Positions 1 through 64,000 of a stretch of 64,000 nt of DNA are shown one piece after another (the first letter of the stretch is position 1; each line of letters begins with the position of its first letter). The DNA lies in assembly GCA_016214145.1 (NCBI GenBank), contig JACRPA010000003.1, positions 186,001 through 250,000 on the forward strand, given 5' to 3'. The notes below the pieces were generated by a model. The model did no database searches and was not told where the DNA came from. It saw only the letters and a program-made list of their open reading frames with translations. The DNA is from Rhodocyclales bacterium (GTDB lineage Bacteria > Pseudomonadota > Gammaproteobacteria > Burkholderiales > Rhodocyclaceae). Made by a program: the position numbers and the translations under genes.

Positions 1-1596
1 GAAGAGCGCGCGCGGCAGGGCTGCGCCGCTGTCCACATGGGACGTCATCCCGGCGAGCACTTCCCATTCCCAGCAGAAGTTCTCCATGAACTGGCTGGGC
101 AGTTCGACCGCGTCCCATTCGACGCCGTTGATGCCGGAGACGCCGAGTTCCTCGACGCGGGTGAGCAGGTGGTGCAGGCCGTGGCCGGTCTCGTGGAACA
201 GTGTGATCACCTCGTCGTGGGTGAACAGGGCGGGCTTGTTTCCGACCGGCCGCGAGAAGTTGCAGTTGAGGTAGGCCACCGGCGTCTGGATGCCGCTGTC
301 GGTGCGCCGCCGTGTGATGGCATCGTCCATCCAGGCGCCGCCGCGCTTCGTGTCGCGGGCGTAGAGATCGAGGTAGAACTGGCCGACCAGTCCGCCTGTG
401 GCATCCTCGATGCGGAAGAAGCGCACGTCTTCGTGCCAGGCCGGCGCCGTGTCGGGCCGGATGCGCACGGCGAACAGGGTCTCGACGACATGGAACAATC
501 CTTCCAGCACCTTGTGCTCGGGGAAGTACTGGCGCACTTCCTCGTCGGAAAAGCTGTAGCGAGCCTGCTTGAGTTTCTCCGAGGCCCAGCCGATGTCCCA
601 GGGTTCGAGCAAAGTCAGTCCCTGCAATACGGCGAAGTCGCGCAGCTCGGCCATGTCGCGCTCGGCGAAGGGCTTGGATTTCACGGCCAGTTCGCGCAGG
701 AAGGCCAGCACGTCGGCCGGCGATTCGGCCATCTTCGGCACCAGCGACACCTCGGCGTAGTTGCCGTAGCCGAGATGGCCGGCCTCTTCCGCGCGCAATT
801 CGAGGATGCGGCGGATGAGCGGCATGTTGTCCCACTCCGGCTTGCCGCCGAGATCGTGGAACTCGGCGGCGCGGGTGGCGTAGCCGCGATAGAGCTGTTC
901 GCGCAGGCGGCGGCTTTCGGCGTACTGCATCACCGGCAGGTAGGAGGGCATGTGCAGGGTGAACTTCCAGCCCTTGATTCCCGCCTTCTCCGCGGCGTCG
1001 CGCGCCGTTTCGACGGCGTCGGCGGGAATGCCGGCCAGTTCCGCCGCGTCGGTGACGATCTCGGCGAAGGCGTTGGTGGCGTCGAGCAGGTTTTCGGAGA
1101 ACCTGGCCTGCAGACTGGCCAGTTCCTCCTGGATGGCCTGGAAGCGCGGCTTGGCGTCTTCCGGCAGTTCGGCGCCGGAGAGGCGGAAGTCGCGGATCTC
1201 GTGTTCGACGATGCGGCGCTGCGCGGTCGAGAGATGGATGAAGCCAGGGCCGTCCTTGAGCGCCTTGAACTGGGCGAAGAGGTGCTGGTTCTGCCCCAGC
1301 TCGGCGAAGAAGCGCGTCACCTCCGGCAGGTTGGCGTTGTAGGCCTCGCGCCATTCCGGCACGTCCATCACCGAGTGCAGGTGGCCGACGACGCCCCAGG
1401 CGCGCGACAGGCGCTCGCTGCCGTCGAAGAAGGGCGCGGCGAAGTCCGCCCAGGAGGCGGGCGCCGTCTCCAGGCGCGCCAGCTGGGCGCGGTTTTCGGC
1501 GAGCAGTTCGGTGATCGCGGGCGTGACGTGTTCGGGCCGGATGGCGTCGAAGCGCGGCAGGCAGGAGAAGTCGAGCAAAGGGTTGGTCGTCATCAT
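1..1596 (-). CDS. prlC: Oligopeptidase A (M3 family metallopeptidase), C-terminal part cut by window edge
   Basis: Reverse-strand translation from ATG at 1596: MMTTNPLLDFSCLPRFDAIRPEHVTPAI..., typical PrlC N-terminus; frame open to the window edge. The + strand ORF 37-1638 is its shadow. Confidence 0.88.
   Translation of the reverse strand, partial: MMTTNPLLDFSCLPRFDAIRPEHVTPAITELLAENRAQLARLETAPASWADFAAPFFDGSERLSRAWGVVGHLHSVMDVPEWREAYNANLPEVTRFFAELGQNQHLFAQFKALKDGPGFIHLSTAQRRIVEHEIRDFRLSGAELPEDAKPRFQAIQEELASLQARFSENLLDATNAFAEIVTDAAELAGIPADAVETARDAAEKAGIKGWKFTLHMPSYLPVMQYAESRRLREQLYRGYATRAAEFHDLGGKPEWDNMPLIRRILELRAEEAGHLGYGNYAEVSLVPKMAESPADVLAFLRELAVKSKPFAERDMAELRDFAVLQGLTLLEPWDIGWASEKLKQARYSFSDEEVRQYFPEHKVLEGLFHVVETLFAVRIRPDTAPAWHEDVRFFRIEDATGGLVGQFYLDLYARDTKRGGAWMDDAITRRRTDSGIQTPVAYLNCNFSRPVGNKPALFTHDEVITLFHETGHGLHHLLTRVEELGVSGINGVEWDAVELPSQFMENFCWEWEVLAGMTSHVDSGAALPRALF
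611..634 (-). repeat. Dispersed GACTGACTTTT motif copy, within prlC
   Basis: Reverse strand reads TCGCCGTATTGCAGGGACTGACTTT. Confidence 0.55.
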
Positions 1597-1655
1597 GGTT
1601 TTTCTAAAAGAGAAGGGCGCTTGGCGCGCCCTTCATAGTTGGGGTTGGGTTGCGC

Positions 1656-2552
1656 TCAATCAAGCTTCCGGCCGGTGAGCCGCTCGTAGGCCTCGCGGTA
1701 CTTGGCCGTCGTCTTGGCGATGATCTCGGCCGGAAGTTTCGGCCCGGGCGCCTGCTTGTTCCAGTCCAGGGTCTCCAGGTAATCGCGCACGATCTGCTTG
1801 TCGAAGCTGGGCGGGCTGATGCCCTCGCGGTACTCGTCGGCCGGCCAGAAGCGCGAGGAGTCGGGGGTGAGCGCCTCGTCGATGAGGTGCAGCCGGCCTG
1901 AACCGTCGAGGCCGAACTCGAACTTGGTGTCGGCGATGATGATGCCGCGCGTCAGCGCGTAGTCGGACGCCTCGCCGTAGAAGCGCAGCGTGACGTCGCG
2001 CACCTGTTCGGCCAGCGCCTTGCCGAGGAGCTTCTCCACGGTCGCGAAATCGATGTTCTCGTCGTGCGCGCCCATCTCGGCCTTGGTCGACGGCGTGAAT
2101 AGCGGCTGCGGCAGCTTCTGCGCCATATTCAGTCCGGCGGGCAGCGAAATGCCGCAGATGGCGCCGGTCTTCCGGTAGTCCTTCCAGCCGCTGCCGATGA
2201 GGTAGCCGCGCACCACCGCCTCGACCGGCAGGGGCTTCAGGCGCTTCACCACCACCGAGCGGCCGCGCACCTGCGCGCGCTCGTCCTCGCCCTTCACCAC
2301 CGTCTCCGGGTCGATGCCGGTGAGGTGGTTCGGCACGATGTGGGCCAGGCGTTCGAACCAGAAGCTGGAGACGGCCGTCAGCACGCGTCCCTTGTCCGGG
2401 ATCGGGTCGGGCAGGATGACGTCGAAGGCCGACAGGCGGTCGGTGGTGACGATCAGCATCTGCTGCTCGCCGACGGCGTAGATGTCGCGCACCTTGCCGC
2501 GGGCGATGAGGGGCAGGCTGGCAATGCGGGATTCGTAGACGGTCTGGCTCAT
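1656..2552 (-). CDS. purC: Phosphoribosylaminoimidazole-succinocarboxamide synthase
   Basis: [45 protein letters not shown]...; SAICAR synthetase signature. Confidence 0.95.
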
Positions 2553-2584
2553 GGGAGGGGGATGTTGCGGCGGCAAAAGCGCGA

Positions 2585-3370
2585 TTATACGGTGGCCGGC
2601 GCTCCAGACAACCATGCCTGCAGGTCGGGCATGGTCACCCTCTCCAGGCTTTCGAGAATGGCCGCCGCGCCGCTGAAATCCTGCCCGCGCGTGCACCCCA
2701 GGAGTGCTTCTTCAGGGCGGCTTCGCCGGCCCTTCCGGGCGTAGTCGCAGGGGGCGACGACGGTGGCCAGTCCCGCCCCCAGGGAGGCCTTCAGGCCGTT
2801 CTCCGAGTCCTCGAAGGCCAGGCAGGCGGCGGCGGGCAGCCCCAGGCGCTCCAGCACCCACCAGTAGATGTCCGGCGCCGGCTTCTTCGCCGGCACCACG
2901 TCGCCGGCGCCGATCACCTCGAACCAGGCCATGGCCTCCGGCCCGAGGGCGGGCACCAGCAGGGCCGAGACGTTTTCCGGGGTGGTGGTGGTGGCCACCG
3001 CCAGGCGCAGGCCGGCCGCACGCGCCTCGGCGAGCAGGCGTGCCACGCCGGGACGCAGGGGAATCGCCCCGGAGGCGGCCAGTTGCGTGTAGTGACGAGT
3101 CTTCGCCTTGTGCAGGGCGGCGATCCGTTCGGCGACATCCGGCAGCCGGGCGAAATCCGGCCGGTGGAGAGCAACGAAATGGGCGATGCGTTCCTTGCCG
3201 CCGGTGACGGCGAGCAGCTCGCCGTAGAGCGCCTCGTCCCAGTGCCAGTCCAGTCCGGCTTCGCGGAAGGCGGCGTTGAAGGCCGGCCGGTGGCCGTCGC
3301 GCTCGGTGTCCGCCAGCGTCCCGTCCACGTCGAAAATCAGTGCCTGTAGTACGGCGCTATTCGCGGACAT
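2585..3370 (-). CDS. cbbY: HAD-superfamily phosphatase, CbbY type
   Basis: [58 protein letters not shown] motif, CbbY-like N-terminus, Calvin-gene neighbourhood. Confidence 0.85.
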
Positions 3371-3800
3371 AGGGCCGGTCACGGCTCTCCTGGTCCTCAC
3401 GGTAGGGGAACTTGACGTGGCCGAAGCGGATCGCCAGCACGGCGACGGTGAGCAGGAAGATCGCGCAGGCCACTGCCAGCATGCGCCATTCGTTCATGTC
3501 CTTCACGTCGAGGATCATGTAGCGCGCCAGCGCCACCATGGCGATGTAGAGCGGGTAGCGCACGGGAATGTGGCCGGAACGGAAGTACTGGCCGATCATC
3601 GCCAGCACCTCGAGGTAGAGGAACATCAGCAGGAGGTCCGCCAGGGTGACCTTGTGCGCTCCCAGCATGACCAGGATCTCCTGGTAGATCGCCACGGTGG
3701 TGGCGAAGGCGATCACCAGCAGGCCGGCGAACTCGACGATGTCGAGGCCGCCGCTGAAGAACTTGCGGATGCGGTCGAGGGTGTGCGAGCGGATGTCCAT
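3357..3800 (-). CDS. PsiE-like (phosphate-starvation-inducible) membrane protein
   Basis: 147 aa, four predicted TM segments, PsiE-like sequence (YQEILVMLGAHKVTLADLLLMFLYLEVLAMIGQYF). Confidence 0.75.
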   Translation of the reverse strand: MDIRSHTLDRIRKFFSGGLDIVEFAGLLVIAFATTVAIYQEILVMLGAHKVTLADLLLMFLYLEVLAMIGQYFRSGHIPVRYPLYIAMVALARYMILDVKDMNEWRMLAVACAIFLLTVAVLAIRFGHVKFPYREDQESRDRPYVRE

Positions 3801-3823
3801 GGTCAGGGCCTTTGAAAAAACAA

Positions 3824-3893
3824 GCCGCGGATTACGCGGATTCTCGCGGATATTCTCGTGATTCTATCCGCGTTCATCCGCAAAATCCGCGGC
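3824..3893. repeat. Intergenic palindrome built from GCGGATT-type tandem units
   Basis: GCCGCGGATTACGCGGATTCTCGCGGA ... TCCGCGTTCATCCGCAAAATCCGCGGC. Confidence 0.8.
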
Positions 3894-3910
3894 CACTGTC
3901 ATTCCGGCGC

Positions 3911-4975
3911 TTACTTGACGATCTGGTTCAGCTCGCCCTTCTTGTAGCGCTCGGCCATCTTCTCCAGCGACAGCGGCTTGATCTTCGCCGCCTGGCCGGC
4001 GCAGCCGAAGGCCTCGTAGCGCAGCTTGCAGATTTCACGGGCGGCCTTCTGCGCGTCGGCGAGGAACTTGCGCGGATCGAACTCGGCCGGCTTCTCGGCC
4101 ATGTGGCGGCGCATGGCGCCGGTCATGGCGAGACGGATGTCGGTATCGATGTTCACCTTGCGTACGCCGTGCTTGATGCCGGTGACGATCTCCTCGACCG
4201 GCACGCCGTAGGTCTCCTTCATCTGGCCGCCGTACTTGCGGATGACCTCCAGCCACTCCTGCGGCACGCTGGAAGAGCCGTGCATCACCAGGTGGGTGTT
4301 GGGGATGCGCGCGTGGATTTCCTTGATGCGGTCGATGGCGAGGATGTCGCCGGTCGGCTTGCGCGTGAATTTGTAGGCGCCGTGCGAGGTGCCGATGGCG
4401 ATGGCCAGCGCGTCGCACTGCGTCTTCTGCACGAAGTCGGCGGCCTGGTTGGGGTCGGTGAGCAGTTGCTCGCGCGTCATCCTGCCCTCGGCGCCGTGGC
4501 CGTCCTCCTTGTCGCCCTGCATGGTTTCGAGCGAGCCGAGCACGCCCAGCTCGGCTTCCACGGTGACGCCGATCGAGTGGGCGATGTCGACGACGCGGCG
4601 CGACACCTCGACGTTGTATTCGTAGGAGGACGGCGTCTTGGCGTCGTCCATCAGCGAGCCGTCCATCATGACGCTGGAGAAGCCGGAGCGGATCGCCGCC
4701 ACGCACACCGCCGGGCTGGCGCCGTGGTCCTGGTGCATCACCACCGGGATGTGCGGATAGGCCTCGATGGCGGCCTCGATGAGGTGGCGCAGGAAGGCTT
4801 CGCCGGCGTATTTGCGCGCGCCGGCCGAGCCCTGCATGATGACCGGGCTGTTGGTCTCGTCGGCGGCCTCCATGATGGCGCGCACCTGTTCCAGGTTGTT
4901 GACGTTGAAGGCGGGCAGGCCGTAGCCGTTTTCGGCGGCGTGGTCGAGCAGTTGGCGCATGGATACGAGGGGCAT
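3911..4975 (-). CDS. fba: Fructose-bisphosphate aldolase class II
   Basis: 354 aa, [38 protein letters not shown]...; class II FBA signatures. Confidence 0.95.
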
Positions 4976-4993
4976 GGCGGGGTCTCCTAGGGT

Positions 4994-6445
4994 TTAAAGG
5001 CTGCTGCGGCCGGGCGAATGACTATGTTCGCCGACACGCACGATTTTCATGGTGTTGGTGCCGCCCGGCGTGCCGATCGGCTCGCCGATGGTGAGCACGA
5101 TGGTGTCGCCGATCTCGACGGCGCCGGACTCGATCAGGATGTGCTCGGCCTCGCGCAGCAGCTCGTCGCGGTCGTGGCCGATGTAGCGCATCAGCAGCGG
5201 ATAGACGTCGCGGTAGAGGCTCATGCGGTAGCGGCTGCGGATCTCCGGCGTCAGGGCGAAGATGGGCACGCCGCAGTGGATGCGCGACATCCACAGCGCG
5301 GTCGAGCCGGACTGCGTCAGCGCGGCGATGGCCTTGACCTTGAGGTGGTAGGCGGTGAACAGCGCCGCCATGGCGATCGACTGGTCGATGCGGGTGAACA
5401 CGCGGTCGAGGAAATGGTGGTCCAGCTTGATCTCGTGCGATTTCTCGGCTTCGAGGCAGATGCGCGCCATGGCCTCGACCGTTTCCACCGGATAGGCGCC
5501 GGACGCGGTCTCGGCCGAGAGCATCACGGCGTCGGTGCCGTCGAGCACGGCGTTGGCGACATCGGAGACTTCGGCGCGCGTCGGCACCGGGCTGGAAATC
5601 ATCGATTCCATCATCTGCGTGGCGGTGATGGCGATCTTGTTGTGCTCGCGCGCGGCGCGGATCAGGCGCTTCTGCAGGGCCGGCACGGCGGCGTCGCCCA
5701 CCTCCACGGCGAGGTCGCCGCGCGCCACCATGATGGCGTCCGAGGCATGCAGGATGTCCTCCAGCGCGGCGATGGCCTCGACCCGCTCGATCTTGGCGAC
5801 AAGCAGGGCGTCCGATCCGGCGTTGCGCAGCAGCTCGCGCGCCAGGCGCATGTCGGCGCCGGACTTGGGGAAGGAGACGGCGACGAAATCGCAATTGATC
5901 TCCGCCGCGGTGCGGATGTCCTCCATGTCCTTGGCCGTGAGCGCCGGCGCCGAGAGGCCGCCGCCCTGCTTGTTGATGCCCTTGTTGTTCGACAGCACGC
6001 CGCCGATGCGCACGCGGCAGCGCACTTCGCGCTCGATGATCATGCCCACTTCGAGCACGATGCGACCGTCGTCGAGCAGCAGCACGTCGCCGGCGGCCAG
6101 GTCATCGATCAGGTCGGGGTAGTCGAGGCCGACGCGTGTCGCGTCGCCGGGCGTACCCGACGCATCGAGAACGAAGTCGCTGCCAGGCTTGAGTTCCGCC
6201 TTGCCGGCGGCGAACTTGCCGACGCGGATCTTGGGGCCCTGCAGGTCGACCATGATGCCGACGGTGCGGCCGACCTTGCGCACGATTTCGCGCAGCAGGG
6301 CGACGCGCTTGCGGTGGTCGTCGGCCGTGCCATGGGAGAAATTGAGGCGCACGACATCGACGCCGGCGGCGATCATCCGCGTCATTACCTCCTGGCTGGA
6401 ACTGGCCGGGCCGAGGGTGGCGACGATTTTGGTCGAGCGTTGCAT
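4994..6445 (-). CDS. pyk: Pyruvate kinase
   Basis: 483 aa, MQRSTKIVATLGPASSSQEVMTRMI...; ITATQMMESM motif. Confidence 0.95.
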   Translation of the reverse strand: MQRSTKIVATLGPASSSQEVMTRMIAAGVDVVRLNFSHGTADDHRKRVALLREIVRKVGRTVGIMVDLQGPKIRVGKFAAGKAELKPGSDFVLDASGTPGDATRVGLDYPDLIDDLAAGDVLLLDDGRIVLEVGMIIEREVRCRVRIGGVLSNNKGINKQGGGLSAPALTAKDMEDIRTAAEINCDFVAVSFPKSGADMRLARELLRNAGSDALLVAKIERVEAIAALEDILHASDAIMVARGDLAVEVGDAAVPALQKRLIRAAREHNKIAITATQMMESMISSPVPTRAEVSDVANAVLDGTDAVMLSAETASGAYPVETVEAMARICLEAEKSHEIKLDHHFLDRVFTRIDQSIAMAALFTAYHLKVKAIAALTQSGSTALWMSRIHCGVPIFALTPEIRSRYRMSLYRDVYPLLMRYIGHDRDELLREAEHILIESGAVEIGDTIVLTIGEPIGTPGGTNTMKIVRVGEHSHSPGRSSL

Positions 6446-6457
6446 TTAAAAAGCCTT

Positions 6458-6548
6458 CACCACAGAGAACACAGAGGGCACAGAGGGCACAGAGAGATCA
6501 AGAGATGGTTTCCTCTGTGTACTCTGTGTACTCTGTGACCTCTGTGGT
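6458..6548. repeat. Intergenic palindrome built from CACAGAG units
   Basis: ACCACAGAGAACACAGAGGGCACAGAGGGCACAGAG ... CTCTGTGTACTCTGTGTACTCTGTGACCTCTGTGGT. Confidence 0.85.
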
Positions 6549-6558
6549 TCGGGATTTT

Positions 6559-7749
6559 TCAGTTCTTTGCCCTTTGTTCCAGAATATCCACTGCCGGCAG
6601 GGTCTTGCCTTCGAGGAATTCCAGGAAGGCGCCGCCGGCCGTCGAGATGTAGGACACCTTGTCGTAGATGTCGTATTTCTGGATGGCGGCGATGGTGTCG
6701 CCGCCGCCGGCCAGGGTGAAGGCCTTGGTCGCGGCGATGGCTGCGGCGATCTTCTTCGTGCCCTCGCCGAACTGGTCGAACTCGAAGACGCCGACGGGGC
6801 CGTTCCACACCACGGTGCCGGCCTGCATGATGATGTCGACCAGTTCCTGCGTGCTCTTCGGGCCGATGTCGAAGATCATGTCGTCGTCGGCCACCTTGCC
6901 TGAGTCCTTCAGTACGGCCGGTTCGGCGGCATCGAATTTCTTGCCGCAGACCACATCGACGGCGATCGGAATGGTGGCGCCGCGCGCCGACATCTTCTGC
7001 ATCAGCGCCTGGGCGGTGGGCACCAGGTCGTGCTCGCACAGCGATTTGCCGACATTCTTGCCGCTGGCCTGGAGGAAGGTGTTGGCGATGCCGCCGCCGA
7101 CCACCAGCTGGTCGACTTTCTCGGAGAGGGATTCGAGCACCGTCAGCTTGGTGGAGACCTTGGAGCCGCCGACGATGGCGACCATCGGCCGGGCCGGGCT
7201 GAGCAGGGCCTTCGACAGCGCGTCGAGCTCTTCGGCGACCAGCAGGCCGGCGCAGGCCGCCGGGGCGAACTGGGCGATGCCGTAGGTGGTGCCCTCGGCG
7301 CGGTGTGCGGTGCCGAAGGCGTCCATGACGAAGAGGTCGCACAGCGCCGCGTACTTCCTCGCCGTCGCCTCGATGTTCTTCTTCTCGCCCTTGTTGAAGC
7401 GGCAGTTCTCCAGCAGCACCACTTCGCCGGCCGCGACCTCATTTACCCATGAGCCGCCGTCGACCCAGTCGCGCACCAGGCGCACCGGTCGGCCGAGCTT
7501 GGCGGCCATCACGTCGGCCACCGGCTTGAGCGAATTCTCCTCGGTGAACACGCCCTCCTCGGGGCGGCCGAGGTGGGAGGTGACCATCACCTTTGCGCCC
7601 GCCTTCAGGCAGTGCTCGATGGTGGGCATGGAGGCCGTGATGCGGGCGTCGGAGGTGACCTTGCCGTCCTTGACCGGCACGTTGAGGTCGGCGCGGATGA
7701 AGACGCGCTTGCCGGCGAGGTCGAAATCGGTGAGTTTCTTGAATTTCAT
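6559..7749 (-). CDS. pgk: Phosphoglycerate kinase
   Basis: 396 aa, [31 protein letters not shown]. Confidence 0.96.
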
Positions 7750-7757
7750 AAAGAACA

Positions 7758-7833
7758 GTGAGGGGTGAGGAGTGAGGGGTGAGGAGTAGGGCAGCGAGGG
7801 TGTACTCCTAACCCCTCACGCCTCACTCCTCAC
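7758..7833. repeat. Intergenic palindrome built from GTGAGGG/GTGAGGA units
   Basis: GTGAGGGGTGAGGAGTGAGGGGTGAGGAGTA ... TACTCCTAACCCCTCACGCCTCACTCCTCAC. Confidence 0.85.
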
Positions 7834-7843
7834 GCTTTGCTGC

Positions 7844-8857
<1,014 letters not shown>

Positions 8858-8864
8858 TTAGAAA

Positions 8865-10889
8865 TTACAGAACCGATTCCACGGCTTTCACCACGTTCGC
8901 CACGGTGAAGCCGAATTCCTTGAACAGCACGCCGGCCGGGGCCGACTCGCCGAAGCGGTCGAGGCCGATCACCACCCCATCCAGTCCGACGTATTTGTAC
9001 CAGCCGCCGGTGACGCCGGCCTCCACGGCAACGCGCCGCAGCCCTTTCGGCAGCACGCTTTCCCTGTAGGCCGCATCCTGGCGGTCGAAGGCGTTGGTAT
9101 TGGGCATGGAAACCACGCGCACCGGGATGCCTTCCTGGGCCAGCGCCGCCTGCGCCTTGAGAGCCAGGTCGACTTCCGATCCGGTGGCGATGATCGCGGC
9201 CTTGGCCTGTCCTTGCGCCTCGGAGAGGACATAGCCGCCGCGCGCAACGGCGGCGACCTGGGCGTCGTCGCGCTTGACGAAGGGCAGGTTCTGCCGCGAC
9301 AGGCACAGCGCCGACGGGCCGCTGCGCTTCTCCACCGCCTGCGTCCACGCCACCATGGTCTCGACGGTGTCGCAGGGGCGCCAGACGTCCATGTTCGGGA
9401 TCATGCGCAGCGTGGCGGTCTGCTCGACCGGCTGGTGCGTCGGGCCGTCCTCGCCGAGGCCGATGGAGTCGTGCGTGAAAACGTAGATCACCCGCTGCTT
9501 CATCAGCGCCGACATGCGCAGGGCGTTGCGGGCGTATTCCGAGAACATCAGGAAGGTGCCGCCGAAGGGCAGGATGCCGCCGTGCAGGGCCATGCCGTTC
9601 ATGATGTGCGACATGCCGAACTCGCGCACGCCGTAGGAGATGTAGTTGCCGGGGGTGCGGCCGGAGACGTGCTTGCAGCCGCTCCAGTTGGTCAGGTTCG
9701 ACCCGGTCAGGTCGGCCGAGCCGCCGACGAATTCGGGCAGCGCGGGCGCCAGCGCATTGATGGCGATCTGCGAGGCCTTGCGCGTGGCGACGGTCTCGCC
9801 CTTGGCGTTGATCTCGGCGAGGGCTTTTTTCGCATGCCCGGCCCAGTTGGCGGGCAAGTCGCCGGCCATGCGGCGCTTGAATTCGGCCGCCAGTTCCGGA
9901 TATTGCTTCGCGTAGCGCGCGAACGTCTGGTTCCAGTCGGATTCCAGCGTGGTGCCCTTCTTGCGCGCGTCCCAGGCCTCATAGACTTCCTGCGGAATCT
10001 CGAAGGGCGGGAACACCCAGCCCATGTGCGGGCGGGCGGCGGCGATCTCGGCGTCGCCCAGCGGCGCGCCGTGCACGTCATGGGTGCCGACCTTGCCGGG
10101 GGCGCCCATGCCGATGCGCGTCTTGCAGCAGATCAGGGTCGGGCGCGAGGCCTCGGCCTGGGCCTTCTTGATGGCGGCGTGGATGGCCTCGGGATCGTGG
10201 CCGTTCACGTTGGGGATCACCTGCCAGCCGTAGGCCTCGAAGCGGCGCGGCGTGTCGTCGGTGAACCAGCCTTCGACGTGGCCGTCGATGGAAATGCCGT
10301 TGTCGTCCCAGAAGGCGGTCAGCTTGCCCAGGCCCCAGGTGCCGGCGAGCGCGCAGGCCTCATGCGATATGCCCTCCATCAGGCAGCCGTCGCCGAGGAA
10401 GGCGTAGGTGCGGTGGTCGACGATCTCGTGGCCGGGCCGGTTGAACTCGGCGGCAAGCAGCTTTTCCGCCATGGCCATGCCGACGGCGTTGGTGATGCCC
10501 TGGCCGAGCGGGCCGGTGGTGGTCTCGACACCGGGGGTGTAGCCGTATTCGGGGTGGCCCGGCGTCTTCGAATGCAGCTGGCGGAACTGCTTGATGTCGT
10601 CGATGGAGACGTCGTAGCCCGTCAGGTGCAGCAGGGCGTAGATGAGCATCGAGCCGTGGCCGTTGGACAGCACGAAGCGGTCGCGGTCGGCCCACTTCGG
10701 GTTGGCCGGGTTGTGGCGCAGGTGGTGGTTCCACAGCACCTCGGCGATTTCCGCCATGCCCATGGGGGCGCCGGGGTGGCCGGATTTGGCCTTTTCCACC
10801 GCGTCCATGGCGAGGGCGCGGATGGCGCTGGTCAGGTTGTTGAACACGGGCTTCTCGAAGTCGCTGAAAGTGGCGCTCTGGATGGACAT
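8865..10889 (-). CDS. tkt: Transketolase
   Basis: 674 aa, transketolase signatures ([31 protein letters not shown]). Confidence 0.96.
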
Positions 10890-10970
10890 CTGTTTCCCCT
10901 TGATTTCCTGGATCAGTGGTGCCCGCCGGAAAACTGCAAATTATCTTCCAAACCGGGCTGTTTTGGTAGT

Positions 10971-11846
10971 TCAGGCCTTCCTGCGCTTCTCCATCAGATG
11001 CAGGACCAGCGGGGTGAGGACGAGCTGGATGGCCAGCTCCATCTTGCCGCCGGGCACGACGATGCAGTTCGGCCGCGACATGAAGGAGTCGTGGATCATG
11101 GTCAGCAGGTAGGGGAAGTCCACGCCGTGCGGGTCGCGGTAGCGGATCACCACGAAGGACTCGTCCAGCGTCGGGATGTCGCGCGCGATGAAGGGGTTGG
11201 AGGTGTCCACCACCGGCACGCGCTGGAAGTTGATGTGGGTGCGCGAGAACTGCGGCGTGATGTAGTGCACGTAATCGTACATGCGGCGCAGGATGGTCTG
11301 CGTCACCGCCTCGACCGAGTAGCCGCGCGTGCTGGTGTCGCGGTGGATCTTCTGGATCCACTCGAGGTTGACCGTCGGCACGACGCCGACGAGCAGGTCG
11401 GTCTGCCGGGCGACGTCCACCGTGTCGGTCTTGACGCCGCCGTGCAGGCCCTCGTAGAACAGGCAGTCGGTGCCTTGGGGGAGGTCCTCCCAGGGCGTGA
11501 ATGTGCCCGGCTTCTGCTTCCAGGGTTCGGCTTCCTCGTCGTTGTGCAGGTAGTAGCGGCGCTTCGTCGTGCCGGTTTCGCCGTAGCCCTTGAAGGTGGC
11601 CTCGAGTTCCTCGAAGAGGTTGGCTTCCGGACCGAAGTGGCTGATGTGTTCGCAGACGCCGGCTTTCTCCGACATCTGGATGGCCTTCTTCATTTCCTCG
11701 CGGTCGTATTTGTGGAAGCTGTCGCCCTCGATGACGGCGGCGAGGATGCTTTCGCGGCGGAAGATGTGCTCGAAGCTGCGCTTGACGGTGGACGTGCCGG
11801 CGCCGGAGGAGCCGGTGATGGCGATGACGGGATGCTTGGCGGACAT
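10971..11846 (-). CDS. prk: Phosphoribulokinase
   Basis: MSAKHPVIAITGSSGAGTSTVKRSFEHIFRRESILAAVIEGDSFHKYDR; P-loop and PRK signature. Confidence 0.95.
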   Translation of the reverse strand: MSAKHPVIAITGSSGAGTSTVKRSFEHIFRRESILAAVIEGDSFHKYDREEMKKAIQMSEKAGVCEHISHFGPEANLFEELEATFKGYGETGTTKRRYYLHNDEEAEPWKQKPGTFTPWEDLPQGTDCLFYEGLHGGVKTDTVDVARQTDLLVGVVPTVNLEWIQKIHRDTSTRGYSVEAVTQTILRRMYDYVHYITPQFSRTHINFQRVPVVDTSNPFIARDIPTLDESFVVIRYRDPHGVDFPYLLTMIHDSFMSRPNCIVVPGGKMELAIQLVLTPLVLHLMEKRRKA

Positions 11847-11955
11847 GGCTAACCCCTTGCTGAGTGTTTGAATCCTTGGGCGGCGCCGGGCAACAAGGCA
11901 GGCATCGCTGCCCGGCGGCCGACGATAGCGGAACTGTAATGGGGGCGATGCATAA

Positions 11956-11981
11956 GTTCCATTCAAAAATTGTTATGGAAC
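11956..11981. promoter_or_regulatory. Inverted repeat upstream of prk, possible CbbR operator
   Basis: GTTCCAT-N12-ATGGAAC, followed by TTATGGAACGAATAA; in the AT-rich prk leader. Confidence 0.45.
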
Positions 11982-12056
11982 GAATAAGAAAGCTCTTATA
12001 CAACGAGCCTCCGAACCGGATCCGTCTGAGCCACAGAGGATGGGTTCAGAGGCTCG

Positions 12057-14378
12057 CTAGCGCGTCAGCGCCATATAGAGCAACGGCAGCTTTTCCGGCA
12101 GGCGTGCAACCCGGTCGAGCACCAGATGGCGCTTGCCGAAGATTTCGCGCACGTATTCGTCGGCCTTCGGATCGAGCGAAAGGCAGAAGGTGGCGATGCC
12201 TTGCGTGTCCAGTTCGGCGACGGCCTTTTTCGCATCGGCGCGCAGGCTCTCGGGATCGGCCACGTCGATGTCGGACGGCTCGCCGTCGGTGAGCAGCAAC
12301 AGGATGCGCTTGTCGGCCTTGCGCGCCGAGAGATAGTGGCCGGCGTGGCGCAGGGCCGCACCCATGCGCGTCGACCAGCCCGCCGCCATCGCCGCCAGCC
12401 GTGCCTTGACGGTGTCGTCCCAGCGCTCCGAAAAGCCCTTGATGTGCTGGTAGCGCACCTCGTGGCGGGTATTGGAGTGAAATCCGGCGATGGCGAGCGG
12501 GTCGCCCAGGCAATCGATGGCCCAGGCCAGCAGCGAAACGGCTTCCTGGCTGAGTTCGAGGATGGTTTGCCCGCTTGCGTTGTCCGCGCCTCCCGCCTGC
12601 TGGTTGAGCGACTCGGACAAGTCGAGCAGCAGCAGGACCTGAATGTCGCGGCCGTCGGTGCGGTGGCTCATGTTGATGCGCGGGTCGGGCATGGCGCCGC
12701 CCTTGAAGTCGATCAGGGAACGCAGCGCCACATCGAGGTCGAGCTCGCTGCCTTCTTCCTGATAGCGAATGCGCACCTTGTCCTGCGGCTTGAGCAGGTC
12801 GAGCAGGCGCTTGAGGCGTTTGGCCAGCGCGGCGTGCTTGGTCAGCAGCCTGTCGATGTCCGCGGGATTGCCGCTCGGGTGCAGGGATTCGTAAAGGCTC
12901 ACCCAGTCCGGCCGGTAAGTCTGGCTCTGATAGTCCCACTCCGGATAGTGGCGCGGCGGCAGGCCGGCCACCTCCGATGGTTTCTTGTTCTTCTTGTCCG
13001 GATCGTCGAAGAAGTCTTCGTCGTCGCTGTCCTCGATGTATTGCCACAGGTGACGGTTGTCGTCGCGGTAGTCGATGACGGTGTCGTCGAAATGAACCTT
13101 GGCGAGCTGATCGCTCTGGCGGCGGGTTTTCGCGACGTAGGCGAGCGCCAGGTCGGCGATTTCCGTCGTGCCGGCTTCGGCGTGATCCGCCAGCAGTTCG
13201 TGAAAGCGCCGGGCGTACTCCAGCAGGTCCGCGTCGGTGTAGCCGTGCTGCGGATCGATCAGGGCGCGGGACAGCATCGCCAGACGGTGGCGCAGGCAGG
13301 AGGTGGTCTCCGGGTCGCAGGCATCCGCGACGGGCTTCGGGTGCAGGGCGAGGAAGATGCGGCGCAGGCCGGGGTATTCGCGGATCAGCAGGGTCTCGAT
13401 GCGGCAGTCCTCGAAGCACTCCACCGCCATGCGCTGGAACGGGCTCCAGTTGTCGGCGATCTGCGGCCGGCTCCAGCGGCGGTGGCCGACCATGTGGGCG
13501 AGCACGGCGCGGTAGCGGTCGAGGCCGCTCACTGTGCCACCGGGCCCATGGGCGTCGTCGAGCACGTCGGGCACGCGCAGGCCCAGACTGTCGTAATAGG
13601 GAATCGGCTTGCGCAGTTCGTCGAAGGCGGTGGAATAAGGCACCAGTTGGTCGCTGTCGCGCCACAGCGCGCGCAGGTAGAGATCGAGCCGCCGCTCGAC
13701 GTCGGCGAACAGCGTGCCGTGACGCTCGCGCTGCAGCACGGCGCGGCTGTCGGCCGATTGCAGCTTGAAGTAGTCGGTCTGCCGTTCCGGGTGATTGCCG
13801 TAGTGGCGGACGCCGTATTCCACCCAGTTCCTCACGCCGGCCATGGACAGCATGTTGGCGAGGAAAGGCGCCCGGGCAAAAAATTCCGGCAGGCCCGGGC
13901 TGGGAAAGGTGGTGTGATGGCCGTGGATGGACCCCGTGGTGCGCACCATCAGGTCCTGTGCAATGTCGATGTAGAACTGCAACTGTTCCGCGGATTGCAG
14001 GCGCCGCGCCACGGCCGCCAGGGTCTGCAGGAAGGGCGCGATGGCGTTGCCGTTGGGCGACTTCTGCATCGCGCGCACCAGGCCCATCACCGGCGGCAGG
14101 ACATCGCCGCCGATGGCGGTGGCGACACTCGGCCATTCCTCGAGAAAAGCCAGCATCGGCTCCGGGCCGCGCCCGAGTTTGCCGAGGACGCGCGCCGCCT
14201 CGAGATAGGCCTTGATCTCCTCCCTGGAAAAGGTGCTCAGCGCCTCGTAGAGGCATTCCTCGAAAACATCGGCCACCTGCTGAAAGCCGCAGTCGATTTC
14301 CTGCCAGTAGGCCTGCACCTGCGGGTGCAGCATGGCCTGCTTGCGGGTGTCTGTCGCGGGGCGGATTCCGGCAGTCAT
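12057..14378 (-). CDS. cbbO: CbbO-type VWA-domain RuBisCO activase subunit
   Basis: 773 aa; C-terminal VWA-like LLLLDLSESLNQQAGG...; adjacent to cbbQ and cbbM. Confidence 0.88.
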   Translation of the reverse strand: MTAGIRPATDTRKQAMLHPQVQAYWQEIDCGFQQVADVFEECLYEALSTFSREEIKAYLEAARVLGKLGRGPEPMLAFLEEWPSVATAIGGDVLPPVMGLVRAMQKSPNGNAIAPFLQTLAAVARRLQSAEQLQFYIDIAQDLMVRTTGSIHGHHTTFPSPGLPEFFARAPFLANMLSMAGVRNWVEYGVRHYGNHPERQTDYFKLQSADSRAVLQRERHGTLFADVERRLDLYLRALWRDSDQLVPYSTAFDELRKPIPYYDSLGLRVPDVLDDAHGPGGTVSGLDRYRAVLAHMVGHRRWSRPQIADNWSPFQRMAVECFEDCRIETLLIREYPGLRRIFLALHPKPVADACDPETTSCLRHRLAMLSRALIDPQHGYTDADLLEYARRFHELLADHAEAGTTEIADLALAYVAKTRRQSDQLAKVHFDDTVIDYRDDNRHLWQYIEDSDDEDFFDDPDKKNKKPSEVAGLPPRHYPEWDYQSQTYRPDWVSLYESLHPSGNPADIDRLLTKHAALAKRLKRLLDLLKPQDKVRIRYQEEGSELDLDVALRSLIDFKGGAMPDPRINMSHRTDGRDIQVLLLLDLSESLNQQAGGADNASGQTILELSQEAVSLLAWAIDCLGDPLAIAGFHSNTRHEVRYQHIKGFSERWDDTVKARLAAMAAGWSTRMGAALRHAGHYLSARKADKRILLLLTDGEPSDIDVADPESLRADAKKAVAELDTQGIATFCLSLDPKADEYVREIFGKRHLVLDRVARLPEKLPLLYMALTR

Positions 14379-14405
14379 CGCCGTATCCCCGGCACTGACT
14401 TTTCC
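14378..14405 (+). repeat. Dispersed GACTGACTTTT motif copy in the cbbQ-cbbO gap, at the cbbO start
   Basis: TCGCCGTATCCCCGGCACTGACTTTTCC. Confidence 0.5.
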
Positions 14406-14423
14406 ATGGCTTGCGCCGGGCGC

Positions 14424-15239
14424 TCAGGCCGGGCTTGGGTCAAACGTCGCGTCGATCGCATGATCCAGCGTCGCGCGGATGTCGGCGTCGTCGGTGATCG
14501 GTCGCGCCATGGCCATGCGGCAGGCATCCTGCGGGGCGACGCCGCCCCTGATCAGCGTCGCGGCATATACCACGAGGCGGGTGGAAATGCCCTCGTCGAG
14601 TCCGTGGCCCTTGAGGTTGCGCGCGGCCTGGGCGATCTTCACCAGCCTGGCTGCGCTGGCCTCGTCCAGGCCGGTTTCCTTCGTCACGATCAGCGTTTCC
14701 AGCGCCGCTTCCGGGTAATCGAAATCGAAGGCGGTGAAGCGCTGCTTGGTGGATTGCTTCAGGTCCTTCATCAGGCTCTGGTAGCCGGGATTGTAGGAAA
14801 TCACCAGCTGGAAGTCGGCATGCGCCTCGATCAGCTCGCCCTTCTTGTCGATCGGCAGCACGCGGCGGTGATCTGTCAGCGGGTGGATCACCACGGTGGT
14901 GTCCTGGCGCGCCTCGACGATCTCGTCGAGATAGCAGATCGCCCCGATGCGGGCGGCGGTGGTGAGAGGGCCATCGAGCCAGCGCGTGCCGTTGGCTTCG
15001 AGCAGGTAGCGGCCGACGAGATCGGACGCCGTCATGTCCTCGTTGCAGGCCACGGTGATCAGCGGCTTGCCCAGCTTCCAGGCCATGTATTCGACGAAGC
15101 GCGACTTGCCGCAGCCGGTCGGGCCTTTCAGCATCACCGGCAGCCGGGCGGCGTAGGCGGCCTCGTAGAGGATCACTTCCCTGCCCTGCGCTTGATAGAA
15201 AGGCTCCCGGTGAACCTTGTACTGATCCTGGTTGGACAT
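14424..15239 (-). CDS. cbbQ: CbbQ-type MoxR AAA+ ATPase, RuBisCO activase
   Basis: 271 aa; [48 protein letters not shown]. Confidence 0.93.
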
Positions 15240-15279
15240 GGTTTTATCCGATCAAAACGGTCAGGTATGGCGAGGCAAA

Positions 15280-15303
15280 AAACCCCGCCGTGGCGGGGTT
15301 GTT
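15280..15303 (-). terminator. Rho-independent terminator or attenuator between cbbM and cbbQ
   Basis: On the minus strand AACCCCGCCACGGCGGGGTTTTTT, just downstream of the cbbM stop. Confidence 0.8.
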
Positions 15304-15319
15304 TCTATCAGAGTCCGGA

Positions 15320-16699
15320 TTACTTGTGGACACCGAGTTTTTCACGCCAGCCGGGGAATAGCTTGTCGGCATCCTTCGGGAACGACTCGAAGGCGCGGGC
15401 GAATTCCTTGTGCTCTTTCGCGAATGCGATCGGATCGGCGCCGGACTTCCAGCATTCATACGACTGGCGCAGGGAGATCGCGCCGGCGGCCGGGCTGTCG
15501 ATGTGGCCGTAGGAACCGCCCCCGGAGGTGTTGATCACGTTGCCGTGGCCGAGGTTCTCGAAGAAGCCGGGCAGGCGCAGCGCGTTCATGCCGCCGGAGA
15601 TGATCGGGGTGGTGGGCTTCATGCCGTGCCATTCCTGATGGTAGTAGGGGCCGTCCGCGGAGTCCCGCTCGATCATGTAGGCGATGTTGCGGTCATCCTT
15701 GCCGCCTTCCATCTTGCCGTAGCCCATGGTGCCGACGTGAATGCCGGAAGCACCCTGCAGACGCGACATCTTGGCCAGCACGAAGGCGGTATAGCCGCGC
15801 ACCGAAGAAGGCGAGGTGACAGCGCCGTGACCGGCACGGTGATAGTGCAGGTACTGGCCGGGGTACTGACGGCGCGCGGTGGTGATCATGCCGGGGCCGC
15901 CGACATAGCCGTCCACCAGGAAGGCGACCTTGTTGGCATCCGGACCGAAGGTTTCCAGAATGTAATCGGCGCGGGCGAGCATTTCGTAATGGTCGTCAGC
16001 GGTGATGTTGGCGGAGAACAGCTTGGCCTGGCCGGTTTCGTCCATGGCGCGCTTCATCGCGTCATACACCAGCGGGATGACCTTCTTGGTCGGGCAGAAC
16101 ACCTGGTTGCCCTGGGGTTCGTCGTTCTTGATGAAGTCGCCACCGAGCCAGAACTGGTAGGCGGCCTTGGCGAAGGGCTCGGGACGCAGGCCCAGTTTGG
16201 GCTTGATGATGGTGCCGGCGATGTAGCCGCCATTGACGCGGGGGCGACCCAGAATGTCCCACAGGTCGGTGATGTCCTTGGCCGGGCCGTCATACATGCG
16301 CAACATCGACCAGGGCACGTAGAAATCCTGCATCTGCAGATGCTTCACATCGCCCATGCCCTGGTTGTTGCCGATCGCCAGCGTCAGGAACGACACCAGC
16401 ATGGCGCGGCCGTCGGTCAGGTTGCGGTCGAACAGGTCATTCGGATAGGCAACCTTCATCACGCCGTTGGCTTCGTCGATGAAGTACACCAGCGCATCCA
16501 CCCCCTTGGTGAAGTCGTCCGTGGTGCTGACTTCCACGTTGGTGCCGGTGGACGATTCGGCGGCAATGTGCGCCGCCACTTCAAGGTAGCCGTAGCCCGT
16601 GGCGGGCTGCATGTGATAGGCGACCAGCACATGCTTGTCGCCCTTGATCAGGTCTTCTTCCTTGAGGCTCAGGTCGGCGTAGCGGTTCGACTGGTCCAT
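15320..16699 (-). CDS. cbbM: Form II ribulose-1,5-bisphosphate carboxylase/oxygenase
   Basis: 459 aa, [72 protein letters not shown]; form II sequence. Confidence 0.97.
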
Positions 16700-16757
16700 G
16701 CTTTCTCCTTCGGTTCTCGGTCGCGTTGAATATGGGGCGAACTGTAGTCCCGAATAT

Positions 16758-16809
16758 CCATAAGGTGAACTAAATGTTTGTTATGGTAATCTTGCGCTAA
16801 ACCTTATGG
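16758..16809. promoter_or_regulatory. Divergent cbbM/cbbR control region, probable CbbR site
   Basis: CCATAAGGT ... ACCTTATGG inverted repeat with internal TTA/TAA half-sites between divergent cbbM and cbbR. Confidence 0.55.
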
Positions 16810-16822
16810 AAAGAGGCGTCCC

Positions 16823-17797
16823 ATGCACCTGACCCTGCGCCAGTTGAAGATCTTCGAGGCGGTGGCGCGCCACCTGTCTTTTTCGCGCGCCGCCGACGAA
16901 TTGCACCTGACCCAGCCGGCAGTCTCCATGCAGGTGCGCAGCCTGGAGGAGGCGGCCGGCCTGCCGCTCACCGAGCAGGTCGGCAAGCGGGTCTTCCTCA
17001 CCGAGGCCGGCAACGAACTGGCGCGCCACGCCCGCGTCATCGCCCAGCAGTTGCGCGAGGCCGAGGAGGCGCTCTCGGCGATGAAGGGGCTGCGCGGCGG
17101 GCGGCTCAACATCGGCGTGGTGTCCACCGCCAAGTATTTCGCGCCGCGCCTGCTCACGGCCTTTCGCACTGCACACCCGGAAGTCGAGCTGCGCCTCGGC
17201 GTGCACAACCGCGGCGCCATCGTGCAGCAGCTTGCCGACAACGAAATCGACCTCGCCATCATGGGGCGGCCGCCGCAGGAACTGGAGACGGTGTCGGAGC
17301 CCTTCGCCGAAAACCCGCTGGTCTTTGTCGCGGCACCGGATCATCCGCTGGCCGGGGCGAAGCGCATTGCGCCGAAGCAACTGGCCGAAGAGAGCTTCCT
17401 GCTGCGCGAGCCGGGTTCGGGCACGCGTGCTGCGATGGAGCGTTTCCTGACGGAAAACGGCGTGGTGCCGCAGCGCACGGTGGAGATGACCAGCAACGAG
17501 ACCATCAAACAGGCGGTGATGGCCGGCATGGGGATTTCCTTCATTTCGGAGCGCACCATCGCGCTCGAGCTGGCGACGGGCAATATCGCACGACTCAACG
17601 TGACGGGGACGCCGCTGAAGCGCCACTGGTACATTGTTCACCGCTCGGAGAAGCGCCTGCTGCCGGTGGCGGAGGCGTTTCGCCAGTTCCTGCTGCGGGA
17701 AAGCGGCGGGCTCGCCGAGCCGCCCGCGCCGATCACCGGCGCGAGCGGATCCAGTCGCGCCAGGCCGAAAAAAGCTGCGGGTCGACCGCGGCGATGA
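16823..17797 (+). CDS. cbbR: LysR-type regulator CbbR
   Basis: 324 aa, MHLTLRQLKIFEAVARHLSFSRAADELHLTQPAVSMQVRSLEEAAG; divergent from cbbM. Last ~19 codons lie in the duplicated IMPase 3' end. Confidence 0.92.
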   Translation: MHLTLRQLKIFEAVARHLSFSRAADELHLTQPAVSMQVRSLEEAAGLPLTEQVGKRVFLTEAGNELARHARVIAQQLREAEEALSAMKGLRGGRLNIGVVSTAKYFAPRLLTAFRTAHPEVELRLGVHNRGAIVQQLADNEIDLAIMGRPPQELETVSEPFAENPLVFVAAPDHPLAGAKRIAPKQLAEESFLLREPGSGTRAAMERFLTENGVVPQRTVEMTSNETIKQAVMAGMGISFISERTIALELATGNIARLNVTGTPLKRHWYIVHRSEKRLLPVAEAFRQFLLRESGGLAEPPAPITGASGSSRARPKKAAGRPRR

Positions 17798-17828
17798 CCG
17801 AGCGCTTCCACAGGTCGTCGGCGTCGAA
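17740..17828. repeat. Left copy of 89 bp perfect direct repeat (IMPase 3' end) flanking the RM insertion
   Basis: Identical to 20005-20093; match extends by TCG after one mismatch. Confidence 0.95.
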
Positions 17829-17866
17829 GTCGGTAAGGGGGTTGAGCAGATCGCAATCAAAAAGAA

Positions 17867-17895
17867 TTGACGTCTAGACGTCAGGCAGATAGTAT
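17867..17895 (+). promoter_or_regulatory. Probable promoter with 16 bp perfect palindrome upstream of the methyltransferase
   Basis: TTGACG-N17-TAGTAT; TGACGTCTAGACGTCA palindrome at 17868-17883 overlaps the -35. Confidence 0.6.
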
Positions 17896-17918
17896 CGGGT
17901 TGAACTCGATATGAAGCC

Positions 17919-19058
17919 TTGTCAGAGATGAGAAAACGCCCCGGAGAAGTACGAGACGCCATAGTGAGCGTTCTGAAAGCTCGCCCGCAGGGGGCGAGCG
18001 TTGCAGACATAACCCGGCAAGTTACGGCGCTCATTGGAGATGTTCCGTCTTCGTCGGTAAGGTCATATTTGCAATTGAACACCCCGCAGCTCTTCGCTCG
18101 GATGAATCGCGCCCAATATGTGCTGAACGGTTTTGGATACCAACCTGAACACTTCAGCGAAAAGCCGGCGAGCCGCTCAATTACCATCGGTAAGGCCACT
18201 CTGGTCCAGGACGATGGTCTTGCGTGGCTGGCGCGACAGCCGGCGCACTCCGTGCATGCGATCGTTACCGACCCGCCTTACGGCTTGGTGGAATACTCGG
18301 ACTTGGAGCAAAAGAAGTTACGGGCCGGTAAAGGTGGGGTTTGGAGGATGCCGCCTTCATTCGACGGCACTACGAGATCTCCCTTGCCCCGCTTCACGGT
18401 GCTAAAGCAGACCGACCTCGATGCACTCGAACAATTCTTTACCGAGTGGGCTGCGCGGGCGCTTCCGGTATTGGTGCCAGGTGCGAATGTCGTCGTGGCG
18501 AGCAACCCACTCCTGTCATACCTGATATCCGGCGCGCTGGCGCGTGCGGGGCTTGAGCGGCGGGGAGAGATCGTCCGATTGGTCATGACAATGCGCGGTG
18601 GTGACCGACCCAAGCACGCGCATGAAGAGTTTTCCGAGGTCAGTGTCATGCCGCGGTCCATGTGGGAGCCTTGGCTGGTATTCCGCAAACCCTTGGAGGG
18701 GCGTGTCCAGGACAACCTGCGGAAGTGGGGCACGGGTGGGTTTAGGCGGATTTCTGCGGATCGCCCGTTCGGTGACGTGATTGAATCCTCTCCAACGCGT
18801 CCCGCGGAGCGGGCGCTGGCACCCCACCCGAGCCTTAAGCCTCAAGCTTTTCTTCGACAACTTGTGCGGGGCGTGTTGCCGCTTGGAAAAGGCATCGTGT
18901 TGGATCCCTTTGCCGGTTCCGGTTCCACGTTGGCAGCTGCGGAGGCTACGGGATATGAAAGCGTCGGCATCGAGAAAGATGCCGCGTATTACGACGTGGC
19001 CGTCAAAGCGATACCGAAGTTGGCCAAACTACCGTCAATCAACGGCTATAGCCGGTAG
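17919..19058 (+). CDS. Site-specific DNA methyltransferase of a Type II RM system (TTG start, or ATG at 17928)
   Basis: TDPPYGL motif IV before DPFAGSGSTLAAAEATGYESVGIE motif I (beta-class order); extra N-terminal winged-helix-like region. Confidence 0.9.
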   Translation: MSEMRKRPGEVRDAIVSVLKARPQGASVADITRQVTALIGDVPSSSVRSYLQLNTPQLFARMNRAQYVLNGFGYQPEHFSEKPASRSITIGKATLVQDDGLAWLARQPAHSVHAIVTDPPYGLVEYSDLEQKKLRAGKGGVWRMPPSFDGTTRSPLPRFTVLKQTDLDALEQFFTEWAARALPVLVPGANVVVASNPLLSYLISGALARAGLERRGEIVRLVMTMRGGDRPKHAHEEFSEVSVMPRSMWEPWLVFRKPLEGRVQDNLRKWGTGGFRRISADRPFGDVIESSPTRPAERALAPHPSLKPQAFLRQLVRGVLPLGKGIVLDPFAGSGSTLAAAEATGYESVGIEKDAAYYDVAVKAIPKLAKLPSINGYSR

Positions 19059-19648
19059 ATCCAGCACCGTCGAAGTTTCGCGATTCCTTCGGCGTGAAGG
19101 GTGGCGGTCCTCGTGCCAAGTTCCCCCCGGGCGTTCTTGCGGAAATCGGCTATTTCAACTTTGCCCAAGTAAATTTCCGTAAATCGGAGCGGAGCCCGGT
19201 CGCTTGCGGGTTCGGAGGTGTTGTCGACTTCATAAACGAACACGCACATCCATTGATTGCGGGCACCGTGAGTGTCAACAGCCCCTCCCGCTTTGCGCGT
19301 AGTCTTGATTTCAATTCCTTGCTCGCCGGCCTTGACACTATTGCCGGGGTATTTGCCTTTGACGACGAGATCAGGGTGCCCGTTGAAGTAGCGATTCTCT
19401 GCCAATGAACGCGAATGCTTGGCGAGACTGGCTGTCAGCATATCGGACAACACGCCCGACATGATTGCAGGTCGAAGCATGTCGTCGAGGCGATCAAGTC
19501 CTTTCTCGACCAGACGGGAATTTACGTCAAAGAAGAAATCGTAAACATCCTGAATGGCGAGCTTGAAATCTTCAAGACGAAGTTCGTAGGGCAAGACCGC
19601 TGCCTTGTTGAGCCCCTCCGCAACAACTTGATTGCGAGTTACCGGCAT
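19046..19648 (-). CDS. Probable cognate restriction endonuclease, PD-(D/E)XK-like
   Basis: 200 aa; ...NGHPDLVVKGKYPGNSVKAGEQGIEIKTTRKAGG...; convergent overlap with the methyltransferase. Confidence 0.75.
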   Translation of the reverse strand: MPVTRNQVVAEGLNKAAVLPYELRLEDFKLAIQDVYDFFFDVNSRLVEKGLDRLDDMLRPAIMSGVLSDMLTASLAKHSRSLAENRYFNGHPDLVVKGKYPGNSVKAGEQGIEIKTTRKAGGAVDTHGARNQWMCVFVYEVDNTSEPASDRAPLRFTEIYLGKVEIADFRKNARGELGTRTATLHAEGIAKLRRCWIYRL

Positions 19649-19729
19649 GGTTGGGTTAGTCGAGCACTGGAAGAAACGCCAGGCCAGCTTCCCACCTTTC
19701 TCATGCCAGTGTCAAGGATAGACAATGCC

Positions 19730-20000
19730 TAGGGCGTGTTCTCATTCAATCTGTCGGATGCGTTGTGGCCAAAAGCGTCGACCGCTAGGCGCGCGACGCG
19801 GCCAAGGGTCATTCCCTTGGCGAGGAGCGCAACGACGCGGCCGGCGCTTTTGGCCACAACCCGAAGGGAACGGGTCTTTCCGGGCGCATGGCCGCGTTGC
19901 GGCGGCTCGCCGTAGAATAACTACTGTCTTCGCCGTCGCGCCTTGCCCTGCGCCCGGAAAGACCCGTTCGCACCGACAGATTGAATGAGAACACGCCCTA
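19730..20000. mobile_element. MITE-like non-autonomous element with 28 bp perfect terminal inverted repeats
   Basis: TAGGGCGTGTTCTCATTCAATCTGTCGG (19730-19757) and its exact reverse complement (19973-20000); flanking C-TA ... TA-G fits a TA duplication at CTAG; two long internal hairpins. Confidence 0.85.
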
Positions 20001-20819
20001 GCGCCGCGAGCGGATCCAGTCGCGCCAGGCCGAAAAAAGCTGCGGGTCGACCGCGGCGATGACCGAGCGCTTCCACAGGTCGTCGGCGTCGAAATCGTCG
20101 TGCTTCAGGGTGCACATGCGCCCGCCGGCTTCTTCCAGGATGAGGCGGCCGGCGGCGTAGTCCCACAGCTTCTGCCCGCCGTGCAGCAGCAGATCAAGCC
20201 GGCCGGCGGCGACGTAGGCCCATTCCAGCGTGCTGCAGCCGAAATTGCGCTGCGAGTAGTAGGGCGGCCGGGTGGCGAGGTCGTCGCCGAGTTTTTTCGG
20301 GATGCGCTTGAAGTCGACGCCGGCGACGCATTCCTTGAGGTTGGCCGCCGGCGGACGCAGGGGCAGTTTCAATCCGTTCATGGTGACGCCGCCGCCGCGC
20401 GAGGCGGCGAACATCTCCCGTGTGGCCGGGTCGTAGACCACGCCGACGACGGCGCGGCCCTCGATGAAATAGGCCACCGAGATGGCGAAGAAGGGCAGAC
20501 CGGCGACGAAGTTGGTCGTGCCGTCGATGGGGTCGACTATCCACAGGCCCTCGCCGCCTTCGTTCCACAGCCGGCGCTGCTCGGCCTCGCCCATTTCCTC
20601 CTCGCCCAGCAGCGGACGCGGGCGCAGCCTTTGCAGCCGCTCGGCGAGCGCATGCTGGGCGGCGATATCGACTTCGGTGAAGATGCTGCCGTCGGCCTTG
20701 TGCTCGCGCACCACCTGCAGGTAGCGCGGCATCACCACCTGCGCGGCGACTTCGCGCACCACCTGGGTGACCGCTGCGCACAACTCGTAGCAGGCAGAGC
20801 TCAAGGCGTGTCCTTCCAT
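19998..20819 (-). CDS. Inositol monophosphatase family protein
   Basis: MEGHALSSACYELCAAVTQVVREVAAQVV...; WIVDPIDGTTNFVAGLPFFAISVAYF motif; ends ...DWIRSRR*. Confidence 0.9.
   Translation of the reverse strand: MEGHALSSACYELCAAVTQVVREVAAQVVMPRYLQVVREHKADGSIFTEVDIAAQHALAERLQRLRPRPLLGEEEMGEAEQRRLWNEGGEGLWIVDPIDGTTNFVAGLPFFAISVAYFIEGRAVVGVVYDPATREMFAASRGGGVTMNGLKLPLRPPAANLKECVAGVDFKRIPKKLGDDLATRPPYYSQRNFGCSTLEWAYVAAGRLDLLLHGGQKLWDYAAGRLILEEAGGRMCTLKHDDFDADDLWKRSVIAAVDPQLFSAWRDWIRSRR
20005..20093. repeat. Right copy of the 89 bp direct repeat, inside the IMPase 3' end
   Basis: Identical to 17740-17828. Confidence 0.95.
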
Positions 20820-21358
20820 TTGATCGAGCAGCCCATGCCCGGGATCTGCTCCTGCGGCCCGGCGCCGGTTTTGGCCACCTGCAGCATGGCCTCGAACAGG
20901 TCGCGCCGTGCTGCGGGGACTGACTCCTTGCGCGAGGCATCGAGCCGGCCGCGGTACTGCAGCTCCAGCGCGGCGTTGAAGCCGAAGAAGTCCGGCGTGC
21001 ACACCGCGCCATAGGCCTTCGCCACCTCTTGTGTTTCGTCGAGGACGTAGGGGAAGGGGAAGTCCATGCGGCGGGCGACCCTGACCATGTTGTCCCACGA
21101 ATCCTCGGGGTAGTCGCTCGGGTCGTTGGCCATGATGGCGACGGAGCCGATGCCGTGCGCGGACAGCTCGCGGCAGTCGCGCACGATGCGGTCGAGCACC
21201 GCTTTGACGTAGGGGCAGTGGTTGCAGATGAACATCACCAGCAGGCCGTTGGGACCGCGCGCGCCGGCGAGGCTGTGGCGGCGGCCGTCGGTGCCGGGCA
21301 GGTCGAAGTCCGGGGCCTTCCAGCCGAAGTCGCAGAGGGGGGTGGTGAGGCTGACCAT
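20801..21358 (-). CDS. Thioredoxin-like redoxin (AhpC/TSA family)
   Basis: MVSLTTPLCDFGWKAPDFDLPGTDGRRHSLAGARGPNGLLVMFICNHCPYVKAV. Confidence 0.88.
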   Translation of the reverse strand: MVSLTTPLCDFGWKAPDFDLPGTDGRRHSLAGARGPNGLLVMFICNHCPYVKAVLDRIVRDCRELSAHGIGSVAIMANDPSDYPEDSWDNMVRVARRMDFPFPYVLDETQEVAKAYGAVCTPDFFGFNAALELQYRGRLDASRKESVPAARRDLFEAMLQVAKTGAGPQEQIPGMGCSIKWKDTP

Positions 21359-21402
21359 GGCGAAGAGTGGTGGGAAAAATCCGATGGCTGCGGAATAATA
21401 GC

Positions 21403-22134
21403 ATGATGAATCCACGCTTCTTCTGCCCGCAATCGCTGGCACCGAACAGTTTGGCCGAACTGCCGTCCGCCGCCGCGCACCATGCGCTGCGCGTGCTGCG
21501 GCTGTCGGTCGGCGATGCCGTGACGCTGTTCAACGGCGAGGGCGGCGAGTATCCCGGCCAGATCGCCGAGGCCGGCCGCGCCGTGCGCGTGCAGCTGGGC
21601 GATTGGCACGCCGTCGAGCGCGAATCGCCGCTGGAACTCACCCTGGCGCAGGCGCTGCCCTCGGGCGACAAGATGGATTTTGTCGTGCAGAAGGCCGTCG
21701 AACTCGGGGTCGCGCGCATCCAGCCGCTGCTGGCGTCGCGCAGCGTGGTGCGGCTGGCGGGCGAGCGCGCCGGCCGCCGCATCGCGCATCTGCGCCAGGT
21801 GGCGGTGGCGGCCTGCGAGCAGTGCGGGCGCAACCGGGTGCCGGAAATCGCGCCGATTCTTGATCTGCGGCAATGGCTCGGCCGGTTGCCGCACGACAAT
21901 GGCGTATGCCGCCTGATGCTCTCGCCCCATGCGGGGCGCCGGCCGCGCGAACTGGTCGGCGAAGGCGGATTCATCCTGCTCGTCGGGCCCGAAGGCGGGC
22001 TGGGCGAGGAGGAGGCGGCGACGGCAAGGGCAGCGGGTTTCACGGACCTGTCGCTGGGTCCGCGCATCCTGCGCACGGAAACCGCGGGGCTCGCGGCGCT
22101 GGCCGCCCTGGGCGCGCTGCACGGGGATATTTGA
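21403..22134 (+). CDS. rsmE: 16S rRNA (uracil(1498)-N(3))-methyltransferase
   Basis: MMNPRFFCPQSLAPNSLAELPSAAAHHALRVLRLSVGDAVTLFNGEGGEYPGQI; LLVGPEGGLGEEE motif. Confidence 0.93.
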   Translation: MMNPRFFCPQSLAPNSLAELPSAAAHHALRVLRLSVGDAVTLFNGEGGEYPGQIAEAGRAVRVQLGDWHAVERESPLELTLAQALPSGDKMDFVVQKAVELGVARIQPLLASRSVVRLAGERAGRRIAHLRQVAVAACEQCGRNRVPEIAPILDLRQWLGRLPHDNGVCRLMLSPHAGRRPRELVGEGGFILLVGPEGGLGEEEAATARAAGFTDLSLGPRILRTETAGLAALAALGALHGDI

Positions 22135-22145
22135 AAGGGGCAAGC

Positions 22146-23633
22146 ATGTTCGAATCGGCGGAACTGGGACACAAGATCGACAAGGCGACCTACGACAAGG
22201 AAGTGCCGAAGCTGCGCGCCGACCTGCTCGACGCGCAGTTCGACGTCGGCGAGCTGAAGAAATTTCCCGTCATCATCCTCATCAACGGCGTCGATGGCGC
22301 CGGCAAGGGCGAGACGGTTAACCTGCTCAACGCCTGGATGGACCCGCGCCACATCCAGACGCACGCCTTCCCGCCGCCCTCCGACGAGGAGCGCGAGCGC
22401 CCCTTCATGTGGCGCTTCTGGCGCGCCCTGCCGCCCAAGGGCAAGATCGGCATCCTCTTCGGCAACTGGTACACCGATCCCATCGTCAACCGCGTGCTGA
22501 AGAACACCAAGTCCGCCGACCTCGACCAGTCCATCGAGGAGATCAACCGCTTCGAGCAGATGCTCGCCGACGAGGGCGCGCTGGTCCTCAAGTTCTGGTT
22601 CCATCTTTCGAAGGATGCGCAGCGGAAGCGGCTGAAGGCGCTGGAGAAGGACAAGGACACGCGCTGGCGGGTGACCCGGGCCGACTGGGACCACTTCAGG
22701 ATCTACGACAAGTTCCGCGCCGTCTCCGAGCACACCCTGCGCAACACCAGCACGGGCCATGCGCCGTGGATCGTCGTCGAGGGCGCCGACGAGCGCTATC
22801 GCTCGGTCACGGTGGCCAAGACGCTGCTGGACGCCCTGCGCAAGCGCGTCGACCAGGAGAAGAAGGGCGGCCGCCGCGCCATCGTCAGCGCGCCGCCCGC
22901 GCCGATCGCCACCGACCGGCGCGATCTCATCAACTCGCTCGACATGCGCCTGGCCCTCACCAAGAAGCGCTTCGACAAGGATCTGGAGAAATACCAGGGC
23001 CGGCTCAACCTGCTCACGCGCAACCCGAAGTTCAGGGAGCGCTCGCTGATCGTGGTGTTCGAGGGATCGGATGCCGCCGGCAAGGGCGGCAGCATCCGCC
23101 GCATCACCGGCGCGCTCGACGCGCGCCAGTACCAGACCATTCCGATCGCCGCGCCGACCGAGGAGGAGCGCGCCCAGCCCTACCTGTGGCGCTTCTGGCG
23201 GCACATTCCGCGCGTCGGTCGCGTCACCATCTTCGACCGCTCCTGGTACGGCCGCGTGCTGGTGGAGCGGGTCGAGGGCTTCTGCCAGGAAAGCGACTGG
23301 ATGCGCGCCTATTCGGAGATCAACGACTTCGAGGACCAGCTGGTGCGCTCCGGCGCCATCGTCGCCAAGTTCTGGCTGGCGACGACGGCCGAGGAGCAGC
23401 TGAAGCGCTTCAAGGAGCGCGAGAAGACCCGCTTCAAGCGCTTCAAGATCACAGCGGAGGACTGGCGCAACCGCAAGAAATGGGACGACTACGAACACGC
23501 CGTGTGCGACATGATCGACCGCACCAGCATCGAGATCGCGCCGTGGACGCTGGTCGAGGCCAACGACAAGTACTACACCCGCATCAAGGTGCTGAAGACC
23601 CTGTGCGACCGCCTGGAGGGCGACCTGAAGTGA
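22146..23633 (+). CDS. pap: Polyphosphate:AMP phosphotransferase, two-domain PPK2
   Basis: Two tandem PPK2 domains: NGVDGAGKGETVNLLNAWMD and EGSDAAGKGGSIRRITGALD. Confidence 0.92.
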   Translation: MFESAELGHKIDKATYDKEVPKLRADLLDAQFDVGELKKFPVIILINGVDGAGKGETVNLLNAWMDPRHIQTHAFPPPSDEERERPFMWRFWRALPPKGKIGILFGNWYTDPIVNRVLKNTKSADLDQSIEEINRFEQMLADEGALVLKFWFHLSKDAQRKRLKALEKDKDTRWRVTRADWDHFRIYDKFRAVSEHTLRNTSTGHAPWIVVEGADERYRSVTVAKTLLDALRKRVDQEKKGGRRAIVSAPPAPIATDRRDLINSLDMRLALTKKRFDKDLEKYQGRLNLLTRNPKFRERSLIVVFEGSDAAGKGGSIRRITGALDARQYQTIPIAAPTEEERAQPYLWRFWRHIPRVGRVTIFDRSWYGRVLVERVEGFCQESDWMRAYSEINDFEDQLVRSGAIVAKFWLATTAEEQLKRFKEREKTRFKRFKITAEDWRNRKKWDDYEHAVCDMIDRTSIEIAPWTLVEANDKYYTRIKVLKTLCDRLEGDLK

Positions 23634-23793
23634 CTGCCTGAGACGGTGAGATCGCCGACGAACGGCGCAAATACGGGGCAAGGCGGTACGGGGGCGTGAA
23701 ATAATTCCGCCCCCGTGCTGTTTTCATGGGCTAAAATTCAAGCAAAACATTGGGTTGGCTGGGCTGTTTAATAAAATTTCTCGGCATGCTGAC

Positions 23794-25116
23794 ATGACTG
23801 CGCCTGAATCGACTCGGCAGTACGTTTCCTGGTTCCGCCAGGCGGCGCCTTATATCCACGCCTTTCGCGGCCGCACCTTCGTCATCGGCTTCGGCGGCGA
23901 GGTGGCGCAGGGCGCGCTGGCGCAGGCGCTGGCGCAGGACTGCAATCTGCTCGCCGCGCTCGGCATCCGGCTGGTGCTGGTGCATGGCGCACGCCCGCAG
24001 ATCGAGGCGGAACTCAAGCGGCGCGGCCTCAAGGGGAAATATCACAAGGGGCTGCGCGTGACGGATGCCGAGGCGCTGGAATGCGTCAAGGCGGCGATGG
24101 GCGTCACCCGCCTGGAGATCGAGGCGCTGCTCTCGCAGGGCCTGCCCAACACGCCGATGGCGGGCGCCTGGATGCGCGTCACCGGCGGCAATTTCATCAC
24201 CGCCAAGCCGGTCGGCGTGGTCGACGGCGTCGACTACCAATACACGGGCGCCGTGCGCAAGATCATCGCCGAGGAGATCTGCGCCGACCTCGACCAGCAG
24301 AACGTGGTGCTGATCAGCCCCATCGGCGTCTCGCCCGCCGGCGAGATTTTCAACCTCAGCATGGAGGAGGTGGCCGAGGCGGTGGCCGTCGCCCTGCAGG
24401 CCGAGAAGCTGATCTTCCTTTGCGACGCGCCGGGCGTGACGGACGGCCGCGGCAAGCTGGTGGAGGCGATCACCGCCGACGAGGCGGAGCAGGTGCTGAG
24501 GAAACCGAAGCGCCTGACCGAGGACCTCGGCCTTTACCTGCCCTGCTGCATGCGCGCCACGCGTGCAGGCGTCAAGCGCGCCCACCTGGTCGACCGCGAC
24601 GTCGACGGCGGGCTCCTGCTCGAGTTGTTCACCCACGAGGGCGTCGGCACGGTGGTGACGCGCGACCCGCTGGCGCGCCTGCGCGAGGCGACCATCGACG
24701 ACGTCGCCGCCATCGTCGGCCTGATCGCCCCGCTGGAGGCGGACGGCACGCTGGTGCGGCGCGGCCGCGAGCGGCTGGAGATGGAGATCGGCCGCTTCTC
24801 CGTGCTCGAGCACGACGGCGTGGTCCTCGGCTGCGCCGCGCTGTATCCGTTCAGCAAGGACAAGGCGGCGGAACTCGCCTGCCTCGCCGTCAACCCCGAA
24901 TACCGCCGCGTCGGCTACGGCGAAGAACTGCTGCGCTACATGGAGGCGCGGGCCCGCAAGGCCGGCCTGAAGCGGCTGTTCGTCCTGACGACGCGCACTT
25001 CCCACTGGTTCATCGAACGCGGCTTCAGGGAAGCCGGCGTCGACTCTCTGCCACGCGAGAAGCGCGAACTGTACAACTGGCAGCGTCGTTCCAAGGTGCT
25101 CGGCAAGGCCTTGTAA
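23794..25116 (+). CDS. argA: Amino-acid N-acetyltransferase (N-acetylglutamate synthase)
   Basis: MTAPESTRQYVSWFRQAAPYIHAFRGRTFVIGFGGE; kinase-like domain plus C-terminal GNAT. Confidence 0.93.
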   Translation: MTAPESTRQYVSWFRQAAPYIHAFRGRTFVIGFGGEVAQGALAQALAQDCNLLAALGIRLVLVHGARPQIEAELKRRGLKGKYHKGLRVTDAEALECVKAAMGVTRLEIEALLSQGLPNTPMAGAWMRVTGGNFITAKPVGVVDGVDYQYTGAVRKIIAEEICADLDQQNVVLISPIGVSPAGEIFNLSMEEVAEAVAVALQAEKLIFLCDAPGVTDGRGKLVEAITADEAEQVLRKPKRLTEDLGLYLPCCMRATRAGVKRAHLVDRDVDGGLLLELFTHEGVGTVVTRDPLARLREATIDDVAAIVGLIAPLEADGTLVRRGRERLEMEIGRFSVLEHDGVVLGCAALYPFSKDKAAELACLAVNPEYRRVGYGEELLRYMEARARKAGLKRLFVLTTRTSHWFIERGFREAGVDSLPREKRELYNWQRRSKVLGKAL

Positions 25117-25124
25117 GGGGCAGC

Positions 25125-27191
25125 ATGCTCGAATCGCTCAAGGGGCTGACCGTTTCACTGCGCTTCCGCCTCGTCGCGGCGGCCTGCTTCGTCCTGGTGC
25201 TCATGCTGTGGGTGCAGGTGGCCAACAGCGTGCGCCTGATCGACGATGCGCTGGTGGCGCGGGAGAACCGCCACTTGGCGGAATTGCAGGTCCTGCACAA
25301 CGCCTCCCTCTCGGCGCCGCTGGCCGAGGGCGATGTCGTCAAGCTGACGCGCCTGGTCAGGCAGCTCGGTCAGCAACATGGCATCAGCTATGTCGTGCTG
25401 CGGGATGCTTCGCAGCGCATCGTGGCCGCCGAGGGCTGGGAGCCCGCCCGGCCCCTGCCGACGCCGATCGAGGATTTTTCCCGCCTGCCGCGCGAAGCCG
25501 AGCGCTTCGACGGCATGACCTCGCTGCGCATCGGCGATCGCGAGATCGGCAGCGTGCACTTCGGCATCGACACCCGGTTCCTGCGCCAGGCCAGCTACCA
25601 GCTGCTGTGGCAGAGCGTCGCCATCGGCTGGGTGGCCTTCCTGCTGACGGTGGTCCTGCTCTCGGTGATCGGCTACTGGCTGACGCGCAGCCTGCGCGTC
25701 CTGCAGCGCGGCGTCGGCGCGCTGGAAAGCGGCGAGTCCACCGTCCGCCTGCCGGTGGGCAGCAACGACGAGATCGGCACGCTGACGCGGGCCTTCAACC
25801 GCATGTCGCAGGCGCTCGACGAACGCGTCGAGGCTCTGAAGAAAAGCGAAGCGCGCTTCCATGCCATCGCCGACTACACCTACGGCGTGGAGGGCTGGTT
25901 CAACCCCCAGGGCCGCCTCATCTGGATCAACCGCTCGGTCGAGCGGATCACCGGCTACTCGCCGCTCGAGTGCCTGCTCTCGAACAACCTGGTCGACATG
26001 CTGGTGTTCGACAAGGACCGCAAGCTTGCGCTGGAAGTCGCGCTGAAGGCCCTGCGCGGCAGCACCGGAGACAACTTCGAGGTGCGCCTGAAGCACAAGA
26101 ACGGCAGCGTGGTGTGGACGGTGATCAACTGGCAGCCGATCAACAGCCCGACCGGGGAGTACCTCGGCCTGCGCGTCTCCGGCGACGAGATCCAGGGCCG
26201 CAAGGAAGCCGAACTGAAGCTGCTCGACACGGTGGTCGAGCTGCGCCGCGCGCAGGCCCTCAAGGAATACTACCTGACCCACAGCAACGAGGAGCGCTCG
26301 CGCCTGGAGGCGCTGCTCAACGTGATGAAGATCGGCGTGCTCTTCGTCGACGGCAGCCACCGCGTCATCTATATCAACAGCGCCTGCCGCGACATCTGGA
26401 AGCTGCCGCGGGACGAGAACCTGACCGGCCTGCGCGACAGCGGCATGATCGATCGCACGGCGCACCTGCGCAAGGAGGACGCCGCCTATCGCAGGCATGT
26501 CGAGGAGGTGCTGGCCGGCGAGGAGATCAGCGGCGCCTTTGAAATCGCCCTCCAGGACGGCCGCATCGTCACGGACGTCTCCGCCCTGGTGCCGGGGGAG
26601 AAGCCGGGCCAGTTCATCGGCCGCGTGTGGATCTACGAGGATGTCACGCGGCAGAAGCAGCTCGAGGGCCAGCTCATCCAGCTCGCCGAGCGCGATCCGC
26701 TCACCAACCTCTACAACCGGCGCCGCTTCCACGAGGAGATCGAGCGCATCATCGCCGACGCCTCGCGGCGCAAGGCCCATGCCGGGCTGCTCGCCATCGA
26801 CCTCGACGGCTTCAAGCCGATCAACGACGAGTACGGCCACCAGGCGGGGGACGAGGTGCTGATGAAGCTGGCCGAGGAGGTTGGTGCCATCGTGCGGCGC
26901 AACGAGATCTTCTTCCGCGTCGGCGGCGACGAGTTCGCCATCCTGGCGCCGGACGCCGACGAGGAGGAAATGGTCGGCCTCGCCCGCCGCGTCGGCGGCA
27001 AGATCGCCGACATGCGCTTCAATTTCGCCGGACGCGACGTGCAGCTCACCGCCAGCCTCGGCATCGCCCTCTATCCCAAGCACGCCGCCAGCAGCGAGGA
27101 GATCATCGCCCGCGCCGACTCCGCCATGTACCAGGCCAAGCTGAGCGGCAAGAACCGCTGGGCCATTTTCGGCAGCGCGAAGCTGCACTGA
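25125..27191 (+). CDS. Membrane PAS/GGDEF diguanylate cyclase
   Basis: N-terminal TM segments, HAMP-like, PAS domains, [10 protein letters not shown]. Confidence 0.9.
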
Positions 27192-27255
27192 TCGGGGTAG
27201 AATATTCCGCTGTTGCCCGCTGTCGCGGGCGCTTCAATTCACGAAAGGATTCGCA

Positions 27256-27528
27256 ATGGGCCGCATGGTGAAATGCGTCAAGCTGGGCCGCGAGGCGGAA
27301 GGCATGGACTTTCCGCCGGTGCCGGGCGAGCTGGGCAAGCGCATTTTCGAGAATGTCTCGAAGGAAGCCTGGCAGGGCTGGATCAAGTTCCAGACCATGC
27401 TGATCAACGAAAACCGTCTCAGCCTGGCCGACGCCAAGGCGCGCAAATACCTCGTCGAGCAGATGGAGAAGCACTTCTTCGGCGGCGGCACCGACCAGGT
27501 GCAGGGCTACGTCCCGCCGAAGCCCTGA
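27256..27528 (+). CDS. yggX: YggX-type Fe(2+)-trafficking / oxidative damage protection protein
   Basis: 90 aa, [55 protein letters not shown]. Confidence 0.95.
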
Positions 27529-27545
27529 TCCCCGCCGGGACCGAC

Positions 27546-27574
27546 AAAAAAGCCGCGCGCTGCGCGGCTTTTTT
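27546..27574. terminator. Rho-independent terminator after yggX
   Basis: AAAAAAGCCGCGCGCTGCGCGGCTTTTTT. Confidence 0.9.
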
Positions 27575-27621
27575 ATTGCCCTATGGCCCAAGGAGGCATT
27601 CGATCGGCATAATGTGGATGT

Positions 27622-27648
27622 GGCGCCGTGTTGTGGGGGCTGACTTTT
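27622..27648 (+). repeat. Dispersed GACTGACTTTT motif copy
   Basis: GGCGCCGTGTTGTGGGGGCTGACTTTT. Confidence 0.55.
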
Positions 27649-27690
27649 ACTAGGATGGATTGCGGTGCGGGGATTCAAATGGGGAGGGAG

Positions 27691-28068
27691 ATGAACGCTA
27701 AAGCGATACTGACCCCGTTAGTTCGAGGGGTGTTTCATATAAGCTCAATTCGTTTCGGCATTTGCTCTCTATGTGTAGTGTTCATTGCTTGTGCAAGCGA
27801 TACTCCGTCAAGAGCTCGTTTCGTTGATCTGATTGAAAGTTATATCGGGTATGAGATTGAACGTCTTCCGCCATCTTCAAGCATAAGATGGCAGGACTTG
27901 AAAGAAACGGGGTTACTTATGAATGGAAACGAATTGAGGAGGTATCGGTTCATTACCAATGTTAATGCGGAACCATGCCAATATTTTCTTGAGATTGATC
28001 GATATTCACGGAAGATTATTAAAGCGCACATAGACCCAGATGCGAATCAGGGTTGCTATGTTCGATAA
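27691..28068 (+). CDS. Hypothetical small lipoprotein-like protein
   Basis: MNAKAILTPLVRGVFHISSIRFGICSLCVVFIACASDTPS...; lipobox-like FIAC; RBS GGGAGGGAG; AT-rich relative to surroundings. Confidence 0.55.
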   Translation: MNAKAILTPLVRGVFHISSIRFGICSLCVVFIACASDTPSRARFVDLIESYIGYEIERLPPSSSIRWQDLKETGLLMNGNELRRYRFITNVNAEPCQYFLEIDRYSRKIIKAHIDPDANQGCYVR

Positions 28069-28110
28069 ATGATAACTAAAAGGTATCGGAGTAGATTTTT
28101 TCGATGTAGC

Positions 28111-28136
28111 CGCCGTATCAGGGAGACTGACTTTTC
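28111..28136 (+). repeat. Dispersed GACTGACTTTT motif copy
   Basis: CGCCGTATCAGGGAGACTGACTTTTC. Confidence 0.6.
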
Positions 28137-28157
28137 CCTGCAGGAAGTTTGACGCAT

Positions 28158-28186
28158 AAAAAAGCCGCGCATTGCGCGGCTTTTTT
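28158..28186. terminator. Near-identical second terminator
   Basis: AAAAAAGCCGCGCATTGCGCGGCTTTTTT; 2 differences from 27546-27574. Confidence 0.85.
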
Positions 28187-28211
28187 ATGCCTGAAAATAC
28201 TCGGTAGTATC

Positions 28212-28276
28212 TGTGGGAGCGGCGTCCACGCCGCGATATTGGCGACTGCTGTCGCGGCGTGGACGCCGCTCCCACA
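28212..28276. repeat. REP-like palindrome, GTGGGAGCGGCGTCCACGCCGCGAT family, copy 1
   Basis: TGTGGGAGCGGCGTCCACGCCGCGAT ... TCGCGGCGTGGACGCCGCTCCCACA. Confidence 0.9.
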
Positions 28277-28284
28277 TCGTGACT

Positions 28285-28944
28285 TCAGCGCTTCAGCGTC
28301 TTCACGCCGTCCGCCCCAGCCAGCAGGGCGACATCGGCGCCGCGCAGGGCGAAGAGGCCGTTGGTGACGACGCCGACGATGGCGTTGATGCGGGTTTCCA
28401 GCGTTCTGGGGTCGGTGATGGAGAGCCCCTTCACGTCCAGGATGAGGTTGCCGTTGTCGGTGGTGAAGCCTGAGCGCAGCACCGGTTCGCCGCCGAGCTT
28501 GGCCAGCTCGCGCGCGACGTGGGCGCGAGCCATCGGGATGACTTCCACCGGCAGGGGAAACTTGCCCATCGTCTGCACCAGCTTGGAGGCGTCGGCGATG
28601 CAGACGAACTTCTGCGCCACGGCGGCGACGATTTTCTCGCGCGTCAGTGCGCCGCCGCCGCCCTTGAGCATCGCCATGTCCGCCGTGATTTCGTCCGCGC
28701 CGTCGACATAGACCGAGAGGTCGCTGACGTCGTTGAGGTCGAGCACCTTGATGCCGTGCCCGGCGAGGCGCTTCGCCGTGGCCTCCGAACTGGCCACGGC
28801 GGCCGGAATGCGGTCGCGTATCTTGCCCAGTTCGTCGATGAAGAAATTGGCCGTCGAGCCGGTGCCGACGCCGATGATGGCGCCCGGCACTACGTAGTCG
28901 ATGGCGGCGCGCGCCACCGCCTGCTTGAGTTCGTCCTGGGTCAT
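28285..28944 (-). CDS. rpiA: Ribose-5-phosphate isomerase A
   Basis: [40 protein letters not shown]. Confidence 0.95.
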
Positions 28945-28979
28945 TGCGTATAAATGATTGTCTGAGGGCAGGAGGGATT

Positions 28980-30863
28980 TTACTTCTTCTTCGCCGGCGG
29001 CAGGTCGGTGCACACGCCTTCGTACACTTCCGCCGCCATGCTGATGGATTCGCCCAGAGTCGGGTGCGGGTGGATGGTCTTGCCGATGTCGACGGCGTCG
29101 GCGCCCATCTCGATGGCCAGGGCGATCTCGCCGATCATGTCGCCGGCGTTGGGGCCGACGATGGCGCCGCCGACGATGCGATGCGTCTCTTCGTCGAAGA
29201 TCAGCTTGGTGAAGCCGTAGTCAGCGCCGTTGGCGATGGCGCGGCCTGAGGCGGCCCAGGGGAACTTGCCGATGCCGACTTTCACGCCCTTTTTCTTTGC
29301 TTCGTCCTCGGTGAGGCCGACCCAGGCGACTTCGGGATCGGTGTAGGCCACGCCCGGAATCACGCTCGCATCGAAGAAGGACTTGTGGCCGGCGGCGGCT
29401 TCCGCCGCGACGTGGGCCTCGTGCACCGCCTTGTGCGCCAGCATCGGCTGGCCGACGAGGTCGCCGATGGCATAGATGTGCGGGATATTGGTGCGCATCT
29501 GCTTGTCGACAGTGATGAAGCCGCGCGCGTCCACCGCCACGCCGGCCTGGTCGGCGCCGATCTTCTTGCCGTTCGGGCTGCGGCCGGCGGACTGCAAAAT
29601 CATGTCGTACAGCTGCGGCTCGGCCGGCGCCCTCTCTCCTTCGAACCAGACCTTCAATCCCTCCTTCAGCGCCTCGACCTTGACGGTCTTCGTCTTCAGC
29701 ATCACCTTGTCGAAGCGGCCGGCATTCTTCTTCTCCCACACCTTGACGAGATCGCGGTCGGGGCCCTGCATGAGGCCGTCGAGCATCTCGACGACATCGA
29801 CTTTCGCGCCGAGCGTCGAGTACACCGTCGCCATCTCCAGGCCGATGATGCCCCCGCCGATCACCAGCATGCGCTTCGGCACGAAGCGCAGCTCCAGCGC
29901 GCCGGTGGAGTCCACGATGCGCGGATCGTCCGGGATGAAGGGCAGGCGCACGGCGCTCGATCCGGCGGCGATGATGCATTTCTGGAAGCGGATGACCTTC
30001 TTTTCGCCGATCTTGTGGCTACGGCCGCCGCTTCGCGGCTTAACGCTCGCTTCGCGAGCATTAGCCTCCGCCGAAACTTCGTTTTCCTGGCCGGAATCAA
30101 CAATCAGTTCGACCTCGAGGTGGTTGGCGTCGAGGAAATGGCCGTAGCCGCGCACGATGTCGACCTTGCGCGCCTTGGCCATGCCGGCGAGGCCGCCGGT
30201 GAGCTTCGAGACGACCTTCGCCTTGTGGGCGCGCAGCTTGTCGAGGTCGAGCGCAGGCTGAGCGAACGATACGCCGCAGTCGGCCATGTGGGCGGCTTCC
30301 TCCATCACCGCGGCGACGTGCAGCAGCGCCTTGGAGGGAATGCAGCCGACGTTGAGGCAGACGCCGCCGAGCGAGGCGTAGCGCTCCACCAGCACGGTCT
30401 TCATGCCGAGGTCGGCCGAGCGGAAGGCGGCGGAATAGCCGCCGGGGCCGGCGCCGAGGACGAGCATGTCGGTTTCGATGTCGGCGGCGCCGGCATGGCG
30501 GGCGGCCTGTGGCGCCGGGGCCGTCGGCTGTAGGTCGGGCTTCAGCCCGATGACCGAAGGAAATCCCTGTGGGACTTCGGCCGCCGGCTGTCGGCCTGAA
30601 GGCCGACCTACGGATTCGTCCGCGCCCGTCTCCAGCAGCAACACCAGCGTGCCCTCGGCGACCTTGTCGCCGATCTTCAGTCTGATCTCCTTCACCACGC
30701 CGGCGGCGGGCGAGGGCACTTCCATGGTGGCCTTGTCGGACTCCAGGGTGACGAGCGGGTCCTCCGCCTTCACCGTGTCGCCGGGACTGACTTCTATGCC
30801 GATCACCGGCACGTCCTTGAAGTCGCCGATGTCGGGAACCTTGACCTCGATGATGGAACTCAT
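28980..30863 (-). CDS. lpdA: Dihydrolipoyl dehydrogenase with N-terminal lipoyl domain
   Basis: 627 aa; N-terminal lipoyl domain ([14 protein letters not shown]) then FAD/NAD domain with [16 protein letters not shown]. Confidence 0.94.
30017..30083. repeat. In-frame palindromic repeat inside lpdA
   Basis: GCCGCCGCTTCGCGGCTTAACGCTCGCTTCGCGAGCATTAGCC; translated as ...[21 protein letters not shown]... Confidence 0.65.
30530..30611. repeat. In-frame palindromic repeat (GTAGGTCGGGCTTCAGCCCGA family) in the lpdA lipoyl linker
   Basis: GTAGGTCGGGCTTCAGCCCGATGACCG ... CGGCCTGAAGGCCGACCTAC; same sequence in aceF. Confidence 0.85.
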
Positions 30864-31438
30864 TTGCGGCTCCTGGCCAATTTGACGGTATGCAGGACGA
30901 TGGGGCCCTGCGTGGCGGTGTCGAACTCGGCGCCGGCCATGACGCCGATCTTCGCCACCTCCGCCGCGGTCTTGCAGCGGTCGTAGGCGGCGAACATGGC
31001 GCCCAGCGCGAAGTTGCGCCCGGAACCGATACCCCAGAAGCGGTCGTAGTCGAACACTTCACGATAGGAGTACACGCCGTAGATGCCGCTGCTGTTGGCG
31101 ATGATGGCGGTGATCTGAGAGGACTCGTAGGGGTCGTCCTCGTCTTCCTTGGGATTCAGGTAGCCCTGTTCCTTGAGGATCGGGTGCAGGCGGCGGAAGG
31201 TTTCGTACACCTCCATGCGGCTGCCGAGGCGGACGTCCTCCAGCTTCGGCAACAGGGAACTGATCACCAGGGGGTGGGCGCTGCTGCCGCACAGGCCGAT
31301 GAAGGAGCCGTTGATCTCCAGGATCTTGTCGTGCTCGCCCTTGTACTGGCGGCCCAGCCGCGTGTCGCCGAAGGTGGTGAGCGAGTCGGCGGCGATGGCC
31401 ACCGTGCCGTTTTTCTTGACTGCAACAATAGTCGTCAT
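30860..31438 (-). CDS. Proteasome-like Ntn hydrolase (betaproteobacterial proteasome homologue, BPH type)
   Basis: 192 aa, MTTIVAVKKNGTVAIAADSLTTFGDTRLGRQ...; proteasome/HslV-like fold with N-terminal Thr; overlaps lpdA start by 4 bp. Confidence 0.75.
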   Translation of the reverse strand: MTTIVAVKKNGTVAIAADSLTTFGDTRLGRQYKGEHDKILEINGSFIGLCGSSAHPLVISSLLPKLEDVRLGSRMEVYETFRRLHPILKEQGYLNPKEDEDDPYESSQITAIIANSSGIYGVYSYREVFDYDRFWGIGSGRNFALGAMFAAYDRCKTAAEVAKIGVMAGAEFDTATQGPIVLHTVKLARSRK

Positions 31439-31449
31439 GGAAAAAGCCT

Positions 31450-31532
31450 CAACACAGAGTACACAGAGAAGAACAAGAAGAACACAGAGAAAACTCCAGG
31501 AATTCTCTGTGCACTCTGTGTCCTCTGTGGTT
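31450..31532. repeat. Intergenic palindrome built from CACAGAG units, second copy
   Basis: ACACAGAGTACACAGAGAA ... TTCTCTGTGCACTCTGTGTCCTCTGTGG. Confidence 0.85.
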
Positions 31533-31540
31533 CAAGATGT

Positions 31541-32884
31541 TCACAGCAGGGTTCGCCGCATGTCGGCCAGCACCTGCGCGAGATAGGCCGTGAAGCGCGC
31601 CGCCGAGGCGCCGTCGATGACGCGGTGGTCGTAGGACAGCGAGAGCGGCACTAGCAGGCGCGGCTGGAAGGCCTTGCCGTCCCACACCGGTTTCGTCTGC
31701 GACTTCGACACGCCGAGGATGGCCACCTCCGGTGCGTTGATGATCGGCGTGAACGCCGTGCCGCCGATGCCGCCGAGGCTGGAGATGGAGAAGCAGCCGC
31801 CCTGCATCTCGGCCGGGCCGAGCTTGCCCTCGCGCGCCTTGGCGGAGAGCGCGCCCATTTCCTTGGCGATCTCCAGCACGCCTTTTTTGTCGGCGTCGCG
31901 GATCACCGGCACGACCAGGCCGTTCGGCGTGTCGGCGGCGAAGCCGATGTGGAAGTACTGCTTGTACACCAGATTCTCGCCGTCGAGCGAGGCGTTGAAG
32001 TCGGGGAATTTCTTCAGCGCGGCGACCGCCGCCTTGATGAGGAAGGCCAGCATGGTCAGCTTGATTCCCGACTTCTCGTTCTCCTTGTTCAGCTGCACGC
32101 GCAGGGCTTCGAGGTCGCTGATGTCGGCCTCGTCGAACTGCGTGACGTGGGGGATCATCACCCAGTTGCGCGCCAGATTCGCGCCGGAGATTTTCTTGAT
32201 GCGCGAGAGCGGCTTTGCCTCGATCGGGCCGAACTTGGCGAAGTCGACCTGCGGCCAGGGCAGCAGATCGAGTCCGGTGCCGCCGCCGGCGGGCGCCGCA
32301 GCGCTGCGCGGCTGCGCCAGCGCGCCCTTGACGTAGTTCTGCACGTCCTGCTGCAGGATGCGGCCTTTCGGTCCCGTGCCTTTCAGCAGTGCGACGTCGA
32401 CGCCGAGCTCGCGCGCGAAGCGCCGCACCGAGGGGCTGGCGTGGGCGCGATGGCCGCCGATGACCTCGGCGGCGATTGCGGCCGGCGCTGGCAGCGGAGA
32501 AGGCGGAGGCGGGGCGATGGGCTCGGCCGGTGGCTGGGCGGGGGGCGCCGCTTGTAGGTCGGGCTTCAGCCCGATGACCGAAGGAAATCCCTGTGGGACT
32601 TCGGCCGCCGGCTGTCGGCCTGAAGGCCGACCTACGGATTCGTCTGCGCCCGTCTCCAGCAGCAACACCAGCGTGCCCTCGGCGACCTTGTCGCCGATCT
32701 TCAGCCTGATCTCCTTCACCACGCCGGCGGCGGGCGAGGGCACTTCCATGGTGGCCTTGTCGGACTCCAGGGTGACCAGCGGATCCTCCGCCTTCACCGT
32801 GTCGCCGGGACTGACTTCTATGCCGATGACCGGCACGTCCTTGAAGTCGCCGATGTCGGGCACTTTCACTTCGATGACGGACAT
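31541..32884 (-). CDS. aceF: Pyruvate dehydrogenase E2, dihydrolipoyllysine acetyltransferase
   Basis: 447 aa; one lipoyl domain, E3-binding domain, catalytic SLSYDHRVIDGA. Confidence 0.95.
   Translation of the reverse strand: MSVIEVKVPDIGDFKDVPVIGIEVSPGDTVKAEDPLVTLESDKATMEVPSPAAGVVKEIRLKIGDKVAEGTLVLLLETGADESVGRPSGRQPAAEVPQGFPSVIGLKPDLQAAPPAQPPAEPIAPPPPSPLPAPAAIAAEVIGGHRAHASPSVRRFARELGVDVALLKGTGPKGRILQQDVQNYVKGALAQPRSAAAPAGGGTGLDLLPWPQVDFAKFGPIEAKPLSRIKKISGANLARNWVMIPHVTQFDEADISDLEALRVQLNKENEKSGIKLTMLAFLIKAAVAALKKFPDFNASLDGENLVYKQYFHIGFAADTPNGLVVPVIRDADKKGVLEIAKEMGALSAKAREGKLGPAEMQGGCFSISSLGGIGGTAFTPIINAPEVAILGVSKSQTKPVWDGKAFQPRLLVPLSLSYDHRVIDGASAARFTAYLAQVLADMRRTLL
32554..32635. repeat. In-frame palindromic repeat in the aceF lipoyl linker
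   Basis: Same sequence as 30530-30611. Confidence 0.85.
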
Positions 32885-32893
32885 GGCGGCTCC

Positions 32894-35587
<2,694 letters not shown>

Positions 35588-35734
35588 GGTCTTGTCTCCT
35601 CGTCAGATGTTTGAACGGGCGCATCGTGTGCGCCTTTGCTTCCACTCTAGTACGGGGTAGCGTGCCGGGGAAGCATTCCGTATAGTAAGATATTAAACCG
35701 GATAGTGCAATACCTAAAAAGCGGTCCGGGAAAA

Positions 35735-35766
35735 GCAAAGGGCCAGCCCGCAGGCTGGCCCTTTGC
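35735..35766. terminator. Rho-independent-like hairpin
   Basis: GCAAAGGGCCAGCCCGCAGGCTGGCCCTTTGC. Confidence 0.75.
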
Positions 35767-35786
35767 GATGGGGATGGCCGGATGGT

Positions 35787-36059
35787 TTACTTCTTCGCCT
35801 CTCCCTTCTTGCCGTCCACAACCGGGCCGCCTGACATGCCCGCCATGCCCTCCATGCCCTTGTCCGACGGCATTCCTGACATGGCAGGGCCGCCTGACAT
35901 GCCCGACATTCCTTCCATGCCGCCCATGCCGGACTGGGCAGGCGCCGGGGTCGCTGCAGGAGCGGGTGCGGGTGCCGGAGGGGGTGGCGGCGCCTCCTTC
36001 TTTCCACAGGCAGTCAGGGCTAGCGCAACCATACCGGCAAGCAATAGTGAGCGTTTCAT
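35787..36059 (-). CDS. Small lipoprotein with Gly/Met-rich repeats
   Basis: MKRSLLLAGMVALALTACGKKEAPPPPPAPAPAPAATPAPAQSGMGGMEGMSGMSGGPAMSGMPSDKGMEGMAGMSGG. Confidence 0.7.
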   Translation of the reverse strand: MKRSLLLAGMVALALTACGKKEAPPPPPAPAPAPAATPAPAQSGMGGMEGMSGMSGGPAMSGMPSDKGMEGMAGMSGGPVVDGKKGEAKK

Positions 36060-36197
36060 TGGACTCCCTTTCAAGAATGAGATTGACGTCATGTGAGCGG
36101 TGAATGGATTCCGCGCCATCCGGCGAACCGACTCAACATGCGTAACCATGACATTAACCGGGAAAAATACAAGTGGCCTCGGGTTTCGGCGCGCGGT

Positions 36198-37397
36198 TCA
36201 GTTCGCCCGCTTGCGCCCGACGATGGCGGCCTTCTCGTCTTCCTTGTAGGCGAAGGTGATGATGCCCTGCCGAACCTCGCCCATCGCGACCATGCTGGCC
36301 GTGACGGCTTCGTGGTCGGTTTTGGTGAAGGGGTGCTCGTAGGTGGACACCACGCCGGGAATGCGCTCCCGGAGATCCTCCAGGGCGGCGCGGATCCTTG
36401 CGCCGTCCGTGACGCCGGCCTGGCGGATGGCGGCGGTGAGGATCAGCATGGCGTCGTAACCCTGGGCGGCGGAGACGGCCGAGGACATGCGCTTCAGGTT
36501 GTACTTGCCGAGATAGGTGAGGATGAACTCGGTGCGGCGCGAGCTGGTCGGCTCCTCGATGAAGGTCTGCGGCATGCGGGCGCCCTCGGCATTGCCCTTG
36601 GCGGTGTTGAGGTAGTTGGTCCACGACAGCGGCCAGCTGCCGACAATCGGCGCCTTCCAGTTGATTTTCGCGCGGCTGTTGGCGATGACCGCCAGCTCGG
36701 GGCCGACCGTGTAGGTCAGGATGATTTCAGCGCCGGCCTTGCGCGCCTTGTCGAGGGCGCCGGCGAGGTCCTGCACCCCAAGCGGGAAGGCCTCCACCGC
36801 GACGGGCTTGACGCCGAGTTTGTCCAGCGCGGCGAGGAGGAAATCCTTGCCCTGCGCGCCGTAGGCCGTGGTGTCGTGCAGCACGGCGACCTTCCTGAAG
36901 TGCCGCCGTTCGACTGCCTCGCGGGCGACGAGTTGCGCCTGGATGTCGTCGTTGGCGGAGTTGCGGAAGATGTAGTGCTCCGCTTCCTTGGCGAAGGTGG
37001 TGGTGATGGCCACGCCGGTGGCCACCGGCACCAGAAGCGGAATTTTCGCCTTCTGGTAAAGATCGATGGTCTTCAGCACCACGCCGGTGTTGCAGCTGCC
37101 GATGGTGGCGACGACCCTGGCCTTGCCGGTGAGTTCCTCGGCAAAGGCGCGGCCCTTGTCGGGATTCCCCTCGTCGTCGCGCTCGACCAGTTCGATGGGG
37201 CGGCCGAGCACGCCGCCCTTCCAGTTGATTTCCTCGGCGGCCATGCGCACGCCGTTGCGCATCGATTCTCCCATCGGCGCGGAGCCGCCGGTGAAGGGGC
37301 AGGTGAGGCCGATGCGGATCGGTTCGGGGCCGGCGGCCTGGCAAGGTGGAATTTGAATGCCCGCCAGACAGGCAAGCAGGGACAGTTTGAGCCTCAT
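36198..37397 (-). CDS. Branched-chain-type ABC transporter substrate-binding protein
   Basis: 399 aa; signal peptide, PIRIGLTCPFTGGSAPMGESMRNGVRMAAEEINWKGG. Confidence 0.88.
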   Translation of the reverse strand: MRLKLSLLACLAGIQIPPCQAAGPEPIRIGLTCPFTGGSAPMGESMRNGVRMAAEEINWKGGVLGRPIELVERDDEGNPDKGRAFAEELTGKARVVATIGSCNTGVVLKTIDLYQKAKIPLLVPVATGVAITTTFAKEAEHYIFRNSANDDIQAQLVAREAVERRHFRKVAVLHDTTAYGAQGKDFLLAALDKLGVKPVAVEAFPLGVQDLAGALDKARKAGAEIILTYTVGPELAVIANSRAKINWKAPIVGSWPLSWTNYLNTAKGNAEGARMPQTFIEEPTSSRRTEFILTYLGKYNLKRMSSAVSAAQGYDAMLILTAAIRQAGVTDGARIRAALEDLRERIPGVVSTYEHPFTKTDHEAVTASMVAMGEVRQGIITFAYKEDEKAAIVGRKRAN

Positions 37398-37455
37398 GGT
37401 TTCTCCATTTAATGTTTTTGGATCCCCGCTTTGCGGGGAGGGAGCCGAAGCGGCG

Positions 37456-38637
37456 TTACTTCGCCGTCTTCTTCTTGGGTTCTTCCGTGGCGCGCACGAC
37501 GCGGCCGCCGCGCACTTCGCCCATCGCCACCTGGCCGGGGCCGTCGATGGCCTCGTGGTCGCTGCGCGAAAAGGGGCGCTCGTAGGTCATGACAACGCCC
37601 TCGACCCTCTCCTTCAGGTTCTCCAGCGCCTCGCGCACGCGCGAGCCGTGCGTGGTGCCGGCCTGGCGGATGGCCGCGGCCAGCAGCAGCACGGCGTCGT
37701 AGCCCTGCGCGGCGGCCGAGGGCGAGGGCATGCGCTCGGCGCGCGACAGCTGCTGGTAGGCCTCGATGAAGGCGCGCCGCTTCGGCGTGGTCGCTTCCTG
37801 GATGAAGGTCTGCGGCATGCGCGCGCCTTCGCCGTTGGGCCCGGCGTTGTCGATGAAGTTGGACATCGACAGCGGCCAGCTGCCGATGATCGGCACGGAC
37901 CAGCCGAGCTTGGCCGCGCCGTTGGCGATCTGCGCCAGCTCCGGACCGATGCCGTAGGTGAGCAGGGCCTCGGCGCCGGCCTCGCGCGCGGCGAGGAGCT
38001 GGCGCGTCATGTCGACGTCGCGGATGTTGAACTTGCCCACCGCGACGGGGCGGATGCCCTTTCTCTCCAGAGCGCGTTCGAGGTCCTCGCGGCCGAGCTG
38101 GCCGTAGTTGGTCGAGTCGGCGAGGATCGCCACCTTCCTGAACCTGCGCCGCTCGACGGCCTCCTCGACGACCATGGCGGCCTGGATGGTGTCGCTGGCG
38201 GAGACGCGGAAAATGAAGTTCTCCGGATGCTGCGGCGGCAGGAACTGGCGCGTGACGATCGAGCCGGTCGCCACCGCCGTGATCATCGGGATGCGCGCCT
38301 CCTGGTAGAAGCGCTGGCTGGCGAGCGCCACGCCGGTGTTGACGATGCCGATGCCGGCGACGACCTTCTCCCTGCCGACCAGTTCCTGGGCGATCTGCGC
38401 GCCGCGCTCATTGCGCGCCTGATCGTCGCGCTCGACGAGCAGGAGCGGCCGGCCGAGCAGGCCGCCCGCGGCGTTGATCTCCGCGGCGGCGACGCGGATG
38501 CCGTCGCGCATGGAAATGCCCATCGGGCTGGAGCCGCCGGTGAACGGGCCGGAGACGCCGATGCGGATCGGCTCGACGGCCAGTGCCGCGGCACTGGCGG
38601 CGCACCAGGCGATTGCGATCAGGCGCAGCAGCTTCAA
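37456..38637 (-). CDS. Branched-chain-type ABC transporter substrate-binding protein, paralogue (TTG start inferred)
   Basis: KLLRLIAIAWCAASAAALAVEPIRIGVSGPFTGGSSPMGISMRDGIRVAAAEIN; upstream ORF extension is translated REP palindrome. Confidence 0.85.
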   Translation of the reverse strand: MKLLRLIAIAWCAASAAALAVEPIRIGVSGPFTGGSSPMGISMRDGIRVAAAEINAAGGLLGRPLLLVERDDQARNERGAQIAQELVGREKVVAGIGIVNTGVALASQRFYQEARIPMITAVATGSIVTRQFLPPQHPENFIFRVSASDTIQAAMVVEEAVERRRFRKVAILADSTNYGQLGREDLERALERKGIRPVAVGKFNIRDVDMTRQLLAAREAGAEALLTYGIGPELAQIANGAAKLGWSVPIIGSWPLSMSNFIDNAGPNGEGARMPQTFIQEATTPKRRAFIEAYQQLSRAERMPSPSAAAQGYDAVLLLAAAIRQAGTTHGSRVREALENLKERVEGVVMTYERPFSRSDHEAIDGPGQVAMGEVRGGRVVRATEEPKKKTAK

Positions 38638-38659
38638 TTCGCATTCTCCATCGCAACGG

Positions 38660-38722
38660 GTGGGAGCGGCGTCCACGCCGCGATATCGGCGGCTGCCATC
38701 GCGGCGTGGACGCCGCTCCCAC
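38660..38722. repeat. REP-like palindrome, copy 2
   Basis: GTGGGAGCGGCGTCCACGCCGCGATATCGGCGG ... TCGCGGCGTGGACGCCGCTCCCAC. Confidence 0.9.
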
Positions 38723-38817
38723 ATCCCGAATGCAGGTTAGCGACGGAGTTGGTTGAGGCAAATGAGGGTTAACCCCAAGAGCGTGCGAAAATCCCCGGTG
38801 CCATTCTGCAAACCGTG

Positions 38818-41544
38818 ATGAAACAAGCACAAACCACCGCGAACCAGCGCAACTGGGTCCTGAGCGTTCCCTACGTCGCCATCGGCGTCTTCGCCCTGGC
38901 CATGCTGGCGCTCGTCTGGGGCCTGCAGAAGCGCGAGACCGACCTGCAGAACGACGCGCTCGGGCGCGACGTGCAGTGGGCCGAGCAGACCATGCGCCTG
39001 CACATGCAGGGCACGCAGGACTACCTCGCCCAGATGGCGCGCGAAATGGCCGAGGGCAAGCTCGATCGCGGCGCCTTCCAGGTGCGCGCCACGCAATACC
39101 TCGCCAACACGCCCGAGCTGGCCAACGTCGTCTGGGTGGATTCCGGCCAGATCATCCGCTGGACGGCGCCCTTCGAGACCACCGACTGGATCGCCGGCGA
39201 GCGCCTTGCCGGCGCGCAGCCGTCGAGCTTCGCCCACGCCCTCACATCCGGCCTGCCGACCTACGGCGAGGCCTACGTGAACCATCGCGGCGCCGCCCTG
39301 CTGGAAGTGTACGTGCCGGTGCAGTTCGGGCGCACCCACCTGGGGGCGCTCGTCGGGGTGTACACCGTCGAGGGCATGGTGCGTCATCTGGTGCCGCACT
39401 GGTTCGGCGAGAAATACAGCCTGAGCATTGTCGACGCCCAGGGCCAGGTGCTGGCGTCCAACACGGCGGTGAAGCCGGCCGACGACGCCCTCAGCTATTC
39501 GATCGACTTCGACCCGCCCGGCAACGGCCTGGCGCTGCGCGCCAAGGCCTTCCGCACCGACCCCGGCGTGGCGCGGGTGGTGCCGCTGTTTCTCATCGCC
39601 GGCCTGACGCTGCTGGTGGTGTGGAGCCTGTGGGCCCTGCGCAGCCACTTCCAGCGCCGCGTCCGGGTGGAGAAGGAGCGCGACCGCCTCTTCAACCTCT
39701 CGCTCGACATGCTCTGCATCGCCGGCATGGACGGCAGCTTCCGCCGCGTCAATCCGGCCTTCGGCAGGGTGCTCGGCTACGCCGCGGAGGCGATCACCGG
39801 CAAGCCGATGCTCGATTACGTGCATCCCGAGGACCTGGCCGCCACCGTGGATGAACTGCGGCAGCTCGCCTCCGGCAAGCCCTCCAGCTTCGAGGGCCGC
39901 TGGCGCGGCGCCGACGGCCGCTACCGCTGGCTGCTGTGGGCCATCAACCCGGTGCCCGAGGAAAAGCTGCTCTACGCCGTCGCCCACGACATCACCGACC
40001 GGCGCGAGGACGAGGAGAAGCTGAAGAGCGCCTATGCCTTCCGCCGGGCGATGGGCGAGTCGCTCGTCACCGGCCTGCGCGCCATCGACCTGGAGGGCCG
40101 CATCACTTTCGTCAACCCGGCCTTCTGCCGCATGATCGGCTGGAGCGAGCAGGAGCTGCTCGGCATGCGGCCGCCCTTTCCCTACTGGCCGCCCGAAGGG
40201 GCGGAGCAGTTGCGCCACGACCTGGAACTGACGCTGGCCGGCCAGGCGCCGCCGGGCGGCTTCGAGATGCGCATCATGCGCCGCGACGGCCATCGCTTCG
40301 ATGTGCGCATGTACATCTCGCCGCTCATTGACAGCGCCGGCCGCCAGATCGGCTGGATGGCCTCGATGAACGACATCACCGAGCCGAAGCGCGCACGCGC
40401 CGAGCTGGAGGCGGCGCACGAGCGCTTCGTCGCCGTGCTCGACGGCCTCGACACGGCGGTCTACGTGGCGGACGTGGCGAACGACGAAATCCTCTATGCC
40501 AACCGCGCCTTCAAGAACCTCTGCGGCTTCGACGCGATCGGCAGGAACTGCTGGCAGGTGACCACCGCCTGCCATCCGGAGCGCGGCGATTTCCTGGTCG
40601 ATCCGCGCAGCCTCGATCTCGACGGCGTGCCGTGCGAGCTGTTCGACGGCGAGATCCGCCACCGGCTTGCCGGCCGCTGGTTCCACCTGCGCGACCGCGC
40701 CATCCGCTGGGTGGACGGCCGCATCGTGCGCATGGAAATCGCCACCGACATCACCGACCGCAAGCACATGGAGGAAGCGGCCCTGCAGCACCAGGAGCGG
40801 CTGGAACAGACCTCGCGCCTCATCACCCTGGGCGAAATGGCCTCCTCGCTGGCGCACGAGCTGAACCAGCCGCTGTCCGCCATCGCCAACTACTGCATGG
40901 GCAGCGTCAACCGCCTCAAGTCGGGCGACTACCGGCAGGAAGACATCCTCGCCGCCATGGAGAAGGCCAGCGCCCAGGCCGAGCGCGCCGGCAAGATCAT
41001 CCGCCGCACCCGCGAATTCGTGAAGAAAAGCGAGCCGGTGCGCGCGCCCGTGGCGCTGGCGGAGATCGTCGAGGAGGCCATCGGCTTCGCCGACATCGAG
41101 GCGCGCAAGGCGGCCGTCGCCATCCGGGTGGACATCCCGCCCGATCTGCCGCCGGTGTTCGCCGACCGCATCATGATCGAGCAGGTGGTGCTGAACCTGG
41201 TGAAGAACGGCGTCGAGGCCATGCAGCAGGCGCACGCCGGCGAGCGCGAGCTGAAGGTGACGGCCCGCCTCGACGGCAGCACCGTCGAGGTGGCGGTGGC
41301 CGATCGCGGCTGCGGCATGACCGACGAGCAGCTGGAGCGGCTCTTCGTGCCCTTCTTCACCACCAAGGCCGAGGGCATGGGCATGGGGCTGAACATCTGC
41401 CGCTCGATCGTCGAGTACCACGACGGCCGCCTCTGGGCGCAGCCCAATCCGGGGGGCGGCAGCGTGTTTCGGTTTACACTCCCCATCCGATCATCGCGCG
41501 AAGCGCCACTTCACTCCCCTCTCCCCTCCGTGGGAGAGGGGTAG
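38818..41544 (+). CDS. Membrane PAS-domain sensor histidine kinase, FixL/DctB-like
   Basis: PAS repeats; HisKA LGEMASSLAHELNQPLSAIANYCMG; ATPase GMGMGLNICRSIVEYHDG. Confidence 0.9.
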   Translation: MKQAQTTANQRNWVLSVPYVAIGVFALAMLALVWGLQKRETDLQNDALGRDVQWAEQTMRLHMQGTQDYLAQMAREMAEGKLDRGAFQVRATQYLANTPELANVVWVDSGQIIRWTAPFETTDWIAGERLAGAQPSSFAHALTSGLPTYGEAYVNHRGAALLEVYVPVQFGRTHLGALVGVYTVEGMVRHLVPHWFGEKYSLSIVDAQGQVLASNTAVKPADDALSYSIDFDPPGNGLALRAKAFRTDPGVARVVPLFLIAGLTLLVVWSLWALRSHFQRRVRVEKERDRLFNLSLDMLCIAGMDGSFRRVNPAFGRVLGYAAEAITGKPMLDYVHPEDLAATVDELRQLASGKPSSFEGRWRGADGRYRWLLWAINPVPEEKLLYAVAHDITDRREDEEKLKSAYAFRRAMGESLVTGLRAIDLEGRITFVNPAFCRMIGWSEQELLGMRPPFPYWPPEGAEQLRHDLELTLAGQAPPGGFEMRIMRRDGHRFDVRMYISPLIDSAGRQIGWMASMNDITEPKRARAELEAAHERFVAVLDGLDTAVYVADVANDEILYANRAFKNLCGFDAIGRNCWQVTTACHPERGDFLVDPRSLDLDGVPCELFDGEIRHRLAGRWFHLRDRAIRWVDGRIVRMEIATDITDRKHMEEAALQHQERLEQTSRLITLGEMASSLAHELNQPLSAIANYCMGSVNRLKSGDYRQEDILAAMEKASAQAERAGKIIRRTREFVKKSEPVRAPVALAEIVEEAIGFADIEARKAAVAIRVDIPPDLPPVFADRIMIEQVVLNLVKNGVEAMQQAHAGERELKVTARLDGSTVEVAVADRGCGMTDEQLERLFVPFFTTKAEGMGMGLNICRSIVEYHDGRLWAQPNPGGGSVFRFTLPIRSSREAPLHSPLPSVGEG

Positions 41545-41582
41545 GGGGAGAGGGGGAGAAGCGCAGGAATCGAGGTTGAATC

Positions 41583-42188
41583 ATGACTGACCAGCGCGTT
41601 TACATCGTCGACGACGACGAAGCCATGCGCGACTCGCTGCTGTGGCTGCTCGAGTCGCAGGGCTTCGCCGTGACGGCCTATTCCTCGGCGGAGGACTTCC
41701 TCGCCGCCTGCCGCGACGGCATGGCCGGCTGCATCGTGCTCGACGTGCGCATGCCCGGCATGAGCGGCCTGGAGCTGTACGAGAAGCTGAACGCGCGGCA
41801 GTGCACGCTGCCGGTGATCTTCATCACCGGCCATGGCGACGTGCCGATGGCCGTCTCCGCGCTGAAGAAGGGCGCCGTGGACTTCATCGAGAAGCCGTTC
41901 AGCGACAAGGACATGCTGCGGCTGATCGCGCAATGCCTGGAGATCGACCGCAACGCCCGCGAGAAGAGCCAGGCGGGCGCGGCGGTGGCGCGCCGGCTGG
42001 CGAGCCTGACCGAGCGCGAAGTCGAGGTGATGGACCTCATCATCGCCGGCAAGCTGAACAAGCAGGTCGCCGATGTGCTGAACATCAGCATCAAGACGGT
42101 GGAAGTGCACCGTTCCCGCATCATGGACAAGATGGAAGTGCGCACGGTGGCCGAGCTGGTCCAGGCCGTGATGCGCGGCAGACAGTGA
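41583..42188 (+). CDS. FixJ-family response regulator
   Basis: MTDQRVYIVDDDEAMRDSLLWLLESQGF; C-terminal LuxR HTH LTEREVEVMDLIIAGKLNKQVADVLNISIKTVEVHRSRIMDKM. Confidence 0.93.
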   Translation: MTDQRVYIVDDDEAMRDSLLWLLESQGFAVTAYSSAEDFLAACRDGMAGCIVLDVRMPGMSGLELYEKLNARQCTLPVIFITGHGDVPMAVSALKKGAVDFIEKPFSDKDMLRLIAQCLEIDRNAREKSQAGAAVARRLASLTEREVEVMDLIIAGKLNKQVADVLNISIKTVEVHRSRIMDKMEVRTVAELVQAVMRGRQ

Positions 42189-42209
42189 TGACATGAAGGA
42201 GAAACGCAA

Positions 42210-42980
42210 GTGACGCAAGGCAGTCTGGCAGGAAAGGCGGCGATCGTGACGGGGGCCGCGAGCGGCCTCGGCAAGGCCATCGCCGAGCGGCTCGCCGCCG
42301 ACGGTGCGCAGGTAGTGGTGGCCGACATCAGCGACAAGGGCGCGGAAGTCGCGGCTGCCCTCGGCGGCATCTTCGTCAGGGGCGATTCGGCGAAGCGGGA
42401 AGACTGCAAGGCGCTGGTCGACGCCGCCCTGGCGAAATGCGGCACGGTGCACATCCTGGTGAACAACGCCGGCTTCCAGCACGTCTCGCTGATCGAGGAT
42501 TTCCCCGAGGACATGTGGGACAGGATGCAGGCGGTGATGCTCACCGCACCCTTCCTGCTGACGCGCTACTGCTGGCCGGCCATGAAAAAGCAGCAATGGG
42601 GCCGCATCGTGAACATCTCCTCCATCCACGGCCTCATCGCCTCGCCCAACAAGGCCGGCTACATCGCCGCCAAGCACGGCCTGGTCGGCCTCACCAGGAC
42701 CGCGGCGCTGGAAGGCGGCGCCTGCGGCATCACCGCCAACGCCATCTGCCCGGCCTATGTGCGCACGCCGCTGGTGGACAACCAGATCGCCGACCAGGCG
42801 AAGACGCGCGGCATCCCCGAGGCCGAGGTGATCGAGAAGGTTTTTCTGGAGCCGGCCGCCATCAAGCGCCTGATCGAGCCGGCCGAGGTGGCGGACTTCG
42901 TCGCCTACCTGTGCAGTCCCGCCGCCGGCGTCATCACCGGCGCGGCGCTGACCATGGACCTGGGCTGGACGGCGCGGTAA
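42210..42980 (+). CDS. 3-hydroxybutyrate dehydrogenase-like SDR (GTG start)
   Basis: AAIVTGAASGLGKAIAERLAADGAQVVVADI; YIAAKHGLVGLTRTAALE. Confidence 0.85.
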   Translation: MTQGSLAGKAAIVTGAASGLGKAIAERLAADGAQVVVADISDKGAEVAAALGGIFVRGDSAKREDCKALVDAALAKCGTVHILVNNAGFQHVSLIEDFPEDMWDRMQAVMLTAPFLLTRYCWPAMKKQQWGRIVNISSIHGLIASPNKAGYIAAKHGLVGLTRTAALEGGACGITANAICPAYVRTPLVDNQIADQAKTRGIPEAEVIEKVFLEPAAIKRLIEPAEVADFVAYLCSPAAGVITGAALTMDLGWTAR

Positions 42981-43037
42981 ACCCCAATAGCGCCGGCTGC
43001 GGCCGCTGGCTAGACTGTTCCTTCTCTGGAGAATTCC

Positions 43038-43775
43038 TTGCGCGTCGCCCTCTTCGTCACCTGCCTCGCCGACCTGATGCGGCCCGGCGTCGCCTTCGCG
43101 GCGATCCGCCTGCTCGAACACGGCGGCTGCACCGTCGAGGTGCCGCAGACACAGACCTGCTGCGGCCAGCCGGCCTACAACTCGGGCGATCGCGCCACCG
43201 CCATCGCCCTGGCGCGCAAGGTGCTCGTCGAGTTCGAGGGCTTCGACTACGTCGTCGCCCCCTCCGGCTCCTGCGGCGGCATGATCCGCGCCCACTATCC
43301 CGAGCTGTTCCGCGACGATCCCGCCACGCTGAAGCGCATCGAGGCGCTCGCCGCGCGCACCTGGGAGCTCACCGACTTCCTGGCCAATGTGCTCAAGCTC
43401 GACAGCGTGCCCGGCGACTTCAAGGGCACGGTGACCTACCACGACTCCTGCTCCGGCCTGCGCGAGCTGGGCGTCAAGGCGCAGCCGCGCGCGCTGCTGG
43501 CAAAGCTGCCCGGCCTGAAGTTGACCGAGATGAACGAGGCCGAGACCTGCTGCGGCTTCGGCGGCACTTTCTCGCTGAAGTTCGGCGAGGTGTCGACGCA
43601 GCTCGCCGACAACAAGTGCGGTCACGCCTGCGCCACCGGGGCCGACGCCATCGTCGGCGGCGACCTCGGCTGCCTGCTCAACATCGAGGGCCGCCTGCGC
43701 CGTCGCGGCGACCTGAAGACGAAAGTGCTGCATGTGGCCGAGATATTGGCCGGAGATGAAAGGCTAAAAAGCTAA
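43038..43775 (+). CDS. lutA: LutA/YkgE (Fe-S)-binding lactate utilization protein
   Basis: MRVALFVTCLADLMRPGVAFAAIRLLEHGGCTVEVPQTQTCCGQPAYNSGD; paired CCG motifs. Confidence 0.93.
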   Translation: MRVALFVTCLADLMRPGVAFAAIRLLEHGGCTVEVPQTQTCCGQPAYNSGDRATAIALARKVLVEFEGFDYVVAPSGSCGGMIRAHYPELFRDDPATLKRIEALAARTWELTDFLANVLKLDSVPGDFKGTVTYHDSCSGLRELGVKAQPRALLAKLPGLKLTEMNEAETCCGFGGTFSLKFGEVSTQLADNKCGHACATGADAIVGGDLGCLLNIEGRLRRRGDLKTKVLHVAEILAGDERLKS

Positions 43776-43850
43776 CCACCAAGGCACCAAGACACCAAGT
43801 TACACCAAGGTTTTCTTGGTGCTTCTTTGTGTCTTGGTGCCTTGGTGGTT
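43774..43850. repeat. Intergenic palindrome built from ACCAAG units
   Basis: AACCACCAAGGCACCAAGACACCAAG ... CTTGGTGCTTCTTTGTGTCTTGGTGCCTTGGTGGTT. Confidence 0.88.
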
Positions 43851-43860
43851 CAAGGATTTT

Positions 43861-45267
43861 ATGGAACTGCGCTCCAACGAATTCAAGACTCGCGCCGCCG
43901 CCAACCTCGGCGACGAGAAGCTGCAGCGCGGCCTCGGCCTGATCAAGGTGAAGGCGGTGGTGAACCGCGCCAATGCCGTCGCCGAGTTCGGCGACTTCGA
44001 GACGCTGCGCGAAGTCGGCAAGGCCATCCGCGACCGGGCGCTGGCCGACCTCGACCTCTACCTGGAGCGCTTCGAGCGCGAGGCCGTCGCGCGCGGCGCC
44101 GTGGTGCACTGGGCGGAGAACGCCTCCGAGGCCTGCCGCATCGTCGTCGACATCGCCCGCGAGAACGGCGTCAGGACGGTTGCCAAGGCCAAGTCCATGG
44201 TGAGCGAGGAAGTCGGGCTCAACGACGCGCTGATCGAAGCCGGCATCGAGCCGATCGAGACCGACCTCGGCGAGTACATCCTGCAGATCAACGACGCCGA
44301 GCCGCCCTCGCACATCGTCATGCCGGTGATCCACAAGACCGCCGAGGATGTCGCCGATCTCTTCCACGCCAAGCACGGCACGCCGCGCAAGACCGACCCG
44401 GCGGCGCTGACGCGCGAGGCGCGCGAGATCCTGCGGCCGAAATTCCTCTCCGCCGACATGGGCGTCTCCGGCGCCAACTTCCTCATCGCCGAGACCGGCT
44501 CGACGCTGATCGTCACCAACGAGGGCAACGGCCGCCTATGCACCACGCTGCCGCGCCTGCACGTCGCCATCACCGGCATCGAGAAGGTGGTGGCCACACT
44601 CGAAGACGCCTCGACCCTGCTGCGCCTGCTGCCGCGCTCGGCCACCGGCCAGGCCATCACCAACTACGTCTCGCTGCACACCGGGCCGAAGCGCCTGGAG
44701 GAATCCGACGGCCCGCAGCAGTTCCATATCGTGCTGGTGGACAACGGCCGCTCGAAGCTGCTGGCCGGCGAGATGCGCGAGATGCTGCGCTGCATCCGCT
44801 GCGGCGCCTGCATGAACCACTGCCCGGTGTACCAGGCCGTCGGCGGCCACGCTTACGGCTGGGTCTATCCCGGCCCGATGGGCAACATCCTGACGCCGTC
44901 CTACGTCGGCCTGGAGAACGCCATCGCCCTGCCCAACGCGGCGACGATGTGCAACCAGTGCGGCGTCGTCTGCCCGGTGAAGATTCCGCTGCCCGACCTC
45001 ATGCGCAAGCTGCGCGAAGAGCAGATGGAACGCGGCCTCAAGCCATGGCCGGAGCGCCTCGGCCTCGCCCTGTGGGGCTGGGCGGCGCAGCAGCCGGCGC
45101 TCTACGCGCTCGGCACGCGCATTGCCGTGCGCTTCATGAAATGGCTGGGCGGCCGCGAGAAGCTCATCCACCGCCTGCCGCTCGCCTCGGGCTGGAGCGA
45201 CGGGCGCGACTTCCCCGCGCCGGAAGGCCAGACCTTCCGCGAGCTGTACAAGGAGCGCCGCCAATGA
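43861..45267 (+). CDS. lutB: LutB iron-sulfur lactate utilization protein
   Basis: MELRSNEFKTRAAANLGDEKLQRGLG...; CIRCGACMNHCPVY and CNQCGVVCPVKIP ferredoxin motifs. Confidence 0.94.
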   Translation: MELRSNEFKTRAAANLGDEKLQRGLGLIKVKAVVNRANAVAEFGDFETLREVGKAIRDRALADLDLYLERFEREAVARGAVVHWAENASEACRIVVDIARENGVRTVAKAKSMVSEEVGLNDALIEAGIEPIETDLGEYILQINDAEPPSHIVMPVIHKTAEDVADLFHAKHGTPRKTDPAALTREAREILRPKFLSADMGVSGANFLIAETGSTLIVTNEGNGRLCTTLPRLHVAITGIEKVVATLEDASTLLRLLPRSATGQAITNYVSLHTGPKRLEESDGPQQFHIVLVDNGRSKLLAGEMREMLRCIRCGACMNHCPVYQAVGGHAYGWVYPGPMGNILTPSYVGLENAIALPNAATMCNQCGVVCPVKIPLPDLMRKLREEQMERGLKPWPERLGLALWGWAAQQPALYALGTRIAVRFMKWLGGREKLIHRLPLASGWSDGRDFPAPEGQTFRELYKERRQ

Positions 45268-45905
45268 CCGCCCGCGAAAACATTCTCAACCGCGTGCGTT
45301 CGGCGCTCGGGAGAAAAGTCAGTCCCCAGGACACGGCGAGCATCGACGCCCGCATCGCCGCCCACCCCCTCGGCATGCAGCCGCCGCGCGACTGGGAGCC
45401 GGAGCTGCGCTTCCGTGCCCGCGCCGAGGCGCTCGCCAGCACCGTCGAGAAGGTGTCGAGCCTGCAATCGGTGCCCGGCGCCGTGGCGCGCTATCTGGTG
45501 ACGCACGACCTGCCCACCGGCGGCATCTGCTGGCCCAGCCTGCGCAAGCTCGACTGGATCGGCGCCGGCCTCGGCATGGAAGACCGCCCGGCGCGCGGCG
45601 ACGACTTCGTCGGCGTCACCGGCTGCTACTGCGCCATCGCCGAGACCGGCACGCTAATGCTGCTCTCCGGCCCCGATACCCCGGCCGCCGCCAGCCTGCT
45701 GCCGGAGACGCACATCGCCATCGTCGAGACGGCGCGCATCGTGCCCTTCATGGAAGACGCCTGGGCGCTGCTGCGCGCCGAGCGCGGCCGCCTGCCGCGC
45801 GCCGTGAATTTCGTCTCCGGCCCCTCGCGCACCGCCGACATCGAGCAGACCGTGACGATGGGCGCGCACGGGCCTTATCGGGTGCACATCATCCTGGTTG
45901 GCTGA
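45264..45905 (+). CDS. lutC: LutC lactate utilization protein
   Basis: MTARENILNRVRSALGRK...GPSRTADIEQTVTMGAHGPYRVHIILVG*. Confidence 0.93.
   Translation: MTARENILNRVRSALGRKVSPQDTASIDARIAAHPLGMQPPRDWEPELRFRARAEALASTVEKVSSLQSVPGAVARYLVTHDLPTGGICWPSLRKLDWIGAGLGMEDRPARGDDFVGVTGCYCAIAETGTLMLLSGPDTPAAASLLPETHIAIVETARIVPFMEDAWALLRAERGRLPRAVNFVSGPSRTADIEQTVTMGAHGPYRVHIILVG
45313..45339 (-). repeat. Dispersed GACTGACTTTT motif copy, within lutC
   Basis: Reverse strand: TCGCCGTGTCCTGGGGACTGACTTTTC. Confidence 0.6.
45828..45895. repeat. Left copy of 68 bp perfect direct repeat (lutC 3' end) flanking the accessory islet
   Basis: Identical to 49583-49650. Confidence 0.95.
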
Positions 45906-45909
45906 ATCC

Positions 45910-45936
45910 TCGCCGTACTGCGGGGACTGACTTTTT
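45910..45936 (+). repeat. Dispersed GACTGACTTTT motif copy just after the lutC stop
   Basis: TCGCCGTACTGCGGGGACTGACTTTTT. Confidence 0.7.
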
Positions 45937-46001
45937 GTTCGGGAATGTTAGTGCCGGCAGGGAATCGGCCGAAGCGGCGCTGCCGGATGCGCCGCCGGGC
46001 G

Positions 46002-46706
46002 CTATGACCTCCCCAGCCTCTCGTGAATGTCAAACGCCATGATTGCCAGAAAACCCGCCAGCAACAGGTACTGCATGCCGTATTGCAGGCGAACTGCAAG
46101 CGGTGCTCGATAGTATGCGGAGTCCTGCACATTTCGATTCTTGAAAACAGCCCACACTTGCGGAATTGCGACAATGGCAATCAGGATCAGCAGCGGGCTC
46201 GGCCGCCAGAAGAAGAGGCCGACTAGCAATGGGATGCCAAGAAACCAGATCCGAGGCGAAATAACGGAGACAATGCGCCCGCCATCCAGCGGCGAGAGTG
46301 GAATCAGGTTGAACAGGTTAAGCATGAATCCGGCATAGGCCAGCGCCAGCAGCAGGTTGCTTCCCAGTTCGCGTGCCAGGAGGTAGCAGACAAATGCCGC
46401 CGCACTCCCCAATATCGGTCCGGCAATTCCCACGAACGCCTCGGTTTCGGCATTCATGGGCTGCTCTTTCAGTTCGATCCAGGCGCCGACGAATGGAATG
46501 AAAGTCGGGGCCCCGACGTTCAATCCCCGCTGCCTGGCGGCCAGGAAGTGCCCCATTTCGTGGAGAAACAGCAGCACCACGAAACCTACCGCATACCACC
46601 ACCCGTAGACGAATGCATAGGCAAATATGGAAAGCAGCATCGTGCCGCCGGTGGTGAGGAATTTCCCGAGTTTTCCGGCGAGCAACAGGGCGGCCAGGGC
46701 TTTCAC
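46002..46706 (-). CDS. Site-2 protease family (M50) membrane metalloprotease
   Basis: LLFLHEMGHFLAARQRGLNVGAPTFIPFVGAWIELKEQPMNAE; HExxH plus LNLFNLIPLSPLDGGRI. Confidence 0.9.
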   Translation of the reverse strand: MKALAALLLAGKLGKFLTTGGTMLLSIFAYAFVYGWWYAVGFVVLLFLHEMGHFLAARQRGLNVGAPTFIPFVGAWIELKEQPMNAETEAFVGIAGPILGSAAAFVCYLLARELGSNLLLALAYAGFMLNLFNLIPLSPLDGGRIVSVISPRIWFLGIPLLVGLFFWRPSPLLILIAIVAIPQVWAVFKNRNVQDSAYYRAPLAVRLQYGMQYLLLAGFLAIMAFDIHERLGRS

Positions 46707-47062
46707 GTATTCCCCTCCCGCTGACGCAAAGCCTGCTGGTAGGCGCCGTTGATTTCCCTGGTCTTGCGTTCAGCCAGGAGCTTCAATTCATCACCCAGTT
46801 CCGCCACCTTGTCGGGGTGGTATTGGCTCATCAGGGTCTTGTACGAACGCCGAATTTCATCCACCGTGGCGTCAGGCGATACGTTCAGAATGCGATGCCA
46901 TTCTTCGGGGGTGGCGTCCCTGTCTCCCGATGTTTCTAGCCTTGCCTCATGCTCGGGTTCAGTTGGCTTGGGCTTTCCGGCGTTACCCAGCAAGAGCCGC
47001 GAGACTATCCAGTAGCCGACAAAAAGGCCGAAGAGTATTACCAGAATTTCAGTGACGTTCAT
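46703..47062 (-). CDS. Membrane-anchored J-domain protein
   Basis: N-terminal TM, then EEWHRILNVSPDATVDEIRRSYKTLMSQYHPDKVAELGDEL with HPD motif. Confidence 0.88.
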   Translation of the reverse strand: MNVTEILVILFGLFVGYWIVSRLLLGNAGKPKPTEPEHEARLETSGDRDATPEEWHRILNVSPDATVDEIRRSYKTLMSQYHPDKVAELGDELKLLAERKTREINGAYQQALRQREGNT

Positions 47063-47778
47063 GATTCGGCTTCTTCATGAAGTCTTCGGCGATGCGCCTG
47101 CAGCAAACACATGCGCTCCGTTCCCTCTTCCTCGCACTCGATCTCGGAATCCAGCCGCGCCAGGCACCCTGCGCAGGTTGCATGCCAATGACTTGGTTTT
47201 TGCAGTCGCCGTGCCGCAATGACGAGATCCTCTGCCACCGGGATCGACACAGATACATGCCTGATCATATTCAGCGCAAAAGGGGGGCAGATCAACGACT
47301 CAAAGGCCAAGGCGGCAAATCGCCTGTGTGAAATAGAGAGCTGCTCACGCTTATGCCATAGCAACACCAGCGCGACAAGGATGCTGAGATAGAGCGAACC
47401 AATGCCCATAAGCAGCATTCTGTCGCCAAGCCTCGAGAAGAACCCCAAGGGGAAAAGGACAAAGAGGCTGATTGCCATAATCCACACCCAGGGAGCCAGC
47501 GCCATGAAGGCGCCCCTTGGCGGGTCGCAGGCCTCGCTCAGTGGCGCCCCTTCGAATTTCCAGGACAGACGAAACAGAGGGCGGTGGGGCAGAAATGGAT
47601 TGGGGAGAAAGGGCTCTTTCCCCATGATCTGAAAGTTGCGTGAACCGAAACTGACGCCCCAACCATTGCTTCTCCTCGGGAACAGAATCCCCTCATTGCC
47701 GCGAAGCAGAAGCGCGGAATCGTAAACATACAATCCAATGGCGGCTGCCATCAGCAGAATCTCCGCCTGGAAAACCAT
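47059..47778 (-). CDS. Hypothetical membrane protein of the DUF2167 operon
   Basis: MVFQAEILLMAAAIGLYVYDSALLLRGNEGILFPRRSNGWGVSFGSRNFQIMG...; translationally coupled to neighbours. Confidence 0.7.
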   Translation of the reverse strand: MVFQAEILLMAAAIGLYVYDSALLLRGNEGILFPRRSNGWGVSFGSRNFQIMGKEPFLPNPFLPHRPLFRLSWKFEGAPLSEACDPPRGAFMALAPWVWIMAISLFVLFPLGFFSRLGDRMLLMGIGSLYLSILVALVLLWHKREQLSISHRRFAALAFESLICPPFALNMIRHVSVSIPVAEDLVIAARRLQKPSHWHATCAGCLARLDSEIECEEEGTERMCLLQAHRRRLHEEAES

Positions 47779-48611
47779 TACGGCTTGTTGCGCTTGAATA
47801 TCGACCTGAGCCCAGCCATTGCGGCAATTGCCACCCCGACAATCACTTTCCAGAAAGCCGCGAGGAAACCGCCGATCACGGCCCAGAAGCCTTTCTTGGT
47901 GGCGACAGCGGCTGCGCCCCCGACGATCAGGGCGGCAAGTCCATACTCCGCAATCTTGTCCCCCTGCTTGAACTCGGCGTACTTTTCGCCGGAAACATAA
48001 TCGAATTGGTTGAGCGAGGCCTTGAAATCCTGGGTGTTCGCGGTGAGCGCATCCAGATCCGATACCAGTATTGCGCTCATGACGCCCGATCTGCCCAGCA
48101 ATCGGCTGGTGTAGTTGGCGACCGATTTGCCATTCTCTGCTTTGAGTCTCAAGCCCCATTCCAACCGCTTGGATTGGGCATCGTAGTGCGGGGGAACCAC
48201 CCATCCGTCGGTATAAATTGCAGGCATCCCCAAGCGCTTGCGTTCCTCGTTGCCCGGGCCGTCGGATTCCTTCAGCGATTTCAAAAGTGCATCCGGATCG
48301 ATTTTTTCATCGTCCTTCACATAACCGGAGGGCTTGAATGTAAATACCGCGAACCAGTCCAGTGTCTGGGGCCCGAACATGTAGTGCCCGTCCACGGGCG
48401 GGTTTCCCTGCAGCTCGAGGAATCGGCGAGTGTTGGTTGCGTCGAGGAACACATGTCCCTCGGGGACCTTGATGGTTGCCTTGTCGGCGATGCGGCCTTC
48501 AGTCGGACCGACTTGCCAGGCAAGATTTTTTAGCGCAGTTGCTGCCGCTGAATCCGCCTGGCCCCAAACGACCAGCGGCCATATCAGCAACATCCCGAGA
48601 ACGTATCGCAT
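47778..48611 (-). CDS. DUF2167-like membrane-anchored protein
   Basis: Signal peptide, EGHVFLDATNTRRFLELQGNPPVDGHYMFGP..., C-terminal TM segments. Confidence 0.75.
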   Translation of the reverse strand: MRYVLGMLLIWPLVVWGQADSAAATALKNLAWQVGPTEGRIADKATIKVPEGHVFLDATNTRRFLELQGNPPVDGHYMFGPQTLDWFAVFTFKPSGYVKDDEKIDPDALLKSLKESDGPGNEERKRLGMPAIYTDGWVVPPHYDAQSKRLEWGLRLKAENGKSVANYTSRLLGRSGVMSAILVSDLDALTANTQDFKASLNQFDYVSGEKYAEFKQGDKIAEYGLAALIVGGAAAVATKKGFWAVIGGFLAAFWKVIVGVAIAAMAGLRSIFKRNKP

Positions 48612-48829
48612 ATCTCCCCCTTGCTGAATTATGCTTCGAGGAAAGCTCCTCGAATAAATGCTATTGCAATACTATACCCTCGCCATTTCACAATGAACAG
48701 CATTCAGCGCGCCGTGCAAACTTTCAAAATGAAGCAGTCGGCTTCGGTTTTTTCAGTGAAATGCGAAGCTGGGCCTTTGGATTCTCCGGCGCGCGGCGGC
48801 GACCTCGTCGGCTGGACAAGTCTGAAAAA

Positions 48830-49255
48830 CTACCCCCAGGGATTGACCACGGCCAGTCCTGCAATGCCCTTGAAGTCCTTGCCGTTGCGGGTGGCCAGGC
48901 CCAGGTTGTGGCGCAATGCCGTGGCGGCGATCTGGGCGTCTTCGGTGGAGATGGCTTGCCCGCTGCGCATGCGCGCGGCGACGAGCAGCGCGTACTCGGC
49001 GGCGCAGCAGCCGTCGAACGGCAGGGTGCTTCCGGCGAAGTCCTCCACGAACATCTGCTCGGCCGCCGATGCCAGGCCATTGCGGCGCTTGCCGGCGGGT
49101 AGCAGCGCGATGCCCAGCAGTATTTCGGCGCGGGTGACGGCGCTGACGAAATAGGACGCCCTCTGCTGACGGCCGAACCAGTCCAGCACCTCGGCCGCGG
49201 GTTTCGGCCGCATGAGTTCGGACAGCACGTTGGTGTCGAGCAGGATGCCGCCCAT
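48830..49255 (-). CDS. PIN-domain toxin (VapC/FitB type)
   Basis: 141 aa, MGGILLDTNVLSELMRPKPAAEVLDWFGRQQRASYFVSAVTRAEILLGIALLP. Confidence 0.92.
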   Translation of the reverse strand: MGGILLDTNVLSELMRPKPAAEVLDWFGRQQRASYFVSAVTRAEILLGIALLPAGKRRNGLASAAEQMFVEDFAGSTLPFDGCCAAEYALLVAARMRSGQAISTEDAQIAATALRHNLGLATRNGKDFKGIAGLAVVNPWG

Positions 49256-49257
49256 GC

Positions 49258-49503
49258 TCAGCCTTTCGGCGCCGGGGGCAGGCGCGCCGCGCGCCGCTTC
49301 GGAATCGGCAGGGTGTCGGCCTTGAGGCCGGCGAAACGCCGGTGTATCCGTTGCGCGAAGTCCGGCCCGGCGGCCTGCGTCTGCACGGCCCGGCGCAGAA
49401 TGTCGCGCGCCTCCTGTTCCATCGAACAGCCATGGCGCGCCGCCTGCTGGCGCAGCAGGCTTTTCAGTTCATCGTCCAGATTGCGGATCGTCAAATTGGC
49501 CAT
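49258..49503 (-). CDS. FitA-type antitoxin
   Basis: MANLTIRNLDDELKSLLRQQAARHGCSMEQEARDILRRAV; directly upstream of the PIN toxin. Confidence 0.92.
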   Translation of the reverse strand: MANLTIRNLDDELKSLLRQQAARHGCSMEQEARDILRRAVQTQAAGPDFAQRIHRRFAGLKADTLPIPKRRAARLPPAPKG

Positions 49504-49582
49504 GGCATTCCCCCGAGTGCACGCAATGCATGCATTGTAATCAACCAGGCCGCCTCCGGCAAGGCGGGCGCATGGCTTCTCC

Positions 49583-49650
49583 CGCACCGCCGACATCGAG
49601 CAGACCGTGACGATGGGCGCGCACGGGCCTTATCGGGTGCACATCATCCT
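49583..49650. repeat. Right copy of the 68 bp lutC 3'-end direct repeat (orphan gene end)
   Basis: CGCACCGCCGACATCGAGCAGACCGTGACG...CACATCATCCT, followed by CGTCGGTTAG. Confidence 0.95.
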
Positions 49651-49737
49651 CGTCGGTTAGCCCCCTTCATTCCCGCAGAAGCGGGACGCCGCCCGCCGGC
49701 CGTTTGCCCGCCGCCGCCCCGGCTTCCTTGCGCTGAT

Positions 49738-49751
49738 TTGATGTAGCGCAA
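49738..49751 (+). promoter_or_regulatory. Possible FNR/CRP-family box upstream of the FeS/NrfD/cytochrome operon
   Basis: TTGATGTAGCGCAA, imperfect match to TTGATnnnnATCAA. Confidence 0.35.
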
Positions 49752-49894
49752 TGATCTTCGTAAAACTTGATCCAACCCCTTTTCCCAGTCGGAAGCCGCT
49801 TGTATCATCGCGCGACTTCTGACGGCGTCCGCATGAATTCGGCTGGCCGCGAGATTTTCTGCTTTCAATTATTTCCGTTTAAAGGAGGACTGCA

Positions 49895-50989
49895 TTGATG
49901 AACTCCAACGAGACTCCCCCGGCCGATCCGGCCAAGGAGCTATCGGCTGAATGTCCGGCGCCGCCGGCGTCGGCGGATCCCGCCGCCAGCGCCCTGAAGA
50001 CGTCGCGCCGCGACTTCCTCAAGGCCGGCGGCATGCTGAGCCTGTCCTCGCTGATGGGCACCGGGGCGCTGATGGCCCAGTCCGAGGACGCCCACGCGGC
50101 GGCCGAATGGGCCGAGCACTTCCAGAAGAACTACCGCCTGATGACGCCCGAGGAGAAGAACGAGGCGCGCCTCCGGCTGGAACGGCGCCATTCCCAGGAA
50201 TACGGCAAGCAGGTCACGGTCGATATCACCGATGCCCAGCCCGGCATGCTCATGGGCTACGCCCTGAACATCCGCAAGTGCATCGGCTGCCGCCGCTGCG
50301 TGCATGCCTGCGTCGCCGAGAACAACCAGTCGCGCGGCAGCAAGCCCGGCGAAAAGATCGAGTGGATCCAGGTGCTGCGCATGGAGCGCGGCGAGTTCGC
50401 CAAGGACAAGATGAACCACGGCTATCCCGAGGGGCTCGGCATCCAGGTCGGCGGCAACGCCTACACCCCGGCCGGCCAGGTGCTCGAGGGCCAGTACCAC
50501 TACCAGCCCGAGGCGGTGCCGGAGAAGGACGCCACCTACATGCCGATCGCCTGCATGCAGTGCGAGAAGCCGCCCTGCGTCAAGGTCTGCCCGGTGCGCA
50601 CGACCTACCGCGAGGCCGACGGCCCGGTGGTGATCGACTACAACTGGTGCATCGGCTGCCGCATGTGCATGGGCGCCTGCCCCTACTGGGCGCGCCGCAT
50701 CAACCTGACCAGCCCGGTCCTGCCGAAGGAAGAGATGAACCCGGTGACGCACTACCTCGGCAACCGCCCGCGCATGCGCGGCGTCGTCGAGAAGTGCCAC
50801 TGGTGCCTGCAGCGCACCCGCCACAACCGCTACCCGGCCTGCGTCGAGGTCTGCCCGGTCGGCGCGCGCAAGTTCGGCAACCTGCTTGATCCGGAAAGCG
50901 AAGTGAGCAAGATTCTCGAGCGGAAGAACGTCTTCCGTCTCAAGGCCGAGCTCAACACCTTCCCGAAATTCTTCTACTTCTACGATTGA
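49895..50989 (+). CDS. Tat-exported four-cluster ferredoxin (DsrO/HybA-like)
   Basis: Tat motif SRRDFLK; CIGCRRCVHAC, CMQCEKPPCVKVCP, CIGCRMCMGACPYWARR. Confidence 0.9.
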   Translation: MMNSNETPPADPAKELSAECPAPPASADPAASALKTSRRDFLKAGGMLSLSSLMGTGALMAQSEDAHAAAEWAEHFQKNYRLMTPEEKNEARLRLERRHSQEYGKQVTVDITDAQPGMLMGYALNIRKCIGCRRCVHACVAENNQSRGSKPGEKIEWIQVLRMERGEFAKDKMNHGYPEGLGIQVGGNAYTPAGQVLEGQYHYQPEAVPEKDATYMPIACMQCEKPPCVKVCPVRTTYREADGPVVIDYNWCIGCRMCMGACPYWARRINLTSPVLPKEEMNPVTHYLGNRPRMRGVVEKCHWCLQRTRHNRYPACVEVCPVGARKFGNLLDPESEVSKILERKNVFRLKAELNTFPKFFYFYD

Positions 50990-50999
50990 GGAGCGAGCC

Positions 51000-52214
51000 G
51001 TGCAACAACTGACCAGTTTCGCTGCCGACTACACGCGATACGTCCTCAAGGGCGGCACCAAGTTCTACGCCTGGATGGGTTCCCTCGCGGTGCTCATCAT
51101 TGGCATGATGTACGTGTTCTACCTGCAGAACACCGAGGGCCTGATCGTCACCGGCATGACCAGCCAGATCCACGACGGCCTGTATTTCGCCAACCTGGTC
51201 TTCCTCGTCGGCGTCGCCGCCGGGGCGGTGACCATCGTCTTCCCGGCCTATGTCTACCACCACGAGGGCATGCACAAGGTCACGGTGCTGGGCGAGATGC
51301 TGGCGATCTCCGCGGTGATCATGGTGACCATGTTCGTCTTCGCCCACATGGGGCGGCCGGACCGCCTCTGGCACATGATCCCGCTCATCGGCATCTACAA
51401 TTTCCCGCACTCGATGCTGGGCTGGGACGTGCTGGTGCTCACCGGCTACCTGATCCTCAACGCCATCTGCGGCTTCTACTACCTGTGGGTGAAATACACG
51501 GGCGGGGAGATCAACAGGAAGTTCTTCATGCCGCTGGTGTACATCTCGATCGTCTGGGCGCTGTCCATCCACACCGTCACGGCCTTCCTGATCGCGACCA
51601 TGCCGGCGCGCCCGATGTGGTTCCACGGCATGATGCCGATCCGCTTCATCGCCACGGCGTTCGCGGCGGGCCCGTGCCTGATCATCCTGGCCTTCCTGAT
51701 CGTCCGCAGGAACACCAAGATGTGGGTCGAGGACAGCGCGATCGACCTGCTGTCGACCATCGTCACCTGGTGCCTCGGCATCGCGCTGTTCCTGACCATG
51801 TCGGAGGTCGTCGTCGAGCTGTACGCCCGCACCGAGCACGCCAACGGCCTCTACTACCTGATGTTCGGCCTGCACGGCCTCACCGCTCTGGTGCCGTGGT
51901 TCTGGAGTTCCATCGTCCTCATGGTCGCCTCGTTCGTGCTGTTCCTCATCCCGGCCGTGCGCAAGAACTACAAGCTGCTGCCGATCCCCTGCGTCATGGC
52001 CTTCGCCGGCATCTGGATCGAGAAGGGCATGGGCCTGATCGTTCCCGGCTTCGTCCCGACGCCGATCGGCGAGGTGACCGAGTACTACCCGACCTTCGTC
52101 GAGTGGCTGCTGACCCTCGGCATCTGGGCCTTCGGCTTCTTCATCCTGACCATCCTGCTCAAGGGCGCCATCGGCATCCTGCAGGGCGAGATCAAGTACG
52201 GCGCGGCGAAGTGA
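51000..52214 (+). CDS. NrfD/PsrC/DsrP-family polytopic membrane protein (GTG start)
   Basis: 404 aa, many TM segments, follows the FeS gene. Confidence 0.88.
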   Translation: MQQLTSFAADYTRYVLKGGTKFYAWMGSLAVLIIGMMYVFYLQNTEGLIVTGMTSQIHDGLYFANLVFLVGVAAGAVTIVFPAYVYHHEGMHKVTVLGEMLAISAVIMVTMFVFAHMGRPDRLWHMIPLIGIYNFPHSMLGWDVLVLTGYLILNAICGFYYLWVKYTGGEINRKFFMPLVYISIVWALSIHTVTAFLIATMPARPMWFHGMMPIRFIATAFAAGPCLIILAFLIVRRNTKMWVEDSAIDLLSTIVTWCLGIALFLTMSEVVVELYARTEHANGLYYLMFGLHGLTALVPWFWSSIVLMVASFVLFLIPAVRKNYKLLPIPCVMAFAGIWIEKGMGLIVPGFVPTPIGEVTEYYPTFVEWLLTLGIWAFGFFILTILLKGAIGILQGEIKYGAAK

Positions 52215-52224
52215 GGCAACGACC

Positions 52225-53052
52225 ATGAAAAAACTTGCTATTTACACAGTGATTCTCGCCTTCTGCGGCAGCGCGTTCTACGCCGTCTCCGCCGCGGAAC
52301 AGGCGGCAGCACCGGCTGAACCGGCAAAGCAGGAGGCCGCAAAAGAGCCGCCCGTCTGCTTCGAAAGCCGCAAGGGCGCCTCGGAAGTCACCCAGCGCGA
52401 GATCAAGCCGGGCTGGCCCAACGTCAAGTGCTCGCCGACCACCGGCGCGGCGCTCTGGTACGGCGACCCCTACGAGGGCACCGTGCCGATGGGCAAGATG
52501 CCGGGGCTGGAGAAGATTCCCGAGGGCCACGCGCTCATCAAGCCGCGCTCCGAGAAGCTGGCCCTGATGCCGATGTGCGGCACCGCCTGCCACAACGGCG
52601 TCGGCCCGCAGTTCAATCCGCCCAAGCTGCCGAAGGACAAGCGGCCGACACCGATCCCGACCATGGGAGCGATGGTGCCCGACCTCGCGAATTTCCAGCA
52701 CGGCCGCGGCCGCATCTGGTGCCTCGATTGCCACCATACGACCAAGCGCAACATGCTGGTCGACCACTTCGGCGACCCGGTCAGCTTCGACCAGCCGCAG
52801 CTCCTGTGCGGCAAGTGCCACGGCGACAAGCTGCGCGACTGGCGCGACGGCATCCACGGCAAGCGCATCGGCGAGTTCGTCAGCAGCGGCAAGAAGCGCT
52901 GGTTCACCTGCACCGAGTGCCACAACCCGCACAACGTGCAGGACGGCGAGCGCAACCGCGGCTTCGTGCAGTTGCAGCCCGAGCCCTCGCCCCAGCTGCC
53001 CAAGGGCATGAAGGATGCGAAGCATGAGAAGCTGCATCCGATTCCGCACTGA
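52225..53052 (+). CDS. Periplasmic multihaem c-type cytochrome
   Basis: Signal peptide; three CXXCH (CLDCH, CGKCH, CTECH) plus CGTACH (CX3CH). Confidence 0.88.
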   Translation: MKKLAIYTVILAFCGSAFYAVSAAEQAAAPAEPAKQEAAKEPPVCFESRKGASEVTQREIKPGWPNVKCSPTTGAALWYGDPYEGTVPMGKMPGLEKIPEGHALIKPRSEKLALMPMCGTACHNGVGPQFNPPKLPKDKRPTPIPTMGAMVPDLANFQHGRGRIWCLDCHHTTKRNMLVDHFGDPVSFDQPQLLCGKCHGDKLRDWRDGIHGKRIGEFVSSGKKRWFTCTECHNPHNVQDGERNRGFVQLQPEPSPQLPKGMKDAKHEKLHPIPH

Positions 53053-53480
53053 TGTCCGATACACCCGAGAAGCCGAATCCGCTCAGGGGCGATCCAGCCT
53101 GGGTCGCCCCGGCGCTGACGCGCGAGGAAAAAACCCGCAGCGTCGGCAAGACGCCGGTCTTCTTCGGCCCGCCGCTGGCCATCCTCACGGAAGGCCAGAA
53201 GAACACCATGGAGATCAGCGGCAAGCTCAACCGCACGGCGGAGCGCTACCTGGAAATCCAGCGGCACCACGGCCTCGATCTCTCGGAGCCGGAGCGAAAG
53301 TGCATCGCCCACATCTGCCACATCGGCTTCATGTCGCCGCTGGAAATACGCGAACTGCCCTTCGAGGTCAGCCTGAGCAAGTTCGAATGCGAAGGGCTGG
53401 ACAAGGCCGCGCTGGCAAAGAAGCTCGAAGCGGTCAGCTTCGCCGACCTCGTCGCCGTCGTCGAGTCGCTGGGGTTTTAA
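53052..53480 (+). CDS. Hypothetical protein of the FeS/NrfD/cytochrome operon
   Basis: 142 aa, overlaps the cytochrome stop; MSDTPEKPNPLRGDPAWVAPALTREEKTRSVGKTPVFFGPP. Confidence 0.7.
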   Translation: MSDTPEKPNPLRGDPAWVAPALTREEKTRSVGKTPVFFGPPLAILTEGQKNTMEISGKLNRTAERYLEIQRHHGLDLSEPERKCIAHICHIGFMSPLEIRELPFEVSLSKFECEGLDKAALAKKLEAVSFADLVAVVESLGF

Positions 53481-53484
53481 GGCC

Positions 53485-53889
53485 ATGCCGAACCGCGTGC
53501 AATGGGATCCGCGCCTCAGCGTGGGCAATGCAACCCTCGACGCCCAGCACCGGAACCTCCTGGCGCACTGCAACGCCCTGGCCGACTGCCTCGCCGAGGC
53601 AGGCTCCGAAGGCGACCGCAAGTTCCGCCAGGCCTTCGAGGAACTGATGGCCCTCGCGCGCGAGCACTTCGCCGCCGAGGAGGCGCTGCTCGCCTGCGGC
53701 GGCTATCCCGAGCTGGAAGAACACCGGCATGAGCGCGACGAGTTCGATTACCTGGCCGCCGAGATCGTCACCACGGAGAATTTCGACAAGGACGAGCTGC
53801 AGACCTTCCTCGCCCTGTGGTGGACCGGGCACATCCTCGGCTCCGCCAAAAAGCAGCGCGCCTTCCTGGAGCAGCAGCCGGCCGGCTGA
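53485..53889 (+). CDS. Bacteriohemerythrin
   Basis: VQWDPRLSVGNATLDAQHRNLLAHCNAL...AREHFAAEEALLACGGYPELEEHRHERDEF. Confidence 0.92.
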   Translation: MPNRVQWDPRLSVGNATLDAQHRNLLAHCNALADCLAEAGSEGDRKFRQAFEELMALAREHFAAEEALLACGGYPELEEHRHERDEFDYLAAEIVTTENFDKDELQTFLALWWTGHILGSAKKQRAFLEQQPAG

Positions 53890-53912
53890 AGCCGGCCGGC
53901 TGTGCCAGCCCC

Positions 53913-53938
53913 TTCCGTACCGCAGCGGCTGACTTTTC
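53913..53938 (+). repeat. Dispersed GACTGACTTTT motif copy upstream of ccdAB
   Basis: TTCCGTACCGCAGCGGCTGACTTTTC. Confidence 0.6.
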
Positions 53939-53955
53939 AGCACGGGAGGGCTGCA

Positions 53956-53993
53956 TTGACATGCGCTTGTCGATGCGCATAAACTGTGCGCAT
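53956..53993 (+). promoter_or_regulatory. ccdAB promoter with probable CcdA operator
   Basis: TTGACA-N18-TAAACT; ATGCGCA-N7-TGCGCAT inverted repeat over the -10. Confidence 0.65.
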
Positions 53994-54013
53994 CATAATG
54001 TTGGGGCCCTCCC

Positions 54014-54259
54014 ATGCCATCCACCCACAACGCCAATGCGCCGAAAAAAGCCACCAACCTCAGCATCAACGAGGATCTGCTGGCCAAGGCCCGGGAAATG
54101 AACATCAACCTCTCGGCGACCCTGGAGCAGGCCCTGGGCGAGGCCCTGAGGCAGCGGCAGCGGGAGCAATGGCTGGCCGAGAACAAGGAGGCCATTTCGG
54201 CCTATAACGCGCACGTCGAAAAGCATGGCGTGTTCAGCGACCGGCTGCGGAGCTTCTGA
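54014..54259 (+). CDS. ccdA: CcdA antitoxin
   Basis: ATNLSINEDLLAKAREMNINLSATLEQALGEALRQRQREQWLAENKEAISAYNAHVEKHGVFSD. Confidence 0.93.
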   Translation: MPSTHNANAPKKATNLSINEDLLAKAREMNINLSATLEQALGEALRQRQREQWLAENKEAISAYNAHVEKHGVFSDRLRSF

Positions 54260-54576
54260 TGGCCCAGTTCAGCGTTCACCGCAACCCCAACCCGCAGACC
54301 AGGGCGCTCATGCCTTTCCTGCTCGACGTGCAGAGCGACCTGCTGGCCGACCTCGGCACGCGCGTGGTCGTGCCGCTCTGCCCGGCCTCGGCGATGAAGG
54401 GAAAGCTCGTCAGGACCCTGATGCCGGTTTTCCAGATCGACGGCAAGTCCTGCGCGATGCTCGCGCCGCAGCTTGCCGGCATCGAAAAGAAACAGATGGG
54501 GTCGGAAGTCGCCAGCCTCGCGGAACACCGCAACGAAATCATCGCCGCCCTCGATCTGCTGTTCACCGGCATCTGA
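54259..54576 (+). CDS. ccdB: CcdB gyrase-targeting toxin
   Basis: MAQFSVHRNPNPQTRALMPFLLDVQSDLLADLGTRVVVPL...; 1-nt overlap with ccdA. Confidence 0.93.
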   Translation: MAQFSVHRNPNPQTRALMPFLLDVQSDLLADLGTRVVVPLCPASAMKGKLVRTLMPVFQIDGKSCAMLAPQLAGIEKKQMGSEVASLAEHRNEIIAALDLLFTGI

Positions 54577-54585
54577 CTCGACTCG

Positions 54586-54609
54586 TCATTCCCGCGAAAG
54601 CGGGAGTCG
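54586..54609. repeat. ATTCCCGCGAAAGCGGGA palindromic repeat
   Basis: GTCATTCCCGCGAAAGCGGGAGTC; inverted relative of 56018-56042. Confidence 0.75.
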
Positions 54610-54630
54610 TGCGCCCGCAAAGGCTCCTTC

Positions 54631-54656
54631 TCGCCGTCCTGCAGCGGCTGACTTTT
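54631..54656 (+). repeat. Dispersed GACTGACTTTT motif copy downstream of ccdAB
   Basis: TCGCCGTCCTGCAGCGGCTGACTTTT. Confidence 0.7.
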
Positions 54657-54796
54657 CCCGGAATGGAACCAGGGCATCATGCTTGATTGAAGCGCTATGA
54701 GAGGAAAGCCCCCGGTCGAGCGGACCCGGCTACTCCGTCAAAATGCCACGGCCTGCTCAGGCCGAGGACCAGGCCATATCTGCAAACCGCTGAGCA

Positions 54797-54821
54797 ATAG
54801 TCAGTCTCCGCAGGACGGCGA
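54797..54821 (-). repeat. Dispersed GACTGACTTTT motif copy, inverted
   Basis: Reverse strand TCGCCGTCCTGCGGAGACTGACTAT. Confidence 0.6.
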
Positions 54822-54910
54822 GGAGAATGGTTTTTGCAAGTACATGCGCGCCTGGCGCGCCGGAACGCGGCGGGGATGCCGCCTTCACATTGCCTGCCTA
54901 CCTGCCGGCC

Positions 54911-54939
54911 CGTAACAATCCCGTCACATTGACGACATA
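54911..54939 (+). promoter_or_regulatory. PHO box upstream of pstS
   Basis: Three half-sites at 11 bp spacing: CGTAACA-ATCC-CGTCACA-TTGA-CGACATA. Confidence 0.7.
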
Positions 54940-54975
54940 AACTTCGCTCCGCAATCACAGACAAGGAGCGAAGAC

Positions 54976-55986
54976 ATGGTAGAGAAGCACATCAGGCGCG
55001 CGGTGCCCGCGCTGATCCTCGGCCTGGTGGCCGCAGGGGTTGTCCAGGCCCAATCCACTCAATCCAGCGTCGTCAGGATCGACGGCTCGTCCACCGTCTA
55101 TCCCATCACCGAGGCGGTCGCCGAGGAATTCCAGAAGGCCGAGAAGAACGCCATCAAGGTCACCGTCGGCATTTCCGGCACCGGCGGCGGCTTCAAGAAA
55201 TTCTGCCGCGGCGAGACCGACATTTCCGACGCCTCGCGCCCCATCCTGAAGAAGGAGATGGAGGCCTGCGCCGCCGCCGGCATCAAGTACTTCGAACTGC
55301 CGGTCGCCTTCGATGCGCTGACCGTGGTCATCAATCCGAAGAACGCCTTCATCAAGCAGATGACGGTGGAAGAGTTGAAGAAGCTGTGGGAGCCGGGCGC
55401 GCAGGGCAAGATGACGCGCTGGAATCAGGTCAATCCGGCCTGGCCGGATGCGCCGGTGAAGCTGTTCGGCGCCGGTTCCGATTCGGGCACCTTCGACTAC
55501 TTCACCGAGGCCATCGTCGGCAAGGCCAAGTCCAGCCGCGGCGACTACACCGCCTCGGAAGACGACAACGTGCTGGTGCAGGGCGTTGCGCAGGACATCA
55601 ACGCCATCGGCTACTTCGGCTATGCCTACTATGCCGAGAACACCGCCCGGCTGAAGGCGGTGCCGGTGGTGAACCCGAAGGGCAAGGCGGTGCTGCCGTC
55701 CATGGACAACGTCATCAACGGTTCCTACGAGCCGCTGTCGCGCCCGATCTTCATCTATGTAGCCGAGAAGGCCTACGCCCGCGCCGAGGTGAAGAAGTTC
55801 GTCGAGTTCTACCTGAAGCACGGCGCCAAGCTGTCGCGCGAGGTGAAGTACGTGCCGTTGCCGGAGAAGGCCTACACCGGCAACCTGGAGCACCTGAAGA
55901 AGGGCAAGCTGGGCACCGTCTTCGGCGGCACCGCCGAGGTCGGCATCACCATCGACGAGTTGATGAAGCGCGAAGCGAAGCTCTGA
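54976..55986 (+). CDS. pstS: Phosphate ABC transporter substrate-binding protein
   Basis: VVRIDGSSTVYPITEAVAEEFQKAEK...; first gene of pstSCAB-phoU. Confidence 0.94.
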   Translation: MVEKHIRRAVPALILGLVAAGVVQAQSTQSSVVRIDGSSTVYPITEAVAEEFQKAEKNAIKVTVGISGTGGGFKKFCRGETDISDASRPILKKEMEACAAAGIKYFELPVAFDALTVVINPKNAFIKQMTVEELKKLWEPGAQGKMTRWNQVNPAWPDAPVKLFGAGSDSGTFDYFTEAIVGKAKSSRGDYTASEDDNVLVQGVAQDINAIGYFGYAYYAENTARLKAVPVVNPKGKAVLPSMDNVINGSYEPLSRPIFIYVAEKAYARAEVKKFVEFYLKHGAKLSREVKYVPLPEKAYTGNLEHLKKGKLGTVFGGTAEVGITIDELMKREAKL

Positions 55987-56957
55987 TGTCCGTCAGCGCC
56001 GCCAGTTCAGAGACCCTGGATTCCCGCTTTCGCGGGAATGACGGCGCGGCCTCTGCCGCAGGCCGCCTGGCCCGCCGCGCCTCGCGCCGCCTCAAGGAAA
56101 AGGTCATCGAATCGATCCTTTTCCTGGCGGCGCTGGTGTCGGTGTTCACGACGCTGGGCATCGTCTACATCCTGGTGTCGGAATCCGTGGTGTTTTTCCG
56201 CCACGTGCCGCTCCGGGATTTCCTCACCGACACGCAGTGGACGCCGCTGTTCGACGACGCCCACTTCGGCATCATGGTGCTGCTGTCGGGCACGCTGGTC
56301 AGCTCGGCGGTGGCGTTGCTGGTCGCCATTCCGCTCGGCACCGTGATCGCGGTGTTCCTCTCGGAATTCGCCGGGCCGCGCCTGCGCGAAACCGTCAAGC
56401 CGATGCTGGAGCTGCTCTCCGGCGTGCCGACCATCGTCTTCGGCTATTTCGCCCTGATGTTCGTCACGCCGCTCCTGCAGAAGTTCATCCCCGGACTGCC
56501 CGGCTTCAACCTGCTGTCCGCCGGCATCGTCATGGGCATCATGATCATTCCGACCGTCAGTTCCATCGCCGAGGACGCCATGCGCGCCGTGCCGATGAAT
56601 CTGCGCGAAGGCTCCTACGCCATGGGCGCCACCCGCCTGCAGACCGCCCTCAAGGTCGTCGTGCCGGCGGCCTTCTCCGGCATCATGGCGGCCTACATCC
56701 TCGGCATCTCGCGGGCGGTGGGCGAGACCATGATCCTCGCCGTCGCCGCCGGCATGCAGCCCAACCTGACCTGGAACCCGACCGAGCCGGCCGCCACCAT
56801 CACCGCCTACATCGTGCAGGTGGCGCTGGGCGACCTGCCGCACGGCAGCGTCGGCTACCAGACCATCTTCGCCGCCGGCCTGACGCTGATGCTGATCACG
56901 CTGCTGTTCAACATCCTCGGCTACTGGCTGCGCAAACGCTACCGGGAGCGGTATTGA
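55986..56957 (+). CDS. pstC: Phosphate ABC transporter permease PstC
   Basis: Permease with EEAMRAVP/ALGATRLQT-type loop; N-terminal extension contains a translated palindromic repeat. Confidence 0.93.
   Translation: MSVSAASSETLDSRFRGNDGAASAAGRLARRASRRLKEKVIESILFLAALVSVFTTLGIVYILVSESVVFFRHVPLRDFLTDTQWTPLFDDAHFGIMVLLSGTLVSSAVALLVAIPLGTVIAVFLSEFAGPRLRETVKPMLELLSGVPTIVFGYFALMFVTPLLQKFIPGLPGFNLLSAGIVMGIMIIPTVSSIAEDAMRAVPMNLREGSYAMGATRLQTALKVVVPAAFSGIMAAYILGISRAVGETMILAVAAGMQPNLTWNPTEPAATITAYIVQVALGDLPHGSVGYQTIFAAGLTLMLITLLFNILGYWLRKRYRERY
56018..56042. repeat. Palindromic repeat translated in the PstC N-terminus
   Basis: GGATTCCCGCTTTCGCGGGAATGAC encoding LDSRFRGNDG. Confidence 0.8.
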
Positions 56958-57880
56958 TGGCTTTGCAAAGCGCCGCCGAAATCCGCGCGCTGATCGCGCG
57001 CCACAAGCGCCGGGACGTGATCTTCGGCCTGTTTGGAATCCTTTGTCTGGCGATCGGACTGCTGACCTTCGCCACCCTCTTCGTCGACATGCTGATCGAC
57101 GGCTACGCGCGCCTGACGCCGGAGTTCTTCACGAACTTCCCCTCGCGGCGCGCCGGCCAGGCCGGCATCCTCTCGGCCTGGGTCGGCACCGTCATGGTGA
57201 TGTTCGTCACCGCCGCCGTGGCCGTGCCGCTCGGCGTCGCTTCAGGCATCTACCTGGAGGAGTATGCGTCGAAGAACTGGGTGACCGACGTCATCGAGAT
57301 CAACATCAGCAACCTGGCCGGCGTACCCTCGATCGTGTACGGCCTGCTGGCGCTGGGCCTGTTCGTGTACCAGTTCGGCCTCGGCCAGTCGGTGGCTACC
57401 GCCGGCCTGACGCTGGCGCTGCTGATCCTGCCGGTGGTGATCGTCGCCACGCGCGAGGCCATCCGCGCCATCCCCGCCGCCATCCGCGAGGCGGCCTATG
57501 CGCTCGGCGCCACCCGCTGGCAGGTGGTGCAGGGCCACATCCTGCCCTACTCGATGGGCGGCATCATGACCGGCGTCATCATCGGCATGGCGCGCGCCAT
57601 CGGCGAGACGGCGCCCATCATCACCATCGGCGCGCTGACCTTCATCGCCTTCCTGCCGCCCTCGCCGGTGGGCGCGGAGTTTCCCTTCGTTTCCTTCGAG
57701 TGGCTGACATCGCCCTTCACGGTGATGCCGATCCAGATCTTCAACTGGACCTCGCGCCCGGACCCGGCCTTTCAGGCGAATGCCGCCGCGGCCGGCTTCA
57801 TCCTCGTTTTCATGACCCTGGCGATGAACGGCCTGGCCATCTGGCTGCGCTATCGCATCCGCCGCAACATCAAGTGGTGA
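56957..57880 (+). CDS. pstA: Phosphate ABC transporter permease PstA
   Basis: MALQSAAEIRALIARHKRRDVIFGLFGILCLAIGLLTFATLFVDMLIDG. Confidence 0.93.
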   Translation: MALQSAAEIRALIARHKRRDVIFGLFGILCLAIGLLTFATLFVDMLIDGYARLTPEFFTNFPSRRAGQAGILSAWVGTVMVMFVTAAVAVPLGVASGIYLEEYASKNWVTDVIEINISNLAGVPSIVYGLLALGLFVYQFGLGQSVATAGLTLALLILPVVIVATREAIRAIPAAIREAAYALGATRWQVVQGHILPYSMGGIMTGVIIGMARAIGETAPIITIGALTFIAFLPPSPVGAEFPFVSFEWLTSPFTVMPIQIFNWTSRPDPAFQANAAAAGFILVFMTLAMNGLAIWLRYRIRRNIKW

Positions 57881-57886
57881 TCCACG

Positions 57887-58678
<792 letters not shown>

Positions 58679-58697
58679 AGACAGTCAAGGAACCAAT

Positions 58698-59408
58698 ATG
58701 CCCAACAGCGAACATCTTTCGAGACAATACGACTCCGAACTGGAGGACATCCGCTCGCGCGTGCTGCAGATGGGCGGCCTGGTCGAATCGCAGATCCTCG
58801 CCGCCATCGAATGCCTCGCCAGCGGCAACGTCGAACTGATGGCCCAGGTGACGGACACCGACCGCCGCGTGAACAGCTGCGAAGTGGAGATCGACGAGGC
58901 CTGCTCGCATGTCATCGCCCGGCGCCAGCCGGCGGCGCGCGACCTGCGCCTGATCATGGCGGTGAGCAAGATCGTCACCGACCTCGAGCGCACCGGCGAC
59001 GAGGCGGAGAAAATCGCCCGCATGGCGCGGCAGATCCACGGCAGAGGCCGCCTGCAGATTCCGCGCTCGGCCGACGTGAGCCAGGCCGGCCAGCTGGCGG
59101 TGGCCATGCTGCGCCGCGTGCTCGACGCCATGGCGCGGCTGGATGCCACCGAGGCCGAGCGCATCATCGCCGAGGACGTCACCATCGACGACGCCTTCCG
59201 CGGCATCGTGCGCCAGCTCGTCACCTACATGATGGAGGACCCGCGCACGATCTCCACGGCGCTCGACATCGTCTGGATCGCCAAGGCCATCGAGCGCATC
59301 GGCGACCATGCCAAGAACGTCGCCGAACAGATCATCTACATCGTACACGGCACCGACGTGCGCCATACCACCCGGGAGGGACACGGCGAACCGGATGGGG
59401 CAGAATAA
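58698..59408 (+). CDS. phoU: Phosphate signaling complex protein PhoU
   Basis: LEDIRSRVLQMGGLVESQILAAIECLASGNVEL. Confidence 0.94.
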   Translation: MPNSEHLSRQYDSELEDIRSRVLQMGGLVESQILAAIECLASGNVELMAQVTDTDRRVNSCEVEIDEACSHVIARRQPAARDLRLIMAVSKIVTDLERTGDEAEKIARMARQIHGRGRLQIPRSADVSQAGQLAVAMLRRVLDAMARLDATEAERIIAEDVTIDDAFRGIVRQLVTYMMEDPRTISTALDIVWIAKAIERIGDHAKNVAEQIIYIVHGTDVRHTTREGHGEPDGAE

Positions 59409-59422
59409 CGACGGCGTCGCCT

Positions 59423-59486
59423 GCGGGAGCGGCGTCCTCGCCGCGAAAGCAGCCGCCGAGATCGCGGCGTGGACGCCGCTCCCACA
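59423..59486. repeat. REP-like palindrome, copy 3 (diverged left arm)
   Basis: GCGGGAGCGGCGTCCTCGCCGCGA ... ATCGCGGCGTGGACGCCGCTCCCAC. Confidence 0.88.
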
Positions 59487-59516
59487 ACGACTTTCGGGCA
59501 TTCTCGCCAGGGATTC

Positions 59517-60209
59517 ATGACAACCAGAGTACTTGTCGTCGAGGACGACCCCGCCATCCAGGAACTGATCCGCTTCACCCTGGAGAAGGCCGGCTTGAAG
59601 CCGGTTGCCGCGGCGAGCGCCGAGGAGGCGCAGGCCGCCCTCAAGGCGGAGCTGCCCGATGTCGTCCTCATCGACTGGATGCTGCCGAAGATGTCCGGCC
59701 TGGCGCTGGCGCAGCAGCTGCGCGCGACGCCGCGGACGGCGAAACTGCCGCTCATCATGGTCACCGCGAAGGGCGAGGAGGCCGACCGCGTCGCCGGACT
59801 GGAGAGCGGCGCCGACGACTACCTCGTCAAGCCCTTCAGCCCGCGCGAGCTGGTGGCGCGCATCCAGGCGGTGCTGCGCCGGCGCGCGCCGCATGCGGCC
59901 GAGATGAAGCTGACGGCCGGCCCGCTCAGCCTCGATCCGATTTCCTATGAAGTGACGCTGGACGGGCGCGCCGTCGAGCTGGCCTCCGCCGAGTTCAAGC
60001 TGCTGCGCTTCTTCATGGCGCATCCCGGCCGCGTCTTCAGCCGCGCCCAGGTGCTCGACCAGGTGTGGGGCGACCACGTCTTCATCGAGGAGCGCACGGT
60101 GGACGTGCACATCCGCCGCCTGCGCCAGGCGCTCGGCGCGCAGGGCGAGCAGCTCATCGAGACGGTGCGCGGCGCCGGCTACAAGCTCGCCATGCCCAGG
60201 GCGGGGTAG
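59517..60209 (+). CDS. phoB: Phosphate regulon response regulator PhoB
   Basis: MTTRVLVVEDDPAIQELIRFTLEKAG; OmpR-type C-terminus; follows phoU. Confidence 0.94.
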   Translation: MTTRVLVVEDDPAIQELIRFTLEKAGLKPVAAASAEEAQAALKAELPDVVLIDWMLPKMSGLALAQQLRATPRTAKLPLIMVTAKGEEADRVAGLESGADDYLVKPFSPRELVARIQAVLRRRAPHAAEMKLTAGPLSLDPISYEVTLDGRAVELASAEFKLLRFFMAHPGRVFSRAQVLDQVWGDHVFIEERTVDVHIRRLRQALGAQGEQLIETVRGAGYKLAMPRAG

Positions 60210-60216
60210 CGCCGCG

Positions 60217-61518
60217 ATGCCTTCGGCCTGGCTTTCCCTGCTGATCCGCCTGCTTGCCGCCGTCCTGGCGGGACTGACTTCTGGTTTCATCCTCGGCGCC
60301 GTGGCGGGCGTGGCCGCCGCCGCCGGCCTGCTGCTGCTGATGCTGCTTGCGCATACGGCGCAACTGGCGCGCCTGCAGCGCTGGCTCAAGGCGCCCGACG
60401 AGCGCGACATCCCCGACGCCCGGGGCGTCTGGGGCAGCGTCTTCGTCGAGCTGCATCGCCTGCTGCGGCGCGAGCGCAAGGTGCGCGCGCGCATCGAAGC
60501 CGAGCTGGAGGTTTTCAGCCAGGCGGCGGAAGCCTCGCCGGACGGCCTGGTCTTCCTCGACATCGACGACCACATCGTCTGGTGCAACCGCGTCGCCGAA
60601 CAGCACCTCGGCCTGCGCGGCGAGCGGGATAGCGGCCTGCTGGTCACCAACCTGATCCGCCTGCCGCGCTTCGCCGAATTCCTCGCCAATGCCAGGGAAG
60701 GCGAGTCGCTGTCGTACCGGCCGGCGGAGAGGAAGGGCCGGGTTTTCTCCATCGAGGCCATCCGCTTCGGCAAGGACCGCAAGCTGCTGATCAGTTCCGA
60801 CGTCTCGCACATCGAACGGGCGGAGACGATGCGCCGCGATTTCGTCGCCAACGTCTCGCACGAACTGCGCACGCCGCTGACAGTGATTTCCGGTTTCATC
60901 GAGCACATGGCCGACGATCCGGCGCCGGACCCCGCCGAGTGGAAGCAGCAGATGGCCATGGTGGACGAGCAGGCGGGGCGCATGCTGAACCTGGTCGACG
61001 ACCTGCTGACCCTGTCGCGGCTGGAGGACGAAACGCAGATGCCGCGCGAGGAGGAGTTCGACGTGCGTGACCTGATCTACGACGTGTCGGCGGAAGGGCG
61101 GCGGCTCTCCGCCGGCCGCCACTCCATCACCTGCGAAGTGGTGCCGGCTTTCCTGAAGGGCAGCCGGGAGGAACTGCGCAGCGCCTTCGCGAACCTCGTC
61201 AGCAATGCCGTCCGCTACACGCCGGCGGGCGGGCGCATCGTGCTGCACTGGGCCATGCGCGACGGCAAGGGCGTCTTCAGCGTCGAGGACAGCGGCATCG
61301 GCATCCCCGAGGAGCACTTGCCGCGCCTGACGGAGCGCTTCTACCGCGTCGATCGCGGCCGCTCGCGCGAATCGGGCGGGACGGGACTCGGCCTGTCCAT
61401 CGTCAAGCACATCCTGCTGCGCCACCAGGCCGCGCTCGATATTGGTTCCGTCGCAGCGACCGGCAGCACCTTCAGCGCCGTTTTTCCGGCCTGGCGCGTC
61501 AAGCTGCCGATGGCCTGA
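60217..61518 (+). CDS. phoR: Phosphate regulon sensor histidine kinase PhoR
   Basis: PAS, HisKA FVANVSHELRTPLTVISGFIEHM, ATPase GGTGLGLSIVKHIL. Confidence 0.93.
   Translation: MPSAWLSLLIRLLAAVLAGLTSGFILGAVAGVAAAAGLLLLMLLAHTAQLARLQRWLKAPDERDIPDARGVWGSVFVELHRLLRRERKVRARIEAELEVFSQAAEASPDGLVFLDIDDHIVWCNRVAEQHLGLRGERDSGLLVTNLIRLPRFAEFLANAREGESLSYRPAERKGRVFSIEAIRFGKDRKLLISSDVSHIERAETMRRDFVANVSHELRTPLTVISGFIEHMADDPAPDPAEWKQQMAMVDEQAGRMLNLVDDLLTLSRLEDETQMPREEEFDVRDLIYDVSAEGRRLSAGRHSITCEVVPAFLKGSREELRSAFANLVSNAVRYTPAGGRIVLHWAMRDGKGVFSVEDSGIGIPEEHLPRLTERFYRVDRGRSRESGGTGLGLSIVKHILLRHQAALDIGSVAATGSTFSAVFPAWRVKLPMA
60258..60282 (+). repeat. Dispersed motif-like copy within phoR
   Basis: CGCCGTCCTGGCGGGACTGACTTCT. 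Confidence 0.4.
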
Positions 61519-61559
61519 GGCCAGGGTTTTCCTGATTCATCCGCCTCTCTGAAACACCT

Positions 61560-61573
61560 TTGACCTGTATCAA
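61560..61573 (+). promoter_or_regulatory. FNR/CRP-family box upstream of iorA
   Basis: TTGACCTGTATCAA, one mismatch to TTGATnnnnATCAA. Confidence 0.6.
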
Positions 61574-61641
61574 GGGATAAACCCCCTGGCCAAAGTAGTT
61601 TCGTCTCTCTTTTCTTGATTTCATTCAACGGGGTGGTGCAG

Positions 61642-63513
61642 ATGGCAGCAGTCATGCTGGCGCCGGCGGCGAGCCGGCTCCTGATGTCGGGCAACGAGGC
61701 CGTGGCGCGCGCGGTGTGGGAGGCCGGGACGAAAGTCGCGGCGGGGTATCCGGGCACGCCGGCGACCGAGATGCTGGAGCAGTTGTCCACCTACCCGGAC
61801 ATGTACACCGAGTGGTCGGTGAACGAGAAGGTGTCGCTGGAAGTCGCCATCGGCGCCTCGATGATGGGCTCGCGTTCCTTCAGCGCCATGAAGCACGTGG
61901 GACTCAACGTCGCCTCCGACGCGCTGATGACGCTGACGCTGACCGGCGTCGAGGGCGGCCTGGTGATCGCCGTCGCCGACGACGTCGGCATGTCGTCCTC
62001 GCAGAACGAGCAGGATTCGCGCTTCTGGGGCCGCTTCGCCCACGTGCCGATGCTCGAGCCGGCCGACTCGCAGGAAGCCTACGACATGACCCGCTACGCC
62101 TACGAACTCTCCGAGGAGTTCCAGGTGCCGGTGATCCTGCGCCTGACCTCGCGCATCTGCCACGTCAAGGGCCTGGTCACCGTCGGCGAGCGCATCGAGC
62201 GTCCGGCGAAGGGTTTCAACAAGAACGCCGAGCGCTGGGTGATGGTGCCGGGCCACGCCAAGCGGCGCATTCCCCTCATGCTCCAGCGCGAGCAGGAATT
62301 GAAGCGCCTTTCCGACCGCTCGCCGCTGAACATGCTGGAGCCTGGCACGGACCGCCGCGTCGGTTTCATCACCAGCGGCCCGGCCTACATGCATGTGCGC
62401 GAGGCCTTCCCGGATGCGCCGGTGCTGAAGCTCGGCCTGTCCCATCCCTGGCCCCTGGAAAAAGTGGCGGCGCTGGCGGAGATGGCCGACACCCTCGTCG
62501 TGGTGGAGGAGGTCGAGCCGATCCTCGAAACCGAACTGAAGGCCGCCGGCTTCGCCGTGCACGGCAAGGACTTCCTGCCGCGCATCGGCGAGCTCGCCCC
62601 CGAGGTGGTGAAGCCCGCCGTCGAGCGCCTGCTGCGCAAGGAAGCGGCGCCCGAGCCACAATCTGCCTTGGCGCCGCCGCCGCTCTTCCCGCGGCCGCCG
62701 ACCCTGTGCGCCTCCTGTCCGCACATGGGGGTGTACTACACGCTGTCGCAGCTGAAGAACCTGACCATCTCGGGCGACATCGGCTGCTACACGCTGGGCG
62801 CCGGCCACCCGTGGAACTCGCTCGACTCGACCATCTGCATGGGCGCCTCGATGGGCATCGCGCTCGGCATGGACAAGGGCCGCGGCGAGCAGGACAGGAA
62901 CAAGCGCATCGTCGCCGTCATCGGCGACTCGACCTTCATGCACATGGGCATGCAGGGCCTGCTCGACCTCACCTGGAACCGCGGCAACGTCACCATCCTG
63001 CTGCTCGACAACGGCACGGTGGGCATGACCGGCGGCCAGAACACGCCGGCCAACGGGCGCGACATCCACGGCCAGGGCGCGCCGCGCATCGACTTCCCCC
63101 GGCTGGTCGAGGCGCTCGGCGTGAAGAAGGAGCGCATTCATGTGCTCGATCCCTACCAGCTGCCGGTGCTGTTCAAGGCGCTGCGCGACGAGACGAAGAT
63201 CGACGACGTCTCCGTCATCATTACCGACCGCCCCTGCGTGCTGATCGAGGAATTCAAGCCGTTCAGGCCCTACGTGGTCGAGGAGGACAAGTGCACCGGC
63301 TGCGGCAACTGCGTCGAGGTCGGCTGCCCGGCCATCCATGTCACGCGGCGCGAGAAGGTGGTGAAGCCGTCGGGCAAGGAAGTCGAGCTGGCCTTCACGC
63401 GCATCGACAGCGTCGCCTGCACCGGCTGCGGCCTCTGCGTGCAGCCCTGCGCACCGGAGGCGATCGTGCATTTCGCGCCGGCGGGTTCGGTCATTTCCAT
63501 CCAGCCGGCCTGA
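61642..63513 (+). CDS. iorA: Indolepyruvate ferredoxin oxidoreductase, alpha subunit
   Basis: LLMSGNEAVARAVWEAGTKVAAGYPGTPATEMLEQL; C-terminal CTGCGNCVEVGCPAI and CTGCGLCVQPCAPEA. Confidence 0.93.
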   Translation: MAAVMLAPAASRLLMSGNEAVARAVWEAGTKVAAGYPGTPATEMLEQLSTYPDMYTEWSVNEKVSLEVAIGASMMGSRSFSAMKHVGLNVASDALMTLTLTGVEGGLVIAVADDVGMSSSQNEQDSRFWGRFAHVPMLEPADSQEAYDMTRYAYELSEEFQVPVILRLTSRICHVKGLVTVGERIERPAKGFNKNAERWVMVPGHAKRRIPLMLQREQELKRLSDRSPLNMLEPGTDRRVGFITSGPAYMHVREAFPDAPVLKLGLSHPWPLEKVAALAEMADTLVVVEEVEPILETELKAAGFAVHGKDFLPRIGELAPEVVKPAVERLLRKEAAPEPQSALAPPPLFPRPPTLCASCPHMGVYYTLSQLKNLTISGDIGCYTLGAGHPWNSLDSTICMGASMGIALGMDKGRGEQDRNKRIVAVIGDSTFMHMGMQGLLDLTWNRGNVTILLLDNGTVGMTGGQNTPANGRDIHGQGAPRIDFPRLVEALGVKKERIHVLDPYQLPVLFKALRDETKIDDVSVIITDRPCVLIEEFKPFRPYVVEEDKCTGCGNCVEVGCPAIHVTRREKVVKPSGKEVELAFTRIDSVACTGCGLCVQPCAPEAIVHFAPAGSVISIQPA

Positions 63514-63521
63514 GGATTGCC

Positions 63522-64000
63522 ATGAACTTCGTTACCACCAACATCCTCGTCTGCGGCATCGGCGGCCAGGGCGTCATGACGGCCACCGAGATACTGTCCG
63601 AGGCGGCCATCGCCGAGGGCCACGACGTCAAGAAGACCGAGGTCGCCGGCATGTCGCAGCGCGGCGGCGTCGTCACTTCGCACCTGCGCTTCGGCAAGAA
63701 GGTGCTCTCGCCGCAGATCGCGCCGGGCACGGCCGACGTGCTGCTCGGCTTCGAGGCCGCCGAGGCGCTGCGCTGGTCGCATTACCTCAAGCCGGGCGCC
63801 ATGGCGCTGGTGAACGACGCGCGCATGGTGCCGCCCGTGGTCGAACTCGGCCTCTTCAAGTACCCGGACGATCCCATCGGCGACATGCGTTCGCGCGGCG
63901 TGAAGACCGTCTCTTTCGATGCCGCCACAATCGCGCACGACCTGGGCGACCTGCGCCTCGGCAACACCGTCATGCTCGGCGCCATCGCCGACCAGCTGCC
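63522..64000 (+). CDS. iorB: Indolepyruvate oxidoreductase, beta subunit (cut by window edge)
   Basis: MNFVTTNILVCGIGGQGVMTATEILSEAAIAEGHDVKKTEVAGMSQRGGVVTSHLRFG. Confidence 0.92.
   Translation, partial: MNFVTTNILVCGIGGQGVMTATEILSEAAIAEGHDVKKTEVAGMSQRGGVVTSHLRFGKKVLSPQIAPGTADVLLGFEAAEALRWSHYLKPGAMALVNDARMVPPVVELGLFKYPDDPIGDMRSRGVKTVSFDAATIAHDLGDLRLGNTVMLGAIADQL

Follow-up and report, generated by a model that had tools for sequence, protein, structure and literature searches.

A restriction-modification cassette at a duplicated IMPase gene end in a Rhodocyclales bacterium points to import of the gene end

We find that a two-gene cassette, predicted to be a Type II restriction-modification (RM) system, is inserted between the tail-to-tail genes cbbR and IMPase (inositol monophosphatase family) in a Rhodocyclales bacterium, where it is bordered by two copies of the IMPase 3′ end. 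From their sequences, these copies are probably not a fresh target duplication. Instead, an incoming gene end probably became joined to the resident gene, displacing the native end. The window, i.e., the whole stretch of DNA that was analyzed, is 64,000 nt long, and the features discussed here are listed in Table 1.

Table 1. Features of the cassette and its flanks, in window coordinates
Feature	Position	Strand	Basis
cbbR, LysR-type regulator; last 65 nt overlap R1	16823..17797	+	ORF; NCBIfam CbbR and Pfam LysR
R1, displaced IMPase 3′ end (33 codons, TGA stop)	17733..17831	-	Repeat and codon comparison
Candidate operator GACGTCTAGACGTC	17869..17882	.	Motif search across family loci
Type II DNA methyltransferase, N6_N4_Mtase (predicted)	17928..19058	+	ORF and profiles
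Candidate cognate restriction endonuclease, PD-(D/E)XK fold	19046..19648	-	ORF, context, predicted fold
MITE (273 bp; 29-bp perfect inverted ends; CTAG at both ends)	19729..20001	.	Repeat analysis
R2, 3′ end in present use by IMPase (33 codons, TAG stop)	19998..20096	-	Repeat and congener alignment
IMPase, intact inositol monophosphatase-family gene	19998..20819	-	Congener search and domain profiles

The cassette and its insertion site

The preliminary description of this locus had identified two identical segments, 17740-17828 and 20005-20093, as IMPase 3′ ends. We confirm this uninterrupted identity of 89 nt and extend it. As a direct repeat, it covers 17737-17832 and 20002-20097 (96 nt, 98% identity); in the IMPase codon register, it spans 99 nt, or 33 codons, and each copy is terminated by a stop. 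The copies beside cbbR and IMPase are termed R1 and R2, respectively. Both encode DFDADDLWKRSVIAAVDPQLFSAWRDWIRSRR followed by a stop, so that the same protein end is indeed specified twice despite the break in identity before the stop. They differ in four codons, the stops TGA and TAG counted in, and all four differences are synonymous in IMPase. R1 is detached from any IMPase gene and still provides the end of cbbR, whose stop (17797) falls inside it as originally described. Beyond R1 and R2, no further copies of the IMPase tail were found in the genome. There are no tRNA genes in the window, and Rfam searches of the window locus and of L044, a second locus with edge repeats, gave no match.

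The reported content of the insert, a methyltransferase, a convergent nuclease, and a MITE, is borne out by ORFs, the PF01555 profile, and the inverted ends. The methyltransferase ORF opens with TTG at 17919, and the alignment with family members begins near the ATG at 17928. Its product matches PF01555 (E = 4e-17) and PADLOC MTase_II (E = 3e-114). The convergent gene encodes 200 amino acids and is conserved beside the methyltransferase in most family loci. Its product has no match in Pfam, NCBIfam, or PADLOC, and the motif P92 D93 ... E113 x K115 is invariant in the family. The nearest folds to its structural model (pLDDT 92.6) are EcoRV and NaeI, with weak Foldseek scores (best E = 1.1e-3). 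We class the two genes as a predicted Type II RM system, in which the nuclease is a candidate by context and fold.

The motif GACGTC-N2-GACGTC is present just upstream of the methyltransferase in 83 of 83 loci, with 85 matches in 832 kb, and typically spans a -35/-10 pair in family loci. In the window, it overlaps the methyltransferase promoter as read by eye (TTGACG, 17867-17872; TAGTAT, 17890-17895). This motif is likely to be an autoregulatory operator. GACGTC was also considered as the target site of the RM system; this was rejected, and we use the term operator only, because GACGTC is not specially avoided. At the other side of the cassette, the TAG stop of IMPase lies inside the CTAG that it shares with the MITE end, and CTAG is the stop context in most congeners. 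Thus, a CTAG was probably already present at the IMPase stop when the MITE inserted there.

Fifteen congeners (G001-G015) were searched, some of them as incomplete assemblies. The IMPase 3′ end is readable in 14 loci (L010-L023, from G001-G013 and G015), while the match in G014 ends at residue 131. All 14 readable loci have a single-copy IMPase tail, and in 13 of them cbbR adjoins IMPase tail to tail. The overlap between the two genes measures exactly 65 nt in eight congeners, 4 nt in one, and 38 nt in another; three further congeners yielded no parsed IMPase stop. The nuclease gene is absent from all 15 congeners searched, and the methyltransferase has distant matches at most among them, several of these assemblies being incomplete. 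Because the congeners have a single-copy tail, lack the nuclease, and have no close methyltransferase, the RM cassette between cbbR and IMPase is an insertion. Hence, the preliminary description was right to place the RM unit at the IMPase 3′ end and to anticipate an empty site with overlapping genes. The observation that it had named as contrary evidence, RM-free relatives with two copies of the segment, was made in none of the 14 loci.

The duplication (99 nt) is longer than the overlap (65 nt), and so cbbR and IMPase both stay whole. We infer that the overlap explains the length of the duplication, with no need for a special enzyme. Direct repeats can mislead assemblers, but an assembly artefact is scarcely credible here: the repeat, at 99 nt, is short and lies on a 397-kb contig of a 12-contig assembly, its copies carry distinct haplotypes, and the same arrangement occurs at other genes in independent assemblies.

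Origin of the two gene ends

The two copies carry different haplotypes found among congeners. R2, beside IMPase, starts CTAGCGCCGCG, which is the stop form in most of the genus (L010, L013, L017, L018, and others), and its stop end CTAGCGCC is the type of most congeners. R1, beside cbbR, reads TCACCGGCG. Among the aligned congeners, C17736 of R1 is shared only with L014, from G006 (an assembly 53% complete), and L014 is the nearest relative in cbbR, at about 92%. At the far end of the repeat the pattern is reversed, with A at 20094 as in L014 and G at 17829 as in most congeners; this polymorphism weighs little because the site varies freely in the genus. The four codon differences between the copies are synonymous in the IMPase frame although R1 is untranslated as IMPase. 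The synonymous excess is significant against random change (P = 0.003) and under a lenient model (P = 0.019), in a test of only four differing codons, all close to the repeat ends.

As far as sequence comparison can tell, R1 and R2 fit two separately evolved alleles, while later decay of a duplicate fits poorly. We favor import over fresh duplication because R1 and R2 carry different congener haplotypes and all of their differences are synonymous. These results support two earlier claims: that the native end was displaced to the side of cbbR, the stop end of R1 matching that of the nearest relative, and that the insert supplied the present IMPase end, the stop haplotype of R2 being different and of a foreign type. 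For the 89-nt center to be identical, the donor must have been close or gene conversion must have followed; the analysis turned up no donor strain. Mapping of the crossover by an identity profile along IMPase was abandoned as too noisy, and the crossover point is left unplaced because the window and its relatives are about 90% identical throughout.

A classical RM insertion with a long target duplication is possible, although we consider it doubtful. The cassette would have joined staggered or displaced ends, with about 100 bp of local sequence copied on the spot, and the few differences between the copies would be later mutations. Duplications on the order of 100 bp are reported for RM units (PMC3874152), in line with the length seen here; moreover, 89 nt are identical, and the 97% repeat of 123 bp at L044 is not evidently a gene end. 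This explanation is at odds with the all-synonymous differences in the window, with the presence at the two ends of two haplotypes extant among congeners, and with the recurrence of a synonymous excess at two other family loci, L064 and L097.

The likeness between R1 and L014 could have another cause. The cassette may have entered in the common ancestor of this lineage and G006; the cbbR-side end would then have changed, and the cassette would have been removed from G006 when the repeats recombined. Such an event leaves one copy, bearing the left end, which is what L014 has; L014 is also the nearest relative in cbbR. We regard this history as unlikely, since it requires an extra loss event, leaves the all-synonymous changes in a copy not translated as IMPase unexplained, and leans on a genome that is incomplete and not very close.

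We thus return to gene-end import, which we consider the probable explanation: the RM cassette would have arrived with a foreign IMPase 3′ end, and recombination would have joined this end to the resident gene, displacing the native one. A two-gene Type II RM cassette would have been acquired horizontally between the overlapping cbbR and IMPase, on DNA that, as the haplotype and the synonymous differences suggest, already bore the IMPase 3′ end of another lineage. Recombination inside the IMPase 3′ region would have joined the incoming end to the resident gene and carried that gene's own final 33 codons across to the other side of the cassette, still serving as the end of cbbR. The likeliest agent would be the general recombination of the host, a dedicated recombinase being unneeded. 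One route would be the single-crossover integration of a circle with one copy of the gene end; another would be homology-facilitated illegitimate recombination of a linear fragment, with one homologous side and one random join. Either route gives this arrangement, and the data do not separate them. Selection may then have retained a product with a duplication exceeding the overlap, because anything shorter than 65 nt would truncate cbbR or IMPase. As for the MITE, its entry into the CTAG of the IMPase stop could have preceded or followed the transfer.

Edge repeats across the cassette family

The family was sampled through its methyltransferase, with 80 loci (61-84% identity) drawn from many phyla. 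The same RM pair is carried by small mobilizable ColE1-type plasmids of Enterobacteria; plasmids are therefore one route of spread. A 2150-bp Raoultella record was considered as a free circular cassette and rejected, the record being linear; its two proteins are also carried by a ColE1-type plasmid.

To detect edge repeats, the sequence preceding the methyltransferase was compared with that following the nuclease in 76 usable loci, the window included. Strong edge repeats are present at 6 of these 76 loci (again including the window), compared with 1 of 208 control regions of the same spacing (P = 0.0017). The repeats are 123 bp at L044, 96 bp in the window, and about 100 bp at L097, with shorter ones at L112 (66 bp), L052 (63 bp), and L064 (53 bp). 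No repeat was detectable at the other 70 loci, and Nitrospira family members have no edge repeats.

At L064, a DAHP synthase gene has its 3′ end repeated. The intact gene lies on the methyltransferase side, and the orphan end follows the nuclease; of 7 changed codons, 6 are synonymous, and the stops are TAA and TAG. In a relative (L185), DAHP synthase lies close to the ACT-domain gene that is found further right in L064, a gene order that supports the insertion site. At L097, a NiFe-hydrogenase 3′ end occurs three times, in the order short fragment, RM pair, 90-codon fragment, PIN-domain gene region, and full hydrogenase gene. This locus is an array of displaced gene ends. In its 90-codon (middle) fragment, 12 of 16 changes are synonymous, while the left fragment has no synonymous excess (2 of 5). 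The L052 repeat is internal to an M20 peptidase gene, with a weak signal (5 of 9 synonymous), and the repeats at L044 (97% identity over 123 bp) and L112 are not evidently gene ends. Homology ends at the stop codon in the window, L064, and L097.

Taken together, L052, L064, the window, and the middle fragment of L097 show a synonymous excess whose P value is 5e-9 when tested against random change and 9e-5 under a model with selection on the intact copy only; these values describe the four loci and not the whole family, because the loci were chosen after their repeats were seen as coding. A translated search for weaker gene-end repeats in the family was drowned in Arg/Pro-rich spurious frames, and a stop-anchored translated search of the family loci recovered only those already known.

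ORF and profile searches found no recombinase gene in the cassette, i.e., between the repeats, which agrees with the preliminary description, and no shared target motif or common core was found among the six repeats. Because the cassette is recombinase-free and the repeats lack a common core, a dedicated integrase is unlikely to have been the agent. A site-specific recombinase might act in trans, integrating the cassette at gene 3′ ends in the manner of integrase elements at icd or tRNA genes. This would account for a gene restored by an incoming end with the displaced end beyond the insert, and the L097 array resembles integrase elements. We nonetheless judge it improbable, given a cassette devoid of recombinases, six repeats with no core in common, unrelated target genes, and repeat lengths that range from 53 to 123 bp.

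We found no description of insertions of this RM family in the literature. The window is a new instance of RM insertion, and its pattern points to gene-end import. More speculatively, the RM family might be an integrase-free integrative element that carries a captured gene 3′ end, enters new hosts there by ordinary homologous recombination, restores the gene, and can form arrays at one gene end together with further selfish cassettes, the PIN-domain region of L097 being an example.

Comparison with known systems

Integrase elements repair the gene that they target at its 3′ end, as e14 does in icd. The preliminary description had drawn this parallel, which holds for outward anatomy: in both cases the insert supplies the gene end and the original end lies on the far side. 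In contrast to such elements, the window cassette has no integrase, and its family has many different targets and no common core.

RM units are described in the literature as inserting with long target duplications, on the order of 100 bp (PMC3874152, PMC3031569, PMC1643837, PMC4978471); the original reports are those of Nobusato et al. 2000 and Furuta et al. 2010, as cited in PMC3874152, PMC3031569, and PMC1643837. The window resembles these cases in having a recombinase-free RM unit, direct repeats of about 100 bp, and a single copy in relatives. It appears to differ in that its copies vary as alleles do, at synonymous sites only, and in that homology ends at the stop codon. The suggested link to long target duplications thus identified the right class of events, whereas duplication on the spot fits poorly with allele-like copies. 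RM insertion with duplications of about 100 bp was already known, and the novelty appears to lie in the allelic, stop-anchored pattern.

It has long been asked how small RM and toxin cassettes that lack a recombinase get into chromosomes and leave the genes there unbroken; such events usually go under the label "insertion with long target duplication". The synonymous-difference test separates on-the-spot duplication from the import of a foreign gene end, and can be applied to any set of RM insertions. Gene-end import also predicts the landing sites, namely, gene 3′ ends common to donor and host. A suggested reason why duplications of about 100 bp survive is that they must exceed gene overlaps.

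Both recombination routes have precedents; homology-facilitated illegitimate recombination is described from competent species and, as a low-frequency event, from E. coli (PMC3240628). Displaced 3′ ends, in turn, are known from Rhs and T6SS effector loci, where homology-facilitated illegitimate recombination has been invoked for the displacement arrays (PMC5361080). There, as in the window, a module is spliced on by way of a gene 3′ region and the old 3′ part is pushed downstream; successive displacements build arrays, as at L097. In Rhs and T6SS loci, however, the toxic end and the immunity gene change, whereas in the window the protein end is unchanged and the payload is an unrelated RM pair.

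A conserved site at the methyltransferase promoter

We find that the region upstream of the methyltransferase gene carries the paired motif GACGTC-N2-GACGTC, overlapping the promoter, in every locus of this family (83 of 83), across many phyla. This motif is likely to be the operator of the restriction-modification (RM) system, and the methyltransferase itself is perhaps the protein that binds it.

Features of the window associated with the RM pair
Feature	Position	Sequence	Remark
GACGTC-N2-GACGTC site	17869-17882	GACGTCTAGACGTC	overlaps methyltransferase promoter
MITE	19729-20001		CTAG at either end

The MITE at the IMPase stop

The CTAG at one end of the MITE forms the stop codon of the inositol monophosphatase-family (IMPase) gene. 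This tetranucleotide is scarce in the window, with 13 occurrences observed in 64 kb versus approximately 62 expected. Three near-complete relatives of the MITE (81 to 91% identity) are present elsewhere in the same genome.

The RM pair in other contexts

In another genome (locus L044), the RM pair is bounded by a 123-bp repeat (181-303 and 2410-2532 of that locus; 97% identity), which does not evidently represent the end of a gene and gave no match in an Rfam search.

The same convergent pair is also carried by small mobilizable ColE1-type plasmids, namely a 4938-bp Citrobacter freundii plasmid (L181) and Klebsiella relatives, where the nuclease is annotated solely as a hypothetical protein.

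In a further locus (L097:446-6374), the 3' end of a NiFe-hydrogenase gene occurs three times, with the RM pair in one of the gaps between copies and a region containing a PIN-domain gene in the other, as if two cassettes had been successively inserted at one hydrogenase gene end.

Follow-up and report, generated by a model that had tools for sequence, protein, structure and literature searches.

The 68-bp direct repeat at the 3' end of lutC in this Candidatus Desulfobacillus genome probably arose at a variable site where the chromosome recombined with a divergent lutC allele and a FitAB toxin-antitoxin module then inserted into the redundant copy; we give this reading a probability of roughly 60%. 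The window we analysed is a stretch of 64,000 nucleotides from a Rhodocyclales genome (GCA_016214145.1), and positions are counted from its first letter (Table 1). Relatives are named by handle (G002, L126 and so on).

The two copies, 45828-45895 and 49583-49650, are exactly identical over 68 bp, as a sequence-only reading of this DNA had reported. This pair is the sole repeat of 20 bp or more that touches the lutC locus, and across the assembly the 68-bp repeat has one further match, in a lutC paralogue located elsewhere that is 60% identical. Where the identity ends the left copy reads CTGGTTGGCTGA and the right copy CTCGTCGGTTAG, each encoding L-V-G-stop, which was also described correctly. 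Eight of the 87 bases that run from GGC through the stop codon distinguish the copies, 3 of them in the first nine, none in the next 68 and 5 in the last ten. Because L-V-G-stop is preserved, an outcome with a probability of ~2e-5 for random codons (an arithmetic estimate), the right copy is a real lutC end rather than a chance match. Orthologues of lutC in the genus are 75-92% identical; the 68-bp core has at least two differences from every relative yet none between the copies, which suggests that the donor was close or that the core was homogenised.

The right copy had been taken for an orphan gene end with no gene upstream. This proved wrong, as a second lutC fragment lies at 48785-48812 (fragment A), with an alignment score of 44-51 against shuffle maxima of 24-28. 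A genome-wide search finds its pattern with fewer than 3 mismatches only at lutC and at this position. Across FitAB, at the very end of the module, the lutC homology of the right copy resumes at ~49577-49579 (fragment B). The fragments are collinear, on the same strand as lutC, and have exactly FitAB between them. Since fragment A lies to the left of FitAB and the FitAB edge abuts the resumed lutC homology, the right copy is the tail of a longer relic, lutC'. Fragments A and B together make up the 3' half of another lutC allele, reaching from codon ~108 to its stop (the last ~319 bp), with FitAB in the place of ~209 bp; the 68-bp repeat is the remnant of a duplicated stretch of 319 bp or more. 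To the left of 48785 no lutC remnant scored above the shuffles. The length of fragment A, just 28 bp, counts against the recombination reading.

lutC' has bases that are common to relatives and absent from intact lutC, namely the codons CTC GTC at its end and, in fragment A, a C at the one position where intact lutC has T. The right copy continues with TAG and then with a CATTCCCGC...GCGGGA repeat, and its 3' flank shows no relation to that of the left copy. In L126 a TAG end is likewise followed by such a repeat, and in G009 a TAG end stands beside the redox cluster; an extra Ala codon is present in both. As the flank and stop of the right copy differ from those of the left, and as TAG ends are known in these two relatives, lutC' is a different allele. 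The suggestion that the right copy derives from a lutC end that used to be functional is supported; its codons and stop are those of another allele. Empty sites ending in GTCGGTTAG had also been envisaged; none was found, the 12 of 12 compared genus lutC ends being TGA, and in the two TAG ends (G009, L126) an extra Ala codon comes first. Two observations count against the recombination reading here: none of the genus lutC ends compared is exactly GTCGGTTAG, and the TAG-ended lutC genes of G009 and L126 have other flanks, which bears on which copy was resident. The hairpin repeat CATTCCCGC...GCGGGA is dispersed, occurring at 49668-49690, 54584-54605 and 56022-56043, in G002, G004 and G007, and after lutC in L126.

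On the left side, five relatives (G005, G006, G007, G010 and L116) have the motif seen at 45911-45933 a few bases past the lutC stop. Alignments pass through this post-stop motif in the first four, not in L116, and the left inner flank remains alignable beyond the stop, up to 45933-45935, with the flanks of lutC in the relatives. The sequence immediately inside the left copy is thus native lutC flank, and since it is native in five relatives the insert cannot start there. A cassette bounded by 68-bp repeats, as first proposed, is consequently not supported, given a native inner-left flank, a right copy that is a relic tail, and a cargo of two origins.

Table 1. Positions of the features between lutC and the pstS-like gene, counted within the 64,000-nucleotide window
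Feature	Position	Strand	Evidence or remark
lutC, intact, LUD domain, last gene of lutABC, ends CTGGTTGGCTGA	45264..45905	+	Pfam LUD_dom 1.7e-31
Motif M, exact copy inside lutC	45316..45338	-	
Left copy of the 68-bp identity, native lutC 3' end	45828..45895	+	exact repeat
Motif M, exact copy just past the lutC stop	45911..45933	+	
AT-richer inserted segment with four-gene operon	45936..48784		56.5% GC vs 65.4% for the window
M50 family membrane peptidase	46002..46706	-	Pfam Peptidase_M50 2.2e-16
Membrane-anchored J-domain protein	46703..47062	-	Pfam DnaJ 2e-11
Membrane protein without Pfam match, conserved operon member	47059..47781	-	30-51% identity, same order elsewhere
DUF2167 protein, first gene of the operon	47778..48611	-	Pfam DUF2167 4.5e-58
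lutC' fragment A, matches lutC 45587-45614	48785..48812	+	27/28 to lutC of G002 and G005
FitAB module between the lutC' fragments	48813..49576	-	PIN toxin 48830-49255, RHH antitoxin 49258-49503
lutC' fragment B, holds the right repeat copy (core 49583-49650), ends CTCGTCGGTTAG	49577..49660	+	
4Fe-4S / NrfD / multihaem cytochrome cluster (redox cluster)	49705..53889	+	
CcdAB toxin-antitoxin pair	54014..54576	+	
PstS-like phosphate-binding protein gene, conserved right border	54976..55986	+	Pfam PBP_like_2 4.4e-37, synteny

The gene content had been read correctly: an M50 protease, a DnaJ-domain protein, a membrane protein, a DUF2167 protein and a FitA-like RHH plus PIN pair, all antisense and without an integrase. 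A Pfam search of the segment found no integrase, recombinase or phage gene, and Rfam gave no match over 43000-56500. The segment 45936-48784 is absent from the other 15 genomes of the genus, and DUF2167 occurs in 19 of 250 genomes of the order. In other Burkholderiales families (G046, G137, G176) the same four genes stand in the same order, with DUF2167 proteins 68-69% and M50 proteins 70-83% identical to those found here; the set forms a conserved operon that was acquired at this site. FitAB has a GC content of 67%, and modules 88-91% identical to it are sited elsewhere in G002 and G003. Its homology edge falls at 49567 with G002 and at 49576 with G003, where motif M (described below) follows. 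The cargo is a composite of two unrelated origins, an AT-richer operon and a GC-rich FitAB.

A comparison across species, not strains, shows that Candidatus Desulfobacillus has a variable site in the interval from lutC to the pstS-like gene, ranging from 220 bp (empty) to 9 kb. Both borders are retained and the contents differ in G000, G001, G002, G004, G006, G007 and G011. The interval is empty in G011 (220 bp) and holds a hydrolase in G001, a ParE pair in G006, an AAA protein in G004 and HicA in L126. That of G007 contains CcdAB, a cytochrome c'-like protein and ParE, and that of G002 contains CcdAB, the redox cluster, a Gp49/HTH pair and FitAB, so that the positions of FitAB and CcdAB are exchanged between G002 and the present genome. 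CcdAB lies directly 3' of lutC in G002, G005 and G007. The redox cluster adjoins lutC in G002 and G009 too, and is found elsewhere in G001, G006, G007 and G010. G009 (L064) has no motif M, and at this locus there is no lutAB before its shortened lutC, which stands directly before the redox cluster.

From this arrangement we infer a crossover and an order of events, with either allele as the possible resident. DNA of a close relative would have recombined with the chromosome through lutC, by a single crossover or a one-sided event, leaving the DUF2167 operon between intact lutC and a redundant, 5'-truncated second lutC end. FitAB would later have inserted into lutC', replacing ~209 bp, and what looks like a cassette-bounding direct repeat would be the part of lutC' that was left over. 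The two lutC alleles at one locus fit a presumed homologous recombination in the flanking genes, in a comparison across species.

The nearest competitor, which we consider unlikely, is an insertion with long target duplication, in which ~70-320 bp of the lutC end were copied and the two copies, sharing an ancestor, later diverged. Exactly such an event seems to have taken place 25 kb upstream, where an R-M-like unit (17740-20093) encodes, by inspection, a DNA methyltransferase-like protein and a second protein of restriction-enzyme type. The unit lies between 89-bp copies (17740-17828 and 20005-20093); G001, G002 and G010 have empty sites with one copy, and both outer flanks are native. The 89-bp stretch is the overlap of the convergent LysR and SuhB 3' ends, and since it is this overlap that was copied both genes stay whole. 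We regard this unit as a probable insertion with long target duplication, and a duplication of at least 319 bp followed by FitAB insertion would likewise explain both fragments of lutC'. However, such an insertion leaves relatives with a single copy, native outer flanks and foreign inner flanks, whereas at lutC the inner-left flank is native and carries the motif at its usual spacing. A pattern of 5 differences within the final 10 bases but 0 within 68 is, moreover, uneven for simple divergence. The lutC islet is accordingly not, as had been supposed, of the same design as the upstream cassette. A 273-bp element (19729-20001) with terminal inverted repeats of 29 bp lies directly against the SuhB stop codon; G001 has a copy elsewhere (L233:8237-8507).

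Less probable still is an ancient tandem duplication of lutC, in which the DUF2167 operon and FitAB inserted, the second copy then decayed and gene conversion preserved the core. This would account for the coding-type differences between lutC' and lutC and for the exactly shared 68-bp core, but the other genus genomes with lutC have no adjoining second copy (the 60% paralogue lies elsewhere) and the two copies have unrelated 3' flanks. A site-specific, att-type element is disfavoured and has only a small probability in our view. An element carrying an attP-like gene end would have integrated in lutC, restored its 3' end and displaced the old end to the right, leaving lutC intact and the synonymous codons and stop different after the identity block, as is the case here. 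Yet the segment has no integrase, recombinase or phage gene, the flank supposedly restored is the flank native to the genus, and the lutC homology of the right copy exceeds 68 bp, reaching across FitAB to 48785. An assembly chimera, judged from the assembly sequence, is very unlikely, given 12 contigs at 99.99% completeness, FitAB/lutC' junctions and a DUF2167 operon that are each coherent, and a lutC' distinct from lutC.

Several known systems resemble the locus in part. In the icd att sites of e14 and P21 the element carries a copy of the gene end and integrates site-specifically. The lutC end is similarly duplicated with synonymous differences, but the islet has no integrase, its homology extends beyond the core and its flank is native. 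Minimal mobile elements of Neisseria (Saunders & Snyder 2002), as defined in PMC3082526, are like the lutC interval in that different whole-gene cassettes lie between lutC and the pstS-like gene with no dedicated recombinase, and homologous recombination in the borders would be the natural explanation. They differ in that the lutC interval is compared across species, with recombination and natural transformation presumed here, and in the additional leftover lutC'. Insertion with long target duplication has been described for R-M units (Nobusato et al. 2000, cited in PMC3874152). The upstream unit fits this description, and the lutC islet likewise has a duplicated gene end, but its flanks do not fit and its cargo is not R-M.

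A bipartite motif, CGCCGT-N8-GACTGACTT(TT), which we term motif M, came to light from the sequence that follows lutC and recurs across the genome. Its exact copies number 336 in this genome (165 forward and 171 reverse, with 0 and 1 for the reversed control), 372 in G002, 300 in G001, 101 in G011 and none in G009 (reversed controls 0-1). With one mismatch allowed, 13 of the 16 genus genomes have more than 200 copies, while outside the genus, in samples of the family and the order, the motif is missing from most genomes and no genome has more than 13 copies. Within 1.19 Mb, 75 of 116 copies (~65%) are intragenic and fall in five of the six frame/orientation classes, and 103 of the 116 have distinct middles, as is expected of copies with an independent origin at each site. 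The motif stands at the same place of lutC in 10 of 12 orthologues; in the ten-orthologue alignment 1 of its 15 fixed columns is variable, as against 5 of the 8 middle columns and 57% of those flanking it, in the region where lutC is conserved least. Copies in the hundreds, far above chance, on both strands and clade-specific, are what characterises uptake sequences, and a ComEC homologue is present. Motif M looks like an undescribed DNA-uptake sequence, for which it is a candidate.

Other functions for motif M were considered and rejected. As a transcription terminator it would be expected to fold, which only some copies do, and two thirds are intragenic in both orientations; the nearly always different middles speak against a copied repeat, the balanced strands, mixed along 390 kb, against a replication-polar signal, and the mere 11 viral contigs, with one copy each, against a viral element. 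Further copies in the window lie at 612-634, 28111-28133 and 60258-60280. A second dispersed inverted repeat family, TGTGGGAGCGGCGTCCACGCCGCGAT, occurs at 28212-28278, 38660-38725 and 59461-59486. Near-identical repeats at 30529-30836 and 32553-32860 lie in two neighbouring gene ends, biotinyl/lipoyl-domain-like by inspection, and are duplicated in relatives too.

With the DUS of Neisseriaceae and the USS of Pasteurellaceae motif M shares hundreds of copies, balanced strands, ~65% intragenic positions, clade specificity and conservation at the DNA level. It differs in being bipartite over 23-25 bases, in occurring outside both families and in that inverted-pair terminators are rare, and it is a candidate by sequence. 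Foreign regions in Neisseria are poor in uptake sequences (PMC2397512), a caution that bears on the uptake reading: the DUF2167 segment likewise has no motif M. In the literature searched, no paper couples an uptake sequence with Rhodocyclaceae or reports such a motif in this group, matches to the motif core string have titles unrelated to Candidatus Desulfobacillus, and the genome paper of Ca. D. denitrificans makes no mention of competence, transformation or repeats. One may tentatively propose, at somewhat less than even odds, that CGCCGT-N8-GACTGACTTTT is the uptake sequence of Candidatus Desulfobacillus, a third lineage beside Neisseriaceae and Pasteurellaceae. According to this proposal lutC, which contains one copy of the motif and is closely followed by another, would be a natural entry point, and transformation and homologous recombination would repeatedly reshuffle the lutC-pstS interval, leaving lutC' behind.

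Allelic recombination followed by a toxin-antitoxin insertion can leave behind a gene-end repeat with synonymous differences. As the lutC repeat can be such a residue, repeats of this kind should be searched for longer relics before any mobile element is proposed. The lutC islet alone is moderately interesting, and motif M deserves a study of its own. Only two bacterial families are known to take up DNA in a sequence-specific manner (PMC3630211); if the proposal is true, an independent, bipartite uptake sequence in betaproteobacteria of anammox reactors would make the origin of uptake specificity testable.
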